Shown piece after piece: positions 1-64,000 of a DNA stretch of 64,000 bases. The notes under the pieces were generated by a model. The model was not told where the DNA came from. It saw only the letters and a list, made by a program, of their open reading frames with translations, and searched no databases. The translations under genes and the position numbers were made by a program. Every line of letters begins with the position of its first letter. Position 1 is the first letter of the stretch. This DNA is from a virus. The DNA is taken from positions 1 to 64,000 of IMG/VR virus record IMGVR_UViG_3300044846_002605. One strand, written 5' to 3'.

Positions 1-1150
1 AGTCTTTATCTAAAATAAACTCACCGCCTTCATTAATCATATCTAGCATTTCTGCTAAAGATGTTGTTGCTTCAAGTTTAGAAATGTTGATTTTCTTACC
101 AAGCATTTTTCTTAAAAACTGCTTAATATGAAATAAGATATTTTGAATTACAGATCTAGGAACTTTATTTTTTTCATCCAAAGCTTTTACAATTACCTCC
201 TCCATAAATTCTGGAGAATTAACTGCATAATCAGCAGACTCACCTGTTAATGCTTTAAATATTTGTTGTCCTTCAGGCGTATTCAAAACCTCTTGATACA
301 AACCTAAAAACAAATTAGGATTTTCTTTAGCAATAGACTTGATAATTGGGTGACAAAATTCATGAAAAACCGTAGATTCATCAAAAGCTCCCTCAACTAA
401 ATAGACTTTACCATTTTTGTAAAAACCTTTTACTCCCGGTTGTGTAATCCCAAATCTACTTTCAAGTTCTTCAGGTAAAACAATTTCAGCTTCAATCCCT
501 AATTGTGCAGATAGTTGTTGAATTTTTTGAATTGCTTTTTTAGAATTTTCAGTTTGCACAATGCGCTGAAAGTCTTTTACAAAATCATCTTCAATTACAG
601 CATCAGTTTCTAATGCGCCTTCATAAGTTTCTTCTACCGATGGTGAATATCTTTGTTCTAATTTATCCAACACAATACTAGCCGGTCTAACAACTCCGTT
701 TTGTTCAAAGTAATCACGGTATGCTTCATTTTTTCCTAAAGCTTTAGCATTAACGGCTAACTTTCTTTTGTTTTCAGGTGTAATAGAAATAGACTCATTG
801 TTCATTAAATTAAACAAAGTGTGATCATCAATCTCTGTAGTTTGATCTCTGTCTGTTTGATGTTCCCAAGAAGATGGTAAATCATAAAAGTCAGTAATCA
901 ATTCATTAGTTGATTGCTCAAAAACTGGTTCTTCAAGCGTGTCAAATTCTGCCAACCACTCCGCCATTGGATCCATTGCTCTTTCGCTTGCAGTCATTTG
1001 AGCTAACTGCAAGTCTTCCATTGTAGGAAAAGAATCAGAATTATTCTGATCCATCCAAATACTAACCTCTGCTTTTAATAAGTCAGGGTGAAGTCCTGTT
1101 TGTTCTAACAGGACTTTAAATTGTGGGTGTGATGTATTTACACAAAACAT
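1..1150 (-). CDS. Partial zincin-like metalloprotease-domain protein (C-terminus beyond window)
   Basis: The frame is open from an ATG at 1150 down to base 1 (about 383 codons) and runs out of the window. Around residues 263-267 it has HEFCH, an HExxH zinc-protease motif, in the context VFHEFCHP; this is followed by a helical stretch (FHIKQFLRKMLGK) of the kind that often follows zincin domains in large phage proteins. The N-terminal third is acidic and helical. The gene starts 4 bases after the stop of the 4189-aa gene, so it belongs to the same late operon of presumed ejected proteins. Cleavage of phage or host proteins is an inference; the third zinc ligand was not identified. It could be part of another giant polyprotein. 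Confidence 0.75.
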   Translation of the reverse strand, partial: MFCVNTSHPQFKVLLEQTGLHPDLLKAEVSIWMDQNNSDSFPTMEDLQLAQMTASERAMDPMAEWLAEFDTLEEPVFEQSTNELITDFYDLPSSWEHQTDRDQTTEIDDHTLFNLMNNESISITPENKRKLAVNAKALGKNEAYRDYFEQNGVVRPASIVLDKLEQRYSPSVEETYEGALETDAVIEDDFVKDFQRIVQTENSKKAIQKIQQLSAQLGIEAEIVLPEELESRFGITQPGVKGFYKNGKVYLVEGAFDESTVFHEFCHPIIKSIAKENPNLFLGLYQEVLNTPEGQQIFKALTGESADYAVNSPEFMEEVIVKALDEKNKVPRSVIQNILFHIKQFLRKMLGKKINISKLEATTSLAEMLDMINEGGEFILDKD

Positions 1151-1154
1151 ATTC

Positions 1155-4100
1155 TTAGCAGTTTAACTGTTGTTCAATTATTACTCGTTGTCTGTCCAAA
1201 GGTAAAGATAAAAAATCCTTCATTGGCATGTCCCCTTTGTACTTGTCTTCAAATCTTTCAATGTCATAAACAAACATGGTTCCTGTTCCATTTACCCAGT
1301 TGCGTGATTGATCATACATAAAGTCTGCTTCAGTTGCAACTCCTTCAGATTTAAGCATTGCTGTTTTTCCACCAGCTTCTTCAATTGTCATTTCACCACG
1401 AAGAGTAATTACCAAACCTGTATTTTTTACAATTTGTGTACCTGACTCACCTTTAGCCAAACCTGCTTGATTTTCTTTTCTAATAGTTGTAGTTTTAGTA
1501 CCATTTACCAATTTAGTTTGGTTCGGACTTGATGGAGTTTCTGTAAAACTCAAAGCTAGTTTTTTAACTTTTGTTTGCAACGGATTTGCATTTGTAGAAA
1601 TCTGAATTAATGTGCCATTATCATTATCAAATCCAAACTCTTCCAATAATCTTTGTTTCAGATATGCGTATGTTCTTGGAGCTTTAGTTTTTAATGCGGC
1701 TAATCCTGTACCTAAACCATCTTTAGGGAAGACAACTGTTTTTCCAGCTCTTTTAATTTTTGCAATATCAGAATTAATAACAGATTTGTTAGCATCAAAA
1801 TCTGTATCTGTCATAAACGCATCTTCATCTGCAGAAGGTCTTAACTTAGTTGATATACCCATTGCATTAGCTTCATCTCTAATAGATGCTTGACCTTTTT
1901 TACCTTGTCTTTGATTGTTATCTCCAAATACATAAATCTTATCTAAATTAGCTTGTAACATTTCTGGAGTATAGTAACTATTTTCAACTTCAACTTTAGA
2001 AAATGACTGAATAGAACTTGCTTTAGCCAATTTAAGAATAGCTACACGGTTTCCATCATTTTCAGGCCACTGCATAGCTTTATTTGAAGTCAATGAAATG
2101 ATTGTTCCTTTTGGTGTAACAATGTAATTACTGTCTTTGTAATTAACAATTTTAGCTTTACTACTCAAAATTTCTACACTTGCTTTAGATACAGGAATTT
2201 TAGCAGATGCGCCTTCCAATAAAGGATTATAAATCTGAACAGTTCCATTTTCATTAAACTGAGTAACAATATAAGTAGCTCCCTGGTATTTTACAAATGA
2301 GCCAACCTCCATGTTAAATGACAAAGGTTGAACAACAATTGGAGCTTTTACTGCATTACCCATTCTGTGTTTAATAATATCAGCTTTCATCTTATAAAGT
2401 GCCTGCTCTAAAGCAGCTGACAATGGTGAATTTCCAATTGCAATTTGTCCTTTTGATGAAACTAATTCATTTGCAAATTGAATTTTATACTTGATGTTGC
2501 GGTTAAGCTCTGTGATAATTTTGTCATAAGCAACAGCGGTTCCTTTTTCAAATTTTTCTTTTTCAGTTAAACTATCAAACCATTTGTTTTCTCTGTCATC
2601 ATTAAACAGTTTTCCAACTAAATCTTTTGCTCCTAAAGTACTAGCAGTTACTACTGGGCTATTAATATCATAGTTCAAATCTTCAAAAGAAGAAGTAGAT
2701 TTTCTCATCTGATAATATTTTCCAATCGCAGCATAAACAGGTACTTTTACATAACCTTGTTCTTCTAAATAATTTACAGCCATCTGATCCATTCCATTGG
2801 CAGTTCCAACATTAAATATTTTTACACCGGCTTTAATTGCTTTATCAATGTTTGGCTTATGGTATGAATTAAAAGTGTTGTCTAAAGCAATTTGGAACTC
2901 TTCAATTGAAACATTTTTTATTCTGTTTGCAAATATTCCACTACCAAATACCCAAACTACATCTGTAGATTTGAAACGTGTGCCTTTTTCCGCCAGTTTC
3001 CCAGGATATTTTGCTGTTAACTCATCAACATAACTCTGACTAGAAGATTTAGCGTTAGGGTTCACTATTGTTGCTTGTCCAATTGCCATTGTAGATGCAT
3101 TTGCCATAGCTTCATCTTTAACTGAATGAACAGGCATAAGCTTTAATCCTAAACCGCCTATTGACAAGAATCCTTTTTTAGCGGATTTAGATTTATATTC
3201 TAGTGTTGGAAAATCCCCTGAGTTGTTTATTCCAAAGTAATCTAATAGCAACTTATCAAATTCACTTTGATTTTGATCTGTAGGAACAACCAGTTTCTGA
3301 TTAAGAATTGCTAATTTTTTGTCTTTAATTGACTCAGCAAATTCTTCAGGAGTGTATTCTCCTTCTTCATCAAAAAACAAACCTGCTGTTAAAGCCAATG
3401 TGTCTTTAGGTAATCCAACCAATGAACTCTTAATAGAAACATTATTAAATGAAAGCAATGTTTCTGGAGTAGCTGTAGTTTTACCTAATGCCAAATTATT
3501 GACTTGATAATTGTAACCTCTTACACGCATTCTATAATTGTTTTCAAGCATGTTAATAAATGACTCTTTAAATTGGCCAAGAAGTTGTAAATCTGGCACA
3601 ATTGGTTCATTTTCTTTGTTAAGGTTATTTAATTCAGCAGCTTTGATGTTGTTATCAATTTGATTTAACTCATTGATAACTCTTCCAATACCAATTCCAT
3701 TGTCAATAGTTTCATGCAAATGTTCAGCATCAATAATTTTACCTAAGTCATATTGCGACCTGCGGTTTAATCCTGTTTGCATCATAGCAATGTGATTAAA
3801 CAAACCAAAAAATTCTGCAATTTCTGGACGCGAATCATTTCTAAGATTAGCTAAGTTTTCTTTATACTGTTTTCTTAAATTAACATCAGAAATGTCAGGC
3901 AAGTACATGTTTGATTTTTTGCTTTTCTTATCATTGTTAAATTTCATATCTCTGATAAGAGCATATTTTTCAACCAGCTCTGGATTTTCCTGCTTGAATC
4001 TTTTAAACATGTTGGCTACACTAGTAGGTCCGGTAAAGAAAGAATTATGATTTCTTGAATTGTAAAGAGCTATCTTTTGTTTTAGATACTCCGTTGGATA

Positions 4101-7100
4101 TTTCTTTTTTGCACCATCCAAAAAGTAATAATCTTTTTCTAATTGCTCCGTTGGAATACCATCTAGTTTTTGATATTCAATTTTGAATCTTACATACTGG
4201 TCTAAGTTTTTAAAATTGCTTTGGACATATTTTAATTCCAACTCAGGGTTGTTAATATCATTACCTAATAATGCTCCACCAAAAGATACAGTTTTATTTT
4301 CTTCATCTATGGTAAATGGAGCATTTGGATCTGAAAGATTAGGCTTAAACGTGTATCCACCATAAGTACCTTTTTTAAACAAGGAGTTTTGATACAAGAA
4401 CCAGATAAAATCATTTTTAAAATCTGTTCTTAAAACTACATCAGAAGTACCTTTTGGTTTATGATCCATAATCTCTTTGTCCAATGACACTTTAACCAGT
4501 GCCGGATTATCTCTTAAACTAAAGTATCTTTCAAAAATGTCAACTAAAAATTGATCATTATCGAATTGACCAACTGGGCTATTTTTAATACCCTCACTTC
4601 CAAACCAAGCTTGAGGTACATAAGTTTCTCTTGATTTAAATTCTTTGATGTCATCAATTCTTTTTTGAGCTTCAGAAATTGTAGCAATTTTGTTAGTATC
4701 AAAACGAGTAAGTTGCTGAAATTTGGAAACATCACTAGCCATTTTTTCAATGTGAATATATTCTGCTAAAGCTTCAAGCTGTCTTTTATCAATTGTGCTT
4801 TGACCAACAAGTTCTCTTAACTCATTTTCAGTAAAGCTTTCTGTATTCCTATTAGCTATGCTTTTGTAGTTAAATGATTCATACCCCAAAACCGCAAATA
4901 ATTCTGAGTGATTATTGAATATCATTTCTTGAGCTTTTGCATTCACCCTTGAATTATTGACAATAGGATTTACCTCTGGATCTAAATCAAGCGTAGAATA
5001 AACACCACTTAATTCTTTTTTGTACTGGTTATATTCCATTACCAAAGGCGTAGATGAAAGATAAGTCGCACTTTCCAAACTTACACCTGCCATAATCATA
5101 AATAGCAATGTAGGCGTATTTTGTTTGTTACCTTGCATGTTGAATATCCAGGCATCTTTAGCAACATCCACATAACCGTTAATCATCTGAGATAATAAAT
5201 CTGAAATAGATTGGTTCTTAACATTGTTAGCAATACCAAGAGCAACATGCTCACCTAAAGCAGAAGTAAGTTTGTTGTGATCTAATTTAAAAGTGTAATC
5301 CTTAAATTTATTTACCACATTTTGAGCTTCTGTGATTGTCTTTTCATTTGGCATTTGCTTTTTCAAAGAAATCAATTCTTTTTGTGCATCTGCTGGCAAA
5401 GAATCACCGTGTTTTTCTCTTAATTCTTCAATCTTTAAATTAATTTCTGAAGCAAGAGCTAAAACTTGTATTTGCTTATCAAATTCAGCTTGTTTTTTAG
5501 CAGAAACCGCATTTAACTTAGCACCAAATGTTTGAAACATTGCATAGTAAGTTGCTGTTACAGCTGCTATTCCAAGCGAATCCATACCAACAGAGTTCTC
5601 TTGGTGCTTCAACAAGTTATATTCATAGTCAAAGATTGTGGTAGGAGAAACACCATCAGTGCTGTCATCATTGATTCTTTCGTATTTGTTAAAGCGTGTA
5701 GCACCATCTCTTTTTCTAATTGCTTTTTCCATTTCCTGAGCAATTGGTAAAGCGACATCTGTAGAGTTAGTAGTGATTAAGTCTTTAATGTTTGAAGGGA
5801 GCGTAATTTTTTCAGTAAACAATGCAAGCATCTCATTTTCTAATCCTTTGATGGACTTGCCATAAATCTTTCTTTGAATTTCTTCTCTGGCTGCATCAAG
5901 TTGAGATAATTTAGATTTTTCTGCATCAATTAAACTTTGATTGTAATTGTAAAAATCAGTTGCTAATTCGGCACCCAATTCATCAAACATAATTCTTTTA
6001 ATTTCTGCTTCTTGGAACTCAATTAGTTCATTTACCTGTTCTAGTTGCTCAGTGTACTGAGTAATGAACTTTTGACGTTGTTTAAATGAAACATTTTTAA
6101 ATTTCCATAAACCATTTTCTGCTGCATTCAAATAACCATTTAATTCTCTTCTTGTTTCATAAAGATCTTTTTCTAATTTTTGTTGATCCTGAATTTGAGC
6201 TTTAACATCTGCAGCTATTTCATTACTTTGCTCCCAAAACAACTCACGGTCCTGATACAAAGTATCTATTCTTTCCTGAACAGCCTTTAGTTGCTGTGTA
6301 TATTTATCTTTTTCCTTATACAACTCTTCAACTGATTCTTTTACATCAGCTCTGTATTGTTGCAACTCGACTTTATTCCCAATCTTAACAATGTTTGGGA
6401 ACTGAGTAAACAATTTATCAATATCATAATCAGATCCAGCTTTAGCAACAATCTCTGCTGGCAAAATAACTATTGGACCAGCCCATTCAGGTAAAAATTC
6501 AGCAACTGTAATTGACTCCAATGCATTTGGTCCCTGTGATGGAATACGATCACCTGCAATTTGTAAAAACTGAGCATGCTTAGCATTCCATTCTTTATTG
6601 CGGATTGACTCATTCAATCTATTCAAAGATGCATTGTAATTCAATACAGATTTACCATCTTTATCTTTTTCATAAACTGCAATTTTCTTACCATCAAAGT
6701 GATCAAGATACAAAAGCTTTTTAAATCCGCCCTGAAGTGAAATTTTCACCTCCATGCTTTTTACAATCCAACTTTTTGTGTCTTCTGTAAGAACCGGATT
6801 TCCATTTTTATCAGTTATGTGATAAAAAGAAAGGCCATTAGAACCATAATTAAAGATGTCTGCATCAGTTGGATTTTCAAGTTTAGCAAATTTAGCAGCG
6901 CGTTCTTTGTTCTCAAACATTGTTCCTGGTACTTGAACTAAAGCTTCACCATTTACATTAAGCGAGCGTAGTTTTTTATCAGCCAATGTCATTAATATAG
7001 CCTCAATCTTTTCACTATACATAGACAATGAAAAATCAAGAGTTTCTGCATTTTTGGATACACTGATGATATAATCAATATCATCTGAAAGCATGTCATT

Positions 7101-10100
7101 GCTTTTCATTTGTTTTTCCAAATAATCCACAAGCTTTTTAGGGCTACCTGTTAATTTTCCTGAAGCGTCATAAGTTAAACCTAAGTCATCAATTAACTCT
7201 TGTTTAAGATGAGTTTGTATTTTTGAAATTACAACTTCATATCTTTTGTACCAATCATAATTTTTAGATGCGGCTCTTTTCTTTGACTCAGATAAAGCTT
7301 TCCACTTTTGAGTTCTTTCTGCTTCAGATAAATCTGTTTTATAATCTGTAGGGATTTGTTCTTCATCAAACAAACCAAGAGTAATCATCTTTCTTTTCTG
7401 CGTAGGCAAAGTAATTTTTCCTTTGTATCCCGGAGCTAAATAAATCTGATTTTTTAAATACTTTGAGTGGATTTGATTTACAGTAAACTGTACATCATTT
7501 GTTTTTCTTTCATCATCATAAAACTCATCAAACTTTGCAGTTGGCTCCATCCTTTTGGATTTTTTATCCATTGCCAATTCCACTTTAGAGATAGATGACA
7601 ATTTAGATCCTGACTCCATGGTAATGTAATCTACACCCTGCTCCATCATTTTTTCATGAAGATCTTGTAATGGAGTACCAGCTATAAGATCAGGAATCAA
7701 AGGCATCAAAGAGTACTTGTGGAACGCCATCATTTGCAAGTTAAATGCAGCATCTGCATTATTTACTTGACCATAGTATTGAAACTTTCTTACAGGAAAA
7801 GTTACTTTGCGATCTTGATCAGTAAGAGGTGTGCCGTCAAGCATTTTTTTATAAACTGCATCTTGAGCATCAGACCATTCACCACAAGCAAGATTTAAAA
7901 TACGGTACATGTCAAATGAAATCCAACCAGCACCATCTGCTTCTTTCATTTTGTTTTTAGTACCATAATCTTTTGTATCAATCAGTTCATTCCACTGTTT
8001 CAAATACACCGATGCAGTTTTCTTTTCTTGGATTACTCCAGAATTTATGTATCCTGAATAAGTACGGCCTGTTTGTTTTTGATTATGATTTTCTGCAAAA
8101 CCAAATGCTTTAAAGCTTGGTTTGTTTACATAACTCAAAAATGCTGAGTCATTAGCAAATATTTTACCAGTTGAAATTAAACCGGCAATACGCTTGTGAT
8201 AACCTTCACCTTTAACATCATGAATTGCTGCATCACCAATAAACAGTGTAGCAAAGTTTGCATTTTGAATAAAGTTATTGATAACAAATGTTTTAAACAT
8301 TCGCTGTCTTGTAACATCTACTTCTTCATCAGCAGTTTTTTTGTAATCTGCAAGAAGATTATCAGAAATAGTAAGCTGTTTATTTTTTCTGTTGAATAAA
8401 CCTGTAGATCTTGTTTCAAAATAATTTTTAAGCTCTAAGTCAATTTTCTTTTTTAACTCTTTGCTAAGCAATTTATTTAAAACATTTGGATTATTAACAT
8501 CAGCAACCTGAGATTGAGAAATGTTCAAAGCTAGTAATTGATCTTTAGTAGATTTAGAAAGTATATTTGCAAACATGTAAAATGCTCTACCTCTTTTCAA
8601 ATAAGCAGCATCAAAAACAATTTCTTTTTCAGATTCCAAATCCTCCATTGCTTCATTAAGCCTGGTTATTCTAACCAATTCCGCTTCTAAATGAAGATAA
8701 AACTTATCATACAAAAGTGTAGTATTTTTATCAATGTCGTAAGCAGGAGTAAAAATTTTATTGATGTCTTCTTTAGGAAACTCAAGTTGATTTTTAACAA
8801 TCTGGCCATTTCTTTTAATTGGCGCATGTGCTGTTAAAGATGTAGACTTATCAGCAGTTCTTAGAATTTCTTGTTTTCCTTGTAAAGTCAAATCAAAATC
8901 AGTAATAAATTTGGCTTTTTCATCAAGCTTAATTGCACCACTACCTTTATCATCATTTTCAAAAATGATTTTAGATCCAGACAAACTTTCAACGGTGATT
9001 TTAAAATTAGAGTTTCTAGTACCGCGGACTGCCGGGTTAGTAGAATCCAAGTTAAACATATTGATTAACCACGGAGAAGCCGCAGCAAATGGATTAGTCT
9101 GAACATTGAATACCTCAAGACCTGATCCATTTAAAATTTCATCGTAATGTTTAGCATCATTTAATGCACTCACCATTACACTCAATGAAGAGTTGTATGA
9201 CTTTTCACTTTGATTTTCACCTTCAGCATTTTTACCCATGGAACTAGAGTTCTCATCAGAAAACATATACTGAAGTTCTTGCAGTTGTTTAAACCACCCG
9301 TTTAATCCAGTTTGAGTAATTTTTTCACCGTTGGATATGTAATCAAAATCATTGAAAACATCAGCAAGCTGAGTAATTTTTTTGTCTTTTTCTAAAACAG
9401 CGGTTTCTCTGTTCATCAAAGACTTTTGAATATTGGCAACAATTCCTGGATCAATTCCCAAAGCAGGGCTTCCATTAACTAAAATATCTCTGACAATTGG
9501 ATCATCAACTAAGTCAATTCCAATTTGATTTAAAAACTCAAATGGAAGAGCTGCAGCTTTTGTAAGTTTGCCGGTATAAACATCCCCTTCTTTAATATCA
9601 TCTTTGCTTTCTACCCAAACTTCGCTGTCTTCAGTTCCAGAAATTAATCCAAATCCTACTTCAGCGTAATCTTCACCTAAATCAAATGCATTTAATGCAT
9701 ATTCACCAGTGTCCCCTATTTCTTCAAAGTATCCTGTACCTGTTGAAGAAATATAAACAAAGTTGTCAGACCAATCTTTTCCAACTCTATTTGAAGCAGC
9801 TTTAGCTCTTCCAGAACGTGATTCTAACTTGACAGTTTTGGTTTTAGTTTTATTGTCAGTTGTAACAACCTTTTCAATAATAAACTCTCTTAAAAACAAA
9901 TCTGTCTTATTCATTACTTGCCAAAATGCCAACCATGCTTTTTGCTCATCTTGAGTAATATTTGGATTAGTAATGTCACCAAGTTTTGCTAGTATCTGAG
10001 CAATCTCAAAATCTTTTTTAGCTGCCTCAACAAGCTTTTTATGCATTTCAACTCTATCAGTTGTATTACGCAACACCTTGCTTGTTTTAGCAAGCATTTG

Positions 10101-13100
10101 TACAAATGGCTGAATTTTTTTAATACCTAGCGAGTTGACAATAAATGGACCTTTACCGTTATTAGAATGCGCGTGAATAGAACTCAACAATTGTCTTGTT
10201 TGAGCATCTGTAGTTTCAGCAAGAGATTGTTCTGTACCTGTTCTTCCAAATGTATAAGTCAACGCTCTTGTTTCCTCATCTAATGTATCCAAGTAATCTA
10301 CATCTTCCTGGTTGATTTGAACATTGCTGTAATTATTCAAAAACAAACCAATTAAGTTTGTATTCTCCTCTGCATCTAAGTAAAGCATTGCATCTTCTGT
10401 ATTACCAAAAGCCTCAATTGCTTTATTCAAAGTTTTTAATGCAAAATTATCTTCATCTGTAACAGAAGACTTGATGATGTCCCTTTGTTGAATCAACTTA
10501 TTTTTAATAAAAGTCAAAGCTGATTCTAAGATTTCAGGACTTTTTGCAACAGCAAACATACCGTAACCATTTACAACACCTACTTTCTTTTTAAGCTTTT
10601 CAATTTTTTTAAGAACAGCATCATGCTTTTTAGAACCAACCGGATAATTTGCTGATTCAATTTGTAAAGTAGCAATTTGCTTGTTTACTTTTTTGTCAAA
10701 TACACCACTAGTTTTAAAATCAATGAACTCACTCATTAATGACTGCATTGATTCCATCAAAACATTAACTTCTTCTAATGAAAAATCAGTATCTTGATAT
10801 TCAGAAATGCCTTCAGATTTAATATCTTTAAGCATTTGCTTGTAAGCCTTTGCGTGTCTATCAATTGTTTCTTCTGAAACATTTGCTCTATTTACTCCAG
10901 CTGCAATATCTGCTTTTATTCTTTCTTTTGCTAATTCAGCATCTAAAGGCATCAATTTATACTGAATGTTTGATTCAGGCAGTGCTTCTTTAATAGCTTG
11001 AATAAAAGGTCTTCTTTTTTCTTTAGTTAAGTTTGTTGTATCAAAAATAATCTTCTTGCCATTTTTTATAGCCTGTATTGTTCTTAATGCAGCTTCCTTA
11101 TAAATCTCTTCATCTTTAGATTTATTATTCATGTCACCAGTAAATTCAATTCTCATTTCATCTGGTGAAATAACTTCAAAATCATTATTTGCATTAACTG
11201 ATTTAATCCATGTTGATTTACCACTGCCAGATGTACCAATTGTGAGTATAACATCAGCCGGTGTAGTAGCATTAATTTCAGATGATTTGTACAAAGCAGT
11301 TTTTGTAGCCTGCGGATTAAATTTACTTACATCAATGTTTCCTTCATACAAAGCATTAAACATGGTATTAACAACACTTGCGCTTTTATTAAGAGCAATT
11401 GCCTCATTGAATGTCATGTTTTTACCAAACATGCCTTCAAGCATATTCAAGACTTTATCAAAGAACTGCTTTATTCTTACAGATAGTTTTGACTTGCCGC
11501 GATTCATTGAATACTCTCTGAATTTTTCAGCTAGATATTCTTCAATTTCTAAATCTGTGGCAGTTGCAAAAGCTACTGTCTTTGCTTTACCCAGCACAGT
11601 TACTTTAAATGTTCCAGGAGTTTTAGCAATTTCAGAATACATTGCCTTTCTCTCAGACTCAGTTAAGATGGCTTGAGTAAATGCGTGAAATGCTTCGTGA
11701 TAAATATCTGTGTTGTTAGATCCAAGATAAAGATTGATTGAGCTATTCACAAACTCAGCAACAAAACTAGGTCCTTTTTCATGAATTTTATTTCTAAGTG
11801 TTTCATTTAAATTCAGGACTTTAAATAACGGATGAGTTTTAAACCAATTCATAGCCGCTTCTTTTTGCGCCTCAGTTGGTTCCGTTTCCATATTAGTTTC
11901 TGCTAAAGTTCTAAAGAAAACATCATCATCTATTTCATCTTCACCTACTTCTAAATCAGTAACATCTTTAGCAGTAACACCTAATGCTAGGAATGTAGAA
12001 TAACCGCGTAGTTCATTATTTGAATTGGTGACAATAGTTGTGTTTGTATTATCAAGGATATGCTGTCTAATGCTTTTATTACCCAATGAAATCACATTGT
12101 CTTCAATTGAAACAGGAACATTTATTACAGCATCAACATCTGTTACATCTTTAATCCTTAAATTTCTTTTGGCACCAGTTGTAATATACACCTTACCATC
12201 TTTGCCATAAAACAATTGGTTTATATCTGTAGTTTTATCAAATGATTCAAATGGTACAACATTAGTAAACTTAGTAGAATACTTGTATAGTTCAAAAGTT
12301 CTAGTTGTAAAATAGTCTTTAAGTGCTTGGCGAATTGTTTCAGCATTTTCAGGAATAGCTTCAATTTTATGATTATTGATAATCATAAAATATGACAACT
12401 TTCTTTTATTAGTTTCAGCATCCAGCTCTCTTTTAATCATATAAAGAAACTTACCCGCTTCCTTTTTATGAAAATGATAAATAGCTTCTTGTCTTTCACC
12501 AGAATCCATATCAGATTGATATTCTGCTCCAGTGTTACGCTTTGTTCCTTTCTTTTGCAGTTTAGGTTCAGTAATCAACTTTGTCAAAATATCCAATTCT
12601 TCATCAGAAATATCCGCCAATGAATTTTCATACATTGGTTTTTCCTCTGGCATTGCAGTAGTTCCTAATAAAGGAACATGCATTACTGCAATGGTTTGGT
12701 TGTTTGTTTTCTTAACAATAATTGGAACCTGATCAACATTTGCAATAGTGTTCATTTGAGTTTTCTTGTGGATGTTTTCCTCCACAGTACCCATAGAACT
12801 ATTTTGAATATTAATTGAAAAAGTAACCGCCTCTCCAGAAGCATGTTTCTTTTTCATTTGTTCTATAAGATCAAGATAGCCATTTACTTCTTGTTCTGTT
12901 TGTAAAGTAGCTTGTTGTAAAGACATACCTCTTGACATCAAAGAAACTGTTCGTTCTTTAATCCAAAAGTTCAAATCATACTTACTTTGCTTAAATGTAA
13001 ATACGGGAGTTGTCCCATCTTCATCAATTTTGTTGTCAACAAATCTTACAATTTTTCCTGTAGAATCAACCGGCACCAAAACATAAGCATCTGGGTTTGT

Positions 13101-13724
13101 ATCTTTGTTAGTATTTAAAACTTGATTTACATTTTGCAATTCGCGTTGCTGTACAAGTTTTAACTGTAAACCGTCAGCATTTTCTGAATTAATGATGGAT
13201 CTTTGTACACCAAATTCAAATTCTTTTTCCGGATCTGTTACATTACCTCTGTACCCCACACCCTCTTCATAAACCATTTCCTGATTTGCAGTTTTAAACA
13301 AATCCAAAGTAATAGCATTAAACACCATAGCTGGTGCCGCAGGAATAACCACAGTTGATTTTCCAATTATCTGTCCTAACTTATCAATTACTTTTTGGAA
13401 ATCCTTTTTATTCTTTGACTGAGATGCTTCATAGATTTCCGCGCTCAATTTATTTAAAGCTCCTAGCACATTTGGGTTACTCGCAGAAGGTGTTTCGCCC
13501 ATATATTGCTTAACCATTTGTGGTGCTATAGATAAGTGCTGTAGGATCAACTCTCGGTTTCTAGTTTCAGATAAACCAGTATTGCTAAAATCAGAAATTG
13601 CCTTATCAAACAATCTGTTTAATAAGGCATTAGCTGAAATGTCATTTGTAAATTGGTTTGGAATCTCTTTTTTAAAATATGCACTAAACAATTTTATAGA
13701 CTCCGGAGTAATACAAACATTCAT
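1155..13724 (-). CDS. Giant multidomain protein, candidate virion RNA polymerase with zincin, kinase, SLOG-like and ASCH-like domains
   Basis: One uninterrupted 4189-codon frame. Visible landmarks: HEAFH (residues 676-680), a zincin HExxH motif; a P-loop GTSGSGKST at 830-838 followed by DEMR at 855-858 and DTTNLTKEKRR, matching the order and spacing of T4 polynucleotide kinase; a basic stretch near 2100 (PTQKRKM) that may belong to the first double-psi barrel; RIPSQGPN followed by DYDID at about 2431-2435, matching the D-x-D-x-D metal-binding loop of crAss-like virion RNA polymerases and YonO; then a SLOG/DUF2493-like domain (about 3585-3690, VFGSG and GMDQMA), an FGDN-type domain (about 3905-4020) and an ASCH-like domain (about 4050-4180, KTTTIR). 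In crAss-like phages such proteins are packaged and injected to transcribe early genes. It is about twice the length of the phi14:2 polymerase. The polymerase assignment is fairly secure, enzyme activity of the other domains is inferred. Confidence 0.75.
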   Translation of the reverse strand: MNVCITPESIKLFSAYFKKEIPNQFTNDISANALLNRLFDKAISDFSNTGLSETRNRELILQHLSIAPQMVKQYMGETPSASNPNVLGALNKLSAEIYEASQSKNKKDFQKVIDKLGQIIGKSTVVIPAAPAMVFNAITLDLFKTANQEMVYEEGVGYRGNVTDPEKEFEFGVQRSIINSENADGLQLKLVQQRELQNVNQVLNTNKDTNPDAYVLVPVDSTGKIVRFVDNKIDEDGTTPVFTFKQSKYDLNFWIKERTVSLMSRGMSLQQATLQTEQEVNGYLDLIEQMKKKHASGEAVTFSINIQNSSMGTVEENIHKKTQMNTIANVDQVPIIVKKTNNQTIAVMHVPLLGTTAMPEEKPMYENSLADISDEELDILTKLITEPKLQKKGTKRNTGAEYQSDMDSGERQEAIYHFHKKEAGKFLYMIKRELDAETNKRKLSYFMIINNHKIEAIPENAETIRQALKDYFTTRTFELYKYSTKFTNVVPFESFDKTTDINQLFYGKDGKVYITTGAKRNLRIKDVTDVDAVINVPVSIEDNVISLGNKSIRQHILDNTNTTIVTNSNNELRGYSTFLALGVTAKDVTDLEVGEDEIDDDVFFRTLAETNMETEPTEAQKEAAMNWFKTHPLFKVLNLNETLRNKIHEKGPSFVAEFVNSSINLYLGSNNTDIYHEAFHAFTQAILTESERKAMYSEIAKTPGTFKVTVLGKAKTVAFATATDLEIEEYLAEKFREYSMNRGKSKLSVRIKQFFDKVLNMLEGMFGKNMTFNEAIALNKSASVVNTMFNALYEGNIDVSKFNPQATKTALYKSSEINATTPADVILTIGTSGSGKSTWIKSVNANNDFEVISPDEMRIEFTGDMNNKSKDEEIYKEAALRTIQAIKNGKKIIFDTTNLTKEKRRPFIQAIKEALPESNIQYKLMPLDAELAKERIKADIAAGVNRANVSEETIDRHAKAYKQMLKDIKSEGISEYQDTDFSLEEVNVLMESMQSLMSEFIDFKTSGVFDKKVNKQIATLQIESANYPVGSKKHDAVLKKIEKLKKKVGVVNGYGMFAVAKSPEILESALTFIKNKLIQQRDIIKSSVTDEDNFALKTLNKAIEAFGNTEDAMLYLDAEENTNLIGLFLNNYSNVQINQEDVDYLDTLDEETRALTYTFGRTGTEQSLAETTDAQTRQLLSSIHAHSNNGKGPFIVNSLGIKKIQPFVQMLAKTSKVLRNTTDRVEMHKKLVEAAKKDFEIAQILAKLGDITNPNITQDEQKAWLAFWQVMNKTDLFLREFIIEKVVTTDNKTKTKTVKLESRSGRAKAASNRVGKDWSDNFVYISSTGTGYFEEIGDTGEYALNAFDLGEDYAEVGFGLISGTEDSEVWVESKDDIKEGDVYTGKLTKAAALPFEFLNQIGIDLVDDPIVRDILVNGSPALGIDPGIVANIQKSLMNRETAVLEKDKKITQLADVFNDFDYISNGEKITQTGLNGWFKQLQELQYMFSDENSSSMGKNAEGENQSEKSYNSSLSVMVSALNDAKHYDEILNGSGLEVFNVQTNPFAAASPWLINMFNLDSTNPAVRGTRNSNFKITVESLSGSKIIFENDDKGSGAIKLDEKAKFITDFDLTLQGKQEILRTADKSTSLTAHAPIKRNGQIVKNQLEFPKEDINKIFTPAYDIDKNTTLLYDKFYLHLEAELVRITRLNEAMEDLESEKEIVFDAAYLKRGRAFYMFANILSKSTKDQLLALNISQSQVADVNNPNVLNKLLSKELKKKIDLELKNYFETRSTGLFNRKNKQLTISDNLLADYKKTADEEVDVTRQRMFKTFVINNFIQNANFATLFIGDAAIHDVKGEGYHKRIAGLISTGKIFANDSAFLSYVNKPSFKAFGFAENHNQKQTGRTYSGYINSGVIQEKKTASVYLKQWNELIDTKDYGTKNKMKEADGAGWISFDMYRILNLACGEWSDAQDAVYKKMLDGTPLTDQDRKVTFPVRKFQYYGQVNNADAAFNLQMMAFHKYSLMPLIPDLIAGTPLQDLHEKMMEQGVDYITMESGSKLSSISKVELAMDKKSKRMEPTAKFDEFYDDERKTNDVQFTVNQIHSKYLKNQIYLAPGYKGKITLPTQKRKMITLGLFDEEQIPTDYKTDLSEAERTQKWKALSESKKRAASKNYDWYKRYEVVISKIQTHLKQELIDDLGLTYDASGKLTGSPKKLVDYLEKQMKSNDMLSDDIDYIISVSKNAETLDFSLSMYSEKIEAILMTLADKKLRSLNVNGEALVQVPGTMFENKERAAKFAKLENPTDADIFNYGSNGLSFYHITDKNGNPVLTEDTKSWIVKSMEVKISLQGGFKKLLYLDHFDGKKIAVYEKDKDGKSVLNYNASLNRLNESIRNKEWNAKHAQFLQIAGDRIPSQGPNALESITVAEFLPEWAGPIVILPAEIVAKAGSDYDIDKLFTQFPNIVKIGNKVELQQYRADVKESVEELYKEKDKYTQQLKAVQERIDTLYQDRELFWEQSNEIAADVKAQIQDQQKLEKDLYETRRELNGYLNAAENGLWKFKNVSFKQRQKFITQYTEQLEQVNELIEFQEAEIKRIMFDELGAELATDFYNYNQSLIDAEKSKLSQLDAAREEIQRKIYGKSIKGLENEMLALFTEKITLPSNIKDLITTNSTDVALPIAQEMEKAIRKRDGATRFNKYERINDDSTDGVSPTTIFDYEYNLLKHQENSVGMDSLGIAAVTATYYAMFQTFGAKLNAVSAKKQAEFDKQIQVLALASEINLKIEELREKHGDSLPADAQKELISLKKQMPNEKTITEAQNVVNKFKDYTFKLDHNKLTSALGEHVALGIANNVKNQSISDLLSQMINGYVDVAKDAWIFNMQGNKQNTPTLLFMIMAGVSLESATYLSSTPLVMEYNQYKKELSGVYSTLDLDPEVNPIVNNSRVNAKAQEMIFNNHSELFAVLGYESFNYKSIANRNTESFTENELRELVGQSTIDKRQLEALAEYIHIEKMASDVSKFQQLTRFDTNKIATISEAQKRIDDIKEFKSRETYVPQAWFGSEGIKNSPVGQFDNDQFLVDIFERYFSLRDNPALVKVSLDKEIMDHKPKGTSDVVLRTDFKNDFIWFLYQNSLFKKGTYGGYTFKPNLSDPNAPFTIDEENKTVSFGGALLGNDINNPELELKYVQSNFKNLDQYVRFKIEYQKLDGIPTEQLEKDYYFLDGAKKKYPTEYLKQKIALYNSRNHNSFFTGPTSVANMFKRFKQENPELVEKYALIRDMKFNNDKKSKKSNMYLPDISDVNLRKQYKENLANLRNDSRPEIAEFFGLFNHIAMMQTGLNRRSQYDLGKIIDAEHLHETIDNGIGIGRVINELNQIDNNIKAAELNNLNKENEPIVPDLQLLGQFKESFINMLENNYRMRVRGYNYQVNNLALGKTTATPETLLSFNNVSIKSSLVGLPKDTLALTAGLFFDEEGEYTPEEFAESIKDKKLAILNQKLVVPTDQNQSEFDKLLLDYFGINNSGDFPTLEYKSKSAKKGFLSIGGLGLKLMPVHSVKDEAMANASTMAIGQATIVNPNAKSSSQSYVDELTAKYPGKLAEKGTRFKSTDVVWVFGSGIFANRIKNVSIEEFQIALDNTFNSYHKPNIDKAIKAGVKIFNVGTANGMDQMAVNYLEEQGYVKVPVYAAIGKYYQMRKSTSSFEDLNYDINSPVVTASTLGAKDLVGKLFNDDRENKWFDSLTEKEKFEKGTAVAYDKIITELNRNIKYKIQFANELVSSKGQIAIGNSPLSAALEQALYKMKADIIKHRMGNAVKAPIVVQPLSFNMEVGSFVKYQGATYIVTQFNENGTVQIYNPLLEGASAKIPVSKASVEILSSKAKIVNYKDSNYIVTPKGTIISLTSNKAMQWPENDGNRVAILKLAKASSIQSFSKVEVENSYYTPEMLQANLDKIYVFGDNNQRQGKKGQASIRDEANAMGISTKLRPSADEDAFMTDTDFDANKSVINSDIAKIKRAGKTVVFPKDGLGTGLAALKTKAPRTYAYLKQRLLEEFGFDNDNGTLIQISTNANPLQTKVKKLALSFTETPSSPNQTKLVNGTKTTTIRKENQAGLAKGESGTQIVKNTGLVITLRGEMTIEEAGGKTAMLKSEGVATEADFMYDQSRNWVNGTGTMFVYDIERFEDKYKGDMPMKDFLSLPLDRQRVIIEQQLNC

Positions 13725-13725
13725 A

Positions 13726-16700
13726 TTATTTACATTTTGTTAACTGCTCAAGAATTTGTGAATTTAAATCAGCATTTTCAAGCTTTTCAAATTCAGCTAC
13801 ACTAGCTGTAAAATTATTAAAAATATCCTGATATGCCTCTTTAATATAATCAATTTCTTGGTCATTAACAACTGTATCCAAGTTTAATTTTGTATATTCT
13901 TGACCTTCTTCAAACACATCTGTAGATTTAAAAAGTTGCTCCATAGGTAAAGTTTGAACTTCACCTGTAGTAATGTCAACCAAATCCACAGTTTTATCCG
14001 CCATGTTGTATGAAAAAATTTGCATTGGGACTTCACCAATTAAAACAGACTGTCCAATAAACGCACCTCGGCCTAACCTCTTCATTAACCTGTCATTCAA
14101 AAAGTTTCTTTGCGGTAATGTAAATTGATTGAAAAGATCAGTATTGGTAATCCTATAAGCAGCCAAAAACAAGTTTAAATTTTTGTCATTTTCTAAAGCC
14201 TCAATCTGTTTAATTAAGAAAGGAACAAATGGATAAGCATCCCCCATTTTTCTTAGTTCTTCTAAGAGTTCTGCTTCAGTTTTATCAACAGCAGTTTGTT
14301 TTGCTTGTATCTCATTTAAATATTCCAAAAAGTCATCAGTGCTCATGTCTTCTTCCGGCATTTCAACTTCTTGATTTGCTGCATCATTTGCTGCTTCAGG
14401 ATCTGATACATCATAAAGCCCGTCTTCTACAGCTTGATCAAATAAAAGTTGCTGAGCTGGAGTCAATGAAGAATAATCAAGCGTAGATAAATTAACCTGT
14501 CCTGTAGTAATTTTAAATTCAAGGGACTTAGTGTACTCTTCAAAATCAGCAGCCGCTTTTTCAGCTTCTTTAGTTCCAATCCAGTTTTCAAATTCCATTT
14601 CAGATTCATACTGGCCGTAATCTTGTTCTTCTTGAAGACTTCTAATTCTTTCTGCTATAGATGTAACCATATCAGAGATAGTCCTGTAATTAGCAAAAAT
14701 TTCATTAACCGCTTCTTGCATATAAACATTTGCATCTTGTATATCACTTGCAAAGTCAGCAGCTGCAGCATCACCTACACCATCAGCAGTTTTGTATTTA
14801 GATTTGTTTGAAATAAAACTTTTGTAAAAAGCAATTTCTCCTTTTCCTCTTGCAACATTTTTGGTAATAAAATCCGGATGTACTCTATTTTCTGGATTAG
14901 AAAACCAATCCGCAACCAACGCTTCTTGAAACAAAGGATCTGTAACCATCACCCCTGAATCATAAATAAACTCGCGAATGGTCATTTTATCCTGAGCTAA
15001 TTTATTTTTAGGCTGAGCTCTCTTAGCTGTACTTGCTCTTTCCTCCAGTGTATAAATAGAACCACTTAAAGCATTACTCCTAGCAATAGTAAGTTTAGTT
15101 CTAGAATTGTAGAATGCATAGTTTACAGCTTTAACAACAGATGGAAGCAGAATTCCTTTGTTCATTAACTCAAAGAATAAATTTATAGCTTGGTCTTCAA
15201 TTTCTTGAGGAGTGCCTTCAAATTTTAAATTCTTTTTGTAATTCTCAGCCTGGAATTTAGCATTTTGTACTACTTGATGTATATTAATCAAGAACTGAGT
15301 TTCATCTTCTTTTGTTTTTAAAGGTCTGCTAAATAACTCTTTGTTGTATAACGCAAGTGCCTTCAACTCGGTTGGTGTTAAAGTAAAACTATACTTCTTA
15401 CCATTATAGGCAACCTTAATAGGTTCTTTACTCTTTACATACTTAGATAAAAGACCATAGTTATAAACAGTACTATTCTCAGCCAACTCTTCAAAGATGT
15501 CTTTTTGATAACCAAGTACCGCTTCAGCGCGTTCTTTTGGTTCCAAGCCCTCAAGTTCGTCAGCAAATGTTTCATTAACAACAGCTATTTGTGAGTCTTG
15601 CTCAAGTTTTCTTTTTTTCTTGCTTACAAAAGCAATCACATCAGGAATCTTGAAGCGGAAAGTTTTACTATCATTCAACAAGTTGTCAATCAAATACGTC
15701 AAGTCTGCCTTTGTCAAAATGTCAAAGTCTTCTTTCAATACTTTTTGCAACAATTCACTTACTTGTTCGCGCTCCATAGCATTGATTGGAACAATTGCTT
15801 GTTTCCTTGCTCTGCGTCTAGCTCGCGCTTCTTCTTTCTGTTGATCTAAACGTTGTTGCTTTAATTGCTTTCCTCTTTCTATTTCAGCTGCATTATGTGC
15901 AGCAAGTTCTTCATCAGTTAATTCAACTGTTACTTGTGGTGGAGGTGCAGGTACAAACTCTTCAGGCTCCTGTTCTTTATTATACTCTATAATTGTTCTC
16001 AAGAAAGACATATCATTTGCCATCATTTTCTGAATGGCATCAATTTCTGCCTCTGAAGGTTCAGCATCAGATTTCACCGTGCCGATTTCAATTTTACTCT
16101 GCTCGTTAAGTCTTACAGTAAATCCAGGACCAATTGAAGCAACAAGTGAATCAAATATATTTCCAAATTGTTCATCCAGCGCATCAACTTCTTCTTCTGG
16201 TGCTTGAGCCATTGAGCGATTTAAAGCCTCCAGTTGTCTTATCTCTGCTTTATACTTACTTCTTATTGCACCAACTGAATTAGCCGCTAAAACCATTCTG
16301 TATTGATCAATAAGCCTATTCTGCAATTCACCTGGTAAAGAAGCAAAAGGAGTTCTTTCAGTAATAACCAATGTATTATCTATGTTTACTTCTTCTTCTA
16401 CCGGTGTTTCTACTGCGGTAGTTTCTGTAGAAACAATTTGAGCTTCACTACCAAACTTTGCATCATACTCAGCTTGAAGATCTTTAAGATCAAGTAAAAG
16501 TTGTGATTTTTGTTTATCCAACTTCATTCTTTTTCTTAACTGCATTTTTGAAGAAGATGCAATTTGCTCATTGACTCTTTTCAAAAGTTCTCTCTTCTGA
16601 TTAATTTCAGTTTTGAGTTTAGTTTCTGCATCAATTAAATCCTGTTCTTCAGTTTGCACTTCTTCTTCTTGTGCAGGCACATCTTCTTCAGGAGCATCAA

Positions 16701-19700
16701 TCTCAACATCAATTTCTCTTTCAACTTCTTCTTCAATTTCTTGAGTACTTCTAATGCCAGTAAACAAGTTAGCTTCTTGAGTTTTTAAATCTCTATCAAT
16801 ATCAGCAAAAACAGAACTTCCGTACTTATTAAATTTTGGATCTTGTCCCTGGTACATTGCTTTAACAAACCACTCATTACCATTAGGGTGTGTGCCTATA
16901 GCTAATAATGGAACCCATTCGCCAAGAGAAGCTGCTGTAGATCCTGTACCTGTAGATTTGTACATCAAGAATTTCACCTTCTTTGTGCCTTGCTGAACAG
17001 TTTCTTCACCTTCTTCAGTGATGTCAGTTTGTTCAGCATTTAATTCATCTTGAAGAGCATTTCTTTGTTTAAGTGTTGATTCTATTTCTGCATCAACATT
17101 TGCATCACTTTGATTAGTTTGTTGAGCAGCTGGACCATTTTTAATTATTGACTCAGCTTGTTCTATAATTTTTCCTGAAGCCTCTTTAGTAGATAATTTA
17201 CCATTAAAAGTTTTTAAGTTATCTACAATTGGTTGAGCAATCTGTTCTGCTGTAAAACCTTCTGGAATTTCTATTGTTACAGAAACATATACAGATGGGC
17301 GATTAGTATCCACTGTAGTTACAACAGGAACTTTAATATTTACAACTCTTTTTCCTTGAGTTGTGTAGCCTTCATCAAATTCGGCCCAATTTTGATTTCT
17401 TTTTACACCATACTCATGTCTAAAATCCGGGTGAGCATCTGAGCTTATTAAATCTTTGGTTGCGTTATTACTTTTGTTTTTAACTAACCATCCGCCAAGA
17501 CCATCAAAAACTGTATAATTGAGTTCAGAAGTATTAGTTGTATCTTTTGTTGATTGAACAGCTTTAACAAAATTTTCAAAACCTCTTTTTTCTACTTCAG
17601 CTCTAGTAACAACTTTAACCTTACCAAAAAGAGGTTTGTTCTTTTTTGCTTCAGCTTCTAGTTCTTGTCTTGCCTCATAATAAAAAGTGCTTTGTACAGG
17701 TGTTAAATATTGAGAATCAAAAATTTCTTTTAATGCAACAACATCATTTCTTTTGGCATTGGTGTCAACTGTTGCTTTTCCTGTAGCTGTTTTTTTAGAA
17801 CTCAGATCCTTTATTTTTGCATCTAAATCAGCAATTTCTTTTTGTAACTCTGCTACACGCGGATTAGCTTTTTTGTTTTGTATAGCTTTCTTTACAAATA
17901 CCGGAACTTCAGCTGTAACATCAATGATTAATCTTCCACCAACTTGAGCACGGATGTTTCCATAAACCCAATTGGTAATTCTTGCATCATCTAATTCTTT
18001 ACCAAGATCAACAAGCTTTTGTGTCCATTCTGCAACAGCCAAATTATTATTGGAAACTACTTCAGGATGTAAAAAATCAGCAAACAACTCTGGATTGTCG
18101 TTAGCATTTTCCAAAAACTCAGTGTTTCCAACTTCAATAGTGCGCGTAACTTTTTCTTTAACTTTTTGCTTAACTGTTTGTTTTGCAGGTTTAGTTTGCT
18201 CATTGAAATATTCTTCAGCTTCAGCTTTAGTATCAAATGCTTTAATGTTTCCATCTTTGTCAGTTACCTGCCAAACACCTGGAACCACTTCCATCAACTT
18301 GAAACCTTTCTTTTCTACAGAACTAACCGGTTCAGGTTTCTCTTCTTCTTCTACTGCGGTTTCATCTGCTTTTTCATCAATGTTATCAGTAATAGATTCA
18401 TCTAATGCCATGTTAGCCAAACTGACCGCGCGTTGTAATACAGAGCCATCAAAAGTCTTATTAAAAGCTTTCATGATTTTAGCCATTAATGACTTCCACA
18501 AAGACTCTTTTTTTCCAGATACTGTATCTGTAACACCGCCCAAAAATGATTGAAATGCAGTATTGTTTAATGACTCAGATAAAAATTCAGCTGTGCTATT
18601 AAACAAAGAAATTTTATCCATATCCAGGTTAGGATACTTTTTAGCAAATGCATCTTTAGCCTGTTGCATTAAATTTTCAACTTCAGTTTGCAAACTTTCG
18701 TTTTCTGCTAAGTTGTCATTTAATTTAGCTTGAGTTAATGCAGAAAGAACAAGTGTTTCAAAGTTTACTGCAACATTTTTGTAATCAGATCCAGCGTATC
18801 TTACATCAATTACAAAGACACCATCTTCATTTAATGAAATTGGAAACTCTGCATTGTCAACAAACATAATTTTTGGCATAGAGTCAGAAACTTTATCCAA
18901 CATCTCTTTGTCAATTTGTGTAAGAAAAGTACTACTCTTTAATTTTCTGAGCATTCTTTCTAATTGAACCGGATCAGATAAATCAATTTCTTTTCCAAGT
19001 TTGATTCCATATTGTCTAAGTAAACCTTTAACGGTTCTCTTGTCTTCAGTGTAACGCAAACTGCGTTTAGAACCACCTGACTTATCCTGAACAATTGTTT
19101 TACCTGTAAGCCTAGCATAAAATTTAGAAATAATATCTTGAGCTTTTTGGTATTCCTCTTTAGACGACTCTTTGTTTGATTCAATGTTGTAAATCTTAGA
19201 AGGCATTATTCCTTTGCCAACTAAATCATCTAATTCATTTAAATCAAAGAAAATACCGGCTTCCTGTAATTCAGTAAGCATTTCGCTTGATGCAGCTTTT
19301 TCTTGAAAAGCATACAACTGATTAGCAATATGTTTTTCTTTGTTCTTATCCAAATCCGCCATCATTTCTGCATTGCGGTCAATCCACATTTTAGCAGATG
19401 TTGGATCTACAAGTGTATTTACAACATCTTGCAAAGCCTGAGATTCAGTTTTTAAATCTAAGTAGTCAACAATTGCATCAAAAGATTTTCTGCTAATTGC
19501 GCGTTTAACCTCTTCAGCTTCTTCTTTGCCATAAAACATTCCATACTCTGCATCAATAGAACGGAAGTCATGATATGCTTCAAACAAATCAGAATAAGCG
19601 TCTTCAATTTCATCTACAGATGGTTCCTCCGCACTTTCCGCTTTTTCTACAGCAGTTAACGCCTTTTGATAATTCTGAAGAGCTTCTAATTTAAACTCTG

Positions 19701-22044
19701 CTTCCTTAGCTTTTTTAGCGTCATCTCCTTTTAGGTTTAAGTTTTTGTTTGCTTCAACCTGCGTTTGCAAAATTTTGATTTCTGTATCAAGACCTTCTTT
19801 AGAAATAAATGCTTGTACTTCAGTTGGAGATAATCCTGATTCTTTGTTTAATTGTTTTTCAAGTTCAATTAATCTTTGAGCCTTGTTAGCAATTTTTCCA
19901 TTATTGAAAAGCAATTCATCTTTAAGATTTTCCCAAGCTTTTTTGTAAATGATTAAATCAAGTTTTTGTTTTCTTTGTTCCGGATCTGATTCATCTAATC
20001 TATCAATATCACTTTGTCTAATTGGCGGAACTACTTGCTCGTTGATTTGATCATACTTTGCTCTTAAAGACTTAATAGTTGCAGCTTTAGTTTGCAATTT
20101 AGCTTTGTATTTAGCAACATTCTCGGCTGTAATATCATTACGGCCCATTGCTTGATTCATTTGTTCAGGTGTGAACTTTTCAACCATGTGCTCAAGAAAA
20201 TCAGTGAACATTCCTTCACTGTTATTTTTAAGCATTGTCTTGATTCCTTGCTGAAATGAATCATGTTTTTTATCTTCAAATACTTTTTTATCTCCTCTTT
20301 GTGCAGCATCTAAAATTGCTTCTTGAAATTCAGATTGAGTCACTAAAGGATTAGAAGTATGTTCTAAAAAACTACCAAGTTGACCATTAAAAATAGCAGT
20401 CAATTCTTTGGCTTTAGCAAGTGATTCTTTGTATTTAGTTTTTTGCTGTTTGATGTACTCCTGGCGATTAAATAAATACTGAGCTTTATCTTTTGCACCA
20501 CCACCAACAATTTGTTTTTGTAAATAACCAATACTACTTCCAAATGGAGAAGCTATTGTACCCATAAAGAAACCTGATCCAAATGTAGACAAACCTTCTT
20601 GATTCATTGTTCCTTTAATAGCACCACCCACATCAGAAAATGACATATCTGAAGCAGCTTGCCACATATTTTCCAAAAACCCTCCTCTGACCTGCTGCCC
20701 TGCATGATTTCTACCATAGTAAGACTGTACTGAATTTGAAACAACATCTTGTCCAAGTTCTTGAATACCCTCCATTGAATTAGAAAGCCCTTTCTTAATC
20801 AAATTTGCTCCAGCAACCTTATAGTTTTTACCAATATATCTAGTAAGATCCTTTGCTGATTCCTTTACAGAAAATTCAGTAATTGCTTTTCTTCCCGCAG
20901 CCAATGCACGTTTACCGCTAAAATTTTTTACAGCTTTAACAACAAGTCCATCTTTTCCTAAAGCTGTAGTAAATTTGCCTGGAATAGAAAACATCTTATT
21001 ACTATATCGCATGCTTTTAAACATGTTGTCAAAAGTGATAGCGTTAGTCGCATAAATTAAACCTAAGTTACCCATGTATGTTGAGTTGTATACATTGGCA
21101 GCATCAGTTTCAATTTGATTTATAGCATCTTCATTTAATTGACCATCTGGACTTTTTAGTTTGGCCTTTTGAATTTCTTTTTCAATAAAATCACTTTTTG
21201 CTAGATCAGCTTCTAATTTTGACTCACTATGAGTCATATAAAGTTTTCGTGCATCTCTAGCAATTGCACCCGCTCCAAGAGAAACTTTTTGTAAATCATT
21301 AAATTGACTAAACTCATCAAGTTTAGACTTTCGTAAAAAGTCTGCAGTTTCACCTATAGGATTTAATTTTTGACCAAGCTTGCCAAGATTTTGACCAAGG
21401 CCTTTCATACTAAAAAACTTGACGGCTTCATCAATATTTCCTAATCTTGCTGCTTCATCAATATGACTAGCACTTCTTGTAATTCTATTAAGTCTATTAA
21501 ATGCACGAGTTGCCTGCAAACCAACAACACCAGCTGAACCAATATTTCCAAGCCCACCTGTTGTTAAAGCCATTGCAATTTCTTCAGCAGCAATTGCTCC
21601 AATAATACCAACAGTATATCCAGATGAAAGCATTGTGTTAGACCAAAACTGCGTATAGCCACCGCGAGTGGATGAATAATTTTTCATCACATCCGCAAAG
21701 TTTTTAGAACTATCGCTTTCAGCAGTTAATCCAAATCCAAATGTATCTTGAAAACCTACACCGGCTAGTTTCCACATACCATCCCATGCGCGACCTACAT
21801 CTTCAGACCAATGTGTCTTTTGATTGTAAATTTTGTTGTTGTCTTTAAATGGATCAAAACCAAGCTTTCCATAAGTTTTAGAGTTATAAGTAGCAAATCT
21901 ATCTACATCTAATTGTTTTGCAGATATTATGGTGCTTTGCTCATTAAATGGATTCTCAATTATTTTTTGGTTCTTAATGTTAACATCGGACACAGCCATT
22001 TTTAACATCTCACCACGCGTGGGTTTTTTTGGATCTTCAGCCAT
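13726..22044 (-). CDS. Giant 2772-aa virion/ejection protein
   Basis: A single long frame ending one base before the start of the 4189-aa gene, so the two are surely co-transcribed. Hydrophobic, Gly/Ala-rich segments lie near residues 141-165 (GIIGAIAAEEIAMALTTGG) and 480-505 and could insert in or cross a membrane. The rest is mainly charged helix and coiled coil, with an acidic linker near 1780 and an Arg-rich patch (RARRRARK) near 2070. Around 1100-1150 a segment ending in TAEFLSESL resembles the part that follows the HExxH helix in phage zincins, but no HExxH is present. crAss-like genomes carry giant proteins beside the polymerase that are packaged in the capsid or tail and ejected; this is inferred from position and size. 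No catalytic motif was recognised. Confidence 0.65.
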   Translation of the reverse strand: MAEDPKKPTRGEMLKMAVSDVNIKNQKIIENPFNEQSTIISAKQLDVDRFATYNSKTYGKLGFDPFKDNNKIYNQKTHWSEDVGRAWDGMWKLAGVGFQDTFGFGLTAESDSSKNFADVMKNYSSTRGGYTQFWSNTMLSSGYTVGIIGAIAAEEIAMALTTGGLGNIGSAGVVGLQATRAFNRLNRITRSASHIDEAARLGNIDEAVKFFSMKGLGQNLGKLGQKLNPIGETADFLRKSKLDEFSQFNDLQKVSLGAGAIARDARKLYMTHSESKLEADLAKSDFIEKEIQKAKLKSPDGQLNEDAINQIETDAANVYNSTYMGNLGLIYATNAITFDNMFKSMRYSNKMFSIPGKFTTALGKDGLVVKAVKNFSGKRALAAGRKAITEFSVKESAKDLTRYIGKNYKVAGANLIKKGLSNSMEGIQELGQDVVSNSVQSYYGRNHAGQQVRGGFLENMWQAASDMSFSDVGGAIKGTMNQEGLSTFGSGFFMGTIASPFGSSIGYLQKQIVGGGAKDKAQYLFNRQEYIKQQKTKYKESLAKAKELTAIFNGQLGSFLEHTSNPLVTQSEFQEAILDAAQRGDKKVFEDKKHDSFQQGIKTMLKNNSEGMFTDFLEHMVEKFTPEQMNQAMGRNDITAENVAKYKAKLQTKAATIKSLRAKYDQINEQVVPPIRQSDIDRLDESDPEQRKQKLDLIIYKKAWENLKDELLFNNGKIANKAQRLIELEKQLNKESGLSPTEVQAFISKEGLDTEIKILQTQVEANKNLNLKGDDAKKAKEAEFKLEALQNYQKALTAVEKAESAEEPSVDEIEDAYSDLFEAYHDFRSIDAEYGMFYGKEEAEEVKRAISRKSFDAIVDYLDLKTESQALQDVVNTLVDPTSAKMWIDRNAEMMADLDKNKEKHIANQLYAFQEKAASSEMLTELQEAGIFFDLNELDDLVGKGIMPSKIYNIESNKESSKEEYQKAQDIISKFYARLTGKTIVQDKSGGSKRSLRYTEDKRTVKGLLRQYGIKLGKEIDLSDPVQLERMLRKLKSSTFLTQIDKEMLDKVSDSMPKIMFVDNAEFPISLNEDGVFVIDVRYAGSDYKNVAVNFETLVLSALTQAKLNDNLAENESLQTEVENLMQQAKDAFAKKYPNLDMDKISLFNSTAEFLSESLNNTAFQSFLGGVTDTVSGKKESLWKSLMAKIMKAFNKTFDGSVLQRAVSLANMALDESITDNIDEKADETAVEEEEKPEPVSSVEKKGFKLMEVVPGVWQVTDKDGNIKAFDTKAEAEEYFNEQTKPAKQTVKQKVKEKVTRTIEVGNTEFLENANDNPELFADFLHPEVVSNNNLAVAEWTQKLVDLGKELDDARITNWVYGNIRAQVGGRLIIDVTAEVPVFVKKAIQNKKANPRVAELQKEIADLDAKIKDLSSKKTATGKATVDTNAKRNDVVALKEIFDSQYLTPVQSTFYYEARQELEAEAKKNKPLFGKVKVVTRAEVEKRGFENFVKAVQSTKDTTNTSELNYTVFDGLGGWLVKNKSNNATKDLISSDAHPDFRHEYGVKRNQNWAEFDEGYTTQGKRVVNIKVPVVTTVDTNRPSVYVSVTIEIPEGFTAEQIAQPIVDNLKTFNGKLSTKEASGKIIEQAESIIKNGPAAQQTNQSDANVDAEIESTLKQRNALQDELNAEQTDITEEGEETVQQGTKKVKFLMYKSTGTGSTAASLGEWVPLLAIGTHPNGNEWFVKAMYQGQDPKFNKYGSSVFADIDRDLKTQEANLFTGIRSTQEIEEEVEREIDVEIDAPEEDVPAQEEEVQTEEQDLIDAETKLKTEINQKRELLKRVNEQIASSSKMQLRKRMKLDKQKSQLLLDLKDLQAEYDAKFGSEAQIVSTETTAVETPVEEEVNIDNTLVITERTPFASLPGELQNRLIDQYRMVLAANSVGAIRSKYKAEIRQLEALNRSMAQAPEEEVDALDEQFGNIFDSLVASIGPGFTVRLNEQSKIEIGTVKSDAEPSEAEIDAIQKMMANDMSFLRTIIEYNKEQEPEEFVPAPPPQVTVELTDEELAAHNAAEIERGKQLKQQRLDQQKEEARARRRARKQAIVPINAMEREQVSELLQKVLKEDFDILTKADLTYLIDNLLNDSKTFRFKIPDVIAFVSKKKRKLEQDSQIAVVNETFADELEGLEPKERAEAVLGYQKDIFEELAENSTVYNYGLLSKYVKSKEPIKVAYNGKKYSFTLTPTELKALALYNKELFSRPLKTKEDETQFLINIHQVVQNAKFQAENYKKNLKFEGTPQEIEDQAINLFFELMNKGILLPSVVKAVNYAFYNSRTKLTIARSNALSGSIYTLEERASTAKRAQPKNKLAQDKMTIREFIYDSGVMVTDPLFQEALVADWFSNPENRVHPDFITKNVARGKGEIAFYKSFISNKSKYKTADGVGDAAAADFASDIQDANVYMQEAVNEIFANYRTISDMVTSIAERIRSLQEEQDYGQYESEMEFENWIGTKEAEKAAADFEEYTKSLEFKITTGQVNLSTLDYSSLTPAQQLLFDQAVEDGLYDVSDPEAANDAANQEVEMPEEDMSTDDFLEYLNEIQAKQTAVDKTEAELLEELRKMGDAYPFVPFLIKQIEALENDKNLNLFLAAYRITNTDLFNQFTLPQRNFLNDRLMKRLGRGAFIGQSVLIGEVPMQIFSYNMADKTVDLVDITTGEVQTLPMEQLFKSTDVFEEGQEYTKLNLDTVVNDQEIDYIKEAYQDIFNNFTASVAEFEKLENADLNSQILEQLTKCK

Positions 22045-22056
22045 TTCAATAAAGCA

Positions 22057-24294
22057 TTATAGATTTGAATAAGAGTTTTCTATTTTTTGAAGTCTTTGGA
22101 AGTATTCTTTAAACTGTCTTTCTGCAACTTCAATTTGTACATTACCAATAGGAATTTCATCTTGCTTTGTAATACCGTCTGTGTCTTTATATTTAAATGT
22201 AGCATACTTTATTCCATTCTTTTGAATGATTGCTGCATCTTTGTACATGTTGTCTTTATCAGGTAAATCGCGTTTTCCTAACTTTTGAAAAATTGCTTCA
22301 GGTGTAGTCATACGAGTTTCTTGCCAAAATGTTTCTTTGTTTTTTCCAATATAACTAGCAGGAGCAATCATTCTTAACTTTTCACCTGTTTTTTGATTAA
22401 TGAATGTATAAGTAGAGTGATAATCAATACTAGCATTCCTATCAAATTCTACAGTCATTTGACTTAAATCAGCATTTTTAAAAAACCGGTTATAAACTAA
22501 ATCATTGTTAGCTTTTTGATTTTCAAGCATACTTTTACTAGCCTTAGAAAATTTACCTTGTTCAATATCATGGTCATCTATTAAAATAACATCTGTGTCA
22601 TTTACAAGACCACCTTGGCCTTGCATCATACCAAAAATTTTAGCTACATTGCCGCCTTTATAATCTTGCGTTTTAATCATTCTTCCATTTTTGTCTAATG
22701 TCATGTCAACATAATCATGATATAAAACACGGTCTGCAGTGTTTCCACTACCCATATCTTTGTTTCTTTTTTTAGGATCATTTAAATCACTAAATTCTTT
22801 TTTGTAACTTTTTACAACATCATTGTATGCTTTTCTCATGACTTCATTAAAATCAGAATCATCATAAAAAAGTGTTCCGGCATTTGGATCCCAAAAACCT
22901 CTGAACGCTGTATAAACTGCATCTTGGTTATCTTTTTTAGTTTGAATTTTTCTATCTCCCATCAAACCAGATTGAATCTTATATTGAGGACCTAGATTTT
23001 TTATAAACTGATGATAATTTTGAATTTTACCATCTTCTCCAATTGCAGCTTGAAATGCAAGTTTTTTAACATAAGCAGCATGTCCTGAACCTTCCGAACC
23101 ATCTGCTTCTGAAAATTTTAACATTGCTTGCTTTCTAGCAGTTACTTTATCTTTTTTAGTTTCAGCCATGTAATCTTGATGCCTTTGAATATTAGCATCA
23201 ATCATATCAAGATTACCGGCATTTTTTTCAGAACCTTCATAATACTTTTCATTTTTACCCAGAACTTTTTTATGACGGTTATACATATATGTTGAACCAT
23301 AGTAACCCATGTCTTCAATCATATCTGTAATTTGGTTTGTTTTTTCAGATGTACTTAACTTTTTAATATAATTCATCTGGGCGTCCCAAGCAACTTTTGC
23401 ATCTTCATTTTTTCCTAAACTGTTTAATTGATTAAGATACTTTGTGGCATTTGCTTTATTTTGTTTATCTCTAGCTGTATCTCCAGATTGTGTACCATAT
23501 TTACTAATAAATGTCAAAGCATCTTTAGTATAATTTAGTGTGTTTTTTCTGTTATCAGCATCATATCTTCCTGCTGTTTTATCATCTGCATTAAACAAGT
23601 TAAATGCATTTCTACCCCAAGTTGTTACTAAAGGATTAACTTCTTTTTTTACTCTTTCACCTGAATTAAAAGTGTAATTTTTCATTTGCAAAAATCCGGC
23701 AAACGGATTGACACCTCCGCCACCAGGATTAGCTTGAGTAGTTGTTTTATCTCTTGCTTTAGGAACAGGATTATCAATTTCAAAAGTTGTTCTATCAACA
23801 ATTATTTTTTTATCAGGATCATATACATAGTTACTTTTAGTTTGTGCACCTAGCATCATGGATATTTTTGCTTCTGCTGTGTCCGCATTTTTTCTGTATT
23901 TTTCAAATAGCTTTGGATCACCTACACCGCTTGAAATCTTTACCATTTCATCCATTGCACCTTTAGAAGAATTAATTAAGATCTTGAGTGTTTCCTTTGC
24001 TGCAGGATCAAGTTCTTTATTTGACAACATCTTATCATATCTTCCATTTATAGCCTTCATCATGTGCAATGAATTACTATAATTTACTACATCGTCCCAT
24101 CCTTCATGAGCATCAATAACTTTTTGATATTGATCCCATGCTTTTGGAGCTTTAGGAGCAGTTGGTTTTGGTGCACCTGGTTGTGGCTTTACACCAGCTG
24201 GCATTGTATTAGGATCTTTATCAAATAACTCAGGTTTTTTTTCAGCAAGTTGCTGAGAACCTTGCTGCATTACTTTATTTAAATCTACAGGCAT
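22057..24294 (-). CDS. Predicted virion cargo/ejection protein, 745 aa
   Basis: Not recognised as a named family. The first 50 residues are Pro/Ala/Lys-rich and probably disordered (KPTAPKAPKAW); the remainder is soluble, charged and helical with many Lys and Asp and no predicted membrane segment or signal peptide. It sits 11 bases downstream of the 609-aa gene and 12 bases upstream of the 2772-aa gene, in the row between the muzzle protein and the polymerase candidate where crAss-like phages keep capsid or tail cargo proteins. A structural or DNA-ejection role is inferred from that context only. The ATG at 24294 is the first in frame after the upstream stop. Confidence 0.55.
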   Translation of the reverse strand: MPVDLNKVMQQGSQQLAEKKPELFDKDPNTMPAGVKPQPGAPKPTAPKAPKAWDQYQKVIDAHEGWDDVVNYSNSLHMMKAINGRYDKMLSNKELDPAAKETLKILINSSKGAMDEMVKISSGVGDPKLFEKYRKNADTAEAKISMMLGAQTKSNYVYDPDKKIIVDRTTFEIDNPVPKARDKTTTQANPGGGGVNPFAGFLQMKNYTFNSGERVKKEVNPLVTTWGRNAFNLFNADDKTAGRYDADNRKNTLNYTKDALTFISKYGTQSGDTARDKQNKANATKYLNQLNSLGKNEDAKVAWDAQMNYIKKLSTSEKTNQITDMIEDMGYYGSTYMYNRHKKVLGKNEKYYEGSEKNAGNLDMIDANIQRHQDYMAETKKDKVTARKQAMLKFSEADGSEGSGHAAYVKKLAFQAAIGEDGKIQNYHQFIKNLGPQYKIQSGLMGDRKIQTKKDNQDAVYTAFRGFWDPNAGTLFYDDSDFNEVMRKAYNDVVKSYKKEFSDLNDPKKRNKDMGSGNTADRVLYHDYVDMTLDKNGRMIKTQDYKGGNVAKIFGMMQGQGGLVNDTDVILIDDHDIEQGKFSKASKSMLENQKANNDLVYNRFFKNADLSQMTVEFDRNASIDYHSTYTFINQKTGEKLRMIAPASYIGKNKETFWQETRMTTPEAIFQKLGKRDLPDKDNMYKDAAIIQKNGIKYATFKYKDTDGITKQDEIPIGNVQIEVAERQFKEYFQRLQKIENSYSNL

Positions 24295-24305
24295 AATTCT
24301 AAAGT

Positions 24306-26135
24306 TTATTTTTTACCTTTATTTTTCATTTTTTCAGCATAGGCCGCTCTTTCTCTACCAAGTTTTTCTAACTGATAATAAAGAGATTCATTAGTATTTC
24401 CTTTTTGACCAGTAAAATATTGGTCAATTGTCCATTTATCCAAACCAGCAGATAAACCTTTATCTAAAATTCTTTGATAATAATTTGTTAGATAAGCCTC
24501 AGACATGCCAGATTTTTTAATTTCTAATGCAGTAATTACATCCGTGTATTTAGGATTTTCACCAATCTTTAATGCCTTTGCATTTGCATCATTTTTGAGT
24601 TTTGTCAAATTCAAACGCGCTTCTCTTTGAGCTTTTCTATATTTAGCCAAATCATCTTTTCCTGTAGGCACAGTAAAATTACCCATATCTGCTGTAGTAG
24701 CATCTGGATTTTTCATGTATATTTTATAAGTTTCTAATTCAGGATTCCATTTAGAAACATCAATCTCTGTATTTTCATAAGCCTTAATATCTGCTGGTTT
24801 GTATCCACCTGCACCGCCATTAATCTTATCGTTATACAGACCTTTTTCTAACTTCCATTCTTGCAACTTCATTTCATTTGCCGCTTTAACTCCTTCCAAA
24901 GCTACTGCATTAGCAAAGTCTTGTTGCTTTAATGCTTGATCATATTTAAAATCAACAGCCTTCAAAGCAAAGTCATCTGCTTCATACTTAACTTCAGAAT
25001 CTTTAAAAGCAAGTGTTTGTGCAGCTTTATCAATATCTGCCGCATAAAAATCTGCAGCGGATTGTTGATCAGCATAATCACCCAAAGCAGATAGTCCTCG
25101 CGCATTACCTGAATTGGCCTGAGCTTTTAACATCATATCTGTATATGATTTTGCTTCAGTTGCGTTTTGCATCAATTGTGGTAAACTTACAAGAACATTG
25201 TACTCATCACTACCTTCTTTGATTCTTCCTTCTTCATAATCGCGTTTTAAACTCTCATACTTTTCTCCTAAAGATCCAAGATCAACATTTAAATCGTCAG
25301 CTTGCTTTCTTAATGCTTTTTGTACAGCATCATTTCTTTCTTTAAAGTAACCAATTGATGCTGCATTTTCATCTGCATACTCACCCATATTGATTTTACT
25401 ATACATCCAGTCTTTTCTTTGTGTATAGGATTTAACCTGATACATTTTTTGAACATTAGGATCCTTACCAATAGTTTCTCCAAAAAGTTGAGTCAACGGG
25501 GACTTTAACTGAATCCCATTTTTAGTAGTAATTAAATACTGACCATCCGGGCTAAATGAATCCATTGTAATACTTAATCCAGCATCCTTAGCAATTTTCA
25601 TGGCTTTTTCCATTACATTGGTATAAGGAACAAATTCTGGATCAGCCATATTCATTGCATCACCTGCACTTGCATTTTTAAATTCAGCTCTTTTGTATTG
25701 AAGATATTTTTCACCTTCTTCCCACCATTGGCCACCACATTTAGCAGGATCTAAACAATTTTTAAATGACTCACCTCTATCAACTTCATTGTTGTAGTTT
25801 CTTGTCCATACCATGTCTTTAACAATGTTATTATTGGTATAAATAGATTGAAACACACTTGCTGCTGCTTGAACATTTTGATCTAATGAAAAATCCAAAC
25901 CTCCCATTCTTTTAATATCGTCATTGATGATTTGAAAAAACTCATCTCTTGCTGCAATATTATCTGTACGCGTCATAGATGCATTCAACAATGAGCCGTA
26001 AAGCTCGCTTACTTTTTTATGATTTGCATCATACTTAGATTGCTTTGTTTGAAGAATCTGTGCGTCAAATGCCAGATTTGGCTCAGTTGGCTGAATCTGA
26101 GATATGTAATCCGTTTGACCTGTATATGTTGCCAT
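24306..26135 (-). CDS. Predicted virion cargo/ejection protein, 609 aa
   Basis: No family recognised. The protein starts with a short polar segment and is then mostly amphipathic helix. The middle (about residues 370-420) is a long Ala/Asp/Lys helix likely to form a coiled coil; the C-terminus is strongly basic (AEKMKNKGKK). No signal peptide or membrane segment is visible. The gene follows the 782-aa gene after a 42-base AT-rich spacer and precedes the 745-aa gene by 11 bases. Sequence character and position in the block between muzzle and polymerase genes suggest an internal virion protein, possibly one that leaves with the DNA. Function is not shown by the sequence. Confidence 0.55.
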   Translation of the reverse strand: MATYTGQTDYISQIQPTEPNLAFDAQILQTKQSKYDANHKKVSELYGSLLNASMTRTDNIAARDEFFQIINDDIKRMGGLDFSLDQNVQAAASVFQSIYTNNNIVKDMVWTRNYNNEVDRGESFKNCLDPAKCGGQWWEEGEKYLQYKRAEFKNASAGDAMNMADPEFVPYTNVMEKAMKIAKDAGLSITMDSFSPDGQYLITTKNGIQLKSPLTQLFGETIGKDPNVQKMYQVKSYTQRKDWMYSKINMGEYADENAASIGYFKERNDAVQKALRKQADDLNVDLGSLGEKYESLKRDYEEGRIKEGSDEYNVLVSLPQLMQNATEAKSYTDMMLKAQANSGNARGLSALGDYADQQSAADFYAADIDKAAQTLAFKDSEVKYEADDFALKAVDFKYDQALKQQDFANAVALEGVKAANEMKLQEWKLEKGLYNDKINGGAGGYKPADIKAYENTEIDVSKWNPELETYKIYMKNPDATTADMGNFTVPTGKDDLAKYRKAQREARLNLTKLKNDANAKALKIGENPKYTDVITALEIKKSGMSEAYLTNYYQRILDKGLSAGLDKWTIDQYFTGQKGNTNESLYYQLEKLGRERAAYAEKMKNKGKK

Positions 26136-26177
26136 TTTTCTTGTAAATATATTAATTAAAGCCTAAACAAAAATTAG

Positions 26178-28526
26178 TTAAGACCGAACATCAGTGTTAT
26201 TCAATTCACTTGACTTAGTAACTTGATCATCTGGTTCAATTACATATTTACCAGATTTCATTGCTAAGAATGCTTTCATTTGCATGTCAGGACTCAATGT
26301 AGGAGTTGATTTAGCAAAAGCATTAAACTCTTGTCCAAACTCTTGTGAGTTATCTTTGACCGGTGTAATGGCTCTATCATTCATCTTAGTAATAATACCT
26401 GTAAATGGATCTTTCTTGAAGTTCTCCGTTGTGGTATTTAAGTTGTAGATGTTAGCCGCATTAGTGTATGCCTGATTAGACAACTGCGTAATTTTATCTT
26501 TAGCAGCACTGATGGAATTTGCAAGACTTTGCTTTAAGATGTTCTCTTTATCATAAAGACCTGTTGCCAATTGCGCATCCGCTGCATTTCTAGCATTTGC
26601 TAATTGTGCATTGTACTGTTCGCCTGCATTGAATACACCGACATTCTTATCAGCATAGTCGCTAATAGCATTTGCTACATCACCATAAGCTTGACCACTT
26701 AAAGCCATAGCTGTTGCACCAGCTGCTTGAGCATTTCCAAATGCTTTAACACCTTGCATCATTTGATTCAACTGCTCATTCTTAGCAGCAATTGTTCTCT
26801 CCGGTGAATAGTATGCGCGATCCGGCATAACAACTTCAGCAGACTTAGCCCAAGGATGCAATTCAGGAATTTCAAATCTAGCTTGTACAGCACGATTAAG
26901 TGAAGCCAAGTCTTCTCTTCTAAAGCCATAAGGATTTACAAGCGGAGTAGTTTCACCTAATTTTTTATATGCTGGCGGTTTTGTTTCACAAGGAGGACAA
27001 GTACCGTCTGCATTTTTTGTAGGAGTTGTTCCATCCGGACATGTAGGGCATGGTTTTTCAATTGGCGGAGTACAAGGACAAGTTCCATCAGGTTGTCTTT
27101 CTGGAACAGTTCCATCTGGACATGCTGGACATGGGCCAGCAGGTTCGGTAAAATAAGATATTTCTCCGGCTGTAGTATTTGTATATGCGCCATCTGCTTT
27201 AGAGATTTTTCCTTTTTCACCAGCTTTTGTTCCCGCAACAACTTCATCAGCTACACCATAAGGATTAGCACCAAATGGCTTCATTACATCTTTTAATTCT
27301 TGATCATAAACATCTCTGTTTTTAGATAAGTTTTCAAAAGCAATGTAAGATAATTGTTCTTGTGTTGCTTTATCCATACTAGGAAGAGGAACACCTAATT
27401 CAGCAGACCATTGAGTAATATCTTTATTAGAAACTGCTCCTTTTGCTGATGGATTTTGATCTGTATCTTCTACTTTTTTACCATGTGATTGCAGAATTAA
27501 ATTTCTTTTTTGAAACTCAAGATAATCCTGGAATACTTCTTCAGGTGATTTTCTAACAATTTTTTCTTTGTTTTTAGGATCTTTATCAAACTGAGCATTG
27601 TAACCTCTACCCCAGTTATCTCTTTGATCAGCAGCTCTTTTATATTCTTCAAATAAAGCTGCTTTAAACTTTTCATTAGTAGATAGTTTATTTACAATAT
27701 AGTCATACTGTTTTTTAGAATTTGTATTAACTGTACCCCAGTTTAGATCTTCTTTTTTCGGCTCCTCTGTTTTCTTTTCATTATTTGCTTCTGTAACATC
27801 GCCTGCTTCTGTATAATGCGGAAGCTGACCGCCCATAGCTAATGAAGGAAATGGATATTGCTCATTAGTTGTTGCAAAATCTCTAGCCATGCCGCCCATA
27901 GCTTTAGCAACAGCTTGATTAGCTGCACTAGCATCTTGTTGATTCATTGCAAACATTTCATTTGGATCAATTTGCAATTTATCAAAAAATGGAGATAATC
28001 CATTTGGAATACCATCCTTGAATCCTTTACGGGATTCCTGAAGTAATTTCAAAGCAGCAATTTTAAATGCAGCATTGTCCATTGACATTTGGGCTGATTT
28101 CTTGCTTATTTTATCTGCAGTGTCATCAATAAGAATTTGCTTAGATGTATTGATTGCATCAAGCCAGCTTTTTGAAATGTCAGCAAATGTTTTTGGCTTT
28201 TTAGTATCAACTCCAAAGTAATCCAAAATAGCCGGATCTTTGACAATCATCTTTTTGTTATCACTAAAAATAAATGATGTGCCGTCAGATTCTTTATCAG
28301 AGTCGGTAGGTAAGTTCAAAGGTGTTCCACCTTGACTGTGTTTCTTACCGCCAATTGCATACATTTCATAGATGTTGTTTAAACCTCTACTCATGTTTGT
28401 AACTACTGTTTCACCTTTCTCAGCTTCAACATTAGCCATCTTCCTATTTACAGGACCAAGAACTTTTGATAAAGTTACTTTTGGTACTTCTTGACTAGGA
28501 AAACCAGTTATTGTGTACTTACCCAT
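26178..28526 (-). CDS. Predicted virion protein with GGKKHSQGGTP motif and Cys-rich tandem repeat, 782 aa
   Basis: The N-terminal 120 residues contain NVEAEKGE, then GGKKHSQGGTPLNLP and SFIFSDNKKM, a combination recalled from virion proteins of other Bacteroidota phages. Helical segments follow. Near residues 465-520 there is a Cys/Pro-rich tandem repeat: two copies of the pattern CPxCPDGTxPxxxxDGTCP separated by a short Pro-rich spacer. The C-terminal third is Ala/Asn-rich helix with many NAQ/ANA elements, and could be coiled coil. The stop lies 42 bases before the 609-aa gene. A role as an internal or tail structural protein is inferred from neighbours. The eight Cys of the repeat are unusual and could bind metal or form disulfides. 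Confidence 0.55.
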   Translation of the reverse strand: MGKYTITGFPSQEVPKVTLSKVLGPVNRKMANVEAEKGETVVTNMSRGLNNIYEMYAIGGKKHSQGGTPLNLPTDSDKESDGTSFIFSDNKKMIVKDPAILDYFGVDTKKPKTFADISKSWLDAINTSKQILIDDTADKISKKSAQMSMDNAAFKIAALKLLQESRKGFKDGIPNGLSPFFDKLQIDPNEMFAMNQQDASAANQAVAKAMGGMARDFATTNEQYPFPSLAMGGQLPHYTEAGDVTEANNEKKTEEPKKEDLNWGTVNTNSKKQYDYIVNKLSTNEKFKAALFEEYKRAADQRDNWGRGYNAQFDKDPKNKEKIVRKSPEEVFQDYLEFQKRNLILQSHGKKVEDTDQNPSAKGAVSNKDITQWSAELGVPLPSMDKATQEQLSYIAFENLSKNRDVYDQELKDVMKPFGANPYGVADEVVAGTKAGEKGKISKADGAYTNTTAGEISYFTEPAGPCPACPDGTVPERQPDGTCPCTPPIEKPCPTCPDGTTPTKNADGTCPPCETKPPAYKKLGETTPLVNPYGFRREDLASLNRAVQARFEIPELHPWAKSAEVVMPDRAYYSPERTIAAKNEQLNQMMQGVKAFGNAQAAGATAMALSGQAYGDVANAISDYADKNVGVFNAGEQYNAQLANARNAADAQLATGLYDKENILKQSLANSISAAKDKITQLSNQAYTNAANIYNLNTTTENFKKDPFTGIITKMNDRAITPVKDNSQEFGQEFNAFAKSTPTLSPDMQMKAFLAMKSGKYVIEPDDQVTKSSELNNTDVRS

Positions 28527-28528
28527 AA

Positions 28529-31249
28529 TTATACTCTTGAAAGTTTAAATCCAGCCGCAGCTAGTTCCGCCAATTCATTATCATCTAAATCTACCTCTCC
28601 TCCAATTTCATATACACGCCCACCATAAGCAAAGATTTGTCTTTGGTTGTTATAGTATGTATCTGTAGGATTTAGAACTTGATTACCAATGTCATTTGGA
28701 ATAAAGTTTCCAGCTTGATCATATAGACCTTGCTTCATTGTATCATAAGTATTGCTTGAACGATTTAGTGCAGAAAATCTAGCTGCATCCCTTTCAGGAT
28801 TCATTGCATTCATTTTGTTTGCAAAGTTAGTTACTTTAGAAGCAGCGTTCATATACATGTCACCAGCAGCACCTGCAACTTGATTCCAATTAATATCTAG
28901 TTTTTTACCTGCAGATTGTTCAATTGTTCCGGTTTTGTTAAATGGATTTGGTTGATTCGCTGGTAAACTACTAGCTTGTAAGTAATCAGGAATGCCGTTT
29001 CCATCTGCATCTTCAGAACCTAAGTCTAATCCATTATTTGCTCTTGGAATCATTCCTCCAAATGCACGGTTAATTAAAGCTATTGCATTTTTTAAATCCT
29101 TTGGATTAATGTTACCACCATAACTTTTCATGCTAGGATACATAAATTCATCTTCTTCATTTGGAAAATATCCAGCAGATGAATTAGGACTTGAAACAGT
29201 TGAAGTAGTTGAAACAGGTTGGGTTTGATCAATGTTTCCTACAAAATCACCAGTTGGATTTGTAAAACCTGCTTTTCCAGCCATATTTTGAAGTGCTGGA
29301 TCTACTTCAGTAGATGTTTGAATAACATTTGATTGCCCTGGAGAAACTACAGCTTGATTAGCTGTTACAACCGGGTTATTTGTTGTTACAGCTGGTTCAT
29401 TTGTTGATAAAAAATCATCTCCTTCATTTAACATACCCATACCAGAACCACCTGTTTTAGTAGAAACTTGCGAGTTTGAAGTATTTGCTGGAGGTGTAGT
29501 TGTAGTAGTTGAACTTGTTGAAGTACTAGCAGGTGCTGAATTATCAACTGTTGCTGTTACGCTAAATGGATCTTCATCCATTCTTTCCATTGCTCCCATG
29601 CCAGAACCACCTGTTGGTGTCATTGTACTTAATGAACCTTGTGGTTTTGTAGCAGGTGGATTTGTAGTAGTTGTAGCTGCAGGATTAGTTGTAGTTGCAG
29701 CTGGATTATTTTGAGGCCCTGCTGGATTCATTGCTCCCGCAGTACCCCAATCAATTGTGTAACGTACTCCTTTTCTTCTGTTGCCTTTCCAAATACTTCC
29801 TTCTTTGAATTTTTCAGCCTCACCAAGTCGCCATGTTTGATCTCCTACAGTACCAGTCATTCCTGATGCTAGTTTGTCAACCCCACCTATGGCTCCAAGA
29901 AATTGATTAGCATTCATGCCACCTGGCAAGTTAGCTCCAGTAATACGAGGATCATACATATTATTTGTACCAAAACCAGATACCATTCTTGCAAATGGAG
30001 ATGCACCCGCATACATGTTACCCCAAAGACCATTACCCATTGGGTTTTGATATGCTACAGGATTTATTGCACTTGTACCATAATTGTAACCTTGGTTTTG
30101 AGTTGCATCTACAACTTTAAACTGTTTTGTATTTGGATCATATTGATAATTCTTACCAGCCTCATAAGTTGGTTCAGGTGCTTTCCATGTTTTTAAAGTT
30201 GCTGCAACATCAAACTTAGCTTGTTCTTCCGGACTTAATCCTTGTCTGTAACGATAAGCCGCTAGTTCTGCTTCATCCGCAGTTTTATATTTTGTTACAT
30301 CAAAACCATCTACAGCTTTAGGAAGATCACCGCCATACGCCATTTGATTTCCACTAAGACTTGGAAACTCATCATCTAGTGTAGACTTAAATGCACTGTT
30401 TTTAACAGCACCAACAAACATAGATGTTCTATCTTTTGCGTAAGTTTTAGAATCAGTTCCAGGAGCAACTGCTGGTCCACCGTAAGCACGGGACATTAAT
30501 TTTTTAAGGTTCCCTCCAAATTTCATCATTTGCGCTTCTGGAGCAGCCATGTTTGGATCCATTTGTTGTGGATCTTGTGACTGTGCGGTCATAGTTGCGT
30601 CATCTCCTTGAGGATTTGTTGCTTGTTGCATTCCGCTTAGTTGCTCTATTACAGATGTTGCAATTTCAGGACTAATCTGACCTTGTTGTGCAGCAGCTTG
30701 TATCTGTTCCATAACTTGTCTAGCGTCTGCACCTTTTTGCATCATATCTTGAACTTGCTGCATTACTGCTTGCATTTCTTGATTGTCACCTCCTTCAGCG
30801 TATGAACGCAAACGTCTTGGCATACGACCACCATATCTCATTTGAATTTCTTCAGCAGGAGATGGTTGTCCACCTTGATCTGGAGCAGGTGCACCTTGTT
30901 CAGCCATTTCTTCTTGTGGAGCACTAGCTTGACCTTCCATTTGTTCTTCACCTGGACCTTGTTGCTGTTGACCACCTTCCATAGCTTGTTGAATAGCCAT
31001 TTGAGCTTCTTGCTCCGGCATTCCCATTTGAACAAATACCTGCATAATAACTTCAGGCGGAACTTGTTTGCTTAATAATTCAGCAGCAGCTTCAACAGGT
31101 TGTACACCTTGTTGCATCATCTGCTGAACCAATTGCATTATTTGTTGCATTTGCGGATCTTGACCACCTTGTTGAGGCTGACCTTGTTGCATTTGTTCTG
31201 GAGCCGGTCCTGGTTGACCTTGCGGCATTTGGGCTTGTGGATTTTCCAT
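28529..31249 (-). CDS. Predicted virion protein with Gln/Met-rich low-complexity head and repeated YGG motifs, 906 aa
   Basis: Start placed at ATG 31249 (MENPQAQMPQ); the longer frame to 31279 would use a TTG and adds only ten residues. About the first 220 residues are rich in Gln, Met, Pro and Gly (QQGGQDPQMQQIMQLVQQMM), with two or three short amphipathic helices of the IMQVFVQMG type. A Thr/Pro/Asn-rich disordered stretch lies near 510-680. Short motifs with aromatic-Gly-Gly recur: MRYGGRMP, MKFGGNLKK, MAYGGDLPK, MKSYGGNIN, FAYGGRVYE. The gene is 3 bases upstream of the 782-aa gene, which carries similar GG motifs. No enzyme domain is visible. A tail or internal virion role is inferred; large parts are probably disordered. 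Confidence 0.55.
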   Translation of the reverse strand: MENPQAQMPQGQPGPAPEQMQQGQPQQGGQDPQMQQIMQLVQQMMQQGVQPVEAAAELLSKQVPPEVIMQVFVQMGMPEQEAQMAIQQAMEGGQQQQGPGEEQMEGQASAPQEEMAEQGAPAPDQGGQPSPAEEIQMRYGGRMPRRLRSYAEGGDNQEMQAVMQQVQDMMQKGADARQVMEQIQAAAQQGQISPEIATSVIEQLSGMQQATNPQGDDATMTAQSQDPQQMDPNMAAPEAQMMKFGGNLKKLMSRAYGGPAVAPGTDSKTYAKDRTSMFVGAVKNSAFKSTLDDEFPSLSGNQMAYGGDLPKAVDGFDVTKYKTADEAELAAYRYRQGLSPEEQAKFDVAATLKTWKAPEPTYEAGKNYQYDPNTKQFKVVDATQNQGYNYGTSAINPVAYQNPMGNGLWGNMYAGASPFARMVSGFGTNNMYDPRITGANLPGGMNANQFLGAIGGVDKLASGMTGTVGDQTWRLGEAEKFKEGSIWKGNRRKGVRYTIDWGTAGAMNPAGPQNNPAATTTNPAATTTTNPPATKPQGSLSTMTPTGGSGMGAMERMDEDPFSVTATVDNSAPASTSTSSTTTTTPPANTSNSQVSTKTGGSGMGMLNEGDDFLSTNEPAVTTNNPVVTANQAVVSPGQSNVIQTSTEVDPALQNMAGKAGFTNPTGDFVGNIDQTQPVSTTSTVSSPNSSAGYFPNEEDEFMYPSMKSYGGNINPKDLKNAIALINRAFGGMIPRANNGLDLGSEDADGNGIPDYLQASSLPANQPNPFNKTGTIEQSAGKKLDINWNQVAGAAGDMYMNAASKVTNFANKMNAMNPERDAARFSALNRSSNTYDTMKQGLYDQAGNFIPNDIGNQVLNPTDTYYNNQRQIFAYGGRVYEIGGEVDLDDNELAELAAAGFKLSRV

Positions 31250-31311
31250 TTTTAATCTTGCTTGTGTTTTAATATACAAAAAAATTTTTACTTATCTTAA
31301 CTATAAAATGT

Positions 31312-34300
31312 TTATCTGTGAGATAATTGCTGATTACTTGCAGCCAAACTCACAAGGATTTCTACATTGTTGTTTTTAGTTCTTTTTAAAATTACTCTAT
31401 TATTAAAATGTCTGAACTTTTTTCTTTGAAATTCTTGCTTGTTGTAGTTCAAGTTTACAGGATTCAAATTGCGAATGTAACCATTATCTTCCGTCATCCA
31501 AATTCTTTCTTCAGCACCACTGTACTCACCTCTATCATTTGTTACATCCCAGAATTGATTAAATCTGTACTGTTGCTCTTCTTTAGAAAACAAGATATTG
31601 ATGTAGTTAGTTTGAATATTTGGGAATGTAAGCAACAATGGCAAGTTATTCTTTGGTGTAAGATGTAGTTTAAGTAATCCGGAAACTTGTTCTGAATTGT
31701 AAACTATAGCCTCATCAAATCCATGATCTAATACATGGAAACGGTCATAACAGTTTTGCTCATCATAAACATAACTTTCAATGTAGTATTCAACATTGCG
31801 CATAGTTGCTACAGCAAGTTTATTGTCTAACTGAAACTCAACTTCAAATGGATAATCCTCACCATAGTAATTACAATATTTGTTACAAACATTGTTGTGT
31901 TTCCAAATGCTATTATCCTTAGTTGTAAGGAATGTATTCTTTGCTCCTAAAGATAAATCTGGATGCCAATCATGGAATGACACAAACTCTTCAATTTTTG
32001 GATCATAACTCAAAGTCCATGAACAATCATCAAAATAAAGCGGATCCCCTGTTTTGGCAATAAACACACCGTTAATTAAAAACTTAGAACCTCCAATATA
32101 TTCTACTGTTACCGGCAAGTTTTTCTTTAGTCTGTAATCTTTCTTACAGAAATAAACCAAACTGTACTCATTGTCATAAATAGTTTGACATCCAATTCCA
32201 GCAACAGGATTATCTGTAACAGAATATGTTGGAAAGTCTTCTAGGAGTTTATACGGCAAGTAAATGTTTAACCAGAATCTATTTCCTTTAAGTGAGATTT
32301 CTTTTAATCCACCCGCGTAACAAAATATCTTACCTTGGTTAAGATTCATCCAGAATACACCGGCTGGCGTATTTAGTACAGACAGTCTACTTTGACATGA
32401 TCCATATTCATAAGATAACTCAGAGTTTGATAATTGCTGTAGTTGTCTTGAAAATAATCTACCATCGCCAATTGTGATATTGGCACCACCTGTTGTTTGC
32501 ATTTCATCTACACCCGGTAACATTCCCGGTGCTTGATTTTCAAACAAAATCAGCGCGGCTGTTCTATTAATTGGTTTTATAGATGTTACATTACTTTCAT
32601 AATCAGCATAATTATTTGGTAAGAATACTCTCCATTGATCTTTTTTAGCAAGTGAAACATTTTGCGCACCAGCTGCTTGTGGCAATGAATACAGTAATCT
32701 TCTTGGGTATTTTGTATAACATGTTTCAGATAGCAATGGATTGTAATCTCTAGCCTGCATTACTCCCCATGGAATCTTTTGACTTGCCATAAATGACCAT
32801 GACAAACTTCTATCAATTTGATAATAGTTGTCTGCCTTAATCAAGTTCATATTAAATATGGTTTTTAAATCTGAAAGAATTGGATAATGTTTTTTAGCAT
32901 CTGTGTCTTGCCAGTCACGCATATCTACATTAAACTCTGATTCTACAAAGAAATCGCGAACACCTGAATTGAATAAATACATGTATGCTCTTTTCAACAA
33001 AAACACACCGTTTTGTCCATTCAATCTATCAAAACAATGTTTATCACTTGGAGTAACCAAACTTGAAAAGAATGTTGATATTGAACCCGAAGTTATTGCA
33101 GTTTGTAAAGCTGCAGGAACACTTTGAACAAACTCCATTAAATCAAAAGGATCAGTGTCCATCCAAAAGGCTGTCCACTCAAACATTTTTTGCTTATTGT
33201 AATTTAAAATAGCACCATCTGGTTGACCATTTAACCATTGTTGAAAATAAAACAAAGTGTTTTTTTCAGAGTATTTTCCAATATAAGTATCACCACCAAA
33301 TAGTACAGGTGAATTAGTTGTTGCTATAGGTGTTACACATGAAGAAACCAAAAGTTGTCGTATAGATTGCAACTGTCCATATTGATTACGAAGTCTTGTT
33401 TTAAGTGCAACATAATGCGAAGAGGCTCTTCTAGAAAAATTATCAAGATGTCTGTCAGCTGGCATTGTTGAAACTCTAGGTGGTCTAGAAACATCTACTA
33501 TTGCTCCAGTAATATTTTCAATATTAACAGGTGTATCAAACATCACAGTTTCATTTCTGTAAATGTGATTAACAATATAATTTGTTGAATAATCTTGTAC
33601 CCCAGGATTTAAGTATCTAGCATCATTTATTCTGCGTCTTCTGTTATTTGCATAAGGCGCGGCAAATTTTTCATACTTACACAATGATTGATATTGTAAA
33701 GCAAATTGATGCCATGCACCTAATGACTCTATTAACTTAAAAGTTGTATCAGCACCTGCGGCCATGTAACTTAAAAACATTGGATTACCTAATGCCAATA
33801 ATGCTCCTTTTAATATACCAGGAGCAGCATCTTGATCTTTATATGTAATCTCAACAAATCCTGTAGTAACCCCAGTTAATGGAACTTGAGCCGCAGTTCT
33901 TGAAGCTGTAAGTAGTCCTGTTTGAGCACCACCTACTGCTGATGCTACACCAATATTTTGTCCACTTAAAGCATCGGCCATACCTTGTACACCAACTGTA
34001 CCCAAAGCCGCAGTTTCTGCCGCAGTTAATACTGCTCCCAATGGAACAACGTTACCTGAAGATGTTGATGAACCAGCAAAAATTGGATCATTATCAATTT
34101 GGTATCCGCGGTATTTTGCTTCACGAGAACCAATCATCTTAGTAATTGCATAACCAAATCCAACTACAATTCCTGTAATAAAAGATACATCAGTTATAAA
34201 TTTATGACGCGGATGATTTTCTGGTTCAACATAAGCACCTTGACTATTTCCCCATGCCGCACCATAAATTTTAACTTCATCATCTACTAAGAATGGTCTT

Positions 34301-36219
34301 GCAAACATGCAATCCGGAGAATGAAAAGTAAAGTGTTTTTTACTATAATTTGCATTAGGTGTGTAATTTATCAAACCTCCTTGAAGTGGTTCGTAACTAG
34401 TTGGCAAAGGATTAGATGAAATAAATGGATCAGGTCTTAAATCATTAAATGGATAATTTGCATACAATGCTGTTCTGTTTGTTATTAAGTTAGGCGCATC
34501 ATATTGAAACATGTTATTAATAAGCCCTTTGTATAAAACTGACTTAGATCCCGTTCTGTTGCCTCTTAAAATTTCATATCCAACAATGTTTGTAATTACA
34601 TTTCCATTATTATCTACAGGCGGCTGAATGTTATCAAATCTAACACCCATTATTCTAATTTTATCTCCACCATCTTTATAATGGTTGGTGATTGTAGTAG
34701 TAGATCCACCAGAAGTAATTACATTTTCTGGAAACTTATGGTGACGAATTGGTTGTCCACATAAATTCCAATCAGGTCTACCAGGTACATTTGAGTTCCA
34801 AATTTCTGGATGTTTATCATCATATAATTCAACTGACTCCCAATAACCCATTTGTCCTTCTGCAACTAATAGTCCGCCATCAGGTGTTGGTGTATTTGGA
34901 GTTGATATTAAAGTAGCTGTATTATAAACCTCAAATACTCTTGGTGTGTAATCAGGAGATTCAATATCATTTATTGTAGCAGGACAAGGTGCAACTTCAG
35001 ATATAGCACCTGCATTTCCACCAGCATCATTTGTTAAATAAAATTGACCTGCACCGCGTCCTGGAATATGATAACTATTTGATTTATCACCTGTGTTATA
35101 GACAAACCGAATAAAAAATGAATACACTTCATCACGCATGTATCCAATATTAGTTCCTCCGCTTTTATAGTATTCATCCTTATACTCTACACATTGCCAA
35201 AAAGTTCCAATTTGATTTGCCAAAGGTTGATAATTAAAGTCAAACTTTGTTGTTGGCCCTACTCTTAAAGCATACTGGCCAACATTAAATATAGCTTCTG
35301 ACTTATCGGGAATTGGAGTAATCACCGTTAGATCCGCTAATGGAACTACCGGAAGAGTGATGTCAATATAATCTATAGAAACAACATTCTGTCTGGTGCT
35401 ATAAGTACCAATCCTTCTAGCTACAGTTTTTTCATTTATAGTTGAAATCAACACCAATTCATAACTGTCAAAATTGACATCTAAATTGGAAATGTAAATA
35501 TCTATAGAGCTATTGACATTAGTATGATCAAAAAGAGTTAATGGATTAGATGGAATAAAGTAATCAGTTACTCGTTGATCATCTTCCATATAAGCTACTT
35601 GCGCTTGATATGTACCATTTAAAATACTTGCTACACCCTTTCCTTTAACAATATTAATGCATGGTGTTTCAATGAAAGATTCCAATCTAATTTTATCACA
35701 ATCTAATTCATCTGTATCTACACAAGTTGTACATCCATTTACAGTTGTGCAAATTTGTTTCCATGGAACATCTCCAATATCCAATACTCTGGATACATTG
35801 CGACCATCATCCCAATAAGCATTAAAAGAACAATCAAAAGTTGCTCTTGTGATTCCTTTAATCAGATTATCAGTATGAAAATTTAAACATTTGTCATTTA
35901 CAATAGTATTGTAAGAACAAGTGCCTTCTTTGAAAAGACCAATTTCAGAATCAGTGTTATTTGTAGAAAAAATTACCCACTTGTCTTCTTCTAAGTGTAA
36001 TGCTCCAATAATTGTATATGGAACAAATGTACAGAAGTTATTAGCAGGCTCAGTGCTAAGTTTACCTAAGTCCCCTTTTCTTGTATTGTTAATTGCGTTT
36101 CTGGCATAAGTCCATGAATTTTCCGGTAAATGAAAATCACTTGTATCTGTTACAAGTGATTTATCAAATGTTTTTTGATTCTTAAATGTAGAACTGCCAC
36201 CGCTTCTTTGCTTTGCCAT
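31312..36219 (-). CDS. Tail muzzle / stabilisation protein (crAss-like, P22 gp10-type)
   Basis: A 1635-aa protein beginning with a Gly/Ser-rich basic tail, then NSWTYARNAINNTRKGDLG and repeated WVIFST-like strands, the look of the large beta-propeller tail stabilisation (muzzle) proteins of crAss-like podoviruses, which close the lower end of the tail. A Cys-rich insertion lies near residues 157-176 (CTTVNGCTTC plus another Cys). A Gly/Ala-rich hydrophobic stretch near 675-770 may line the channel or loop out. It is directly downstream of two neck/ring candidates (2-base gap), the usual order. It is longer than the usual 1000-1300 residues remembered for this family. Assignment rests on N-terminal resemblance, size and context. 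Confidence 0.65.
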   Translation of the reverse strand: MAKQRSGGSSTFKNQKTFDKSLVTDTSDFHLPENSWTYARNAINNTRKGDLGKLSTEPANNFCTFVPYTIIGALHLEEDKWVIFSTNNTDSEIGLFKEGTCSYNTIVNDKCLNFHTDNLIKGITRATFDCSFNAYWDDGRNVSRVLDIGDVPWKQICTTVNGCTTCVDTDELDCDKIRLESFIETPCINIVKGKGVASILNGTYQAQVAYMEDDQRVTDYFIPSNPLTLFDHTNVNSSIDIYISNLDVNFDSYELVLISTINEKTVARRIGTYSTRQNVVSIDYIDITLPVVPLADLTVITPIPDKSEAIFNVGQYALRVGPTTKFDFNYQPLANQIGTFWQCVEYKDEYYKSGGTNIGYMRDEVYSFFIRFVYNTGDKSNSYHIPGRGAGQFYLTNDAGGNAGAISEVAPCPATINDIESPDYTPRVFEVYNTATLISTPNTPTPDGGLLVAEGQMGYWESVELYDDKHPEIWNSNVPGRPDWNLCGQPIRHHKFPENVITSGGSTTTITNHYKDGGDKIRIMGVRFDNIQPPVDNNGNVITNIVGYEILRGNRTGSKSVLYKGLINNMFQYDAPNLITNRTALYANYPFNDLRPDPFISSNPLPTSYEPLQGGLINYTPNANYSKKHFTFHSPDCMFARPFLVDDEVKIYGAAWGNSQGAYVEPENHPRHKFITDVSFITGIVVGFGYAITKMIGSREAKYRGYQIDNDPIFAGSSTSSGNVVPLGAVLTAAETAALGTVGVQGMADALSGQNIGVASAVGGAQTGLLTASRTAAQVPLTGVTTGFVEITYKDQDAAPGILKGALLALGNPMFLSYMAAGADTTFKLIESLGAWHQFALQYQSLCKYEKFAAPYANNRRRRINDARYLNPGVQDYSTNYIVNHIYRNETVMFDTPVNIENITGAIVDVSRPPRVSTMPADRHLDNFSRRASSHYVALKTRLRNQYGQLQSIRQLLVSSCVTPIATTNSPVLFGGDTYIGKYSEKNTLFYFQQWLNGQPDGAILNYNKQKMFEWTAFWMDTDPFDLMEFVQSVPAALQTAITSGSISTFFSSLVTPSDKHCFDRLNGQNGVFLLKRAYMYLFNSGVRDFFVESEFNVDMRDWQDTDAKKHYPILSDLKTIFNMNLIKADNYYQIDRSLSWSFMASQKIPWGVMQARDYNPLLSETCYTKYPRRLLYSLPQAAGAQNVSLAKKDQWRVFLPNNYADYESNVTSIKPINRTAALILFENQAPGMLPGVDEMQTTGGANITIGDGRLFSRQLQQLSNSELSYEYGSCQSRLSVLNTPAGVFWMNLNQGKIFCYAGGLKEISLKGNRFWLNIYLPYKLLEDFPTYSVTDNPVAGIGCQTIYDNEYSLVYFCKKDYRLKKNLPVTVEYIGGSKFLINGVFIAKTGDPLYFDDCSWTLSYDPKIEEFVSFHDWHPDLSLGAKNTFLTTKDNSIWKHNNVCNKYCNYYGEDYPFEVEFQLDNKLAVATMRNVEYYIESYVYDEQNCYDRFHVLDHGFDEAIVYNSEQVSGLLKLHLTPKNNLPLLLTFPNIQTNYINILFSKEEQQYRFNQFWDVTNDRGEYSGAEERIWMTEDNGYIRNLNPVNLNYNKQEFQRKKFRHFNNRVILKRTKNNNVEILVSLAASNQQLSHR

Positions 36220-36221
36220 AA

Positions 36222-37193
36222 TTAGTAAGATCTAAACATGTTATAAAAATTATGATACTGAGCTTTTCTATTCACTTCCCAGATGCGTCTTAGTTCACTA
36301 AAGTTTGGTGTATTTACCAAACTATATGCATTGTTTCTAGCTGCTCTTAATCTTTGTTCAATGATTTGAATTTGGTTTCCATTTACATTTTCACCATTCA
36401 TAATCATGTTTTCTAATACGCGTTGTTTAATTGCATACTCATAAAACTCATTAAGCATATCATGATCCGGAACCAATAAGTTTCCATCATCATCTTCCAT
36501 CATTCCTTGATAGTTCACATACAGCTTTCCTGTTTTAAAAGATGTGTATATAAATCCATCTTTGATATAGGCGGTATCTCTAGCCTGCCACGTTTTATTT
36601 GGACAATCTGGATCTACAACATCAGGGCTATTTATCATTCTTATAGAACGCATAGTTGTCCATCTCCTCGTGTGATATTTAAAGTGTTGGGTTAAGGCCA
36701 CAAAATTACCTTTGCAATCTAACTTTACATCTCCTATAGGTTTACACGAACATGTTTCATATTTAGAACCACAATCATTGCAACTATGTGGATGAGGAAC
36801 AGCACACGGCTCACAACTTGGTTCTGTAGGAGCAAGTGCAGGAGAACACAGATTTACATCATTCCAATTTCCTGGATTATAAACTGGCCCTAAGTTAACA
36901 CTTTCAACATGTGTTCCAGAAATCAATGGCTCAACAATAAAATGATCAATCAGCATGAATGTAAAATTCAATACCTGAAAGTTATTAGGGAGCTTTGCTC
37001 TTCCTTTTTCTATATCCAATACAACTTCTTTGGTTTTAAAAATCCTAAGTCCTAATTCATAGTTGCATCTTTTTGCAACTTTGATGAACTCTTGAGGATT
37101 AATAAAATCTTCTAAGTAGTATTTTTTAAAATCAGATTGGATCTCAGCCAATAACTGATCATAAGTTCTGTAATTTAAAAAAGTATTTGGCAT
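36222..37193 (-). CDS. Neck/ring (tail tubular-like) protein with Cys-rich insertion, 323 aa
   Basis: The start (LNYRTYDQLLAEIQSDFKKY) and the core (LELGLRIF-like strand, then ..KLPNNFQVLNF) fit the small ring or tail-tubular proteins that join portal and tail in crAss-like and T7-like phages. Residues about 122-158 form an insertion with nine Cys and two His in a CxxC...CxxC...CxC pattern, probably a metal site. The second half has YHTRRWTTMRSI and YINGFIYTSFKTGKLYVNY-like strands, then a C-terminal helix (NKIQIIEQRLRAARN type). It lies between the 223-aa gene and the muzzle gene with gaps of 1-2 bases. The exact ring position cannot be told from sequence. Confidence 0.5.
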   Translation of the reverse strand: MPNTFLNYRTYDQLLAEIQSDFKKYYLEDFINPQEFIKVAKRCNYELGLRIFKTKEVVLDIEKGRAKLPNNFQVLNFTFMLIDHFIVEPLISGTHVESVNLGPVYNPGNWNDVNLCSPALAPTEPSCEPCAVPHPHSCNDCGSKYETCSCKPIGDVKLDCKGNFVALTQHFKYHTRRWTTMRSIRMINSPDVVDPDCPNKTWQARDTAYIKDGFIYTSFKTGKLYVNYQGMMEDDDGNLLVPDHDMLNEFYEYAIKQRVLENMIMNGENVNGNQIQIIEQRLRAARNNAYSLVNTPNFSELRRIWEVNRKAQYHNFYNMFRSY

Positions 37194-37194
37194 C

Positions 37195-37866
37195 TTATCT
37201 CAGTATATTTTGTGAATTATCTCCAGTATCTGGTGGAAGTTTGGCAAGTGTCATCAACTCTTGTTGAGTCATTTGTTCAATTTCAGCAAACATGTAATCT
37301 GGAATTGTTACATTTCTATCTTGAGCTTGTGTGCAATCAGAATCATTCTCATTACAAAAAGCATCAACCGGTTCTTCAAACATTCCTTCTACAGATACAG
37401 CATCCCAAACAATATCTGGAAAATACAAGTACCCATTTTTGTACCAATAGTAGTGCGTCTTGTTGTATTTAAAATTTGTTGATTGTGTCATAGAAACATA
37501 AACTGCAGCCAAACATTGTTGAAACACATCGCTCCCATCAATTGGTGCAATTGTTCTAAAGATTGGACCATTACTTCCAGACATTAACTTTGGAAGTTTG
37601 TTTTTGGTTCGCATAATCTTGCATCCAGTTTTTATTCTAGCGCAGTCTGCTTCAATTCGGTCCACTTCAATTAACTCAACATACGGCAATGTTTCAAATA
37701 AGCTGTCGTACTGCATTAATTTATTTTCTACATCTTGTCTTCTAATTAAAGCTTTTGAATACTTTATAAGCAAGCTGTAAATAAAACGGTCTGTTAAAAA
37801 TGCATCTTCATTTACTAACTTGAAGACATTTCTAATTCTTGATATGGACTCTCTTATTGTTGTCAT
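37195..37866 (-). CDS. Neck/ring or head-tail connector protein, 223 aa
   Basis: Starts with an amphipathic helix (ESISRIRNVFKLVNEDAFLTDRFIYSLL), a feature remembered from connector proteins of Bacteroidota podoviruses that are annotated as P22 gp4-like or T7 gp11-like. The middle holds beta-rich segments with KIMRTKNKLPK and YYWYKNGYLYFP; the C-terminus is a helix (IPDYMFAEIEQMTQQELMT). It is the gene before the 323-aa ring candidate and the muzzle, so a place in the neck is likely. No enzymatic motif. Confidence is moderate because family names are recalled, not searched. Confidence 0.5.
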   Translation of the reverse strand: MTTIRESISRIRNVFKLVNEDAFLTDRFIYSLLIKYSKALIRRQDVENKLMQYDSLFETLPYVELIEVDRIEADCARIKTGCKIMRTKNKLPKLMSGSNGPIFRTIAPIDGSDVFQQCLAAVYVSMTQSTNFKYNKTHYYWYKNGYLYFPDIVWDAVSVEGMFEEPVDAFCNENDSDCTQAQDRNVTIPDYMFAEIEQMTQQELMTLAKLPPDTGDNSQNILR

Positions 37867-37868
37867 GG

Positions 37869-38360
37869 CTATATGTTAATATCAACAGTGGAATTATAAT
37901 TTACACAAAGACATCTAGCCCAATGCTTTTTAAAATAAGCACTGGCTTGTCTTCTGAACTGTTGAAGAGGATTAAATGAAAACATGTTAGCATTTTTTAC
38001 CATGGTTCTTTTGGTTTGATTAATATACACAATTCGCATCATGTTGTTATCTGTATCCCAATTTTTATGATAAACTGTTTTTCCTGCCAACTTTGACTTA
38101 GCGTAGTCTATAGACTTACCCTTTGCTTTTCCAGCATTATTAATAAACACAGCACCAATATTTTCAGGAAGTATTACTCCATAAATATTGTTCATTGTTT
38201 CTTCTGCCATGTTTGAATTAAATGCTCTCATGATTTTTATGATTGCAGACTTATCTAAATTGTACTTTGGGTGCAACTTATTAAAGTCTTTAACTTCTTT
38301 ATAGTTAATTACTTTTCCCTTCTTCTCAGTTACTCTTGGTTTATTTAAGTCAACCTGCAT
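37869..38360 (-). CDS. Conserved basic phage protein, 163 aa
   Basis: The frame extends to an ATG at 38432, but that start lies inside a transcription terminator hairpin and the extra 24 residues are its translation; the ATG at 38360 (MQVDLNKPRV) is preferred because it follows a good TAnnTTTG promoter box. The protein is basic (many Lys), with NYKEVKDFNKLHPKYNLDKS and a C-terminal RRQASAYFKKHWARCLC segment. It leads the neck/muzzle group: the next gene starts 2 bases after its stop. In crAss-like phages a small conserved protein of unknown function occupies this place. No fold was recognised. Confidence 0.55.
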   Translation of the reverse strand: MQVDLNKPRVTEKKGKVINYKEVKDFNKLHPKYNLDKSAIIKIMRAFNSNMAEETMNNIYGVILPENIGAVFINNAGKAKGKSIDYAKSKLAGKTVYHKNWDTDNNMMRIVYINQTKRTMVKNANMFSFNPLQQFRRQASAYFKKHWARCLCVNYNSTVDINI

Positions 38361-38380
38361 ATAATATACTAATTTATCCT

Positions 38381-38409
38381 CAAAAATACAAATTAAATAG
38401 TAAAACAAA
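38381..38409 (-). promoter_or_regulatory. Bacteroidota promoter (TTTG, 17 bases, TATTTTTG)
   Basis: Read on the minus strand, TTTG (38409-38406) is followed after 17 bases by TATTTTTG (38388-38381), the Bacteroidota -33/-7 layout. It overlaps the end of the preceding terminator and lies 21 bases before the chosen start of the 163-aa gene, so it would drive the neck, muzzle and giant-protein operon. Confidence 0.55.
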
Positions 38410-38429
38410 CCCCAGATTGCTCCGGGGTT
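38408..38429 (-). terminator. Terminator after the adhesin cluster
   Basis: AACCCC and GGGGTT pair around a 10-base loop and run into TTTGTTTT on the minus strand; another hairpin (GTCACA with TGTGAC) lies just before it at 38441-38465. Together they close the 47-38.4 kb adhesin transcript. Confidence 0.8.
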
Positions 38430-38472
38430 CATCCTAGTCAGTCACATAAACCAACCTTCTGTGACATTTTTT

Positions 38473-39561
38473 TTAACACACTGGTGTAGGTGTCGGTATT
38501 GTTTCAACGCATGGTCCTATAAATCCGGTTAATCCGTCTATGATAATCCAAAATCCTCCAATCTCATTTGGATCATTTGCATTAATGCTAATTGGATATT
38601 CCTCCGTTGTTTTGAAAAAAGGTCGTGCATCTTGATTACTTGATGAAACACTATCGTGAACATTAACTGCAGATTTAAAATCTGTGACTTGATGACCTTC
38701 TGTTACATTAGAAACTGCATAATTTAATGCAGATGTGCTCCACGCTCCTGGGCGGCATCCTGAAACAAAACTTTCTTCTAAATCTGCAAGACATCCCCAC
38801 ACTAAAGTACCTGCAGGACTAATACCAACATTTGCAAAAGAAGTTAATACTGTATTACAACTACCGGTATCCATAGCTCTCCAGTTTAATCTCCATCCAA
38901 TGCTGTAACTATTGTCTAAAACATACCCGGCAGGTAAAACTGAAGCAGGAATTACACTATTTCCATTATTAAAAGTTAAACCTCCAGATGTACTTATACT
39001 AACACCACCTGATCCAGTATATGGTTTTTTACCATGAGCGGGAGATGTAGGAGATGATACGCCTTCATAAGTATTTGTACCTTGTTTATATAACCATGTT
39101 ACAACAGAACCAACTTTAGTAAAATCTTCTAATGGGATAACTACACTACCTCTAAAGTGCAAAACATTCCCAATACGTCTTACTTGTGGTCTTTTAACCG
39201 TCATAGTAGGATCCGTAGAGTAGTGATTAAAACCAAGTAAATTTACCCATCCTGTATCTTGTACTTTTGCACTCAACACGCCTGCAGTATAACTAAGATC
39301 TACAGTTGTTGTATCTTCAATAGATGTAGGTATTCCGGCAGCACCTTGTGGTCCGGCAGGACCAATGGCTCCCGGAGTTCCAGCTGCACCACTAGCACCT
39401 TGAGGCCCTTGTACTCCTTGAGGACCAGGTGCACCTTGCAACCCTTGAATACCCTGTGGTCCAACGGGACCTTGCGGACCAGCCGGTCCAACAAATCCTC
39501 TTGGTCCTCTTAGTTTTATCTCATTGCTCTTGCAATCACAACTTCCTTTACAATTACACAT
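38473..39561 (-). CDS. Collagen-like tail fibre/adhesin, 362 aa
   Basis: Three parts are visible: a Cys-rich head ([12 protein letters not shown]), a collagen-like region of about 19 Gly-X-Y triplets (residues about 18-76, [13 protein letters not shown] type), and a beta-rich C-terminal domain of about 280 residues ([15 protein letters not shown]) suited to trimeric receptor binding. Gly-X-Y stalks form triple helices in many phage fibres. It is the last gene of the adhesin cluster and is followed by a strong terminator at 38408-38429. The receptor cannot be inferred. The Cys-rich head resembles those of neighbouring genes and may be the docking part. Confidence 0.75.
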
Positions 39562-39573
39562 ATCATTTATTAT

Positions 39574-41343
39574 TTATGGACAAACTGGGACACTTATTCC
39601 TAAAGCTGTAAGAGCAGCAACTATTTGATCTCTATAGTAAGTTGGTGTACTTCCAGCCAGTGTGTCTAAATTACAGTTAAAGTTTATTGAGTAGTAGTCA
39701 GATACATTATTAGGAACATTGTATGCACCGTTGTTTATAAAAGTAGCTTTAGTCAACTCACGGAATCCCGGATAAAGATTAGGACCTGTATTTACTCTAA
39801 AAGCAGTTCCTTTTATTGTGTATGCAACAGTGGACATTATATTTCTTAAATAAGCAATATCTGTGTCATAGCCTGCTGTACGCGAAGCATTATTAAATGG
39901 TGCAGATCCTCCGTAACCATATATGTTAGATTCATCAGCAAAAGTTAAATTTATTACTTGATCAACTGTTGTGTCTGTTGCTCTTTGAAAATTTCTTTCT
40001 TCTGCTAAACATCTAATAAATCTTTCATTATAATCCCATCCTGTTCCGGAGAACATATTTAAAACCTTGACTCTTTCATTATAGAGAGTTACATCATTAT
40101 TGTAAATAGGTAATAAACATGCTTGAAGAATAGTTGATTGCATAATCTGCAAAGGTTGCAATGTTGTATTCATTGAACCTGAATTATCAAACCAAATATT
40201 TATTTCAGTAGTACTTGTTAATGGGTTTCCTTGACCACACGGAATAGAATCTGTAACAATACATTGTGGTGCACCATTACAAAAATCTACAGGTCCACCA
40301 TCTGGACAAGTCCAAGTAATAGTTTCACCCGGAGCCGCAATTAATAAGGGTGGAGTTTGTATCAAACTTTCAGTAGTAAATTCAATAAATGGCGCAAAAT
40401 CTGCTAATGTAACAGCAGTACTGGTCATAAATGCATGCATTGTTTGATTTACAGGCCAAACATCTCCAGGAGAACCAACAGGTATATTATAAATTTCAGC
40501 TCCAAATGCCGCAGGTGTTCCAAAATCATAACCGGATAATTGCAAAATATGATTTCCTGCAGGTAATGTAATTGGAAACATGTGCCACAAAGTAAAAGTT
40601 CTTGTTACACCTGCACTTTGAGGAGTACCGCTTGGATTAAATGAAGCCCATAAATTCACAAGATCAAAATTAGTTACACCTCCCATAAACGTTGAAGATG
40701 TAATACTCGCTCTAATTTGATTATCTCCTGCAATAGCAAATATGTATGTTTGCTCATTAGGTATATTAATACAAAATTCTACAGGCAACCACTGATTAAT
40801 TCCATATCCTGTAGCCCATAGACCTATATTGTTTAACCTGTCATTATTAGCACCAGTGTTAACAAATACGGTATTCCCTGCTACAGCTACTTCATCAATA
40901 TTTAAAAGCGTTCCAACACCTGCATTATCATAAACTTGATAACCAAGAGTACACCCAGGTGATCCTACAGGACATAGAGTAGAATCCGACCACCCATTTA
41001 AAGGAAAAGGTTTAGCTGAAATATCTTCATATAATCTGGCTCCTGAACTTCCATAAGCTGGACTTTGGCCACCGGCAATAATAGGAACAGTAGTTCCACC
41101 GGTTGCAATTGCGGGAACTACGCTTGTTGATTCACACGAATTTGTTGCAGGGTTAAATGTGTATCCATCTGGACATTGACAAGGGCATGTTATAGGACAC
41201 CAATTAGTTCCATCAAAATAACTTATGATACAAAGATTTGGATTAAGCAAACGGTAAGTTACTCCATCAATTTCCAATATGCTAATATTGCAATTACATG
41301 GATCTACCCAATTTGTACCATCAAATATTTTAAAGTTGCTCAT
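39574..41343 (-). CDS. Tail protein with von Willebrand factor A-like domain, 589 aa
   Basis: The N-terminus has two copies of a short element FDGTNWxxPCxC (residues about 7-20 and 43-58), the second followed by CPCQCPDGYTFNP. The middle (about 120-340) is a beta-rich, Gly/Asn-rich domain typical of adhesins. The C-terminal part starts with INIWFDNSGSMN; D386, S388 and S390 form a MIDAS DxSxS signature, and INLTFADES later could supply the third loop. vWA domains bind ligands through a divalent metal and occur in bacterial adhesins. Placed between two collagen-like genes, it is probably a fibre or baseplate adhesin. There is no signal peptide, as expected for a phage protein. Confidence 0.65.
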   Translation of the reverse strand: MSNFKIFDGTNWVDPCNCNISILEIDGVTYRLLNPNLCIISYFDGTNWCPITCPCQCPDGYTFNPATNSCESTSVVPAIATGGTTVPIIAGGQSPAYGSSGARLYEDISAKPFPLNGWSDSTLCPVGSPGCTLGYQVYDNAGVGTLLNIDEVAVAGNTVFVNTGANNDRLNNIGLWATGYGINQWLPVEFCINIPNEQTYIFAIAGDNQIRASITSSTFMGGVTNFDLVNLWASFNPSGTPQSAGVTRTFTLWHMFPITLPAGNHILQLSGYDFGTPAAFGAEIYNIPVGSPGDVWPVNQTMHAFMTSTAVTLADFAPFIEFTTESLIQTPPLLIAAPGETITWTCPDGGPVDFCNGAPQCIVTDSIPCGQGNPLTSTTEINIWFDNSGSMNTTLQPLQIMQSTILQACLLPIYNNDVTLYNERVKVLNMFSGTGWDYNERFIRCLAEERNFQRATDTTVDQVINLTFADESNIYGYGGSAPFNNASRTAGYDTDIAYLRNIMSTVAYTIKGTAFRVNTGPNLYPGFRELTKATFINNGAYNVPNNVSDYYSINFNCNLDTLAGSTPTYYRDQIVAALTALGISVPVCP

Positions 41344-41346
41344 AAA

Positions 41347-41838
41347 TTATGGTGTGCATGATTGAATCCAAATATCACCAGGTCTTAGTGCATTATTTCC
41401 AGGAATAAAGTTTATACCAAATCCGTCAATACCGCCATATTGCGCATTAAAGTCTGCTGGAGTTGGTTGGCTAGTTTGAACAAATACAGCAACTCCGCGA
41501 CCAGAAAGACCTTGATCACCTTGTAAACCTTGTGCACCAGTTGCTCCCGGTGCTCCATCATTACCGTTTGTTCCATCAATACCATTTGCTCCGGGTAATC
41601 CGCCTATTCCTGGTAGTCCTTGTGGCCCTATTGGCCCTTGGATTCCTTGCGGCCCTTGAGGTCCGGTTAATCCAGTCAAACCTTGAGCACCAGACGGTCC
41701 TTGTGGACCAGTTAAACCAATTGGTCCTTGCTCGCCTTGATCTCCTTTATCACCTTTATAACCTCTTGGGCCACGCAGCCCTTTAGGAATTACATTGCAA
41801 TTTCCAGAGCATTTATTATTTCCGCAGTTTTCACACAT
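41347..41838 (-). CDS. Collagen-like short fibre protein, 163 aa
   Basis: Cys-rich head (MCENCGNNKCSGNC), then about 29 Gly-X-Y triplets (GPRGYKGDKGDQGEQG type) to about residue 108, then a short 55-residue C-terminal cap (RGVAVFVQTSQP). It is too short to hold a large receptor-binding domain and may act as a stalk or spacer subunit, possibly co-assembling with the 362-aa and 589-aa neighbours. Stop is 3 bases before the vWA gene start. Role in the tail is inferred from the fold and the cluster. Confidence 0.7.
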   Translation of the reverse strand: MCENCGNNKCSGNCNVIPKGLRGPRGYKGDKGDQGEQGPIGLTGPQGPSGAQGLTGLTGPQGPQGIQGPIGPQGLPGIGGLPGANGIDGTNGNDGAPGATGAQGLQGDQGLSGRGVAVFVQTSQPTPADFNAQYGGIDGFGINFIPGNNALRPGDIWIQSCTP

Positions 41839-41848
41839 GTCTAAAAAT

Positions 41849-42646
41849 TTATGCTAATACAACAACTCTTACTCTTACAGGTGTTTCAACAGCTGTTATA
41901 TTTAACTGAATTCGTACTGTTCCTGTTGCATCTACTATTTTTAGATCATAACCTTGATCTGTACTAAAATATGGCAAATTTGGTATTTTGTACCAAATTC
42001 CTGAGTCTAAATAATAAACTTGAAAATGCAAATCACAAACTTCATCAACTAAACTATCATTTCCCAAACACGCAGTTGGAACCAAACCACAAGCTTCTAA
42101 TTGTGGTCTAGTAATATCAATAAAATCACCACCTAAAACTGAAAGTTCTTCATAAACAAATTTATACGCAGTTGTGCCATTTGTTCCCGGTTCACCTTGT
42201 GGACCTTCTGGTCCCGTTTCTCCTTGGATTCCTTGTGGACCTTCTGGGCCTTCCGGTCCTGGAGTTAATTGAATATTGCAAATAAAATTCACTACAGCTT
42301 CTAATGCTTCTTGTATAGCTGATCCGGCAGGAACAATTACTATATCTCCGCAAAAAATATCACTAGTGGTAACTAACCCGCTTTGTGCACAGAAATAATT
42401 TACAATTTGGTTTAGAGCTGTAGAAACAGATGCATTCTGTGTTACTACAGTATCATTACCACATTGAATTGCAGCATCTGTATAAATTATACATTTACTG
42501 TCTGTAATTTCAGTACATGGTTGAGGTGTAGGGCACACCGGTTCCTCACAACCACAAGCACATTCACAATTAACTTGTGCAGTTGAATTGTGTACATGCG
42601 TACTTGGTACTACATGATTATTTTGTTGACAAGATGAACATCCCAT
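41849..42646 (-). CDS. Cys-rich tail protein with short collagen-like segment, 265 aa
   Basis: The head is Cys-rich (MGCSSCQQ; then CECACGCEEPVC). Two copies of a small module follow, of the pattern CG(D/N)-x(9-12)-AL-x(2)-(I/V)VN(F/Y)-(F/I)C, the first near residues 62-90 and the second near 98-126. Then come about nine Gly-X-Y triplets (GPEGPEGPQG) and a beta-rich C-terminus of about 110 residues. The same small module occurs once in the 170-aa neighbour. Probably a fibre or baseplate component; Cys content would be compatible with metal binding or with disulfides outside the cell. Confidence 0.6.
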   Translation of the reverse strand: MGCSSCQQNNHVVPSTHVHNSTAQVNCECACGCEEPVCPTPQPCTEITDSKCIIYTDAAIQCGNDTVVTQNASVSTALNQIVNYFCAQSGLVTTSDIFCGDIVIVPAGSAIQEALEAVVNFICNIQLTPGPEGPEGPQGIQGETGPEGPQGEPGTNGTTAYKFVYEELSVLGGDFIDITRPQLEACGLVPTACLGNDSLVDEVCDLHFQVYYLDSGIWYKIPNLPYFSTDQGYDLKIVDATGTVRIQLNITAVETPVRVRVVVLA

Positions 42647-42670
42647 TTTTAGTAATTTTTAATTTTATAA

Positions 42671-43498
42671 TTATGCAGGTACTGGACCACCACCGTTAGT
42701 TGCTTCCCACCATTTTAAATATGTTTCTGCAGAAGCAATTATCATTTCACAACCGTTACACTGAATAACAAGTCCCAAATTTACAATAACTCCTAAAATA
42801 TTTAAGTAGTCTTCAGCAGTTAATTCTGGATGGTTTAATTGCAGATAGTTAAACAAAATACCTAATCCGCTGTATCCATTAAATGATGAGGACTCTAAGA
42901 TTCCAATTTGAAAAAGATCATCCAAATAAAAATTAGCACTTGATGAACTTGATGCATCAAACCATTGTTGGAATGCTTCATTAAAATCAGTATGACAACA
43001 AGGAAAATCATTACCACCAAGTGATTCCAATACCTTTAACCACGTTTCAACAGTAGTCGCATGTTCTAAACAGCAAATTCTTGTTGTTGAATAACGTATA
43101 AACTCCTGTACCTGTAAAAAACTTTGCGCACCACCTAAATAGTATATTCCATTTTTGCAATCAGGACAACAAAGATTTTTGTTATTTGAAATAGATATTC
43201 CTCCAGATAATGTTTCAATCAATGCTGTAGTTACATCTAAAGTAAATTTAAGTTGTCTATCAGGAACTGCATCAACAGGATATTTAATTCCAACTCCAGC
43301 ATTAACTGCAATGTCACCTATTGGAACTTTAACAATTTCTTCTCCTTTTGAAATCTTTGCTAAAATTTGCAATACTGTAAGATTATCTGAATCAGTTCCT
43401 ACCAAAGAAAATACTCCTTTCATCATGTAGATCAAAGGATTGATACATGTAGTTACTTCACATGTACACTTACTTGTTTTACATTTTTTACAACTCAT
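42671..43498 (-). CDS. Cys-rich tail-cluster protein, paralogue of the next gene upstream, 275 aa
   Basis: Begins MSCKKCKTSKCTC, like other heads in this cluster. It shares with the adjacent 242-aa gene several elements in the same order: CCPDC.N.IY.L..-SFL, a CC(H/K)TDF element, and a C-terminal Y/F-LKWWEAT-GG. Within the protein the element x-(S/T)FL(Q/K)-x(2)-E recurs two or three times, pointing to internal duplication. No catalytic residues are apparent. Gene pair, Cys pairs and cluster position suggest a tail structural protein whose domain count changed by duplication. Function is otherwise unknown. Confidence 0.55.
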   Translation of the reverse strand: MSCKKCKTSKCTCEVTTCINPLIYMMKGVFSLVGTDSDNLTVLQILAKISKGEEIVKVPIGDIAVNAGVGIKYPVDAVPDRQLKFTLDVTTALIETLSGGISISNNKNLCCPDCKNGIYYLGGAQSFLQVQEFIRYSTTRICCLEHATTVETWLKVLESLGGNDFPCCHTDFNEAFQQWFDASSSSSANFYLDDLFQIGILESSSFNGYSGLGILFNYLQLNHPELTAEDYLNILGVIVNLGLVIQCNGCEMIIASAETYLKWWEATNGGGPVPA

Positions 43499-43509
43499 TT
43501 TCTTTTAAT

Positions 43510-44238
43510 TTATGCTTGTAATGGTGGTGTTACAGTTCCACATCCGCCTGTAGCTTCCCACCATTTTAAAAATGTTTCAATTGAACCAATAATTACATTG
43601 CAATCACAACAGTAAGCAACAAAACCTTTATCTATAATGCGGTCAAATACTTCTGATAATGTTGCACCTTGCAATAAATCTTCCGGAGTATTAACAAACA
43701 ATTCATAAATTTTGCAAAGCAAAGTATTTCCATCAAAACCATTTGCTTCTACAACCCCTTTATCAAGTATTCTATCTAAATTAGCAATAGTTGAAAATTG
43801 ATTTAAACATGATTCAAAATCAGTTTTACAACATTCTGGTTGATCAACTTGCCAAGCTTGATTGTATTTTAAATAAGTTTCTATACTTGCTTGAACGTTT
43901 GTACAACATGGTTGATTTGTATCATCCTTTACCCAACCTATAGCCTCAGCTAATTTTAAAAATGATTCAACACTCGCTAAAGCATAAATTGGATTTTCAG
44001 TGCAATCAGGGCAACATACATTTGCTGCACTTGATGCCACTAAACCTTTATCTGTTAACCTATCAAAATGTTCTGCTACAGAAGATGTGTCATCAAGTAA
44101 TGCTTGATTAACCGCCATGTTCCACGCATATGTAAATGGATCTACACATCCATCAACTATAGGAACAATCGGTGTTGGACATTCAACAGGAGTTTTAATT
44201 TTAATCGCATTGTTTTGCGGAGTACATTTCTTTTTCAT
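43510..44238 (-). CDS. Cys-rich tail-cluster protein, paralogue of the downstream gene, 242 aa
   Basis: Contains three repeats built around (V/I)ESFLK..E, IETYLKYNQ and IETFLKWWEATGG, each following a Cys pair (CCPDC, CCTNV, CCDC), and alternating with helices of the type FDRLTDKGLVA, LDRILDKGVVEA and FDRIIDKGFVA. So the protein is an array of a roughly 60-residue repeat. The downstream 275-aa gene shares the opening and closing repeats. Stop is 11 bases before that gene and start is 1 base after the 170-aa gene. Helical repeat scaffolding in the tail is an inference from sequence character and position. Confidence 0.55.
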   Translation of the reverse strand: MKKKCTPQNNAIKIKTPVECPTPIVPIVDGCVDPFTYAWNMAVNQALLDDTSSVAEHFDRLTDKGLVASSAANVCCPDCTENPIYALASVESFLKLAEAIGWVKDDTNQPCCTNVQASIETYLKYNQAWQVDQPECCKTDFESCLNQFSTIANLDRILDKGVVEANGFDGNTLLCKIYELFVNTPEDLLQGATLSEVFDRIIDKGFVAYCCDCNVIIGSIETFLKWWEATGGCGTVTPPLQA

Positions 44239-44239
44239 C

Positions 44240-44752
44240 TTATCCGCCTATTAAAAGATTAACCTGTGCTTGCAATGCAGAAATTTGTTGTTGCATTTGC
44301 GCTAAAGCATTATTCTGAGTTTGAATCAATATTTGTTGATCACATAGTTTAACGCCAATTGCGGTTACATACTCAGTCATTGACATAACTGTTCCGTACT
44401 GTTGTTGAAAACATGCAGCTACTGCCATTTCGCATTCAGGACAACCAGTAGTTCCACCTGCTGTTACAGATGTTCCCAAATTGACTTTTGCAACAGTATC
44501 AATAAGTAATTGAATAAGCTCAACAAAATTTGCTGGTGGACATTCTTTATCTATCAGTTCTGATAAATCATAAGATTGAACATCAAGCATTTCAAAGATT
44601 TTGCAAATTCTTTTAGCTAATTCATTTATGACATCACTAATTGTATCACCATGACACAAATTAATGCAACATAAATCTGGTCCTTGCCATACAACGCAAT
44701 TGCTTGTTGTTACAGCGCATCCAGAACTTCTAGTATTTGTTGGCTTTCCCAT
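44240..44752 (-). CDS. Tail-cluster protein with Cys module and C-terminal coiled coil, 170 aa
   Basis: Residues about 27-55 hold CCINLCHGDTISDVINELAKRIC, one copy of the small Cys-bounded module seen twice in the 265-aa protein. A central Cys pair lies in GCPECEMAVAAC. The last 40 residues form a heptad-like Gln-rich coiled coil (QNNALAQMQQQISALQAQVNLL), suggesting trimerisation. The gene is preceded by a 39-base AT-rich spacer after the 483-aa gene. A small fibre-base or chaperone-like adaptor is possible; nothing in the sequence decides. Confidence 0.55.
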   Translation of the reverse strand: MGKPTNTRSSGCAVTTSNCVVWQGPDLCCINLCHGDTISDVINELAKRICKIFEMLDVQSYDLSELIDKECPPANFVELIQLLIDTVAKVNLGTSVTAGGTTGCPECEMAVAACFQQQYGTVMSMTEYVTAIGVKLCDQQILIQTQNNALAQMQQQISALQAQVNLLIGG

Positions 44753-44791
44753 AGCTAATAATATACAAATTTTTAATTTAATTTCCTAATT

Positions 44792-46243
44792 TTAATTACA
44801 GTCTGCACCTTCAGCAAACTGCACTTGCAGTAAATCCTGAGTAGTTGTTAGGATATAAATATCAGTTGATGTTTGACCGGTTATTCCGCATACATAAACA
44901 TCATAAGCTGTACTCACTTCATAAAACATAACTGTTCTCTGAACACTAGCGCAATCCTTAAAATATAACCAACCTTCTACTCCCATTGGAATTGTTACTG
45001 AATATTGTTTACATGTGCCCGGAAGCGGTGCTATTGGACAACATGCATCTGGATCCTCCGCAATATCCATTTTTAAGATTTCATGTTCTATGGTTGATTG
45101 CATTAGATCTGTAGGACAACAGAATTGTATTCCATATCTGAGGGCTAATACTTTTTCATAGTTTGCATCTCCAAATGCACAGAATATTTGTTCTGCATCA
45201 AAAGGTTCTGCATTATTTACAATGAAATCCGGATAAATTGTTTTGTGATTTGTAATCGGAGGAATTACTTCTGGTTTTGGCAAACATTCTTTACATGTAC
45301 TCACACATTCAGTTTGTACAAAAAAGTCTTGCCAAAGTATTTCTTCCCATTCTTCAAAACACTCTGCTTCTGTTACGCGGTAGCATCCGGTAATAACATT
45401 TGCATTAATGTCTTTAATAGTTGTTAAAACAACTTCTAAAAAGTCATCTGGATGATTGTCATTACTTGTTTCTCCTTTAAATACAAATACAGCAGGTAAT
45501 CCATTTATAACCAAAGGTTCGCCTGTTGAACAACAAGTCAATTGGTATCTTTCTTCTGGATAATTTAAAAAAGGATCTATTGTTGGAACAACTGGCTCAA
45601 TTGCTTTGCAAATGTAAGATTGAAATCTTCCGCTTTGCCATGGTGTTATTGCACCTTCTTCAGCTGGAATTGAGTTTGTTGAATTAAGAGTGTCAATAAT
45701 AGTTGATACATCTCCTAAAACAGTTGATGAATACCAAACTTGATTATCTACCGAAAACCAAATAAATACAACTGGTTCTGTCCAAGTATTAAGAATCTCA
45801 TAATAATTATGTCCACCGTATGAACCAGTTGGTCCTACAAAAGAATAAATAGGTTGACCTAGTGCAATATCACCAACGCCCACCCATTGAAAAAATAATG
45901 AGTTACATGAAGTATTACAATCACAGCACATTGGTGTTGTCGTTACCGCAGTGTAAATAGCATCATACCAATTTTGTGTATTTGCTGGATCTGGTCCAGC
46001 TGGTGGATTTGCAGCTTTTAAAATAAAACAACCATTGGTTACATTACCTGATGAATCTGTAAAACTTGTTATTATTTCAGGCTGATTTACAAGATCTATA
46101 GGCGCAATACCAAAATGAGTTCCCGTGTATTTAATATACACAGGCTGTCCCGCATAAGGATGTCCTGTAGGATACACATACGCTTGATTGCTGCAACAAT
46201 CTACAACAGTATAGTAATAAGCTTTATCTAGATCTTTAGCCAT
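44792..46243 (-). CDS. Cys-rich tail structural protein with internal duplication, 483 aa
   Basis: Two related blocks follow one another: the first opens with YYYTVVDCCSNQAYV and passes NGCFILKA and a MCCDCNTSC cluster; the second opens with RYQLTCCSTGEPLV and passes TGCYRVTEA and ECVSTCKEC. Between them is a beta-rich domain (VFIWFSVDNQVWYSS). The C-terminal 160 residues have a helix with CCPTDLMQSTIEHEIL and a strand-rich end. Similar CC... GCY/W...C..C cassettes are remembered from other Bacteroidota phage tail proteins. A baseplate or fibre-base role is inferred from the cassette and from the surrounding adhesin genes. Confidence 0.55.
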   Translation of the reverse strand: MAKDLDKAYYYTVVDCCSNQAYVYPTGHPYAGQPVYIKYTGTHFGIAPIDLVNQPEIITSFTDSSGNVTNGCFILKAANPPAGPDPANTQNWYDAIYTAVTTTPMCCDCNTSCNSLFFQWVGVGDIALGQPIYSFVGPTGSYGGHNYYEILNTWTEPVVFIWFSVDNQVWYSSTVLGDVSTIIDTLNSTNSIPAEEGAITPWQSGRFQSYICKAIEPVVPTIDPFLNYPEERYQLTCCSTGEPLVINGLPAVFVFKGETSNDNHPDDFLEVVLTTIKDINANVITGCYRVTEAECFEEWEEILWQDFFVQTECVSTCKECLPKPEVIPPITNHKTIYPDFIVNNAEPFDAEQIFCAFGDANYEKVLALRYGIQFCCPTDLMQSTIEHEILKMDIAEDPDACCPIAPLPGTCKQYSVTIPMGVEGWLYFKDCASVQRTVMFYEVSTAYDVYVCGITGQTSTDIYILTTTQDLLQVQFAEGADCN

Positions 46244-46244
46244 T

Positions 46245-46385
46245 TTATTTCTTTATTTGTCCTTCAGCAATTTGCTGATTGACTGTATTAACACAAGCAG
46301 TGCAACAAGATTTACCATTTGTTGCATTTACAATGTATGTTCCTGTACAAGTACATACTCCACAATTTTGACAATTTTGTGCCAT
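46245..46385 (-). CDS. Small Cys-rich protein, 46 aa
   Basis: An ATG at 46385 opens a 46-codon frame ending TAA at 46245, filling the space between two tail genes exactly: the start is 1 base after the stop of the 186-aa gene and the stop is 1 base before the start of the 483-aa gene. The product has NCQNCGVCTC near the start and SCCTACV in the second half, a pattern like a tiny zinc knuckle, and ends QIKK. Such tight fit and the Cys pattern shared with its neighbours support a real gene. A role in tail assembly is a guess from position. Confidence 0.6.
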   Translation of the reverse strand: MAQNCQNCGVCTCTGTYIVNATNGKSCCTACVNTVNQQIAEGQIKK

Positions 46386-46386
46386 C

Positions 46387-46947
46387 TTAACAAAGTTTAC
46401 ATGAATAATTATCTAACAATTTTTTGGCATAGTTGTATAAAACCATTGCCTGATCATGGTCTAAACAGTATTCAGCTTTTGCTTGAGCTGCATCTATATA
46501 GCCAGTAATCTCCATCAAAGATAAAAATTTATTCTTAGTTTCTGGAACCGGCTCACATGCACTCAATTTAAGTTTACACCACTCCTCTTTTAGTTTTTTT
46601 CTTAAAGCTGTAACACGCAAATGATTGTATTCAACATACATTTTATCATGCGGAGAAAGCGCATATTTGATTACATAAATTCCATCAGGTAATGAGTGAA
46701 ACTCTGTACCACAACATTCAGTTTGTACTTTTAAATCACAAGCCGTGAGGTTAAAAATAAACCCTTTGTTGACTACCGGAATAGTAGTATCATTAAAAGT
46801 GACGCAATCTCTATATCCAGGTACTAATACTTGGACAGTAGGGCAAACATAAGGCATGAGTGAGTCATACACACTTGTGTCTTCTATACGAAGAACACAG
46901 TCAGTCATAATGTTTGGAATATTTAAACTTAATGAATTTGTTGCCAT
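46387..46947 (-). CDS. Cys-containing tail-cluster protein, 186 aa
   Basis: Two halves are visible. The N-terminal half is beta-rich (VLRIEDTSVYDSLMPYVCPTVQVLVPG, then GFIFNLTACDL and ECCGTEFHSLPDGIYVIKY); the C-terminal half is helical (VTALRKKLKEEWCKLKLSAC, then AAQAKAEYCLDHDQAMVLYNYAKKLL). Similar proteins are recalled near tail genes of Bacteroidota phages, without assigned function. It is the first gene of the adhesin cluster, separated from the 526-aa gene by a strong terminator, so it probably has its own promoter or depends on readthrough. Confidence 0.55.
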   Translation of the reverse strand: MATNSLSLNIPNIMTDCVLRIEDTSVYDSLMPYVCPTVQVLVPGYRDCVTFNDTTIPVVNKGFIFNLTACDLKVQTECCGTEFHSLPDGIYVIKYALSPHDKMYVEYNHLRVTALRKKLKEEWCKLKLSACEPVPETKNKFLSLMEITGYIDAAQAKAEYCLDHDQAMVLYNYAKKLLDNYSCKLC

Positions 46948-46963
46948 AAGATTTTGATTAAAA

Positions 46964-47000
46964 AAAATGGAGAATAGAGAAAGCCTCCATTCTCCATTTT
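46964..47000 (-). terminator. Strong terminator after the 526-aa gene
   Basis: A 12-base perfect inverted repeat (AAAATGGAGAAT and its complement) around a 13-base loop, followed on the minus strand by eight T. It lies 22 bases past the stop of the 526-aa gene. Confidence 0.85.
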
Positions 47001-47021
47001 AGGAAGATATTTTTTACAATC

Positions 47022-48602
47022 TTAAAGTACTGCTGGTGTGTACGCAGTGTGACCGAAAGTTTGTAATGTTACTACACCACCAACCGCAGCTGCACCCAAC
47101 CATGTTGCCATGAATGTTTCAAATGCTGTTGCTGTAGCAGCAGTAACATAGATGTTCAATGCATATTGATCATCATCATAAACACCGCTAGGGTTGTTAT
47201 AACGAGGAACGCTGTGTTGAATTACATAACGTGTGTACAATGCATTACGGTTAACCGCATTGAAGTACTGATTTCCTTGAGTAATCTCACGGATACGCGG
47301 ATCATCAGAGAAATGATTTTGCAAGTATGACTCATCAAGAATCACATCGCGCAATACAGTTTCACCATAACCTTGTCCTGCAAATCCTGCGTACTCTTTA
47401 GTAGCACAAAGAGCAGAGAAATCACATGGATCACCAGTCAAATCTGTCAATGACAAGTTCATTTGAATAACTTCTTTCTCATAGAAATCAGAATTCTGGA
47501 ATGAACAGTTACCAAATTTAGTTTCAACATAAGCACCAATCAAACGGATACCAGCTAATGCGCCAGCAATATGTCCTGGAGATACATAAGTTGACCAAAC
47601 GTTAGTTGCAGGGAAACCTGCAGCAACAGCTTCAGCAGCAGTAGCAAACAACGGAACACCTGTTTGAGTATAAACGATTGGACGAACAAAGTACTGTAAC
47701 CATACATCATTTACGATTTGGTTAGCCCAGTCAATCATTACCAATGTAGAATCTACATTTCCTGGTACAATTGTACCTGTTGGACAACAACCTGTATAAG
47801 CTGCAAAAGTTTTGTACAAGTCATGGTTCAAGTAACGCAATACTGGTGAACCCCACAAGTCAATACGAAGATTGTATGTTTCTCCACACACAAAGTTGAA
47901 TTTACATGGAGCAGATCCTGCAGCGTTATATTTAATCGTTGCTACAGTAACCGTAGCCGCTGTACCTGCAACAAAAGGAATTGAACTTGGTAAACCTAAT
48001 ACATTACCAACTGTATAACCTTGACCAGGTTGTGTAATAGTTACAGCTGTAACAACACCACCCGCAACAACTACAGTTGCAAACGCACCAACACCTGAAC
48101 CACCTGTAAGAGCAACGTTAGTGTAAGTACCATTGGTATAACCTGTACCTGCAGTAAATGTTACTGTTGCAATTGAATCAGAGTTCCAGTTAGTGTTTCC
48201 TAAATGCCAAATTGATTGCTCTGGAGCAGCACCTGTCATTTTAGAAAATTTGTGAACAAATCGCGGATTGATCATCTTTGACTTGTTAGACTCTTTGTAT
48301 CCTCCGTGAAAAGGACCAATCTTATCATCAGTAAACAAAGATGCAGCAGCAAAAACCAATGGTTTTCCTGCAATAACTTCCGCAGATGCGTTGTTTACAG
48401 ATAAGTAAGTGTTTGGATTAAAGAAACCATAGGTTCCTACTCCTAATCCATTTGGTGCTACAGCATTTGCTAAAGCTGATGTTGGTACACCTGCGTCAAG
48501 CAAAAATCCGTTATTCACCGCATTCTGAGTACCTGGTACTGCAGCCTGTGTTGCTTTGGTTCCCACAAATGATTTGCGGTAAGCATGATTAAAATAACTC
48601 AT
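47022..48602 (-). CDS. Major structural protein with Gly/Val/Thr-rich beta-repeat insertion, 526 aa
   Basis: The protein looks like a high-copy virion component: it has its own promoter-like box and terminator, and its base use is richer in GC-ending codons than neighbours. Residues about 155-225 form an insertion with the pattern GTGYTNGTYTNVALTGGSG ... GGVVTAVTITQPGQGYTVG, a beta-repeat widespread in phage surface proteins. The rest contains beta-rich segments (YNLRIDLWGSPVLRYLNH) and helices. It could be an auxiliary capsid protein, a head fibre or a tail protein; sequence alone does not decide. It lies downstream of the ring candidates and upstream of the adhesin cluster. Confidence 0.55.
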   Translation of the reverse strand: MSYFNHAYRKSFVGTKATQAAVPGTQNAVNNGFLLDAGVPTSALANAVAPNGLGVGTYGFFNPNTYLSVNNASAEVIAGKPLVFAAASLFTDDKIGPFHGGYKESNKSKMINPRFVHKFSKMTGAAPEQSIWHLGNTNWNSDSIATVTFTAGTGYTNGTYTNVALTGGSGVGAFATVVVAGGVVTAVTITQPGQGYTVGNVLGLPSSIPFVAGTAATVTVATIKYNAAGSAPCKFNFVCGETYNLRIDLWGSPVLRYLNHDLYKTFAAYTGCCPTGTIVPGNVDSTLVMIDWANQIVNDVWLQYFVRPIVYTQTGVPLFATAAEAVAAGFPATNVWSTYVSPGHIAGALAGIRLIGAYVETKFGNCSFQNSDFYEKEVIQMNLSLTDLTGDPCDFSALCATKEYAGFAGQGYGETVLRDVILDESYLQNHFSDDPRIREITQGNQYFNAVNRNALYTRYVIQHSVPRYNNPSGVYDDDQYALNIYVTAATATAFETFMATWLGAAAVGGVVTLQTFGHTAYTPAVL

Positions 48603-48642
48603 TTTTCTTTTTTTTAGTTAATAAACAATGTATTCAATATAG

Positions 48643-48660
48643 CAAAAATAATTCAATTAT
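48643..48660 (-). promoter_or_regulatory. Promoter box TATTTTTG upstream of the 526-aa gene
   Basis: On the minus strand AATTGAATTATTTTTGC is followed by TATATTGAATAC. This matches the region at 55293-55307 upstream of the scaffold/capsid genes, with one base less between TTTGC and TATATT. It lies 41 bases before the start. Confidence 0.55.
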
Positions 48661-48677
48661 GCAACACTTGATGCAAA

Positions 48678-49157
48678 TTATTTTAAAAATAAAAGTTTGT
48701 ACTTTGTTGCTGACAATAGTCTTTTTACATTATCAAGCTCATTGCCAATTTCTGAAAAACACATGATGTCTTGTAGAGCACAAATCATATCATAGATTTC
48801 TCTGATGTAAACAATAGCTTCTTCTACAGAATTAAGTGTTCTTGGACAACAATCTGTAAGAACCAAAATTCTTTCAGCTGCACCTTGATAAGCTTCCGTA
48901 ATTGTATCTACTAAATCAGGCAATCCTTCATAAAGTGGACCTAGTGCAACATGAATAGCGTGCGCACCTACACCATTTACTTTTAAATGCAACTTGTGAA
49001 AAGAAATAGTAGCATTCATTAATTCACAAATACATGCCGTTGTTTCTTCAACGCAATGATCACCTGACGGCTTTGTATACGTTTGACTAGGTGTTGCTGG
49101 CCTTTGCATTGGTGCAGCCGCTGGTCTTTTTAATAGACCTCTTTGTGGTGAGTTCAT
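48678..49157 (-). CDS. Ferritin/Dps-like helical-bundle phage protein (DUF5856-like), 159 aa
   Basis: After a Pro/Arg-rich 30-residue head come four helices: CICELMNATISFHKLHLKVNG, then ALGPLYEGLPDLVDTITEAYQG, then RTLNSVEEAIVYIREIYDMI and a last helix with ELDNVKRLLSATKYKLLF. The order H..H, then H..LG..YE.L.D..D...E..QG, matches what is recalled of DUF5856 virus proteins and of the Dps/ferritin fold. Ferroxidase ligands are not all present, so a structural role is more likely than iron storage. It lies 6 bases downstream of the 233-aa ring candidate. Fold assignment is by pattern only. Confidence 0.5.
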   Translation of the reverse strand: MNSPQRGLLKRPAAAPMQRPATPSQTYTKPSGDHCVEETTACICELMNATISFHKLHLKVNGVGAHAIHVALGPLYEGLPDLVDTITEAYQGAAERILVLTDCCPRTLNSVEEAIVYIREIYDMICALQDIMCFSEIGNELDNVKRLLSATKYKLLFLK

Positions 49158-49163
49158 TTATTC

Positions 49164-49865
49164 TTAGTTATTAGTTTCTACTGAATTATCCGCAATTTGG
49201 TTTGCTGTAACATCTTCAAGATCTCCTGCTAGAATTTTTACACATTCATCAATAAATAGTTCTACAAGGTCATCTTTAAATTCACATTCAACATCTACAG
49301 TTGATATAATTCCTGTGTATGGATCGGATGTTCCTGGAATCTGTATCCTGCGTGGTTGTCTGTAATAAGTCAAAGTTGCTGACTCAATATCAAAATCATT
49401 GTTTGTATAAATCTTGATTCTATTTCCTAGGACTGTAGCAAAAGTTTCAGCCCATTCAAAACTTGGTTTTTTATTATGATCTCTCAAAAGTTCATCTACG
49501 TTTGCTTCTTCAGCAAGATACACAACCATTTGTCTTTTATCACAACAATCTTTGTTTGCTTTTGCAGAAATTCTTTTCCACTCAAAATAATCTGCAGGTA
49601 AAGCTGGGGATTGAAAATACAAATCTTTTTTAACCATTTGCAATGGCTTGTCTGAAAGAAGAACTTGTAAATCATCAATACGTCTTTTACTGGCTTCATC
49701 ACCAGTCTTAGTCATATTTGTTCCCATCAAGTTTCTTCGGCACCATGCAACTTGACCTTTATTAAAAGCTTCAACAATCTGCCAAGGCATAATGTTGTCA
49801 TAGTCATTACTAGCCAATTTATTAATTCGCTGTTTGACTTTTATTTGAATAGTGTCATTTGTCAT
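49164..49865 (-). CDS. Head-tail adaptor/ring protein candidate, 233 aa
   Basis: Opens with a helical region (IQIKVKQRINKLASNDYDNIMPWQIVEAFNKG), then FQSPALPADYFEWKRIS and TLTYYRQPRRIQ, ending in an acidic helical tail (LVELFIDECVKILAGDLEDVTANQ). This helix, beta and helix layout is what head-completion or ring proteins of crAss-like and other podoviruses show. It lies between capsid genes and later tail genes, where such proteins are coded. Its ATG overlaps the stop of the 55-aa basic gene (ATGA). The exact ring cannot be assigned. Confidence 0.5.
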   Translation of the reverse strand: MTNDTIQIKVKQRINKLASNDYDNIMPWQIVEAFNKGQVAWCRRNLMGTNMTKTGDEASKRRIDDLQVLLSDKPLQMVKKDLYFQSPALPADYFEWKRISAKANKDCCDKRQMVVYLAEEANVDELLRDHNKKPSFEWAETFATVLGNRIKIYTNNDFDIESATLTYYRQPRRIQIPGTSDPYTGIISTVDVECEFKDDLVELFIDECVKILAGDLEDVTANQIADNSVETNN

Positions 49866-50029
49866 TTCCCTTTAACTTTTTTAAGGTTTGGATTTTTGCG
49901 TTTAGCCGCAGGAGATGCTTTTCTTGAAGCAGATGCCAAAATAGCACCGGCAGCTTCCATTGACACACCTTGCTTTTTTGCTATACCTTTTTGGGCTGCT
50001 TTGAAACCCATTCCTTTTTTTATTGCCAT
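49862..50029 (-). CDS. Small basic Lys/Ala-rich protein, 55 aa
   Basis: ATG at 50029 opens a 55-codon frame that ends in TGA at 49862, overlapping the ATG of the 233-aa gene. The product is about one third Lys, Arg, and Ala (AKKQGVSMEAAGAILASASR, then KASPAAKRKNPNLKK) with one amphipathic helix and a basic tail. It belongs to a run of five tiny basic genes between 49862 and 50918. Nucleic-acid binding or packaging in the head is plausible from charge; similar helix plus basic tail proteins are remembered from other phages as virion-associated. Not proven by sequence. Confidence 0.6.
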   Translation of the reverse strand: MAIKKGMGFKAAQKGIAKKQGVSMEAAGAILASASRKASPAAKRKNPNLKKVKGK

Positions 50030-50040
50030 AACCTATGTAA

Positions 50041-50313
50041 TTAACAGTTCCATTTTCTTAAAGCAAGAGCTTTTCTTGTAGGTCTTCCTTTTTCATCTTT
50101 CATTGGACCTTTAACACCAGACATTCTAGCACAAAAAGATTTTCTTCTTTTTGCATCTTTGCTACCAGCTTTTAGTTTAGACGGCTTAGTCGTTACAGCA
50201 GTTTGTAACTTACTACCTGGATTTGCTCTTCTATAAGAAGCAACCCCTTTTGCATTTAATCCTCCTTTAGGATCTTTGCCTTCCTTGCGAGTCCAAGCTG
50301 GTGTTTTTGCCAT
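50041..50313 (-). CDS. Small basic DUF6321-like protein, 90 aa
   Basis: Start set at ATG 50313, which overlaps the stop of the upstream 42-aa gene (TGATG); a GTG one codon earlier is also possible. The sequence AWTRKEGKDPKGGLNAKGVASYRRANPG, then RRKSFCARMSGVKGPMKDEKGRPTR and LRKWNC, matches in order the small DUF6321 family remembered from phages and giant viruses. It is strongly basic. Its function is unknown in the family; a virion or DNA-associated role is inferred from charge and from its place among capsid genes. Confidence 0.65.
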   Translation of the reverse strand: MAKTPAWTRKEGKDPKGGLNAKGVASYRRANPGSKLQTAVTTKPSKLKAGSKDAKRRKSFCARMSGVKGPMKDEKGRPTRKALALRKWNC

Positions 50314-50441
50314 CACTTTTTCTTTTTAGAATCAGGCTTTTTCATATTGCGCCCTACAATCAGTCCTGCTTGAAAAGCTTTTTTAGTCTTTTCTCCGCAC
50401 TCTGATTTTTTTGAGCTTGCGCTAGATACTTTTTTTGCCAT
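50313..50441 (-). CDS. Tiny Lys-rich protein, 42 aa
   Basis: ATG 50441 to TGA 50313. The product is Lys- and Ser-rich (MAKKVSSASSKKSECGEKTKK) with a short hydrophobic centre (FQAGLIVGRN) and a Lys-rich end. It sits 2 bases after the stop of the DUF5872-like gene and overlaps the start of the DUF6321-like gene, so translation is probably coupled. Being this short, it is supported mainly by fit, overlap and the character of its neighbours. No function can be named. Confidence 0.5.
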   Translation of the reverse strand: MAKKVSSASSKKSECGEKTKKAFQAGLIVGRNMKKPDSKKKK

Positions 50442-50443
50442 GA

Positions 50444-50782
50444 TCATATATTTTTTACTCTTCTTCCCATACCTACTCTTGACTTTTCAGCTTTTTTAGC
50501 AGCTAGTTTAGAAGGAGAAATTTCACTTTTTGTTTTAGGAGTATCTCGCGATACCCTTTTGGTAGGCCGGCAGTATTCATTCTTACCACCGGCTCCGCAA
50601 GGTTTTCCTGTTCGGGTGTCTTGCCATTTTTCTGCTTGCCATCTTTTAAGTTTTGTACCTTCTGAAGTCTTTCTTACACTCCCAGATGCCTTACGGCATT
50701 TGGCAATAGCTTGAGAAGCCCTCGCTGAAGGAAACACATCGTACTGTGCTTTTACTTTTTTATAACAAGCATCTTTTGGCAT
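50444..50782 (-). CDS. Small basic DUF5872-like protein, 112 aa
   Basis: Start placed at ATG 50782 (MPKDACYKKVKAQYDVFPSA), one base after the TAA of the 44-aa gene; an ATG at 50812 would add ten residues and overlap that gene. The features ACYKKVKAQYDVFPSARASQAIAKCR and WQAEKWQDTRTGKPCG followed by YCRPTKRVSRDTPKT match the DUF5872 pattern known from giant viruses and some phages. It is highly basic with six or so Cys. No activity is known; a nucleic-acid binding virion protein is a reasonable inference. Confidence 0.65.
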   Translation of the reverse strand: MPKDACYKKVKAQYDVFPSARASQAIAKCRKASGSVRKTSEGTKLKRWQAEKWQDTRTGKPCGAGGKNEYCRPTKRVSRDTPKTKSEISPSKLAAKKAEKSRVGMGRRVKNI

Positions 50783-50783
50783 C

Positions 50784-50918
50784 TTAACAAGCTTTTTTAC
50801 CCATTTTGCCACCCATGGCTTTTTTAGGCATTGCTACCTTTCCACCCATTGATTTTTTCATTGATCCACCATTTTTCATAACTGGTTTCGCAGTTGCTTT
50901 TTTCATTGACGTTTTCAT
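50784..50918 (-). CDS. Tiny Met/Gly/Lys-rich repeat protein, 44 aa
   Basis: ATG 50918 to TAA 50784. The product is made of imperfect repeats of the type MKK-SMGGKVAMP and MKNGGSMKK, and ends GGKMGKKAC; Met, Gly and Lys make up most of it. It follows the 330-aa structural gene after an 18-base gap and is tightly spaced to the DUF5872-like gene. Low-complexity makes a coincidence possible, but position, ATG and the pattern of neighbours support expression. No function can be assigned. Confidence 0.5.
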   Translation of the reverse strand: MKTSMKKATAKPVMKNGGSMKKSMGGKVAMPKKAMGGKMGKKAC

Positions 50919-50936
50919 CTTATTTGAGTTTAAAAA

Positions 50937-51929
50937 TTACTTACTCCAAATATCTTCAACTTTAGCCATCAAAAGATCCAACATGTCTTCATTAGTTGGA
51001 TTTTTCAAATACTCTAAGATGTCAGATACATTTCTACCAAGCATCACATTTTGCGAAGCCTCATGCAACATGCCATCTGGTTTTGCAATAATGTATTTGT
51101 AGAAACTTGCATCTTTGATAATTGCTTTGATTTTTAAATCTTCCACACTCATCTGTGAACTTTCAATAAACGTTGTTGCACAACGCTTCATATTATTGTC
51201 AAAACCTTTACCATTAATGTAGTTATCTAAATTGCTATAAATAACTCCAGGTAATGTTTTGTTTGAATACTGAGCACTGTTTCCATCAATGTTCTTAGCA
51301 ATGTAGAACAATTTTCTTGGGTTATCTTCAGACAACTGTTCCAATATTGCTCCGGCTTTGTTTTTCAACTTGCTAATACTCACACTTGTTGCTACAGTAT
51401 CAATTAGTCTATCTAAATACCACTTTGCTTTTGTTCTCTTTGCCTCTTCAAAGTTTGAAGCAATTAATGAAAACCCTCCATTCTCAATAGCTTTAACAAG
51501 AATGAGATGGTCTAAATTTTCTTTTGGATCCAAAACAATGTCATCATTGCCTAATTTCAAATATACTTTTCCCCAGATTTCAGAATTGTCTGGTTTAAAT
51601 AACTCAACTTTACTCCAGAAATCTTTATCTTCCGGATCTATTTGATTAAATGCTCTTTCTCTTTCAAGTAGAGCAACTGTTTCTCTGATGTCTTTAATTA
51701 CAGCAGCTTTTTTCTCGGAGTCTTTAATTTGTTTCACCTCTGGTGCAAATTCATTAAGACCTGTCAAATAACGCATTTTGCCATTCTGTTCAACGGCAGC
51801 AAGAGTTTCTACTTGGAACGTATTAGGAAAAACAACATAGTTGTATTTTTCAAGTCCCATGTTCTCTTGGTTTGGATCTGTGAAAGGTTTAATAGTAACC
51901 TTCCCCATGTTTTCTAATCTTGTACTCAT
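50937..51929 (-). CDS. Conserved structural protein near the capsid gene, 330 aa
   Basis: Mixed alpha/beta protein without a recognised domain. Features: an early strand region (NYVVFPNTFQVETLAAVEQNG), a helix DIRETVALLERERAF, a middle GKVYLKLGNDDIVLDP, and a C-terminal helix pair (DILEYLKNP and LLMAKVEDIW). The gene has a promoter-like TATATTTG box directly after a strong terminator, implying separate control. Its place between capsid and ring genes is the one occupied by a conserved structural gene in crAss-like genomes. A head-completion or minor capsid role is inferred; nothing catalytic was seen. Confidence 0.5.
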   Translation of the reverse strand: MSTRLENMGKVTIKPFTDPNQENMGLEKYNYVVFPNTFQVETLAAVEQNGKMRYLTGLNEFAPEVKQIKDSEKKAAVIKDIRETVALLERERAFNQIDPEDKDFWSKVELFKPDNSEIWGKVYLKLGNDDIVLDPKENLDHLILVKAIENGGFSLIASNFEEAKRTKAKWYLDRLIDTVATSVSISKLKNKAGAILEQLSEDNPRKLFYIAKNIDGNSAQYSNKTLPGVIYSNLDNYINGKGFDNNMKRCATTFIESSQMSVEDLKIKAIIKDASFYKYIIAKPDGMLHEASQNVMLGRNVSDILEYLKNPTNEDMLDLLMAKVEDIWSK

Positions 51930-51957
51930 TTTTTGTTGGTTTATTATTTATGACTGA

Positions 51958-51965
51958 CAAATATA
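51958..51965 (-). promoter_or_regulatory. Bacteroidota-type promoter box (TATATTTG)
   Basis: On the minus strand the bases read TATATTTG, matching TAnnTTTG, 29 bases before the start of the 330-aa gene and immediately after a terminator. No TTG at the usual upstream distance is visible, so strength is uncertain. Confidence 0.4.
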
Positions 51966-51967
51966 AT

Positions 51968-52000
51968 AAAAAGAGGCAGTCTAGGATTCTGCCTCTTTTT
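51968..52000 (-). terminator. Rho-independent terminator after the 85-aa gene
   Basis: A 12-base inverted repeat (AAAAAGAGGCAG with its complement) around a 9-base loop, followed by T on either strand because the stem is A/T-tipped. It lies 6 bases beyond the stop of the 85-aa gene, read on the minus strand. Confidence 0.8.
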
Positions 52001-52006
52001 ACCTTT

Positions 52007-52264
52007 CTAGGATAATGCTGCTATAAGAGCATTCAATTTTGCTTCAATTGCATCTAGTCGTGCTTCAACTTCTACACGCAATCCATTAACGGTTGTTGCG
52101 GCTAAATCAGTTGATGCCGGTAAAGCACCTACTGCTGCACAATCTGCTTTTACTAAACGAATTGCTTCATTTACATGAGCAATACGAGCTAAAGCTGCTT
52201 CAGAATAAGCTACTCTTTGCAATACTGGATCTGGGCTTGCTACCCCTACTTTTACTTGTGGCAT
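52007..52264 (-). CDS. Small helical capsid-neighbour protein, 85 aa
   Basis: Ala/Val/Leu-rich with two predicted long helices (EAALARIAHVNEAIRLVKADC, then LRVEVEARLDAIEAKLNALIAALS), the second in heptads suited to a trimeric coiled coil. It stands alone between two terminators, directly downstream of the major capsid gene, so it can be expressed as readthrough from the capsid transcript, a layout typical of decoration or head-fibre proteins. GC is higher than in most neighbours, as in the capsid gene. Capsid association is inferred. Confidence 0.6.
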   Translation of the reverse strand: MPQVKVGVASPDPVLQRVAYSEAALARIAHVNEAIRLVKADCAAVGALPASTDLAATTVNGLRVEVEARLDAIEAKLNALIAALS

Positions 52265-52279
52265 GGCTTTTAATTTTAA

Positions 52280-52305
52280 AAGGGAGCCAAACTAATGACT
52301 CCCTT
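52280..52305 (-). terminator. Terminator-like hairpin after the major capsid gene
   Basis: AAGGGAG and CTCCCTT pair around a 12-base loop, followed on the minus strand by TTTTAAAATT. It lies 18 bases past the capsid stop and is weaker than the others, which would allow partial readthrough into the 85-aa gene. Confidence 0.65.
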
Positions 52306-52322
52306 ATGAATAAAATATGAGA

Positions 52323-53939
52323 TTACAATGATCCTCCCGTAATTGGGTTTCTCATCACAATTTTCAAGACTTTAGTAGGATCTTCTACTTTGATTGCAGG
52401 CATTGCCTGAGTCATGTAGATTTGGTATCCATTGAAGTTACCTGAAGAAGCAAATCCTTGAGTACGTCCCATATAGTCCATAGAACCATTTACATAACGC
52501 CATACAAGATCTTTGTTCCAAGCACACTTCAACAATTTAATGTTGTCTTGTCCGTTCTCAGTAATATCAAAGATGATAAATGAGTAAGAAGACAAACGGA
52601 AACCGTCAATGATTGGGTTTTCAATCTCGTTGTTTTGCAAGTTGTCAAATGCAGGGTTCAATACAAACTTCACATTTGCCAAGAAAGGAATTGTGTAGCT
52701 TGTGAAAGAGAATCCATAAGACAAGTCCATTCCTGAACCTTTTACAGCTTCCAATTCTTTTGCGTTCATTACCAATCCTGATGCAAAAGCCTCACGCTTG
52801 ATTGCTTCATTGATAATACGCATACCACCCATACCTGTTTGAACAATCAATTCACGTTTTGGATCTGGTCCTTGGAAGTCAACTTTACCATTGTAGAAGT
52901 TGAAAATTTCAGAACGGAAGATGTCAAGACGGAAATCAGATTTGTTGTAAACATGCTTGTAAGACAAGTCTAATTGTTTCCACAAACCAACTGACAAACG
53001 AAGATCATCTGGACCATCTTGCTTGATACGTCCACCTTTACCCCACATAAGGTAAGTTTCAATATCATAAGCAATTTTAGAAAGGTGAGCTGCTTCCAAC
53101 TTAGTGATGAAAGAACGAACCAAGTTTCCATTGTCCATTGCTTTTTTCACATAACCTTGTCCTTTAGCAGCAACCATTCCTTCCAATGTATTGATAGATG
53201 GATCCATTGACGTATCAAAGTTTTTCCAAATCTCAGTTACAGGAATTGAACCGTCAGCATTCATACCACCTTTCTCCATCAATTTCACTTTAGATGAAAT
53301 TGTATAGTGAACGTGTGCATCTGCATTACCAACATAGTTGTAGAACTCACGAGTTGTGTGAGTCATAGAAAGATCTGAGTAACGCTCACCATACTCACCA
53401 CGCGCAGAACCTACACGGAAGAAGTAAGTGTTGTTAGTCAAGAAACGGTTATCAAAAGTTGCAGCTGAATCATTGTTCGGCATTTGAACTGTATAGATAA
53501 ATCCGTCACCCATATCCAAGATGTCTTCATCTGTGATATAAAGTTCTTTTCCATTGAATTTGTCATAAGTGATGATGTCACCATGTCCAAATACACGCTT
53601 GTTCAATTTGATTTTGAACGGAGTACCATCTACACCTTTTACAGTGTTAGTCGGATCAAGATCTTCCATAATGAAAGGAAGTTCTTCAGATACAGGTGTT
53701 GACCACTTGTATTCACCACGCGGGTGGTTTACCTCAATAACATTCTTTCCGTTAAAAGAAGACATTTGATAAAGAGGCATTTCCAACTTTTTAACTTGAG
53801 CCCAAAGTTCAATTGGACCTAAGTCATCCGGTTGTGCATCCTTCATCAAATTCATCAAGTGGTAAGAATCCACATGAGAGCTTGCTGTGTAATAGTTGTC
53901 CCGAAGGAACATACCATTATTTAAAACTGGTGTACTCAT
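52323..53939 (-). CDS. Major capsid protein (HK97-fold expected), 538 aa
   Basis: Assigned from position (terminase, portal, scaffold-like, then this gene), from length, and from base use richer in C-ending codons than neighbours, as in highly expressed genes. The N-terminal region contains YHLMNLMKDAQPDDLGPIELW, the middle GSARGEYGERYSDLSMTH, and the C-terminal part long helices with the pattern expected of an HK97 spine helix, e.g. FITKLEAAHLSKIAYDIETYLMWG. It is followed by its own terminator hairpin. A cleavage site could not be seen. No competing capsid candidate exists in the window. Confidence 0.8.
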   Translation of the reverse strand: MSTPVLNNGMFLRDNYYTASSHVDSYHLMNLMKDAQPDDLGPIELWAQVKKLEMPLYQMSSFNGKNVIEVNHPRGEYKWSTPVSEELPFIMEDLDPTNTVKGVDGTPFKIKLNKRVFGHGDIITYDKFNGKELYITDEDILDMGDGFIYTVQMPNNDSAATFDNRFLTNNTYFFRVGSARGEYGERYSDLSMTHTTREFYNYVGNADAHVHYTISSKVKLMEKGGMNADGSIPVTEIWKNFDTSMDPSINTLEGMVAAKGQGYVKKAMDNGNLVRSFITKLEAAHLSKIAYDIETYLMWGKGGRIKQDGPDDLRLSVGLWKQLDLSYKHVYNKSDFRLDIFRSEIFNFYNGKVDFQGPDPKRELIVQTGMGGMRIINEAIKREAFASGLVMNAKELEAVKGSGMDLSYGFSFTSYTIPFLANVKFVLNPAFDNLQNNEIENPIIDGFRLSSYSFIIFDITENGQDNIKLLKCAWNKDLVWRYVNGSMDYMGRTQGFASSGNFNGYQIYMTQAMPAIKVEDPTKVLKIVMRNPITGGSL

Positions 53940-53971
53940 TTGTATATTTATTTATTTGTTTACTTTTTCAA

Positions 53972-55255
53972 TTACCTAGAAAAAAGTGATCTACCTTGCC
54001 TTTTAATCGGCTCTCTTTTGTTAGACACTCTGCTAGGATTTGTGTTTTGTTCCCCGATTCCAGTTGATGACGCATTTCTTGAAGCCTCTTCTGTTCTTAA
54101 AGCTCTTACCGTGTTTGCATTTGCAACATTAGCACCAAGTTGTTTCACTGAGTTACGGTAATTAACCGGATCAGCAAGTAACCACAATGCTTCAGCTACC
54201 AATGACGGATTTGCTTTTTCCCCAAACTGATGTTGCTCCAATAAGTATCCTAATGCATTTGTAGGATTACCTTTTGAATCTTGATACTTAGTAGCATCTG
54301 TAAGACCATAGTACAACATGGTTTGAACTTTGTTGTTCAACGGAATACCATTTAGGTTGTTGCTGTTTAAAGTATTGTAAACAACATCATGGTATTTCTT
54401 TTCCATGTCATTTTTGCGAGCTTGAGCTGCTTGTTGATCTTTTAATCTTTTTTCAATTACTTCAGCTTGTCTTGCATCCAATTTTGGTTTGTATCTCTCA
54501 GCATATTTTGCTAAATCACCGCGATCTTTAAGAACATTGATTTCATCTTCAATTTCTTCTATAGAACCAAATCCGGAAAGGTTTAAGTATTGTCTTGCAA
54601 TACTTTCTTGGTCTTGCTCATTTGAAACATCTAAATCAAAAGTTTCTTGTGCACGCGCTAATTGGCTAAATACTGATTTGATGTCTTGACCACCATTCAA
54701 TGCATAGTGAATAACCGCTTGAACTTCTTCTGGTAATTGTTGAAACAATTGAACCGGTGCGTTCTGTGCAACTTCACTTGTTTGAGAATCAATATTTGCT
54801 TGAATTAATTCTTCAAAATCATCAACAGTGTAATCCGCCAAAGCTTTTCCATCATCAAATGGTTGAAGAACACCTTTGTCAATTAACCTTGTTGCAGCTT
54901 CAATCATTGCATCTTTGGTTAATTTAGGTCTTCCTCCTTTGTTTACTTGCGCTATATCATCTGCATCATCTTCTTCCTCATTGTTATTTAAGGGTTGATC
55001 AACAATTGCAGCTACCGCAGCTTTAGCAATTTCTGGATCTTTTAATGATTCAGTATCATCATCACCAATTTCATCTAGGAACGATATGTCAACTTTATCT
55101 GATTTTAAAACTGAATTCTTAGATTCTGCAGGAGCAATAACTGAACTCGCTGATGGGATTCCAAGTAAATCATCCAAGTTATCAAAATCAACCTCGGCTA
55201 CCGTTGTAGCAGAGCTTTGTGCAGCCGCTTGAGCTGCTTTTTCTTCTTCTGTCAT
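53972..55255 (-). CDS. Scaffold-like capsid assembly protein, 427 aa
   Basis: Acidic, helical, low in aromatic residues: NNNEEEDDADDIAQV at about 90-105, then a conserved-looking segment GGRPKLTKDAMIEAATRLID, then PFDDGKALADYTVDDFEELI. The C-terminal third is a mixed-charge coiled coil (EVIEKRLKDQQAAQARKNDMEKKY) ending in a Arg/Ser-rich basic tail (KREPIKRQGRSLFSR) of the sort that docks to the capsid shell. It lies between portal and capsid genes, where scaffolds lie, and has a promoter box upstream (55293-55300). No protease motif was noted. Confidence 0.65.
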   Translation of the reverse strand: MTEEEKAAQAAAQSSATTVAEVDFDNLDDLLGIPSASSVIAPAESKNSVLKSDKVDISFLDEIGDDDTESLKDPEIAKAAVAAIVDQPLNNNEEEDDADDIAQVNKGGRPKLTKDAMIEAATRLIDKGVLQPFDDGKALADYTVDDFEELIQANIDSQTSEVAQNAPVQLFQQLPEEVQAVIHYALNGGQDIKSVFSQLARAQETFDLDVSNEQDQESIARQYLNLSGFGSIEEIEDEINVLKDRGDLAKYAERYKPKLDARQAEVIEKRLKDQQAAQARKNDMEKKYHDVVYNTLNSNNLNGIPLNNKVQTMLYYGLTDATKYQDSKGNPTNALGYLLEQHQFGEKANPSLVAEALWLLADPVNYRNSVKQLGANVANANTVRALRTEEASRNASSTGIGEQNTNPSRVSNKREPIKRQGRSLFSR

Positions 55256-55292
55256 CTTTGTTGGTTTTAGTACTGACTGTAATTAATATAAG

Positions 55293-55300
55293 CAAATTTA
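55293..55300 (-). promoter_or_regulatory. Promoter box TAAATTTG upstream of scaffold and capsid genes
   Basis: In the 128-base gap between portal and scaffold genes the minus strand reads AATTGAATAAATTTGC with TATATT following. A near-identical arrangement precedes the 526-aa gene (48643-48660), which supports a real promoter; the gap otherwise has only AT-rich sequence. Confidence 0.55.
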
Positions 55301-55383
55301 TTCAATTGTAAACATATATTGTTTAACTATTTTTGGTTAGCTAAAAAGTTTTTTCCATACTATAGTTAAAACATGTAATATTC

Positions 55384-58119
55384 TTACTTGCTAGGTTTTT
55401 TCTCATCAAATCTGTTTTTATTTTCCTTAGCAATTGCTAATTCCATTTGCTTATTCCTGGACTCATTCATCATTTTTTCTCTTTCAATGTCCAATTTTTG
55501 CTGATGTAAATCTGTTTTATTGGTTTCTTTTTCTCTGTTAAAGTTCATAGTATCAGCATATTGCTCAGACTGTTTAACATCTTTCAGTACATCTTGGAAA
55601 TCAGATTGTTCATTTTTATTGACATCCTGCATTGCTCCATAACCAGCAGCTTTAATTTCAGCTTCAAGCAATCTAGCTCTGCGGTCTTTTTCTTTCTCAC
55701 GAGATTCATGATCAAGTTCCATTTGTTTTTCAGCTTTCTTAGCAGCGATTTCAGCTTCTTGAGCTTGTTGTGCGGCTTGCATTTCTTCTTTTCTTCTTTC
55801 TTCAGCTTTTGTTTCAATGCCTTTAAGAATAATATTAAGTGAGCCAATGGAATCAGATTGCATTAATTCACCTAAATCATAAACAGAAGCACCTGTAGTG
55901 TTATTGCTCATGAACACTTGTTTTAATTGCTCAAGTGTATTTCTATTGTTGGCATTGGTTAAACAGAACACATTTAAATCAACCATTAATAAATCTGTCC
56001 CATTTATTTCAAAGTTTGTTCTCTCATCTGGAGAAATCATTCCTTGTAATCTAACGGACGGTTTTGTTGAATGGTAGAATTGTGCCAAGTCGGTTCTCAT
56101 TGCATGCACACGCGGCATTAAATGATCACTGTGTTGAATAAAGTAAGTTTCAGTTTGAGCATAAGAACCGGACATGGCTTGTTCAATTCCTGTGGCTGTA
56201 TTAATTTGTCCAAGTTGTTGTCCCATTCGTTGAGGGTTCAAACCAACAACTTCCATGGCTTGGTTCTTAAAGTAATTAGCCAATTGAATTCTTGACATTA
56301 ATCTGTTAGACTGCTCAAGATTTAAAACTTGATAATGCTGAAAGTTTGTTGCGCTTTCTGTGTTGGCAATACTTGGATCCAATGGAAGCATTGAGAAGTC
56401 CTTCATTGCCACATAAGCTTTTGCTAAATTATTTTTCCCCCAGTCTTCACCCATTGAATGTTTTGGAATTGCATTTTGGTCAAGAACAATTACTGATCCT
56501 AATTCATCCACAAGAATATCCGCAATTTGATTATTGCAAATATTATATCCAATCTGTGCGGGCTTTAGCAAATCAACAAATGAGGTTGATTTGGTATTTC
56601 TATCAGAAAAGACTTTTCCTTCAATTGGAAGTTTAGCACCATACATGGTTTTGTCACCACGGAATTGGAATTTAAGTGGTCCCGGTTTCTGTCTGTCAAT
56701 CCCTAAATAGATTGGATCAAAATCTGTATCAGTTTCAGTATTGAAAATAGTTCTGTTGTTTCCAATTTTAACTCCACCCCAAACTTGATTAATCCAGAAC
56801 CAATCAATGTGATCACCAAAGATTAAGTTATCTGCAGTTTCTTTTTTCTCAAATACTTTGTTGTAAATAGGTTTTGTAGTTACTACATAGTTCTCATCTA
56901 CTATTTCTGTAATAACTGCACCGTCTTCATCAATCTTGGTTAATTGACCAACTCTTCTTTGTGTTTTCCAATATGATGTAGATACACGCAATAATTCAAC
57001 TGTGTGCAAATTTCCTGCATGTTCACTTTGTCCAACAATATAAGATACCACATCATGCGGATCATGTGCATTTTCTAAAAATGACAGATGTCTACGCATA
57101 TCTAGACCAGAACGTCTGTTAGATTCATAAGTATCATCCGTATTGTACAAAGAACCATCATTTGGAATACCATCAATCATATATCTTGCTGATCGTGCAG
57201 GGTGCAATAATTCCAATGATTCTAATTGTTCAGCTGTCATCAAGTATCCATACTTATCTACAACATCTGCAATAGTAAGCATGTCAATCCATCCGGCCCA
57301 ATTTCCTTGAGAAATGTAATGAACATTTGGTGACTTGTGATAAAAAGTAAGGGCTGGATTTAACAACTCAATATTGTAATCATCTTCTAGCATTTTAAAA
57401 TGCCAAAATTCACTGTCCGTAATTAATGAATCTCTGAAAGCAATTTCTTCCATCTCATCCATTTTAAAACGGTTTACATCAATTGCATGTTGCTTTACCG
57501 CCCATTTTTCAGCAAGTGTTTGATATTTTTTAGAGTAAAACTCTTCAATTTCTGGAAGTCGTTTTAATGCTTCTGGATCTAATTGCTGCTGTGCTTCTTG
57601 TGAGTTTGGATCCAATCCCATTTCAACCATCTTGGCAATAAGTTTTTGTTGAGCATATTCAACTAAAACTTTACTGATTTCCTCAGTTTTCTTTTCCATG
57701 ATTTCATTGTAGGAATATTCATCTACAGCACGGTAATCAACTTTGGTATTTCTTTTTGCAAATTCAGATACAAGAGTATTTACCAAATTAGGAATAATTG
57801 GATAAAACTTTAACTCCAATGCTTCATTTTGCCCTTCAGTCAAATTTTCAAGCATTTCGGTCATCTCATTTTCTACAGATGGTAAATAATCAGTCTTATC
57901 AATTACTCCTTTAGCCAACTTATAATTCTTCATTATGCGTCTAGCTTTAGAGCCAATCTGTTTAATACCTTGCCATTCTAACCAATCAATATTCCACTTT
58001 GACCACTCATCATCTTTTTCATCTGCTGGTACAAATTGAATTGGCTGAGTAAAGACACCAAACTTATTCTTCTTGGTTCTTTTACCCTTTTTTAAATCTA
58101 TTGCATTTAATATTTCCAT
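55384..58119 (-). CDS. Portal protein, 911 aa
   Basis: Lies between large terminase and scaffold/capsid genes; its ATG overlaps the terminase stop (TAATG). It is helical with beta wing parts, as portals are, and includes an N-terminal segment (WSKWNIDWLEWQGIKQIGSKARRIM), a region around AYVAMKDFSMLPLDPS and NFQHYQVLNLEQSNRLMSRI resembling portal stem and crown helices, and a C-terminal Lys/Glu-rich coiled coil from about residue 770 to the end (REKEKDRRARLLEAEIKAAG). It is larger than most portals (about 500-700 aa), but crAss-like portals are also long. Dodecameric assembly is known for the family, not seen here. Confidence 0.75.
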   Translation of the reverse strand: MEILNAIDLKKGKRTKKNKFGVFTQPIQFVPADEKDDEWSKWNIDWLEWQGIKQIGSKARRIMKNYKLAKGVIDKTDYLPSVENEMTEMLENLTEGQNEALELKFYPIIPNLVNTLVSEFAKRNTKVDYRAVDEYSYNEIMEKKTEEISKVLVEYAQQKLIAKMVEMGLDPNSQEAQQQLDPEALKRLPEIEEFYSKKYQTLAEKWAVKQHAIDVNRFKMDEMEEIAFRDSLITDSEFWHFKMLEDDYNIELLNPALTFYHKSPNVHYISQGNWAGWIDMLTIADVVDKYGYLMTAEQLESLELLHPARSARYMIDGIPNDGSLYNTDDTYESNRRSGLDMRRHLSFLENAHDPHDVVSYIVGQSEHAGNLHTVELLRVSTSYWKTQRRVGQLTKIDEDGAVITEIVDENYVVTTKPIYNKVFEKKETADNLIFGDHIDWFWINQVWGGVKIGNNRTIFNTETDTDFDPIYLGIDRQKPGPLKFQFRGDKTMYGAKLPIEGKVFSDRNTKSTSFVDLLKPAQIGYNICNNQIADILVDELGSVIVLDQNAIPKHSMGEDWGKNNLAKAYVAMKDFSMLPLDPSIANTESATNFQHYQVLNLEQSNRLMSRIQLANYFKNQAMEVVGLNPQRMGQQLGQINTATGIEQAMSGSYAQTETYFIQHSDHLMPRVHAMRTDLAQFYHSTKPSVRLQGMISPDERTNFEINGTDLLMVDLNVFCLTNANNRNTLEQLKQVFMSNNTTGASVYDLGELMQSDSIGSLNIILKGIETKAEERRKEEMQAAQQAQEAEIAAKKAEKQMELDHESREKEKDRRARLLEAEIKAAGYGAMQDVNKNEQSDFQDVLKDVKQSEQYADTMNFNREKETNKTDLHQQKLDIEREKMMNESRNKQMELAIAKENKNRFDEKKPSK

Positions 58120-60344
58120 TATCTAAAATTTTTAAATGGATTCCGCGGTTTTTTCATGCTCAATGATTCACTGCTCGCTCCAATATGTCTAAACGGACTC
58201 CTATTTAATTTATACAAATTTTCTGACTTTTCCAAATCTTCTTCATTATCATATTCAACTCTTTTCTTCAAACCTCTGCTTGCTTCCTGTATTTTTACAA
58301 ATGTAATCAAAGCTCCCAAAGAAATTAATCTATCCACATTGACTCCTGGTTGATAATGTTCCATTTCAACCATGGCCATGTAATCAGGAATTCTAGATAT
58401 GCCATAATGCTTTTTGTAGATCTTACCATCTTCATCAGTTTCCACATCTAGTTCTTCCCGAAGGTACTCAATTAAATAACTCAACATGACTGTTTTGAAT
58501 ATAGTAGAAACATTTCGCCAACCGTATTGCTGAAACTGAGTTTTAGACTGTTGTACCTCTTTAGAAAATACAATCTGAGATGATGGTACCAAATACTTTT
58601 GTTTGCGCTTAAACTGCATGTATTGGATAAACAGAGGGACGTTGTTCTCAACCACTGTCCATGCTTGATACCATTCAATAATTAACTCAAGTCTTTCATG
58701 TGTTTTATTGATGTCATCATACCTTCCGGTCCATGCGCACACTATTTTATCTCCTTCAATGAAAGTTTCTACTTCACCGTTAGCCAATACCCTTTGTATT
58801 TGTACAGGGTTCTTGTAAACATGAATAGAACAAAGTGAATCAGAGGTTACTGTTTTTCCCTCTGACACGGGATCGACTGATGCAAAGTATGTAGTGCAAA
58901 AGTCTTTTTCCTCATCCGGTTCCTCCCATACCTGTATTGCACCAGATTTATCTTCTGAGCTTTTATCTATAGGAAAAACCAATATAGGTTTCTTGGTTGT
59001 TGGTGATGCAATAATCTCACCTTTATTATCATAAGCCAAGTTATAACAAGAATAAGGATAATCTCCTTCTTCAATATCGCGTTTGTGTGATTTTACAAGT
59101 TCTAATGGAAACACGCTCTCACCTCTGAAAGCAAATGCTTCTTCCATATTGGTTGGTCGCTGAGAACATCTAATTTGATATGTTTCAGGATCCAAATCTT
59201 TTTTCCACTGCTTTTTTAACTCAACCAGTGCTTCTAATGCTTCTTCTACTTTTGAATTACCAAACTCATCAATGTATGGCGGCATTGACCATTGCTCTGG
59301 AATAAATAATCCTGTGTTAAGAACTGTTCCTTTTGAGTCAGCCCATCTATTAGGTACTTCATAAAATCCATTTCCTTTGGCTTTATACATGTATTTGCGC
59401 AAAGGTTCACACTGTTTTAAGTCACCCACAGTTCCTGATGCAATAAAATAACCTGTGGTTATTTCACCGGCCTGTAATGCAGGAAGCATGAACTCATAAG
59501 TTTTGTCCATGGATTTGGCAATTCCAGCTTCTTCGTAGAAAAACAAAGTACAAAGTCCCCCTACACCGGCTGTATCTGATTGCTCAAATGACAATGCTTG
59601 AAGAACTCCTTTTCTACCTCTTTCAGTTTTTCTACCATTTTCAACATACTCAATTTTCTGTTGCCATTCACCAACTCCTCCTGGATTCATTGGTCGGTAC
59701 CACGCAGTATGTTGATTCAAAAAGTTTTTGTACTCATTGATCATTTTCCATGTACCATTTACACCAGTTACATACGCGCTTAATGATGAACCAATTTTTA
59801 ATACTGGTCCATATTCAAACCATAATACATTTACAAGTTTGGCTCCATGATAAAATGAAGATCCAAACTGTCTTTTCTTTAAGATGACTCCATGCTGATA
59901 AAACAATTCACCAATTACTTCATAAAGTGACATGTGATACTGAGCGTCATGAATGTCTGGAAAATCTGTTTTTCTTTTTACTTTGTCAATGATTGGTAAA
60001 AAATTAATCCAGAAATAGTAGTCCCGCGGTAGGTAATACTTTTTATCACCTTTCCAAAACAAAACTCCTTTTCTGGATTTTAATTTTTCATTGTTCCAAT
60101 AATCAATAAAATCTTTAGTGCCGTCTGCAGCATCACAGAAGTAACCATCTTTTTTAAACTTTAACCCTTGTTTTTGAAATTCAAAAACTACTTCATCAAA
60201 GTCGTACTGTCCCGGTTCTTTAAAATAATCTGCTTCTAAAGTTGTAGCCATATCAAGCCTGCTTGGAAAACTGTACGTTGTCCAAACACCGTCATGCCAC
60301 AAAGGTATGTCTTCATGGAACTCACCCAAATCATCCTTAATCAT
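58119..60344 (-). CDS. terL: Terminase large subunit (ATPase-nuclease), 741 aa
   Basis: Packaging motor. The ATP-binding site is the deviant KKRQFGSSF at residues 156-164, with the Lys before the Gly rather than after it. The Walker B-like LFFYEEAG has E271 and E272. The coupling region ASGTVGD and a Arg-rich CSQRPTNMEEAFAF follow. The nuclease domain starts near residue 488 with FASVDPVSEGKTVTSDSL (D491), and later acidic residues (GRYDD and MVEMEHY) are candidate metal ligands. Start ATG 60344 overlaps the upstream 170-aa gene by 8 bases. It precedes the portal gene with an overlapping stop, the standard head order. Confidence 0.9.
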   Translation of the reverse strand: MIKDDLGEFHEDIPLWHDGVWTTYSFPSRLDMATTLEADYFKEPGQYDFDEVVFEFQKQGLKFKKDGYFCDAADGTKDFIDYWNNEKLKSRKGVLFWKGDKKYYLPRDYYFWINFLPIIDKVKRKTDFPDIHDAQYHMSLYEVIGELFYQHGVILKKRQFGSSFYHGAKLVNVLWFEYGPVLKIGSSLSAYVTGVNGTWKMINEYKNFLNQHTAWYRPMNPGGVGEWQQKIEYVENGRKTERGRKGVLQALSFEQSDTAGVGGLCTLFFYEEAGIAKSMDKTYEFMLPALQAGEITTGYFIASGTVGDLKQCEPLRKYMYKAKGNGFYEVPNRWADSKGTVLNTGLFIPEQWSMPPYIDEFGNSKVEEALEALVELKKQWKKDLDPETYQIRCSQRPTNMEEAFAFRGESVFPLELVKSHKRDIEEGDYPYSCYNLAYDNKGEIIASPTTKKPILVFPIDKSSEDKSGAIQVWEEPDEEKDFCTTYFASVDPVSEGKTVTSDSLCSIHVYKNPVQIQRVLANGEVETFIEGDKIVCAWTGRYDDINKTHERLELIIEWYQAWTVVENNVPLFIQYMQFKRKQKYLVPSSQIVFSKEVQQSKTQFQQYGWRNVSTIFKTVMLSYLIEYLREELDVETDEDGKIYKKHYGISRIPDYMAMVEMEHYQPGVNVDRLISLGALITFVKIQEASRGLKKRVEYDNEEDLEKSENLYKLNRSPFRHIGASSESLSMKKPRNPFKNFR

Positions 60345-60849
60345 CGTAACTTAGTTTTTGTCCACCACGCGCTCTTGATGATTGTTCTTCTTCAAGATCC
60401 TTGGCTACTCCTTTAAATGATTTTCTGATAGCATCAAAGTTTTTTGCTGCACTTACAATAGCTGTAATATTACCATCTCGTCCATCAGTTATGGTTTGAT
60501 TTTCCATGTAGAATGCAAGTTTTTCTAACATGTTGGCAATACCATTGTATGCGCGAATAGTTGGGGTTTCATACATTTCCTTGCATCTATCCAAAGCCAT
60601 TCTTATGAGTCTGTCTTCTGGATCAAAGTTAGGATTTAAATCTGAAAGAATTTCATCTTGCACTTCGTCTTGAGGACGGTTAAAATATGGATTTTCTGAA
60701 CTCCGGCAACTCATGTAAAACAAGTACGCATAGATTTCCAAATGATTATCTGGGTACTCTTCCATTATCCTTCTTAAAAAAGGAATTGTGTGACAATGTT
60801 CCGTTGGGACTACCTTGCCGTTTATTGCATCAAATAACTTAATGGCCAT
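60337..60849 (-). CDS. Small helical protein adjoining TerL; terminase small subunit candidate
   Basis: 170 aa, almost all helical (RLIRMALDRCKEMYETPTIRAYNGIANML, then NITAIVSAAKNFDAIRKSFKGVAKDLEEEQS), with a His/Cys pair near the N-terminus (EHCHTIPFLRR). Stop overlaps the TerL start, and such coupling is typical of small and large terminase genes. The size fits a small subunit. There is no clear N-terminal helix-turn-helix, so an alternative head-assembly role remains open. Confidence 0.45.
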   Translation of the reverse strand: MAIKLFDAINGKVVPTEHCHTIPFLRRIMEEYPDNHLEIYAYLFYMSCRSSENPYFNRPQDEVQDEILSDLNPNFDPEDRLIRMALDRCKEMYETPTIRAYNGIANMLEKLAFYMENQTITDGRDGNITAIVSAAKNFDAIRKSFKGVAKDLEEEQSSRARGGQKLSYDD

Positions 60850-61678
60850 GGTTTAATATTTTTTCTCTGTGTTCTTGAACATACTTGAACATTGCAATTA
60901 CCTCTTTCTTCATGTAAGGTAATTCATACGGTGTTACACTTTTTACTAGCGGATCACCCATAGCATCTGTAGCAACAACTGGATAGCCATTCTTATCTAA
61001 GTGGTCAATCTCAAATTCAATATGATCTAATTGGATTTTACCCGGCTTTAAATTAAAGTTGTGTTTTAACATGATGTACATGTATGTGCTTAATTGTAAC
61101 GCATACTCATTGTAATTGCACTCATCTAAATGAGAAAGAGGGCCTAGCATTTTTTTGCTTTTACCAGCTCTGTCTACAAATCCTTGCAATTTAATTTCTT
61201 TGTTTGTTTTGTAGTCATACACATCAATTGTATCATCTACAACTTCAATTCTATCTGCTTGTCCACAAACTCCTACAGATTTTAAATAAACCAAATGCTC
61301 AGGATAAATGCCATCAGTTAATTGTTGCTCTGGAGCCAACTTGACTAATCCATCCATTAACGGATTTATGATTGTCAATTCTTTTCCCTTCCTAGTAATT
61401 GTGTTACAAGCAAGAACATCTTTTTCTCTTTGATCATGATACCATGAACCTAAGTTAACTGCTCGTTTGTTTTCAGTTTCCCAAAGTTTAATAATTTCTT
61501 CAGGAGTCATTTTGTTGTATTTAGGGTTCTTCCCTTTAGAACACGCTTCAGCCATTTTAACTGTGTCAAATGGCTCTTTAAAGTAATGAATCAACCGTGT
61601 CACACTTATCCAATCAATTGGATCTCTTTCATCAATACTGATGTATTTGTGCTCATCGGCATAAAATTTTACACTCAT
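60839..61678 (-). CDS. PD-(D/E)XK nuclease (RecB/Cas4-like), 279 aa
   Basis: Core motifs are visible in order: GQADRIE with D142 and E145, then DYKT at 155-158 giving the D-x-K pair, and a helix ALQLSTYMYIML acting like the QxxxY motif of RecB/Cas4-type exonucleases. An N-terminal helix region (HDQREKDVL) includes the usual conserved His. No Cys cluster for an iron-sulphur site is seen. In crAss-like phages a nuclease of this superfamily lies near the terminase and may process DNA ends for packaging or recombination; that is inferred. Start ATG overlaps the upstream stop by 4 bases. Confidence 0.75.
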   Translation of the reverse strand: MSVKFYADEHKYISIDERDPIDWISVTRLIHYFKEPFDTVKMAEACSKGKNPKYNKMTPEEIIKLWETENKRAVNLGSWYHDQREKDVLACNTITRKGKELTIINPLMDGLVKLAPEQQLTDGIYPEHLVYLKSVGVCGQADRIEVVDDTIDVYDYKTNKEIKLQGFVDRAGKSKKMLGPLSHLDECNYNEYALQLSTYMYIMLKHNFNLKPGKIQLDHIEFEIDHLDKNGYPVVATDAMGDPLVKSVTPYELPYMKKEVIAMFKYVQEHREKILNHGH

Positions 61679-62007
61679 AGTTTTCCCTTTTGATTTAAAA
61701 ATATGATACCTGCATTTCTTACTTCTTCATCTTTACTTCTAAGTAAAAGCTTCAGTTTAAAGTATTCTTGCGGTGAAATCACAGAACCTGCTAACAAATC
61801 TGCAGCCAAAGCAATTGTTTCCAGATACTCTTTTTCATCTGCGGAAATTGATACAGTTTTGAATGGATCATAAACATTTGCGCTGCTTTGAGTTATCTGA
61901 CTCCATAATCCTTGTGCATTACTAGGATCAATTGGCATTATACCTGAATCATCAAGATGCGACTTAATAGGACCAGCATTGTATAAATTACTTTTGTTCA
62001 GACTCAT
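61675..62007 (-). CDS. Hypothetical protein between nuclease and Cys-rich gene, 110 aa
   Basis: Start set at ATG 62007; a GTG one codon earlier would also read. The product has a polar first half (NLYNAGPIKSHLDDSGIMPIDPSNAQGLW) and a helical second half (EKEYLETIALAADLLAGSV, then FKLKLLLRSKDEEVRNAGI). No domain recognised. Overlaps neighbours at both ends (20 bases upstream, 4 downstream), which indicates translational coupling in the same transcript. Confidence 0.55.
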   Translation of the reverse strand: MSLNKSNLYNAGPIKSHLDDSGIMPIDPSNAQGLWSQITQSSANVYDPFKTVSISADEKEYLETIALAADLLAGSVISPQEYFKLKLLLRSKDEEVRNAGIIFLNQKGKL

Positions 62008-62332
62008 CACTTAATTTTTTTTGAAGTAAATAACTTTCTTCATGAGATAACACGGCATCCCATTTTCCTTCTGGACAATTAGAACCAAGAGCCCTAAGTT
62101 TTAGTCCCATACTGCAACCACAAGATCCACAACAAGGTCCGGTTCCAGGAACAAGACACTTATCTCCTTTTTTATCTAATAGCGGACAACCCTCGCAAAT
62201 CATCCATCTTTCTTTGGCAATTTCTTCAACATGTTCATTTTTGAAAATGTTATTTTTGATCCCCTCCAGGATTTGCCCTTTTGCTTTCCAAACTTTTATT
62301 ACGCTTTTCATACAACGGTTTATAGTATTCAT
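61988..62332 (-). CDS. Cys-rich zinc-binding-like protein, 114 aa
   Basis: Cysteines lie in CEGCP, DKCLVPG, GPCCGSCGCSMGL and a final NCPEG, a spacing suited to one or two zinc sites. The N-terminal third is a basic helix. The frame starts at ATG 62332 and overlaps the IHF-like gene by 83 bases; ATG 62311 would shorten the overlap to 62. A recognised domain name cannot be given, but a small zinc ribbon for nucleic-acid or protein contact is plausible. Similar small Cys-rich proteins are recalled from large phages. Confidence 0.55.
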   Translation of the reverse strand: MNTINRCMKSVIKVWKAKGQILEGIKNNIFKNEHVEEIAKERWMICEGCPLLDKKGDKCLVPGTGPCCGSCGCSMGLKLRALGSNCPEGKWDAVLSHEESYLLQKKLSDESEQK

Positions 62333-62645
62333 TACACATTTCTAACCCTTTTATTTTGCTATCCAGCAGTGATTTAGAAAGATTGAATTTAATGACTTTT
62401 TTAAAATCCTCTTGAGAGTTACTTTCCAATAATTTCTGCATTTTTTCAATGTTCTTCTCAAGCTTTTTTCTGCTTAATCTGAGAGTACCGAATCCATGTA
62501 GAAAAATTGTAGGACTTTCTAAATTCTCAATCTTTCTTGTTACTACTGAATAGTAAAACTCAACAACATCTTTTACCATTTCTTCTGGTAAATTTAATTG
62601 CTGTGCTGTTTTTTTAATTAGGTCTTTGCCCTTGGTCGGTTTCAA
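62250..62645 (-). CDS. IHF/HU-like DNA-binding protein, 131 aa
   Basis: The N-terminal 60 residues follow the IHF/HU pattern: KDLIKKTAQQLNLPEEMVKDVVEFYYSVVTRKI, then SPTIFLHGFGTLRLSRKKLEK. A conserved helix pair precedes the beta arm region, but the second half differs from canonical IHF and ends in a basic tail (NKSLESKRANPGGDQK). IHF-like subunits are a known component of crAss-like phages near the packaging and capsid genes, where they may bend DNA for packaging or replication. The start ATG overlaps the stop of the winged-helix-like gene by 32 bases. Confidence 0.7.
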   Translation of the reverse strand: MKPTKGKDLIKKTAQQLNLPEEMVKDVVEFYYSVVTRKIENLESPTIFLHGFGTLRLSRKKLEKNIEKMQKLLESNSQEDFKKVIKFNLSKSLLDSKIKGLEMCNEYYKPLYEKRNKSLESKRANPGGDQK

Positions 62646-62997
62646 GATGATACACTTTTAAATTCAGTAATATGGTTCCCTCTGTCAATAACTCCAAACT
62701 CTTGTTTAAAGAAACAAGTTTGTTTCCTAATCCACTTCTTGTTACTAAATCTTCTTTTACACACTTGGTGATAAAGTTTCTGGTAGTTTGAACATTACCA
62801 AAGATTTCTTCAGAAACAACTTCATTACAGAAATCAGACATGTTTATTTCACCATACAATCCCAATAAAGACAAACAATCTAATTGTGCCGGACTTAACC
62901 TGATCTTGTTTATGAAGCAATACATGTTTATTTGAAACTTGATTACTTCAATCAAAGATAGCGGCACTTGCTTGTTTACAACTAACGCCTTTGCCAT
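62614..62997 (-). CDS. Winged-helix-like protein, 127 aa
   Basis: The order helix (SPAQLDCLSLLGLYGEINMSDFC), helix (NVQTTRNFITKCVKEDLVTRSG), strand (LVSLNKSLELL, then ILLNLKVYHLE) resembles a small winged helix-turn-helix of the MarR/ROK type. It may regulate late genes or help replication; there is no ligand domain. It is followed by the IHF-like gene with an overlap. The match is by secondary-structure pattern only. Confidence 0.4.
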   Translation of the reverse strand: MAKALVVNKQVPLSLIEVIKFQINMYCFINKIRLSPAQLDCLSLLGLYGEINMSDFCNEVVSEEIFGNVQTTRNFITKCVKEDLVTRSGLGNKLVSLNKSLELLTEGTILLNLKVYHLETDQGQRPN

Positions 62998-62999
62998 GA

Positions 63000-63272
63000 T
63001 TACTCTTCTTTTGTTTCTTGTTCTACATTATTTTTTTCTGCTTCTTCTTCTTCAGCCGCGTCTTGCATAGCTTGGTTAATTTGCATCATTCTCATAGAAT
63101 AATCAAATGCTTCAAACTGTGCTTTTTTAATACGAGCTTTGTACTCTTCAACTGAACATTGAGCAGCAAGAACCTTTTCTTGACTCTTGTAATATGCAAT
63201 TGTTTTTTCTTGCATTGCGCGTATCTCTTGTGGAGTGTACTCGCGTTCTTCTTGGTTGGTTTGTTCTGACAT
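63000..63272 (-). CDS. Short acidic helical protein, 90 aa
   Basis: Nearly all helix: QEIRAMQEKTIAYYKSQEKVLAAQ, then SVEEYKARIKKAQFEAFDYSMRMM, with an acidic tail (EEEEAEKNNVEQETKEE). A coiled coil is likely. It starts a new transcript, since a terminator and a TAnnTTTG box lie upstream (63294-63360). It precedes the winged-helix-like gene by 2 bases. No function can be named; a scaffolding-like or chaperone role would fit the composition. Confidence 0.5.
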   Translation of the reverse strand: MSEQTNQEEREYTPQEIRAMQEKTIAYYKSQEKVLAAQCSVEEYKARIKKAQFEAFDYSMRMMQINQAMQDAAEEEEAEKNNVEQETKEE

Positions 63273-63293
63273 AATTTTTAATGTTTATTATGC

Positions 63294-63301
63294 CAAATGT
63301 A
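63294..63301 (-). promoter_or_regulatory. Promoter box TACATTTG upstream of the head operon
   Basis: The minus strand reads TACATTTG (TAnnTTTG) 22 bases before the start of the 90-aa gene, after the terminator. Upstream are AATAGTTAAACA and similar AT-rich bases, also found upstream of the box at 55293. Confidence 0.45.
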
Positions 63302-63335
63302 ATAATAAATGTTTAACTATTTAATGTTTAATAAA

Positions 63336-63360
63336 AAAGCCCTCTGTACTTGAGGGCTTT
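63336..63360 (-). terminator. Rho-independent terminator
   Basis: AAAGCCCTC and GAGGGCTTT pair around a 7-base loop and end in TTTTT on the minus strand. It lies after the stop of the 97-aa gene, separating it from the head operon. Confidence 0.85.
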
Positions 63361-63391
63361 GACCAATGAAATAAAATTCAAAGGGGTGAAT

Positions 63392-63685
63392 TTATTTTCT
63401 TCTAGGATTGTTTCCTTTGCCGTTTCTAGCGCGGTTTGTAGAAGCTTTCTCACTTACCAGTTTTCCTTTTTTGGTGTGTGATTTATCTTTACCATCCCCA
63501 TTGCCATAAGTTCCAGATTTTCTATTAGCCGCATTTAATTCTTCTCTGTATTTAATGCGCGAAGGACTTGAATGATACTCTTTGTTGTATTCATTCTTTT
63601 TCTTACGCGCTTCAGGATTAGAAGCAAAATACTTTGCAGATTTACTTTTTCCAGTAGACTTGCCTGCTAATGAATTTCTAGCCAT
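63392..63685 (-). CDS. Small basic phage protein (HNH-like or virion-associated), 97 aa
   Basis: Lys/Arg/Ser/Asn-rich. A central stretch (EARKKKNEYNKEYHSSPSRIKYREELNAANRK) is followed by GTYGNGDGKDKSHTKKG, then EKASTNRARNGKG. That order is recalled from small basic phage proteins, some annotated as HNH-endonuclease-like; the SH in DKSH could be a leftover metal ligand, but a complete HNH site is not seen. The start overlaps the end of the amidase gene (8 bases). DNA binding is a reasonable inference from charge. Confidence 0.5.
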   Translation of the reverse strand: MARNSLAGKSTGKSKSAKYFASNPEARKKKNEYNKEYHSSPSRIKYREELNAANRKSGTYGNGDGKDKSHTKKGKLVSEKASTNRARNGKGNNPRRK

Positions 63686-64000
63686 TCTTTAATGCTTTTA
63701 ACATTGCAATTAACTTTGGTTGTGGAGAAACATCAGATTTATCTTTACGGTATGAGTTATGGGTAAAAACCCCATTCTCTCCTTTTAAAGCTCTAACAGA
63801 TATATCCCAGATGTCTTCATTGTAAGTTAAATCAATTCCATGTACTTTGTTCCAATAAACCAACAACTGACGCACAGACTCAATTTGTGCATCCGTATAG
63901 GCATGGTAAAACTGATGTCCTTTGTACGGCTTCTGCAATGTGCAAACTTGATCCGCAGGTACTTCTCTGTTTACATAGTTATAAAACTTACCATCTCCTT
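63678..64000 (-). CDS. N-acetylmuramoyl-L-alanine amidase, partial (N-terminus beyond window)
   Basis: The frame stays open past the edge of the window; the first in-frame start candidate at 63938 is only a TTG, so the true start is outside. The visible 107 residues include GDGKFYNYVNREVP, then YKGHQFYHAYTDAQIESVRQLL and GVFTHNSYRKDKSDVSPQP, the pattern of the C-terminal end of phage-type amidase_2 endolysins, with a His (in THNS) and D/K residues at the usual places of the zinc and catalytic site. It would cleave peptidoglycan at lysis. Its stop overlaps the 97-aa gene start by 8 bases. Confidence 0.7.
   Translation of the reverse strand, partial: GDGKFYNYVNREVPADQVCTLQKPYKGHQFYHAYTDAQIESVRQLLVYWNKVHGIDLTYNEDIWDISVRALKGENGVFTHNSYRKDKSDVSPQPKLIAMLKALKNG

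Follow-up and report, generated by a model that had tools for sequence, protein, structure and literature searches.

The virion RNA polymerase-type protein of a putative crAss-like phage carries, between its zincin-like part and its polymerase part, a kinase that is almost certainly a mobile domain cassette, close copies of which occur at many different sites within the giant proteins encoded by other viral contigs. The domain itself is very probably a kinase of the polynucleotide kinase (PNK) type. The favored overall reading, held with moderate confidence, is that of a mobile PNK-type 5'-kinase cassette in injected giant proteins, where it would heal or mark cut nucleic-acid ends before phage genes are expressed.

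The carrier protein and its genomic setting

The window (the whole stretch of viral DNA analyzed here, 64,000 nucleotides) belongs to an IMG/VR virus record of 66,330 bp, which is therefore probably partial. It contains genes for portal, large terminase and major head protein, and a search of the window for RNA families and tRNAs found none. Its three giant-protein genes, and the features within the one that carries the kinase (gene B), are the following.

1155..13724, minus strand: gene B, 4189-aa crAss-like virion RNA polymerase-type giant (predicted), kinase carrier, single open frame
13726..22044, minus strand: gene A, 2772-aa giant protein
2..1162, minus strand: gene C, third giant, truncated by the contig end
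11685..11699, minus strand: zincin-like HEAFH, residues 676-680, shortly before the kinase, read from sequence
10797..11270, minus strand: mobile kinase cassette, residues 819-976, a stretch absent from the 70%-identical relative L002/L004
11211..11237, minus strand: P-loop GTSGSGKST, residues 830-838, K836 and S837 invariant
11151..11162, minus strand: D855-x-x-R858, aligning with the Asp-x-x-Arg of Clostridium thermocellum Pnkp (CthPnkp), invariant in 22 cassettes
11010..11042, minus strand: DTTNLTKEKRR, residues 895-905, D895, T897, N898 and R904 invariant
10887..10922, minus strand: lid, residues 935-946, R935 and R946 invariant, insertion point of another module in L147 and L149
6417..6431, minus strand: RNA polymerase catalytic D-x-D-x-D motif DYDID, residues 2432-2436
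1653..1982, minus strand: DUF7831 domain (Pfam), residues 3915-4024, a variable module in the polymerase tail

Gene B is assigned to the crAss-like virion RNA polymerases (RNAPs) by its predicted catalytic DxDxD motif and its homology to known crAss RNAP. Among 50,697 phage records, the SDYDIDKL region (around residues 2431-2438) matches crAss-like phages only, including Bacteroides phages (annotated as 'putative RNA polymerase') and two Cellulophaga phage records, and the family profile of gene B identifies crAss001 gp50 (probability 99.1, E~1e-18). Additionally, residues 653-776, which include HEAFH, match the C-terminus of crAss001 gp47 by profile (probability 90.5). Because of these matches to the gp47 C-terminus and to gp50, gene B looks like a fusion of a gp47-type end with a gp50-type polymerase, the kinase lying in the stretch between them. 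The profile of gene C yields a weak, non-significant match to crAss001 gp49 (probability 13.7) and that of gene A no significant match to crAss001 gp47, so that the assignment of genes A and C to gp47 and gp49 rests mainly on gene order.

In its composition gene B fits the polyvalent proteins, with HEAFH at residue 676, the kinase and DUF7831 as modules that are present or absent and that move. The DUF7831 segment is a further module, found in the window and in L044; here the alignment of the window protein to its 71%-identical relative L004 ends at residue 3913 and restarts at 4152.

Assignment of the kinase domain

The kinase domain occupies residues ~823-975 of gene B, corresponding to nucleotides of about 10800-11258. 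An earlier note on this DNA had placed it at 10830-11260, which is right to within a few residues, and the motifs that it had read (GTSGSGKST at 830-838, D855-x-x-R858 and DTTNLTKEKRR) are all where it had located them, within one open frame of 4189 aa. Its description of the carrier as a polymerase-type giant with an embedded kinase is likewise borne out by the restriction of the polymerase motif to crAss-like phages and by the profile match to crAss001 gp50.

The motif and family matches lie far above chance. Pfam AAA_33 on the gene B segment passes the cut-off (E=3.6e-17), PHROG 505 ('polynucleotide kinase') matches at 2.3e-14, and NCBIfam bacter_Pnkp does so at 2.5e-11 when the domain is searched alone. 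Against the PDB, a family profile built from 20 related kinases has the CthPnkp kinase as its best match (1.6e-25), followed by Capnocytophaga Pnkp1 (1.6e-20) and T4 Pnk (2e-16) and, further away, by L-seryl-tRNA(Sec) kinase (PSTK; 1.6e-14) and mammalian PNKP (7e-9). The predicted structure of the cassette (mean pLDDT 87.6), compared by Foldseek, gives TM scores of 0.77-0.79 for CthPnkp, 0.75 for Pnkp1, 0.72 for T4 Pnk and 0.66 for PSTK. The nearest solved relatives are the bacterial (C. thermocellum) Pnkp kinases (PDB 4gp7/4jst), with T4 Pnk second. Thus, the earlier characterization of the domain as T4 Pnk-like holds, by profile and fold, as to the PNK type but not as to the nearest relative, bacterial Pnkp being closer than T4 Pnk. 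The earlier note had named a best match to a zeta toxin or to another small-molecule kinase as the outcome that would speak against its reading; neither the profile nor the fold bears this out.

Named phage relatives of the kinase are annotated mostly as polynucleotide kinases, T4-like and others, and a DNA-level search among named phages gave no match. A bacterial origin of the kinase was considered and rejected, the seven bacterial matches all being at most 40% identical.

The P-loop Lys-Ser and the Asp-x-x-Arg follow one another in the order found in T4 Pnk and CthPnkp, as is characteristic of a predicted Pnkp/T4 Pnk-type 5'-kinase. D855 corresponds to the CthPnkp catalytic aspartate, which is Asn in chain 4mde (DNA complex), and R935 occupies the position of the CthPnkp lid Arg in the profile alignment. 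K836, S837, D855, R858, D895, T897, N898, R904, R935 and R946 do not vary among 22 cassettes; for the P-loop this is partly a product of the sampling, because the kinases were collected with patterns from their own motifs, and the residues outside the P-loop are less affected by this motif-based collection of the family. The dN/dS of the cassettes ranges from 0.05 to 0.30, and the cassette is under purifying selection.

Presence, absence and movement of the cassette

The alignment of gene B to its closest relative (L002/L004; 70-71% identity along the full protein) covers residues 1-818 and resumes directly at 976, exactly residues 819-976 being absent. Six relatives are colinear at the window's site and have no kinase there, and the records of 31 polymerase relatives contain no full AAA_33 domain, with at most a fragmentary match. 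The window's site is also unbroken in L148, where the kinase stands at the C-terminal end of that protein, and in L142, which carries it in the neighboring protein. A deletion in the relative, instead of an insertion in the window, is unlikely given the six relatives that lack the kinase at this site and the two that carry it elsewhere. The GC content of the insert (31.2% vs 32.6%) reveals no foreign composition, so that no recent donor can be named on this basis.

A scan with the kinase alone returned seven close copies, and a scan with an alignment of those returned 25 contigs; these further viral contigs carry the same kinase at 54-82% identity. All kinase contigs are metagenomic and partial, and each of the 25 contains exactly one copy. 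In 23 of them the kinase lies within a giant frame of 1097-7432 aa, and of the remaining two kinases one is truncated at the contig end, the other frameshifted. The frameshifted copy (L152, around 10001-10415) reflects either a sequencing error or a decaying copy. The positions occupied by the kinase are listed below (equivalent labels: L127/L038, L128/L039, L135/L041, L142/L042, L146/L043 and L147/L044).

Gene A homologue: L128/L039, L142/L042
Gene C homologue: L126, L135/L041, L137, L146/L043
Polymerase C-terminal tail: L127, L129, L130, L132, L134, L136, L148
Polymerase N-terminal side: window, L143, L144
B-C fusion: L138
42 residues after the catalytic motif: L147

A kinase tree separates the embedded copies, as a single clade, from the free-standing kinases (support 100/100). 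On this tree of 28 rows the site labels undergo at least 14 changes, and within the embedded clade the host-gene label switches 7 times, which is the maximum that those labels allow; a starred branch unites copies from gene A, from gene C and from a polymerase tail. How similar two kinases are shows no correlation with how similar their surrounding proteins are (rho -0.13, p 0.16, 125 pairs). For instance, L129 and L130 share 97% identity in the kinase vs 53% in the surrounding protein, and L138 and L143 share 91% vs 26%. Between L129 and L130, nucleotide identity is ~100% in the domain and reaches background level no more than about 30 nt from its edges; in three other pairs the same step starts from a lower plateau. 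Slow evolution of the kinase instead of transfer is rejected, since the identities are uncorrelated and the similarity stops at the domain edges, and an assembly chimera is rejected as well, since the cassette recurs at many sites among 25 other contigs, 24 of which have it in frame. The kinase fusion that the earlier note had proposed stands, whereas the mobility of the cassette across many sites had escaped it.

In L148 (ORF 2-10996), a near-identical 39-nt direct repeat at aa 3323 and 3490 flanks the cassette (NSQSSNPVSTEAT / NSQSSEPVSTEAT), a possible trace of cassette entry that is present in this one case only. In L140/L141 the linker TPQQKQQA-x-x-LYSQYLDT stands on the left side of the kinase, and in L137/L138 a close variant of it stands on the right side. 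It is as if such common linkers guided recombination.

Other mobile modules

An all-against-all comparison of the giant proteins uncovers more modules, with 47-70% identity, in proteins that share about 30% elsewhere. Domain-sized segments that are 56-70% identical include the following pairs (positions in aa).

L005 3446-3589 and L038 2835-3000
L010 2894-3060 and L039
L034 1663-1816 and L040
L031 4131-4257 and L034 1803-1930

These segments looked SLOG-, DUF4326- and ART-like, an impression that comes without confirmation by Pfam. An apparent match of the A4 profile to the repeat protein 3jqh in the PDB was set aside as an artefact of repeats.

In L147 (kinase at aa 1462 of ORF 5618-13699) and L149 (from aa 1317 of ORF 6053-15820), the kinase lid is split by another mobile module, read as ASCH-like, and both kinase halves are kept. 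The same module also occurs alone near the C-terminus of the L004 polymerase, and in the composite model of L149 (mean pLDDT 75) the elements of the kinase persist and surround a strand-rich insert that stands apart from them. In the polymerase tail of L132 (ORF 2-11392), an AlkB-type 2OG-Fe(II) oxygenase (aa 3585-3747; 2e-21) directly follows the kinase; AlkB-type oxygenases are a family known for nucleic-acid repair. Additionally, an SF1 helicase (AAA_30 + UvrD_C_2; aa 2186-2629) is fused in the polymerase tail of L038 (ORF 3-9431) before the kinase. A more speculative generalization, possible though doubtful, is that in crAss-like phages the domain is the unit of transfer, and that cassettes hop by a defined recombination route between the linkers of injected giants, even nested in one another, as an interchangeable payload acting in the host before phage gene expression.

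Proposed role and alternative explanations

Virions of crAss001 contain the RNA-polymerase-associated giants gp47, gp49 and gp50, as determined by mass spectrometry, and the ejection of these proteins is predicted to precede that of the DNA (PMC10172136). By analogy, the kinase is probably delivered with the virion; the earlier suggestion that its carrier is injected agrees with the packaging and predicted ejection of this protein class in crAss001 (PMC10172136). Close copies in intact genes are found only in giants, where each contig has a single one and any of the three proteins may house it, which fits selection for early delivery.

The proposed cassette, of about 155 aa (about 465 nt), would spread as a self-contained unit among crAss-like phages and would be kept in one of three neighboring giant virion-cargo proteins, in the window the putative virion RNAP. 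As judged from crAss001 virion proteomics, the kinase would enter the host together with the polymerase at DNA entry, and there it could transfer the gamma-phosphate of ATP to the 5'-OH ends of RNA or DNA. Ends of this type left by host RNases or DNases might in this way be healed or marked before phage gene expression. That the kinase acts on nucleic-acid 5' ends is rather likely in view of its motifs and relatives, and that it specifically counters damage of the anticodon-nuclease type is a tentative and on balance unlikely refinement.

With respect to partners in end healing, Pfam finds no HAD or metallophosphoesterase domain that could serve as a 3'-phosphatase in the 4189-aa gene B protein, and the window's record contains no RNA ligase. 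RNA_ligase (PF09414) occurs in one of 24 kinase-bearing contigs, all of them fragments; this sole instance is in G055 (the contig of L149) at 31415-31987 on the plus strand, in a 369-aa frame. RtcB was found in none of the same 24 incomplete contigs, nor was T4 Rnl1, in a search in which no control matched either. The classical T4 repair set thus appears to be missing from what is visible in partial contigs. Having no ligase or 3'-phosphatase of its own, the kinase would need host enzymes or another phage product, and the ends may be marked rather than prepared for sealing, with host or unseen phage enzymes as partners.

The visible lack of a ligase partner also suits a different, if improbable, explanation, in which the PNK-like fold phosphorylates another acceptor, such as an aminoacyl-tRNA-linked group (like PSTK), a nucleotide signal or an ADP-ribose-type molecule, and the kinase is an injected effector and not an end-healer. 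PSTK is the next family by sequence and fold (1.6e-14, TM 0.66), and the kinase of L131 and L127/L038 has further mobile modules next to it, two of which looked DUF4326/SLOG-type (again without confirmation by Pfam), domains proposed to act on ADP-ribose derivatives (PMC9503650). However, polynucleotide kinases are closest in every search, and the adjoining AlkB-type oxygenase of L132 (2e-21) argues against this explanation as well. A lower probability still attaches to a cassette that is tolerated or selfish, bringing little benefit to the phage or being unfolded or removed during ejection. Its many sites, the flexible linkers that flank it, the frameshifted copy in L152 and the module nested in the lid in two phages would all be compatible with this, but the dN/dS of 0.05-0.30, the catalytic motifs invariant in 22 copies, the single copy in 25 of 25 contigs and the retention of both kinase halves in nested copies speak against it, and the invariable location of close copies in intact genes inside giant cargo proteins suggests selection on delivery. 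A zeta-toxin-like kinase poisoning host cell-wall precursors, a kind of kinase already known in polyvalent proteins (PMC5512222), is very improbable, since the weak Pfam Zeta_toxin matches (0.0048 in the window protein, below the cut-off, and 6e-6 in L132, above it) are surpassed by AAA_33 by at least 10 orders of magnitude on the same proteins, and zeta toxins are absent from the 60 best PDB profile matches and from the 50 best fold matches listed.

Comparison with known systems

The favored kinase for 5' ends has its closest known counterpart in the N-terminal 5'-kinase of CthPnkp (PDB 4gp6/4gp7/4jst/4mde), with which it shares the P-loop, the Asp-x-x-Arg, the D-x-T-N, the lid arginine and the overall fold (TM 0.77-0.79, about 25% identity). 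In CthPnkp, the kinase is joined to phosphatase and ligase domains, whereas the window kinase stands alone inside a virion RNA polymerase-type protein. T4 Pnk (PseT; PDB 1ltq/1ly1/2ia5) has an identical motif order and a similar fold (TM 0.72), but the cassette comes without the HAD 3'-phosphatase half, no RNA ligase is seen nearby, and the cassette is not a separate enzyme of the infected cell. A distant homologue exists in crAss001 itself, the standalone gp61 (144 aa, annotated as polynucleotide kinase; 24.5% identity, E 1.5e-5), which, unlike the cassette, is encoded by a free-standing gene distant from the giant-protein genes.

The carrier resembles the crAss-like virion RNAP and its partners (phi14:2 gp66; crAss001 gp47/gp49/gp50) in DxDxD motif, family and gene order, and differs from crAss001 gp50 and from its own close relatives, which have neither the kinase cassette nor several other modules. 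crAss-like phages are the most abundant human gut viruses, and the recurrent entry of the kinase into their huge injected proteins marks these as a payload platform. The main survey of crAss-like phages describes introns, inteins and code changes in the genes for the giants and, in the parts of its text that were searched, no kinase in these proteins (PMC7886860), and two further papers on the crAss-like order make no mention of any kinase. In agreement with the expectation of the earlier note, no description of a fusion between a kinase and a polymerase giant was found in the open-access literature searched.

Polyvalent proteins, including N4-type virion RNAP fusions (PMC5512222), offer the broadest parallel, being giant and multidomain, with a zincin-like part, exchangeable enzymatic domains and predicted injection. 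Their survey (Iyer et al., 2017; PMC5512222) names zeta-toxin-like kinases and protein kinases, and includes no polynucleotide kinase and no crAss-like polymerase. The cassette adds a concrete candidate case of pre-emptive counter-defence, one that can be tested, as well as a case of domain-level horizontal transfer among viruses whose surrounding proteins are only 20-50% identical. Thus, what is new here is a PNK-type module that is mobile between injected giants, in a polymerase class for which the open-access literature searched gives no prior description of it; what was already known is the polyvalent proteins as a giant, injected, zincin-containing class with shuffled domains (PMC5512222).
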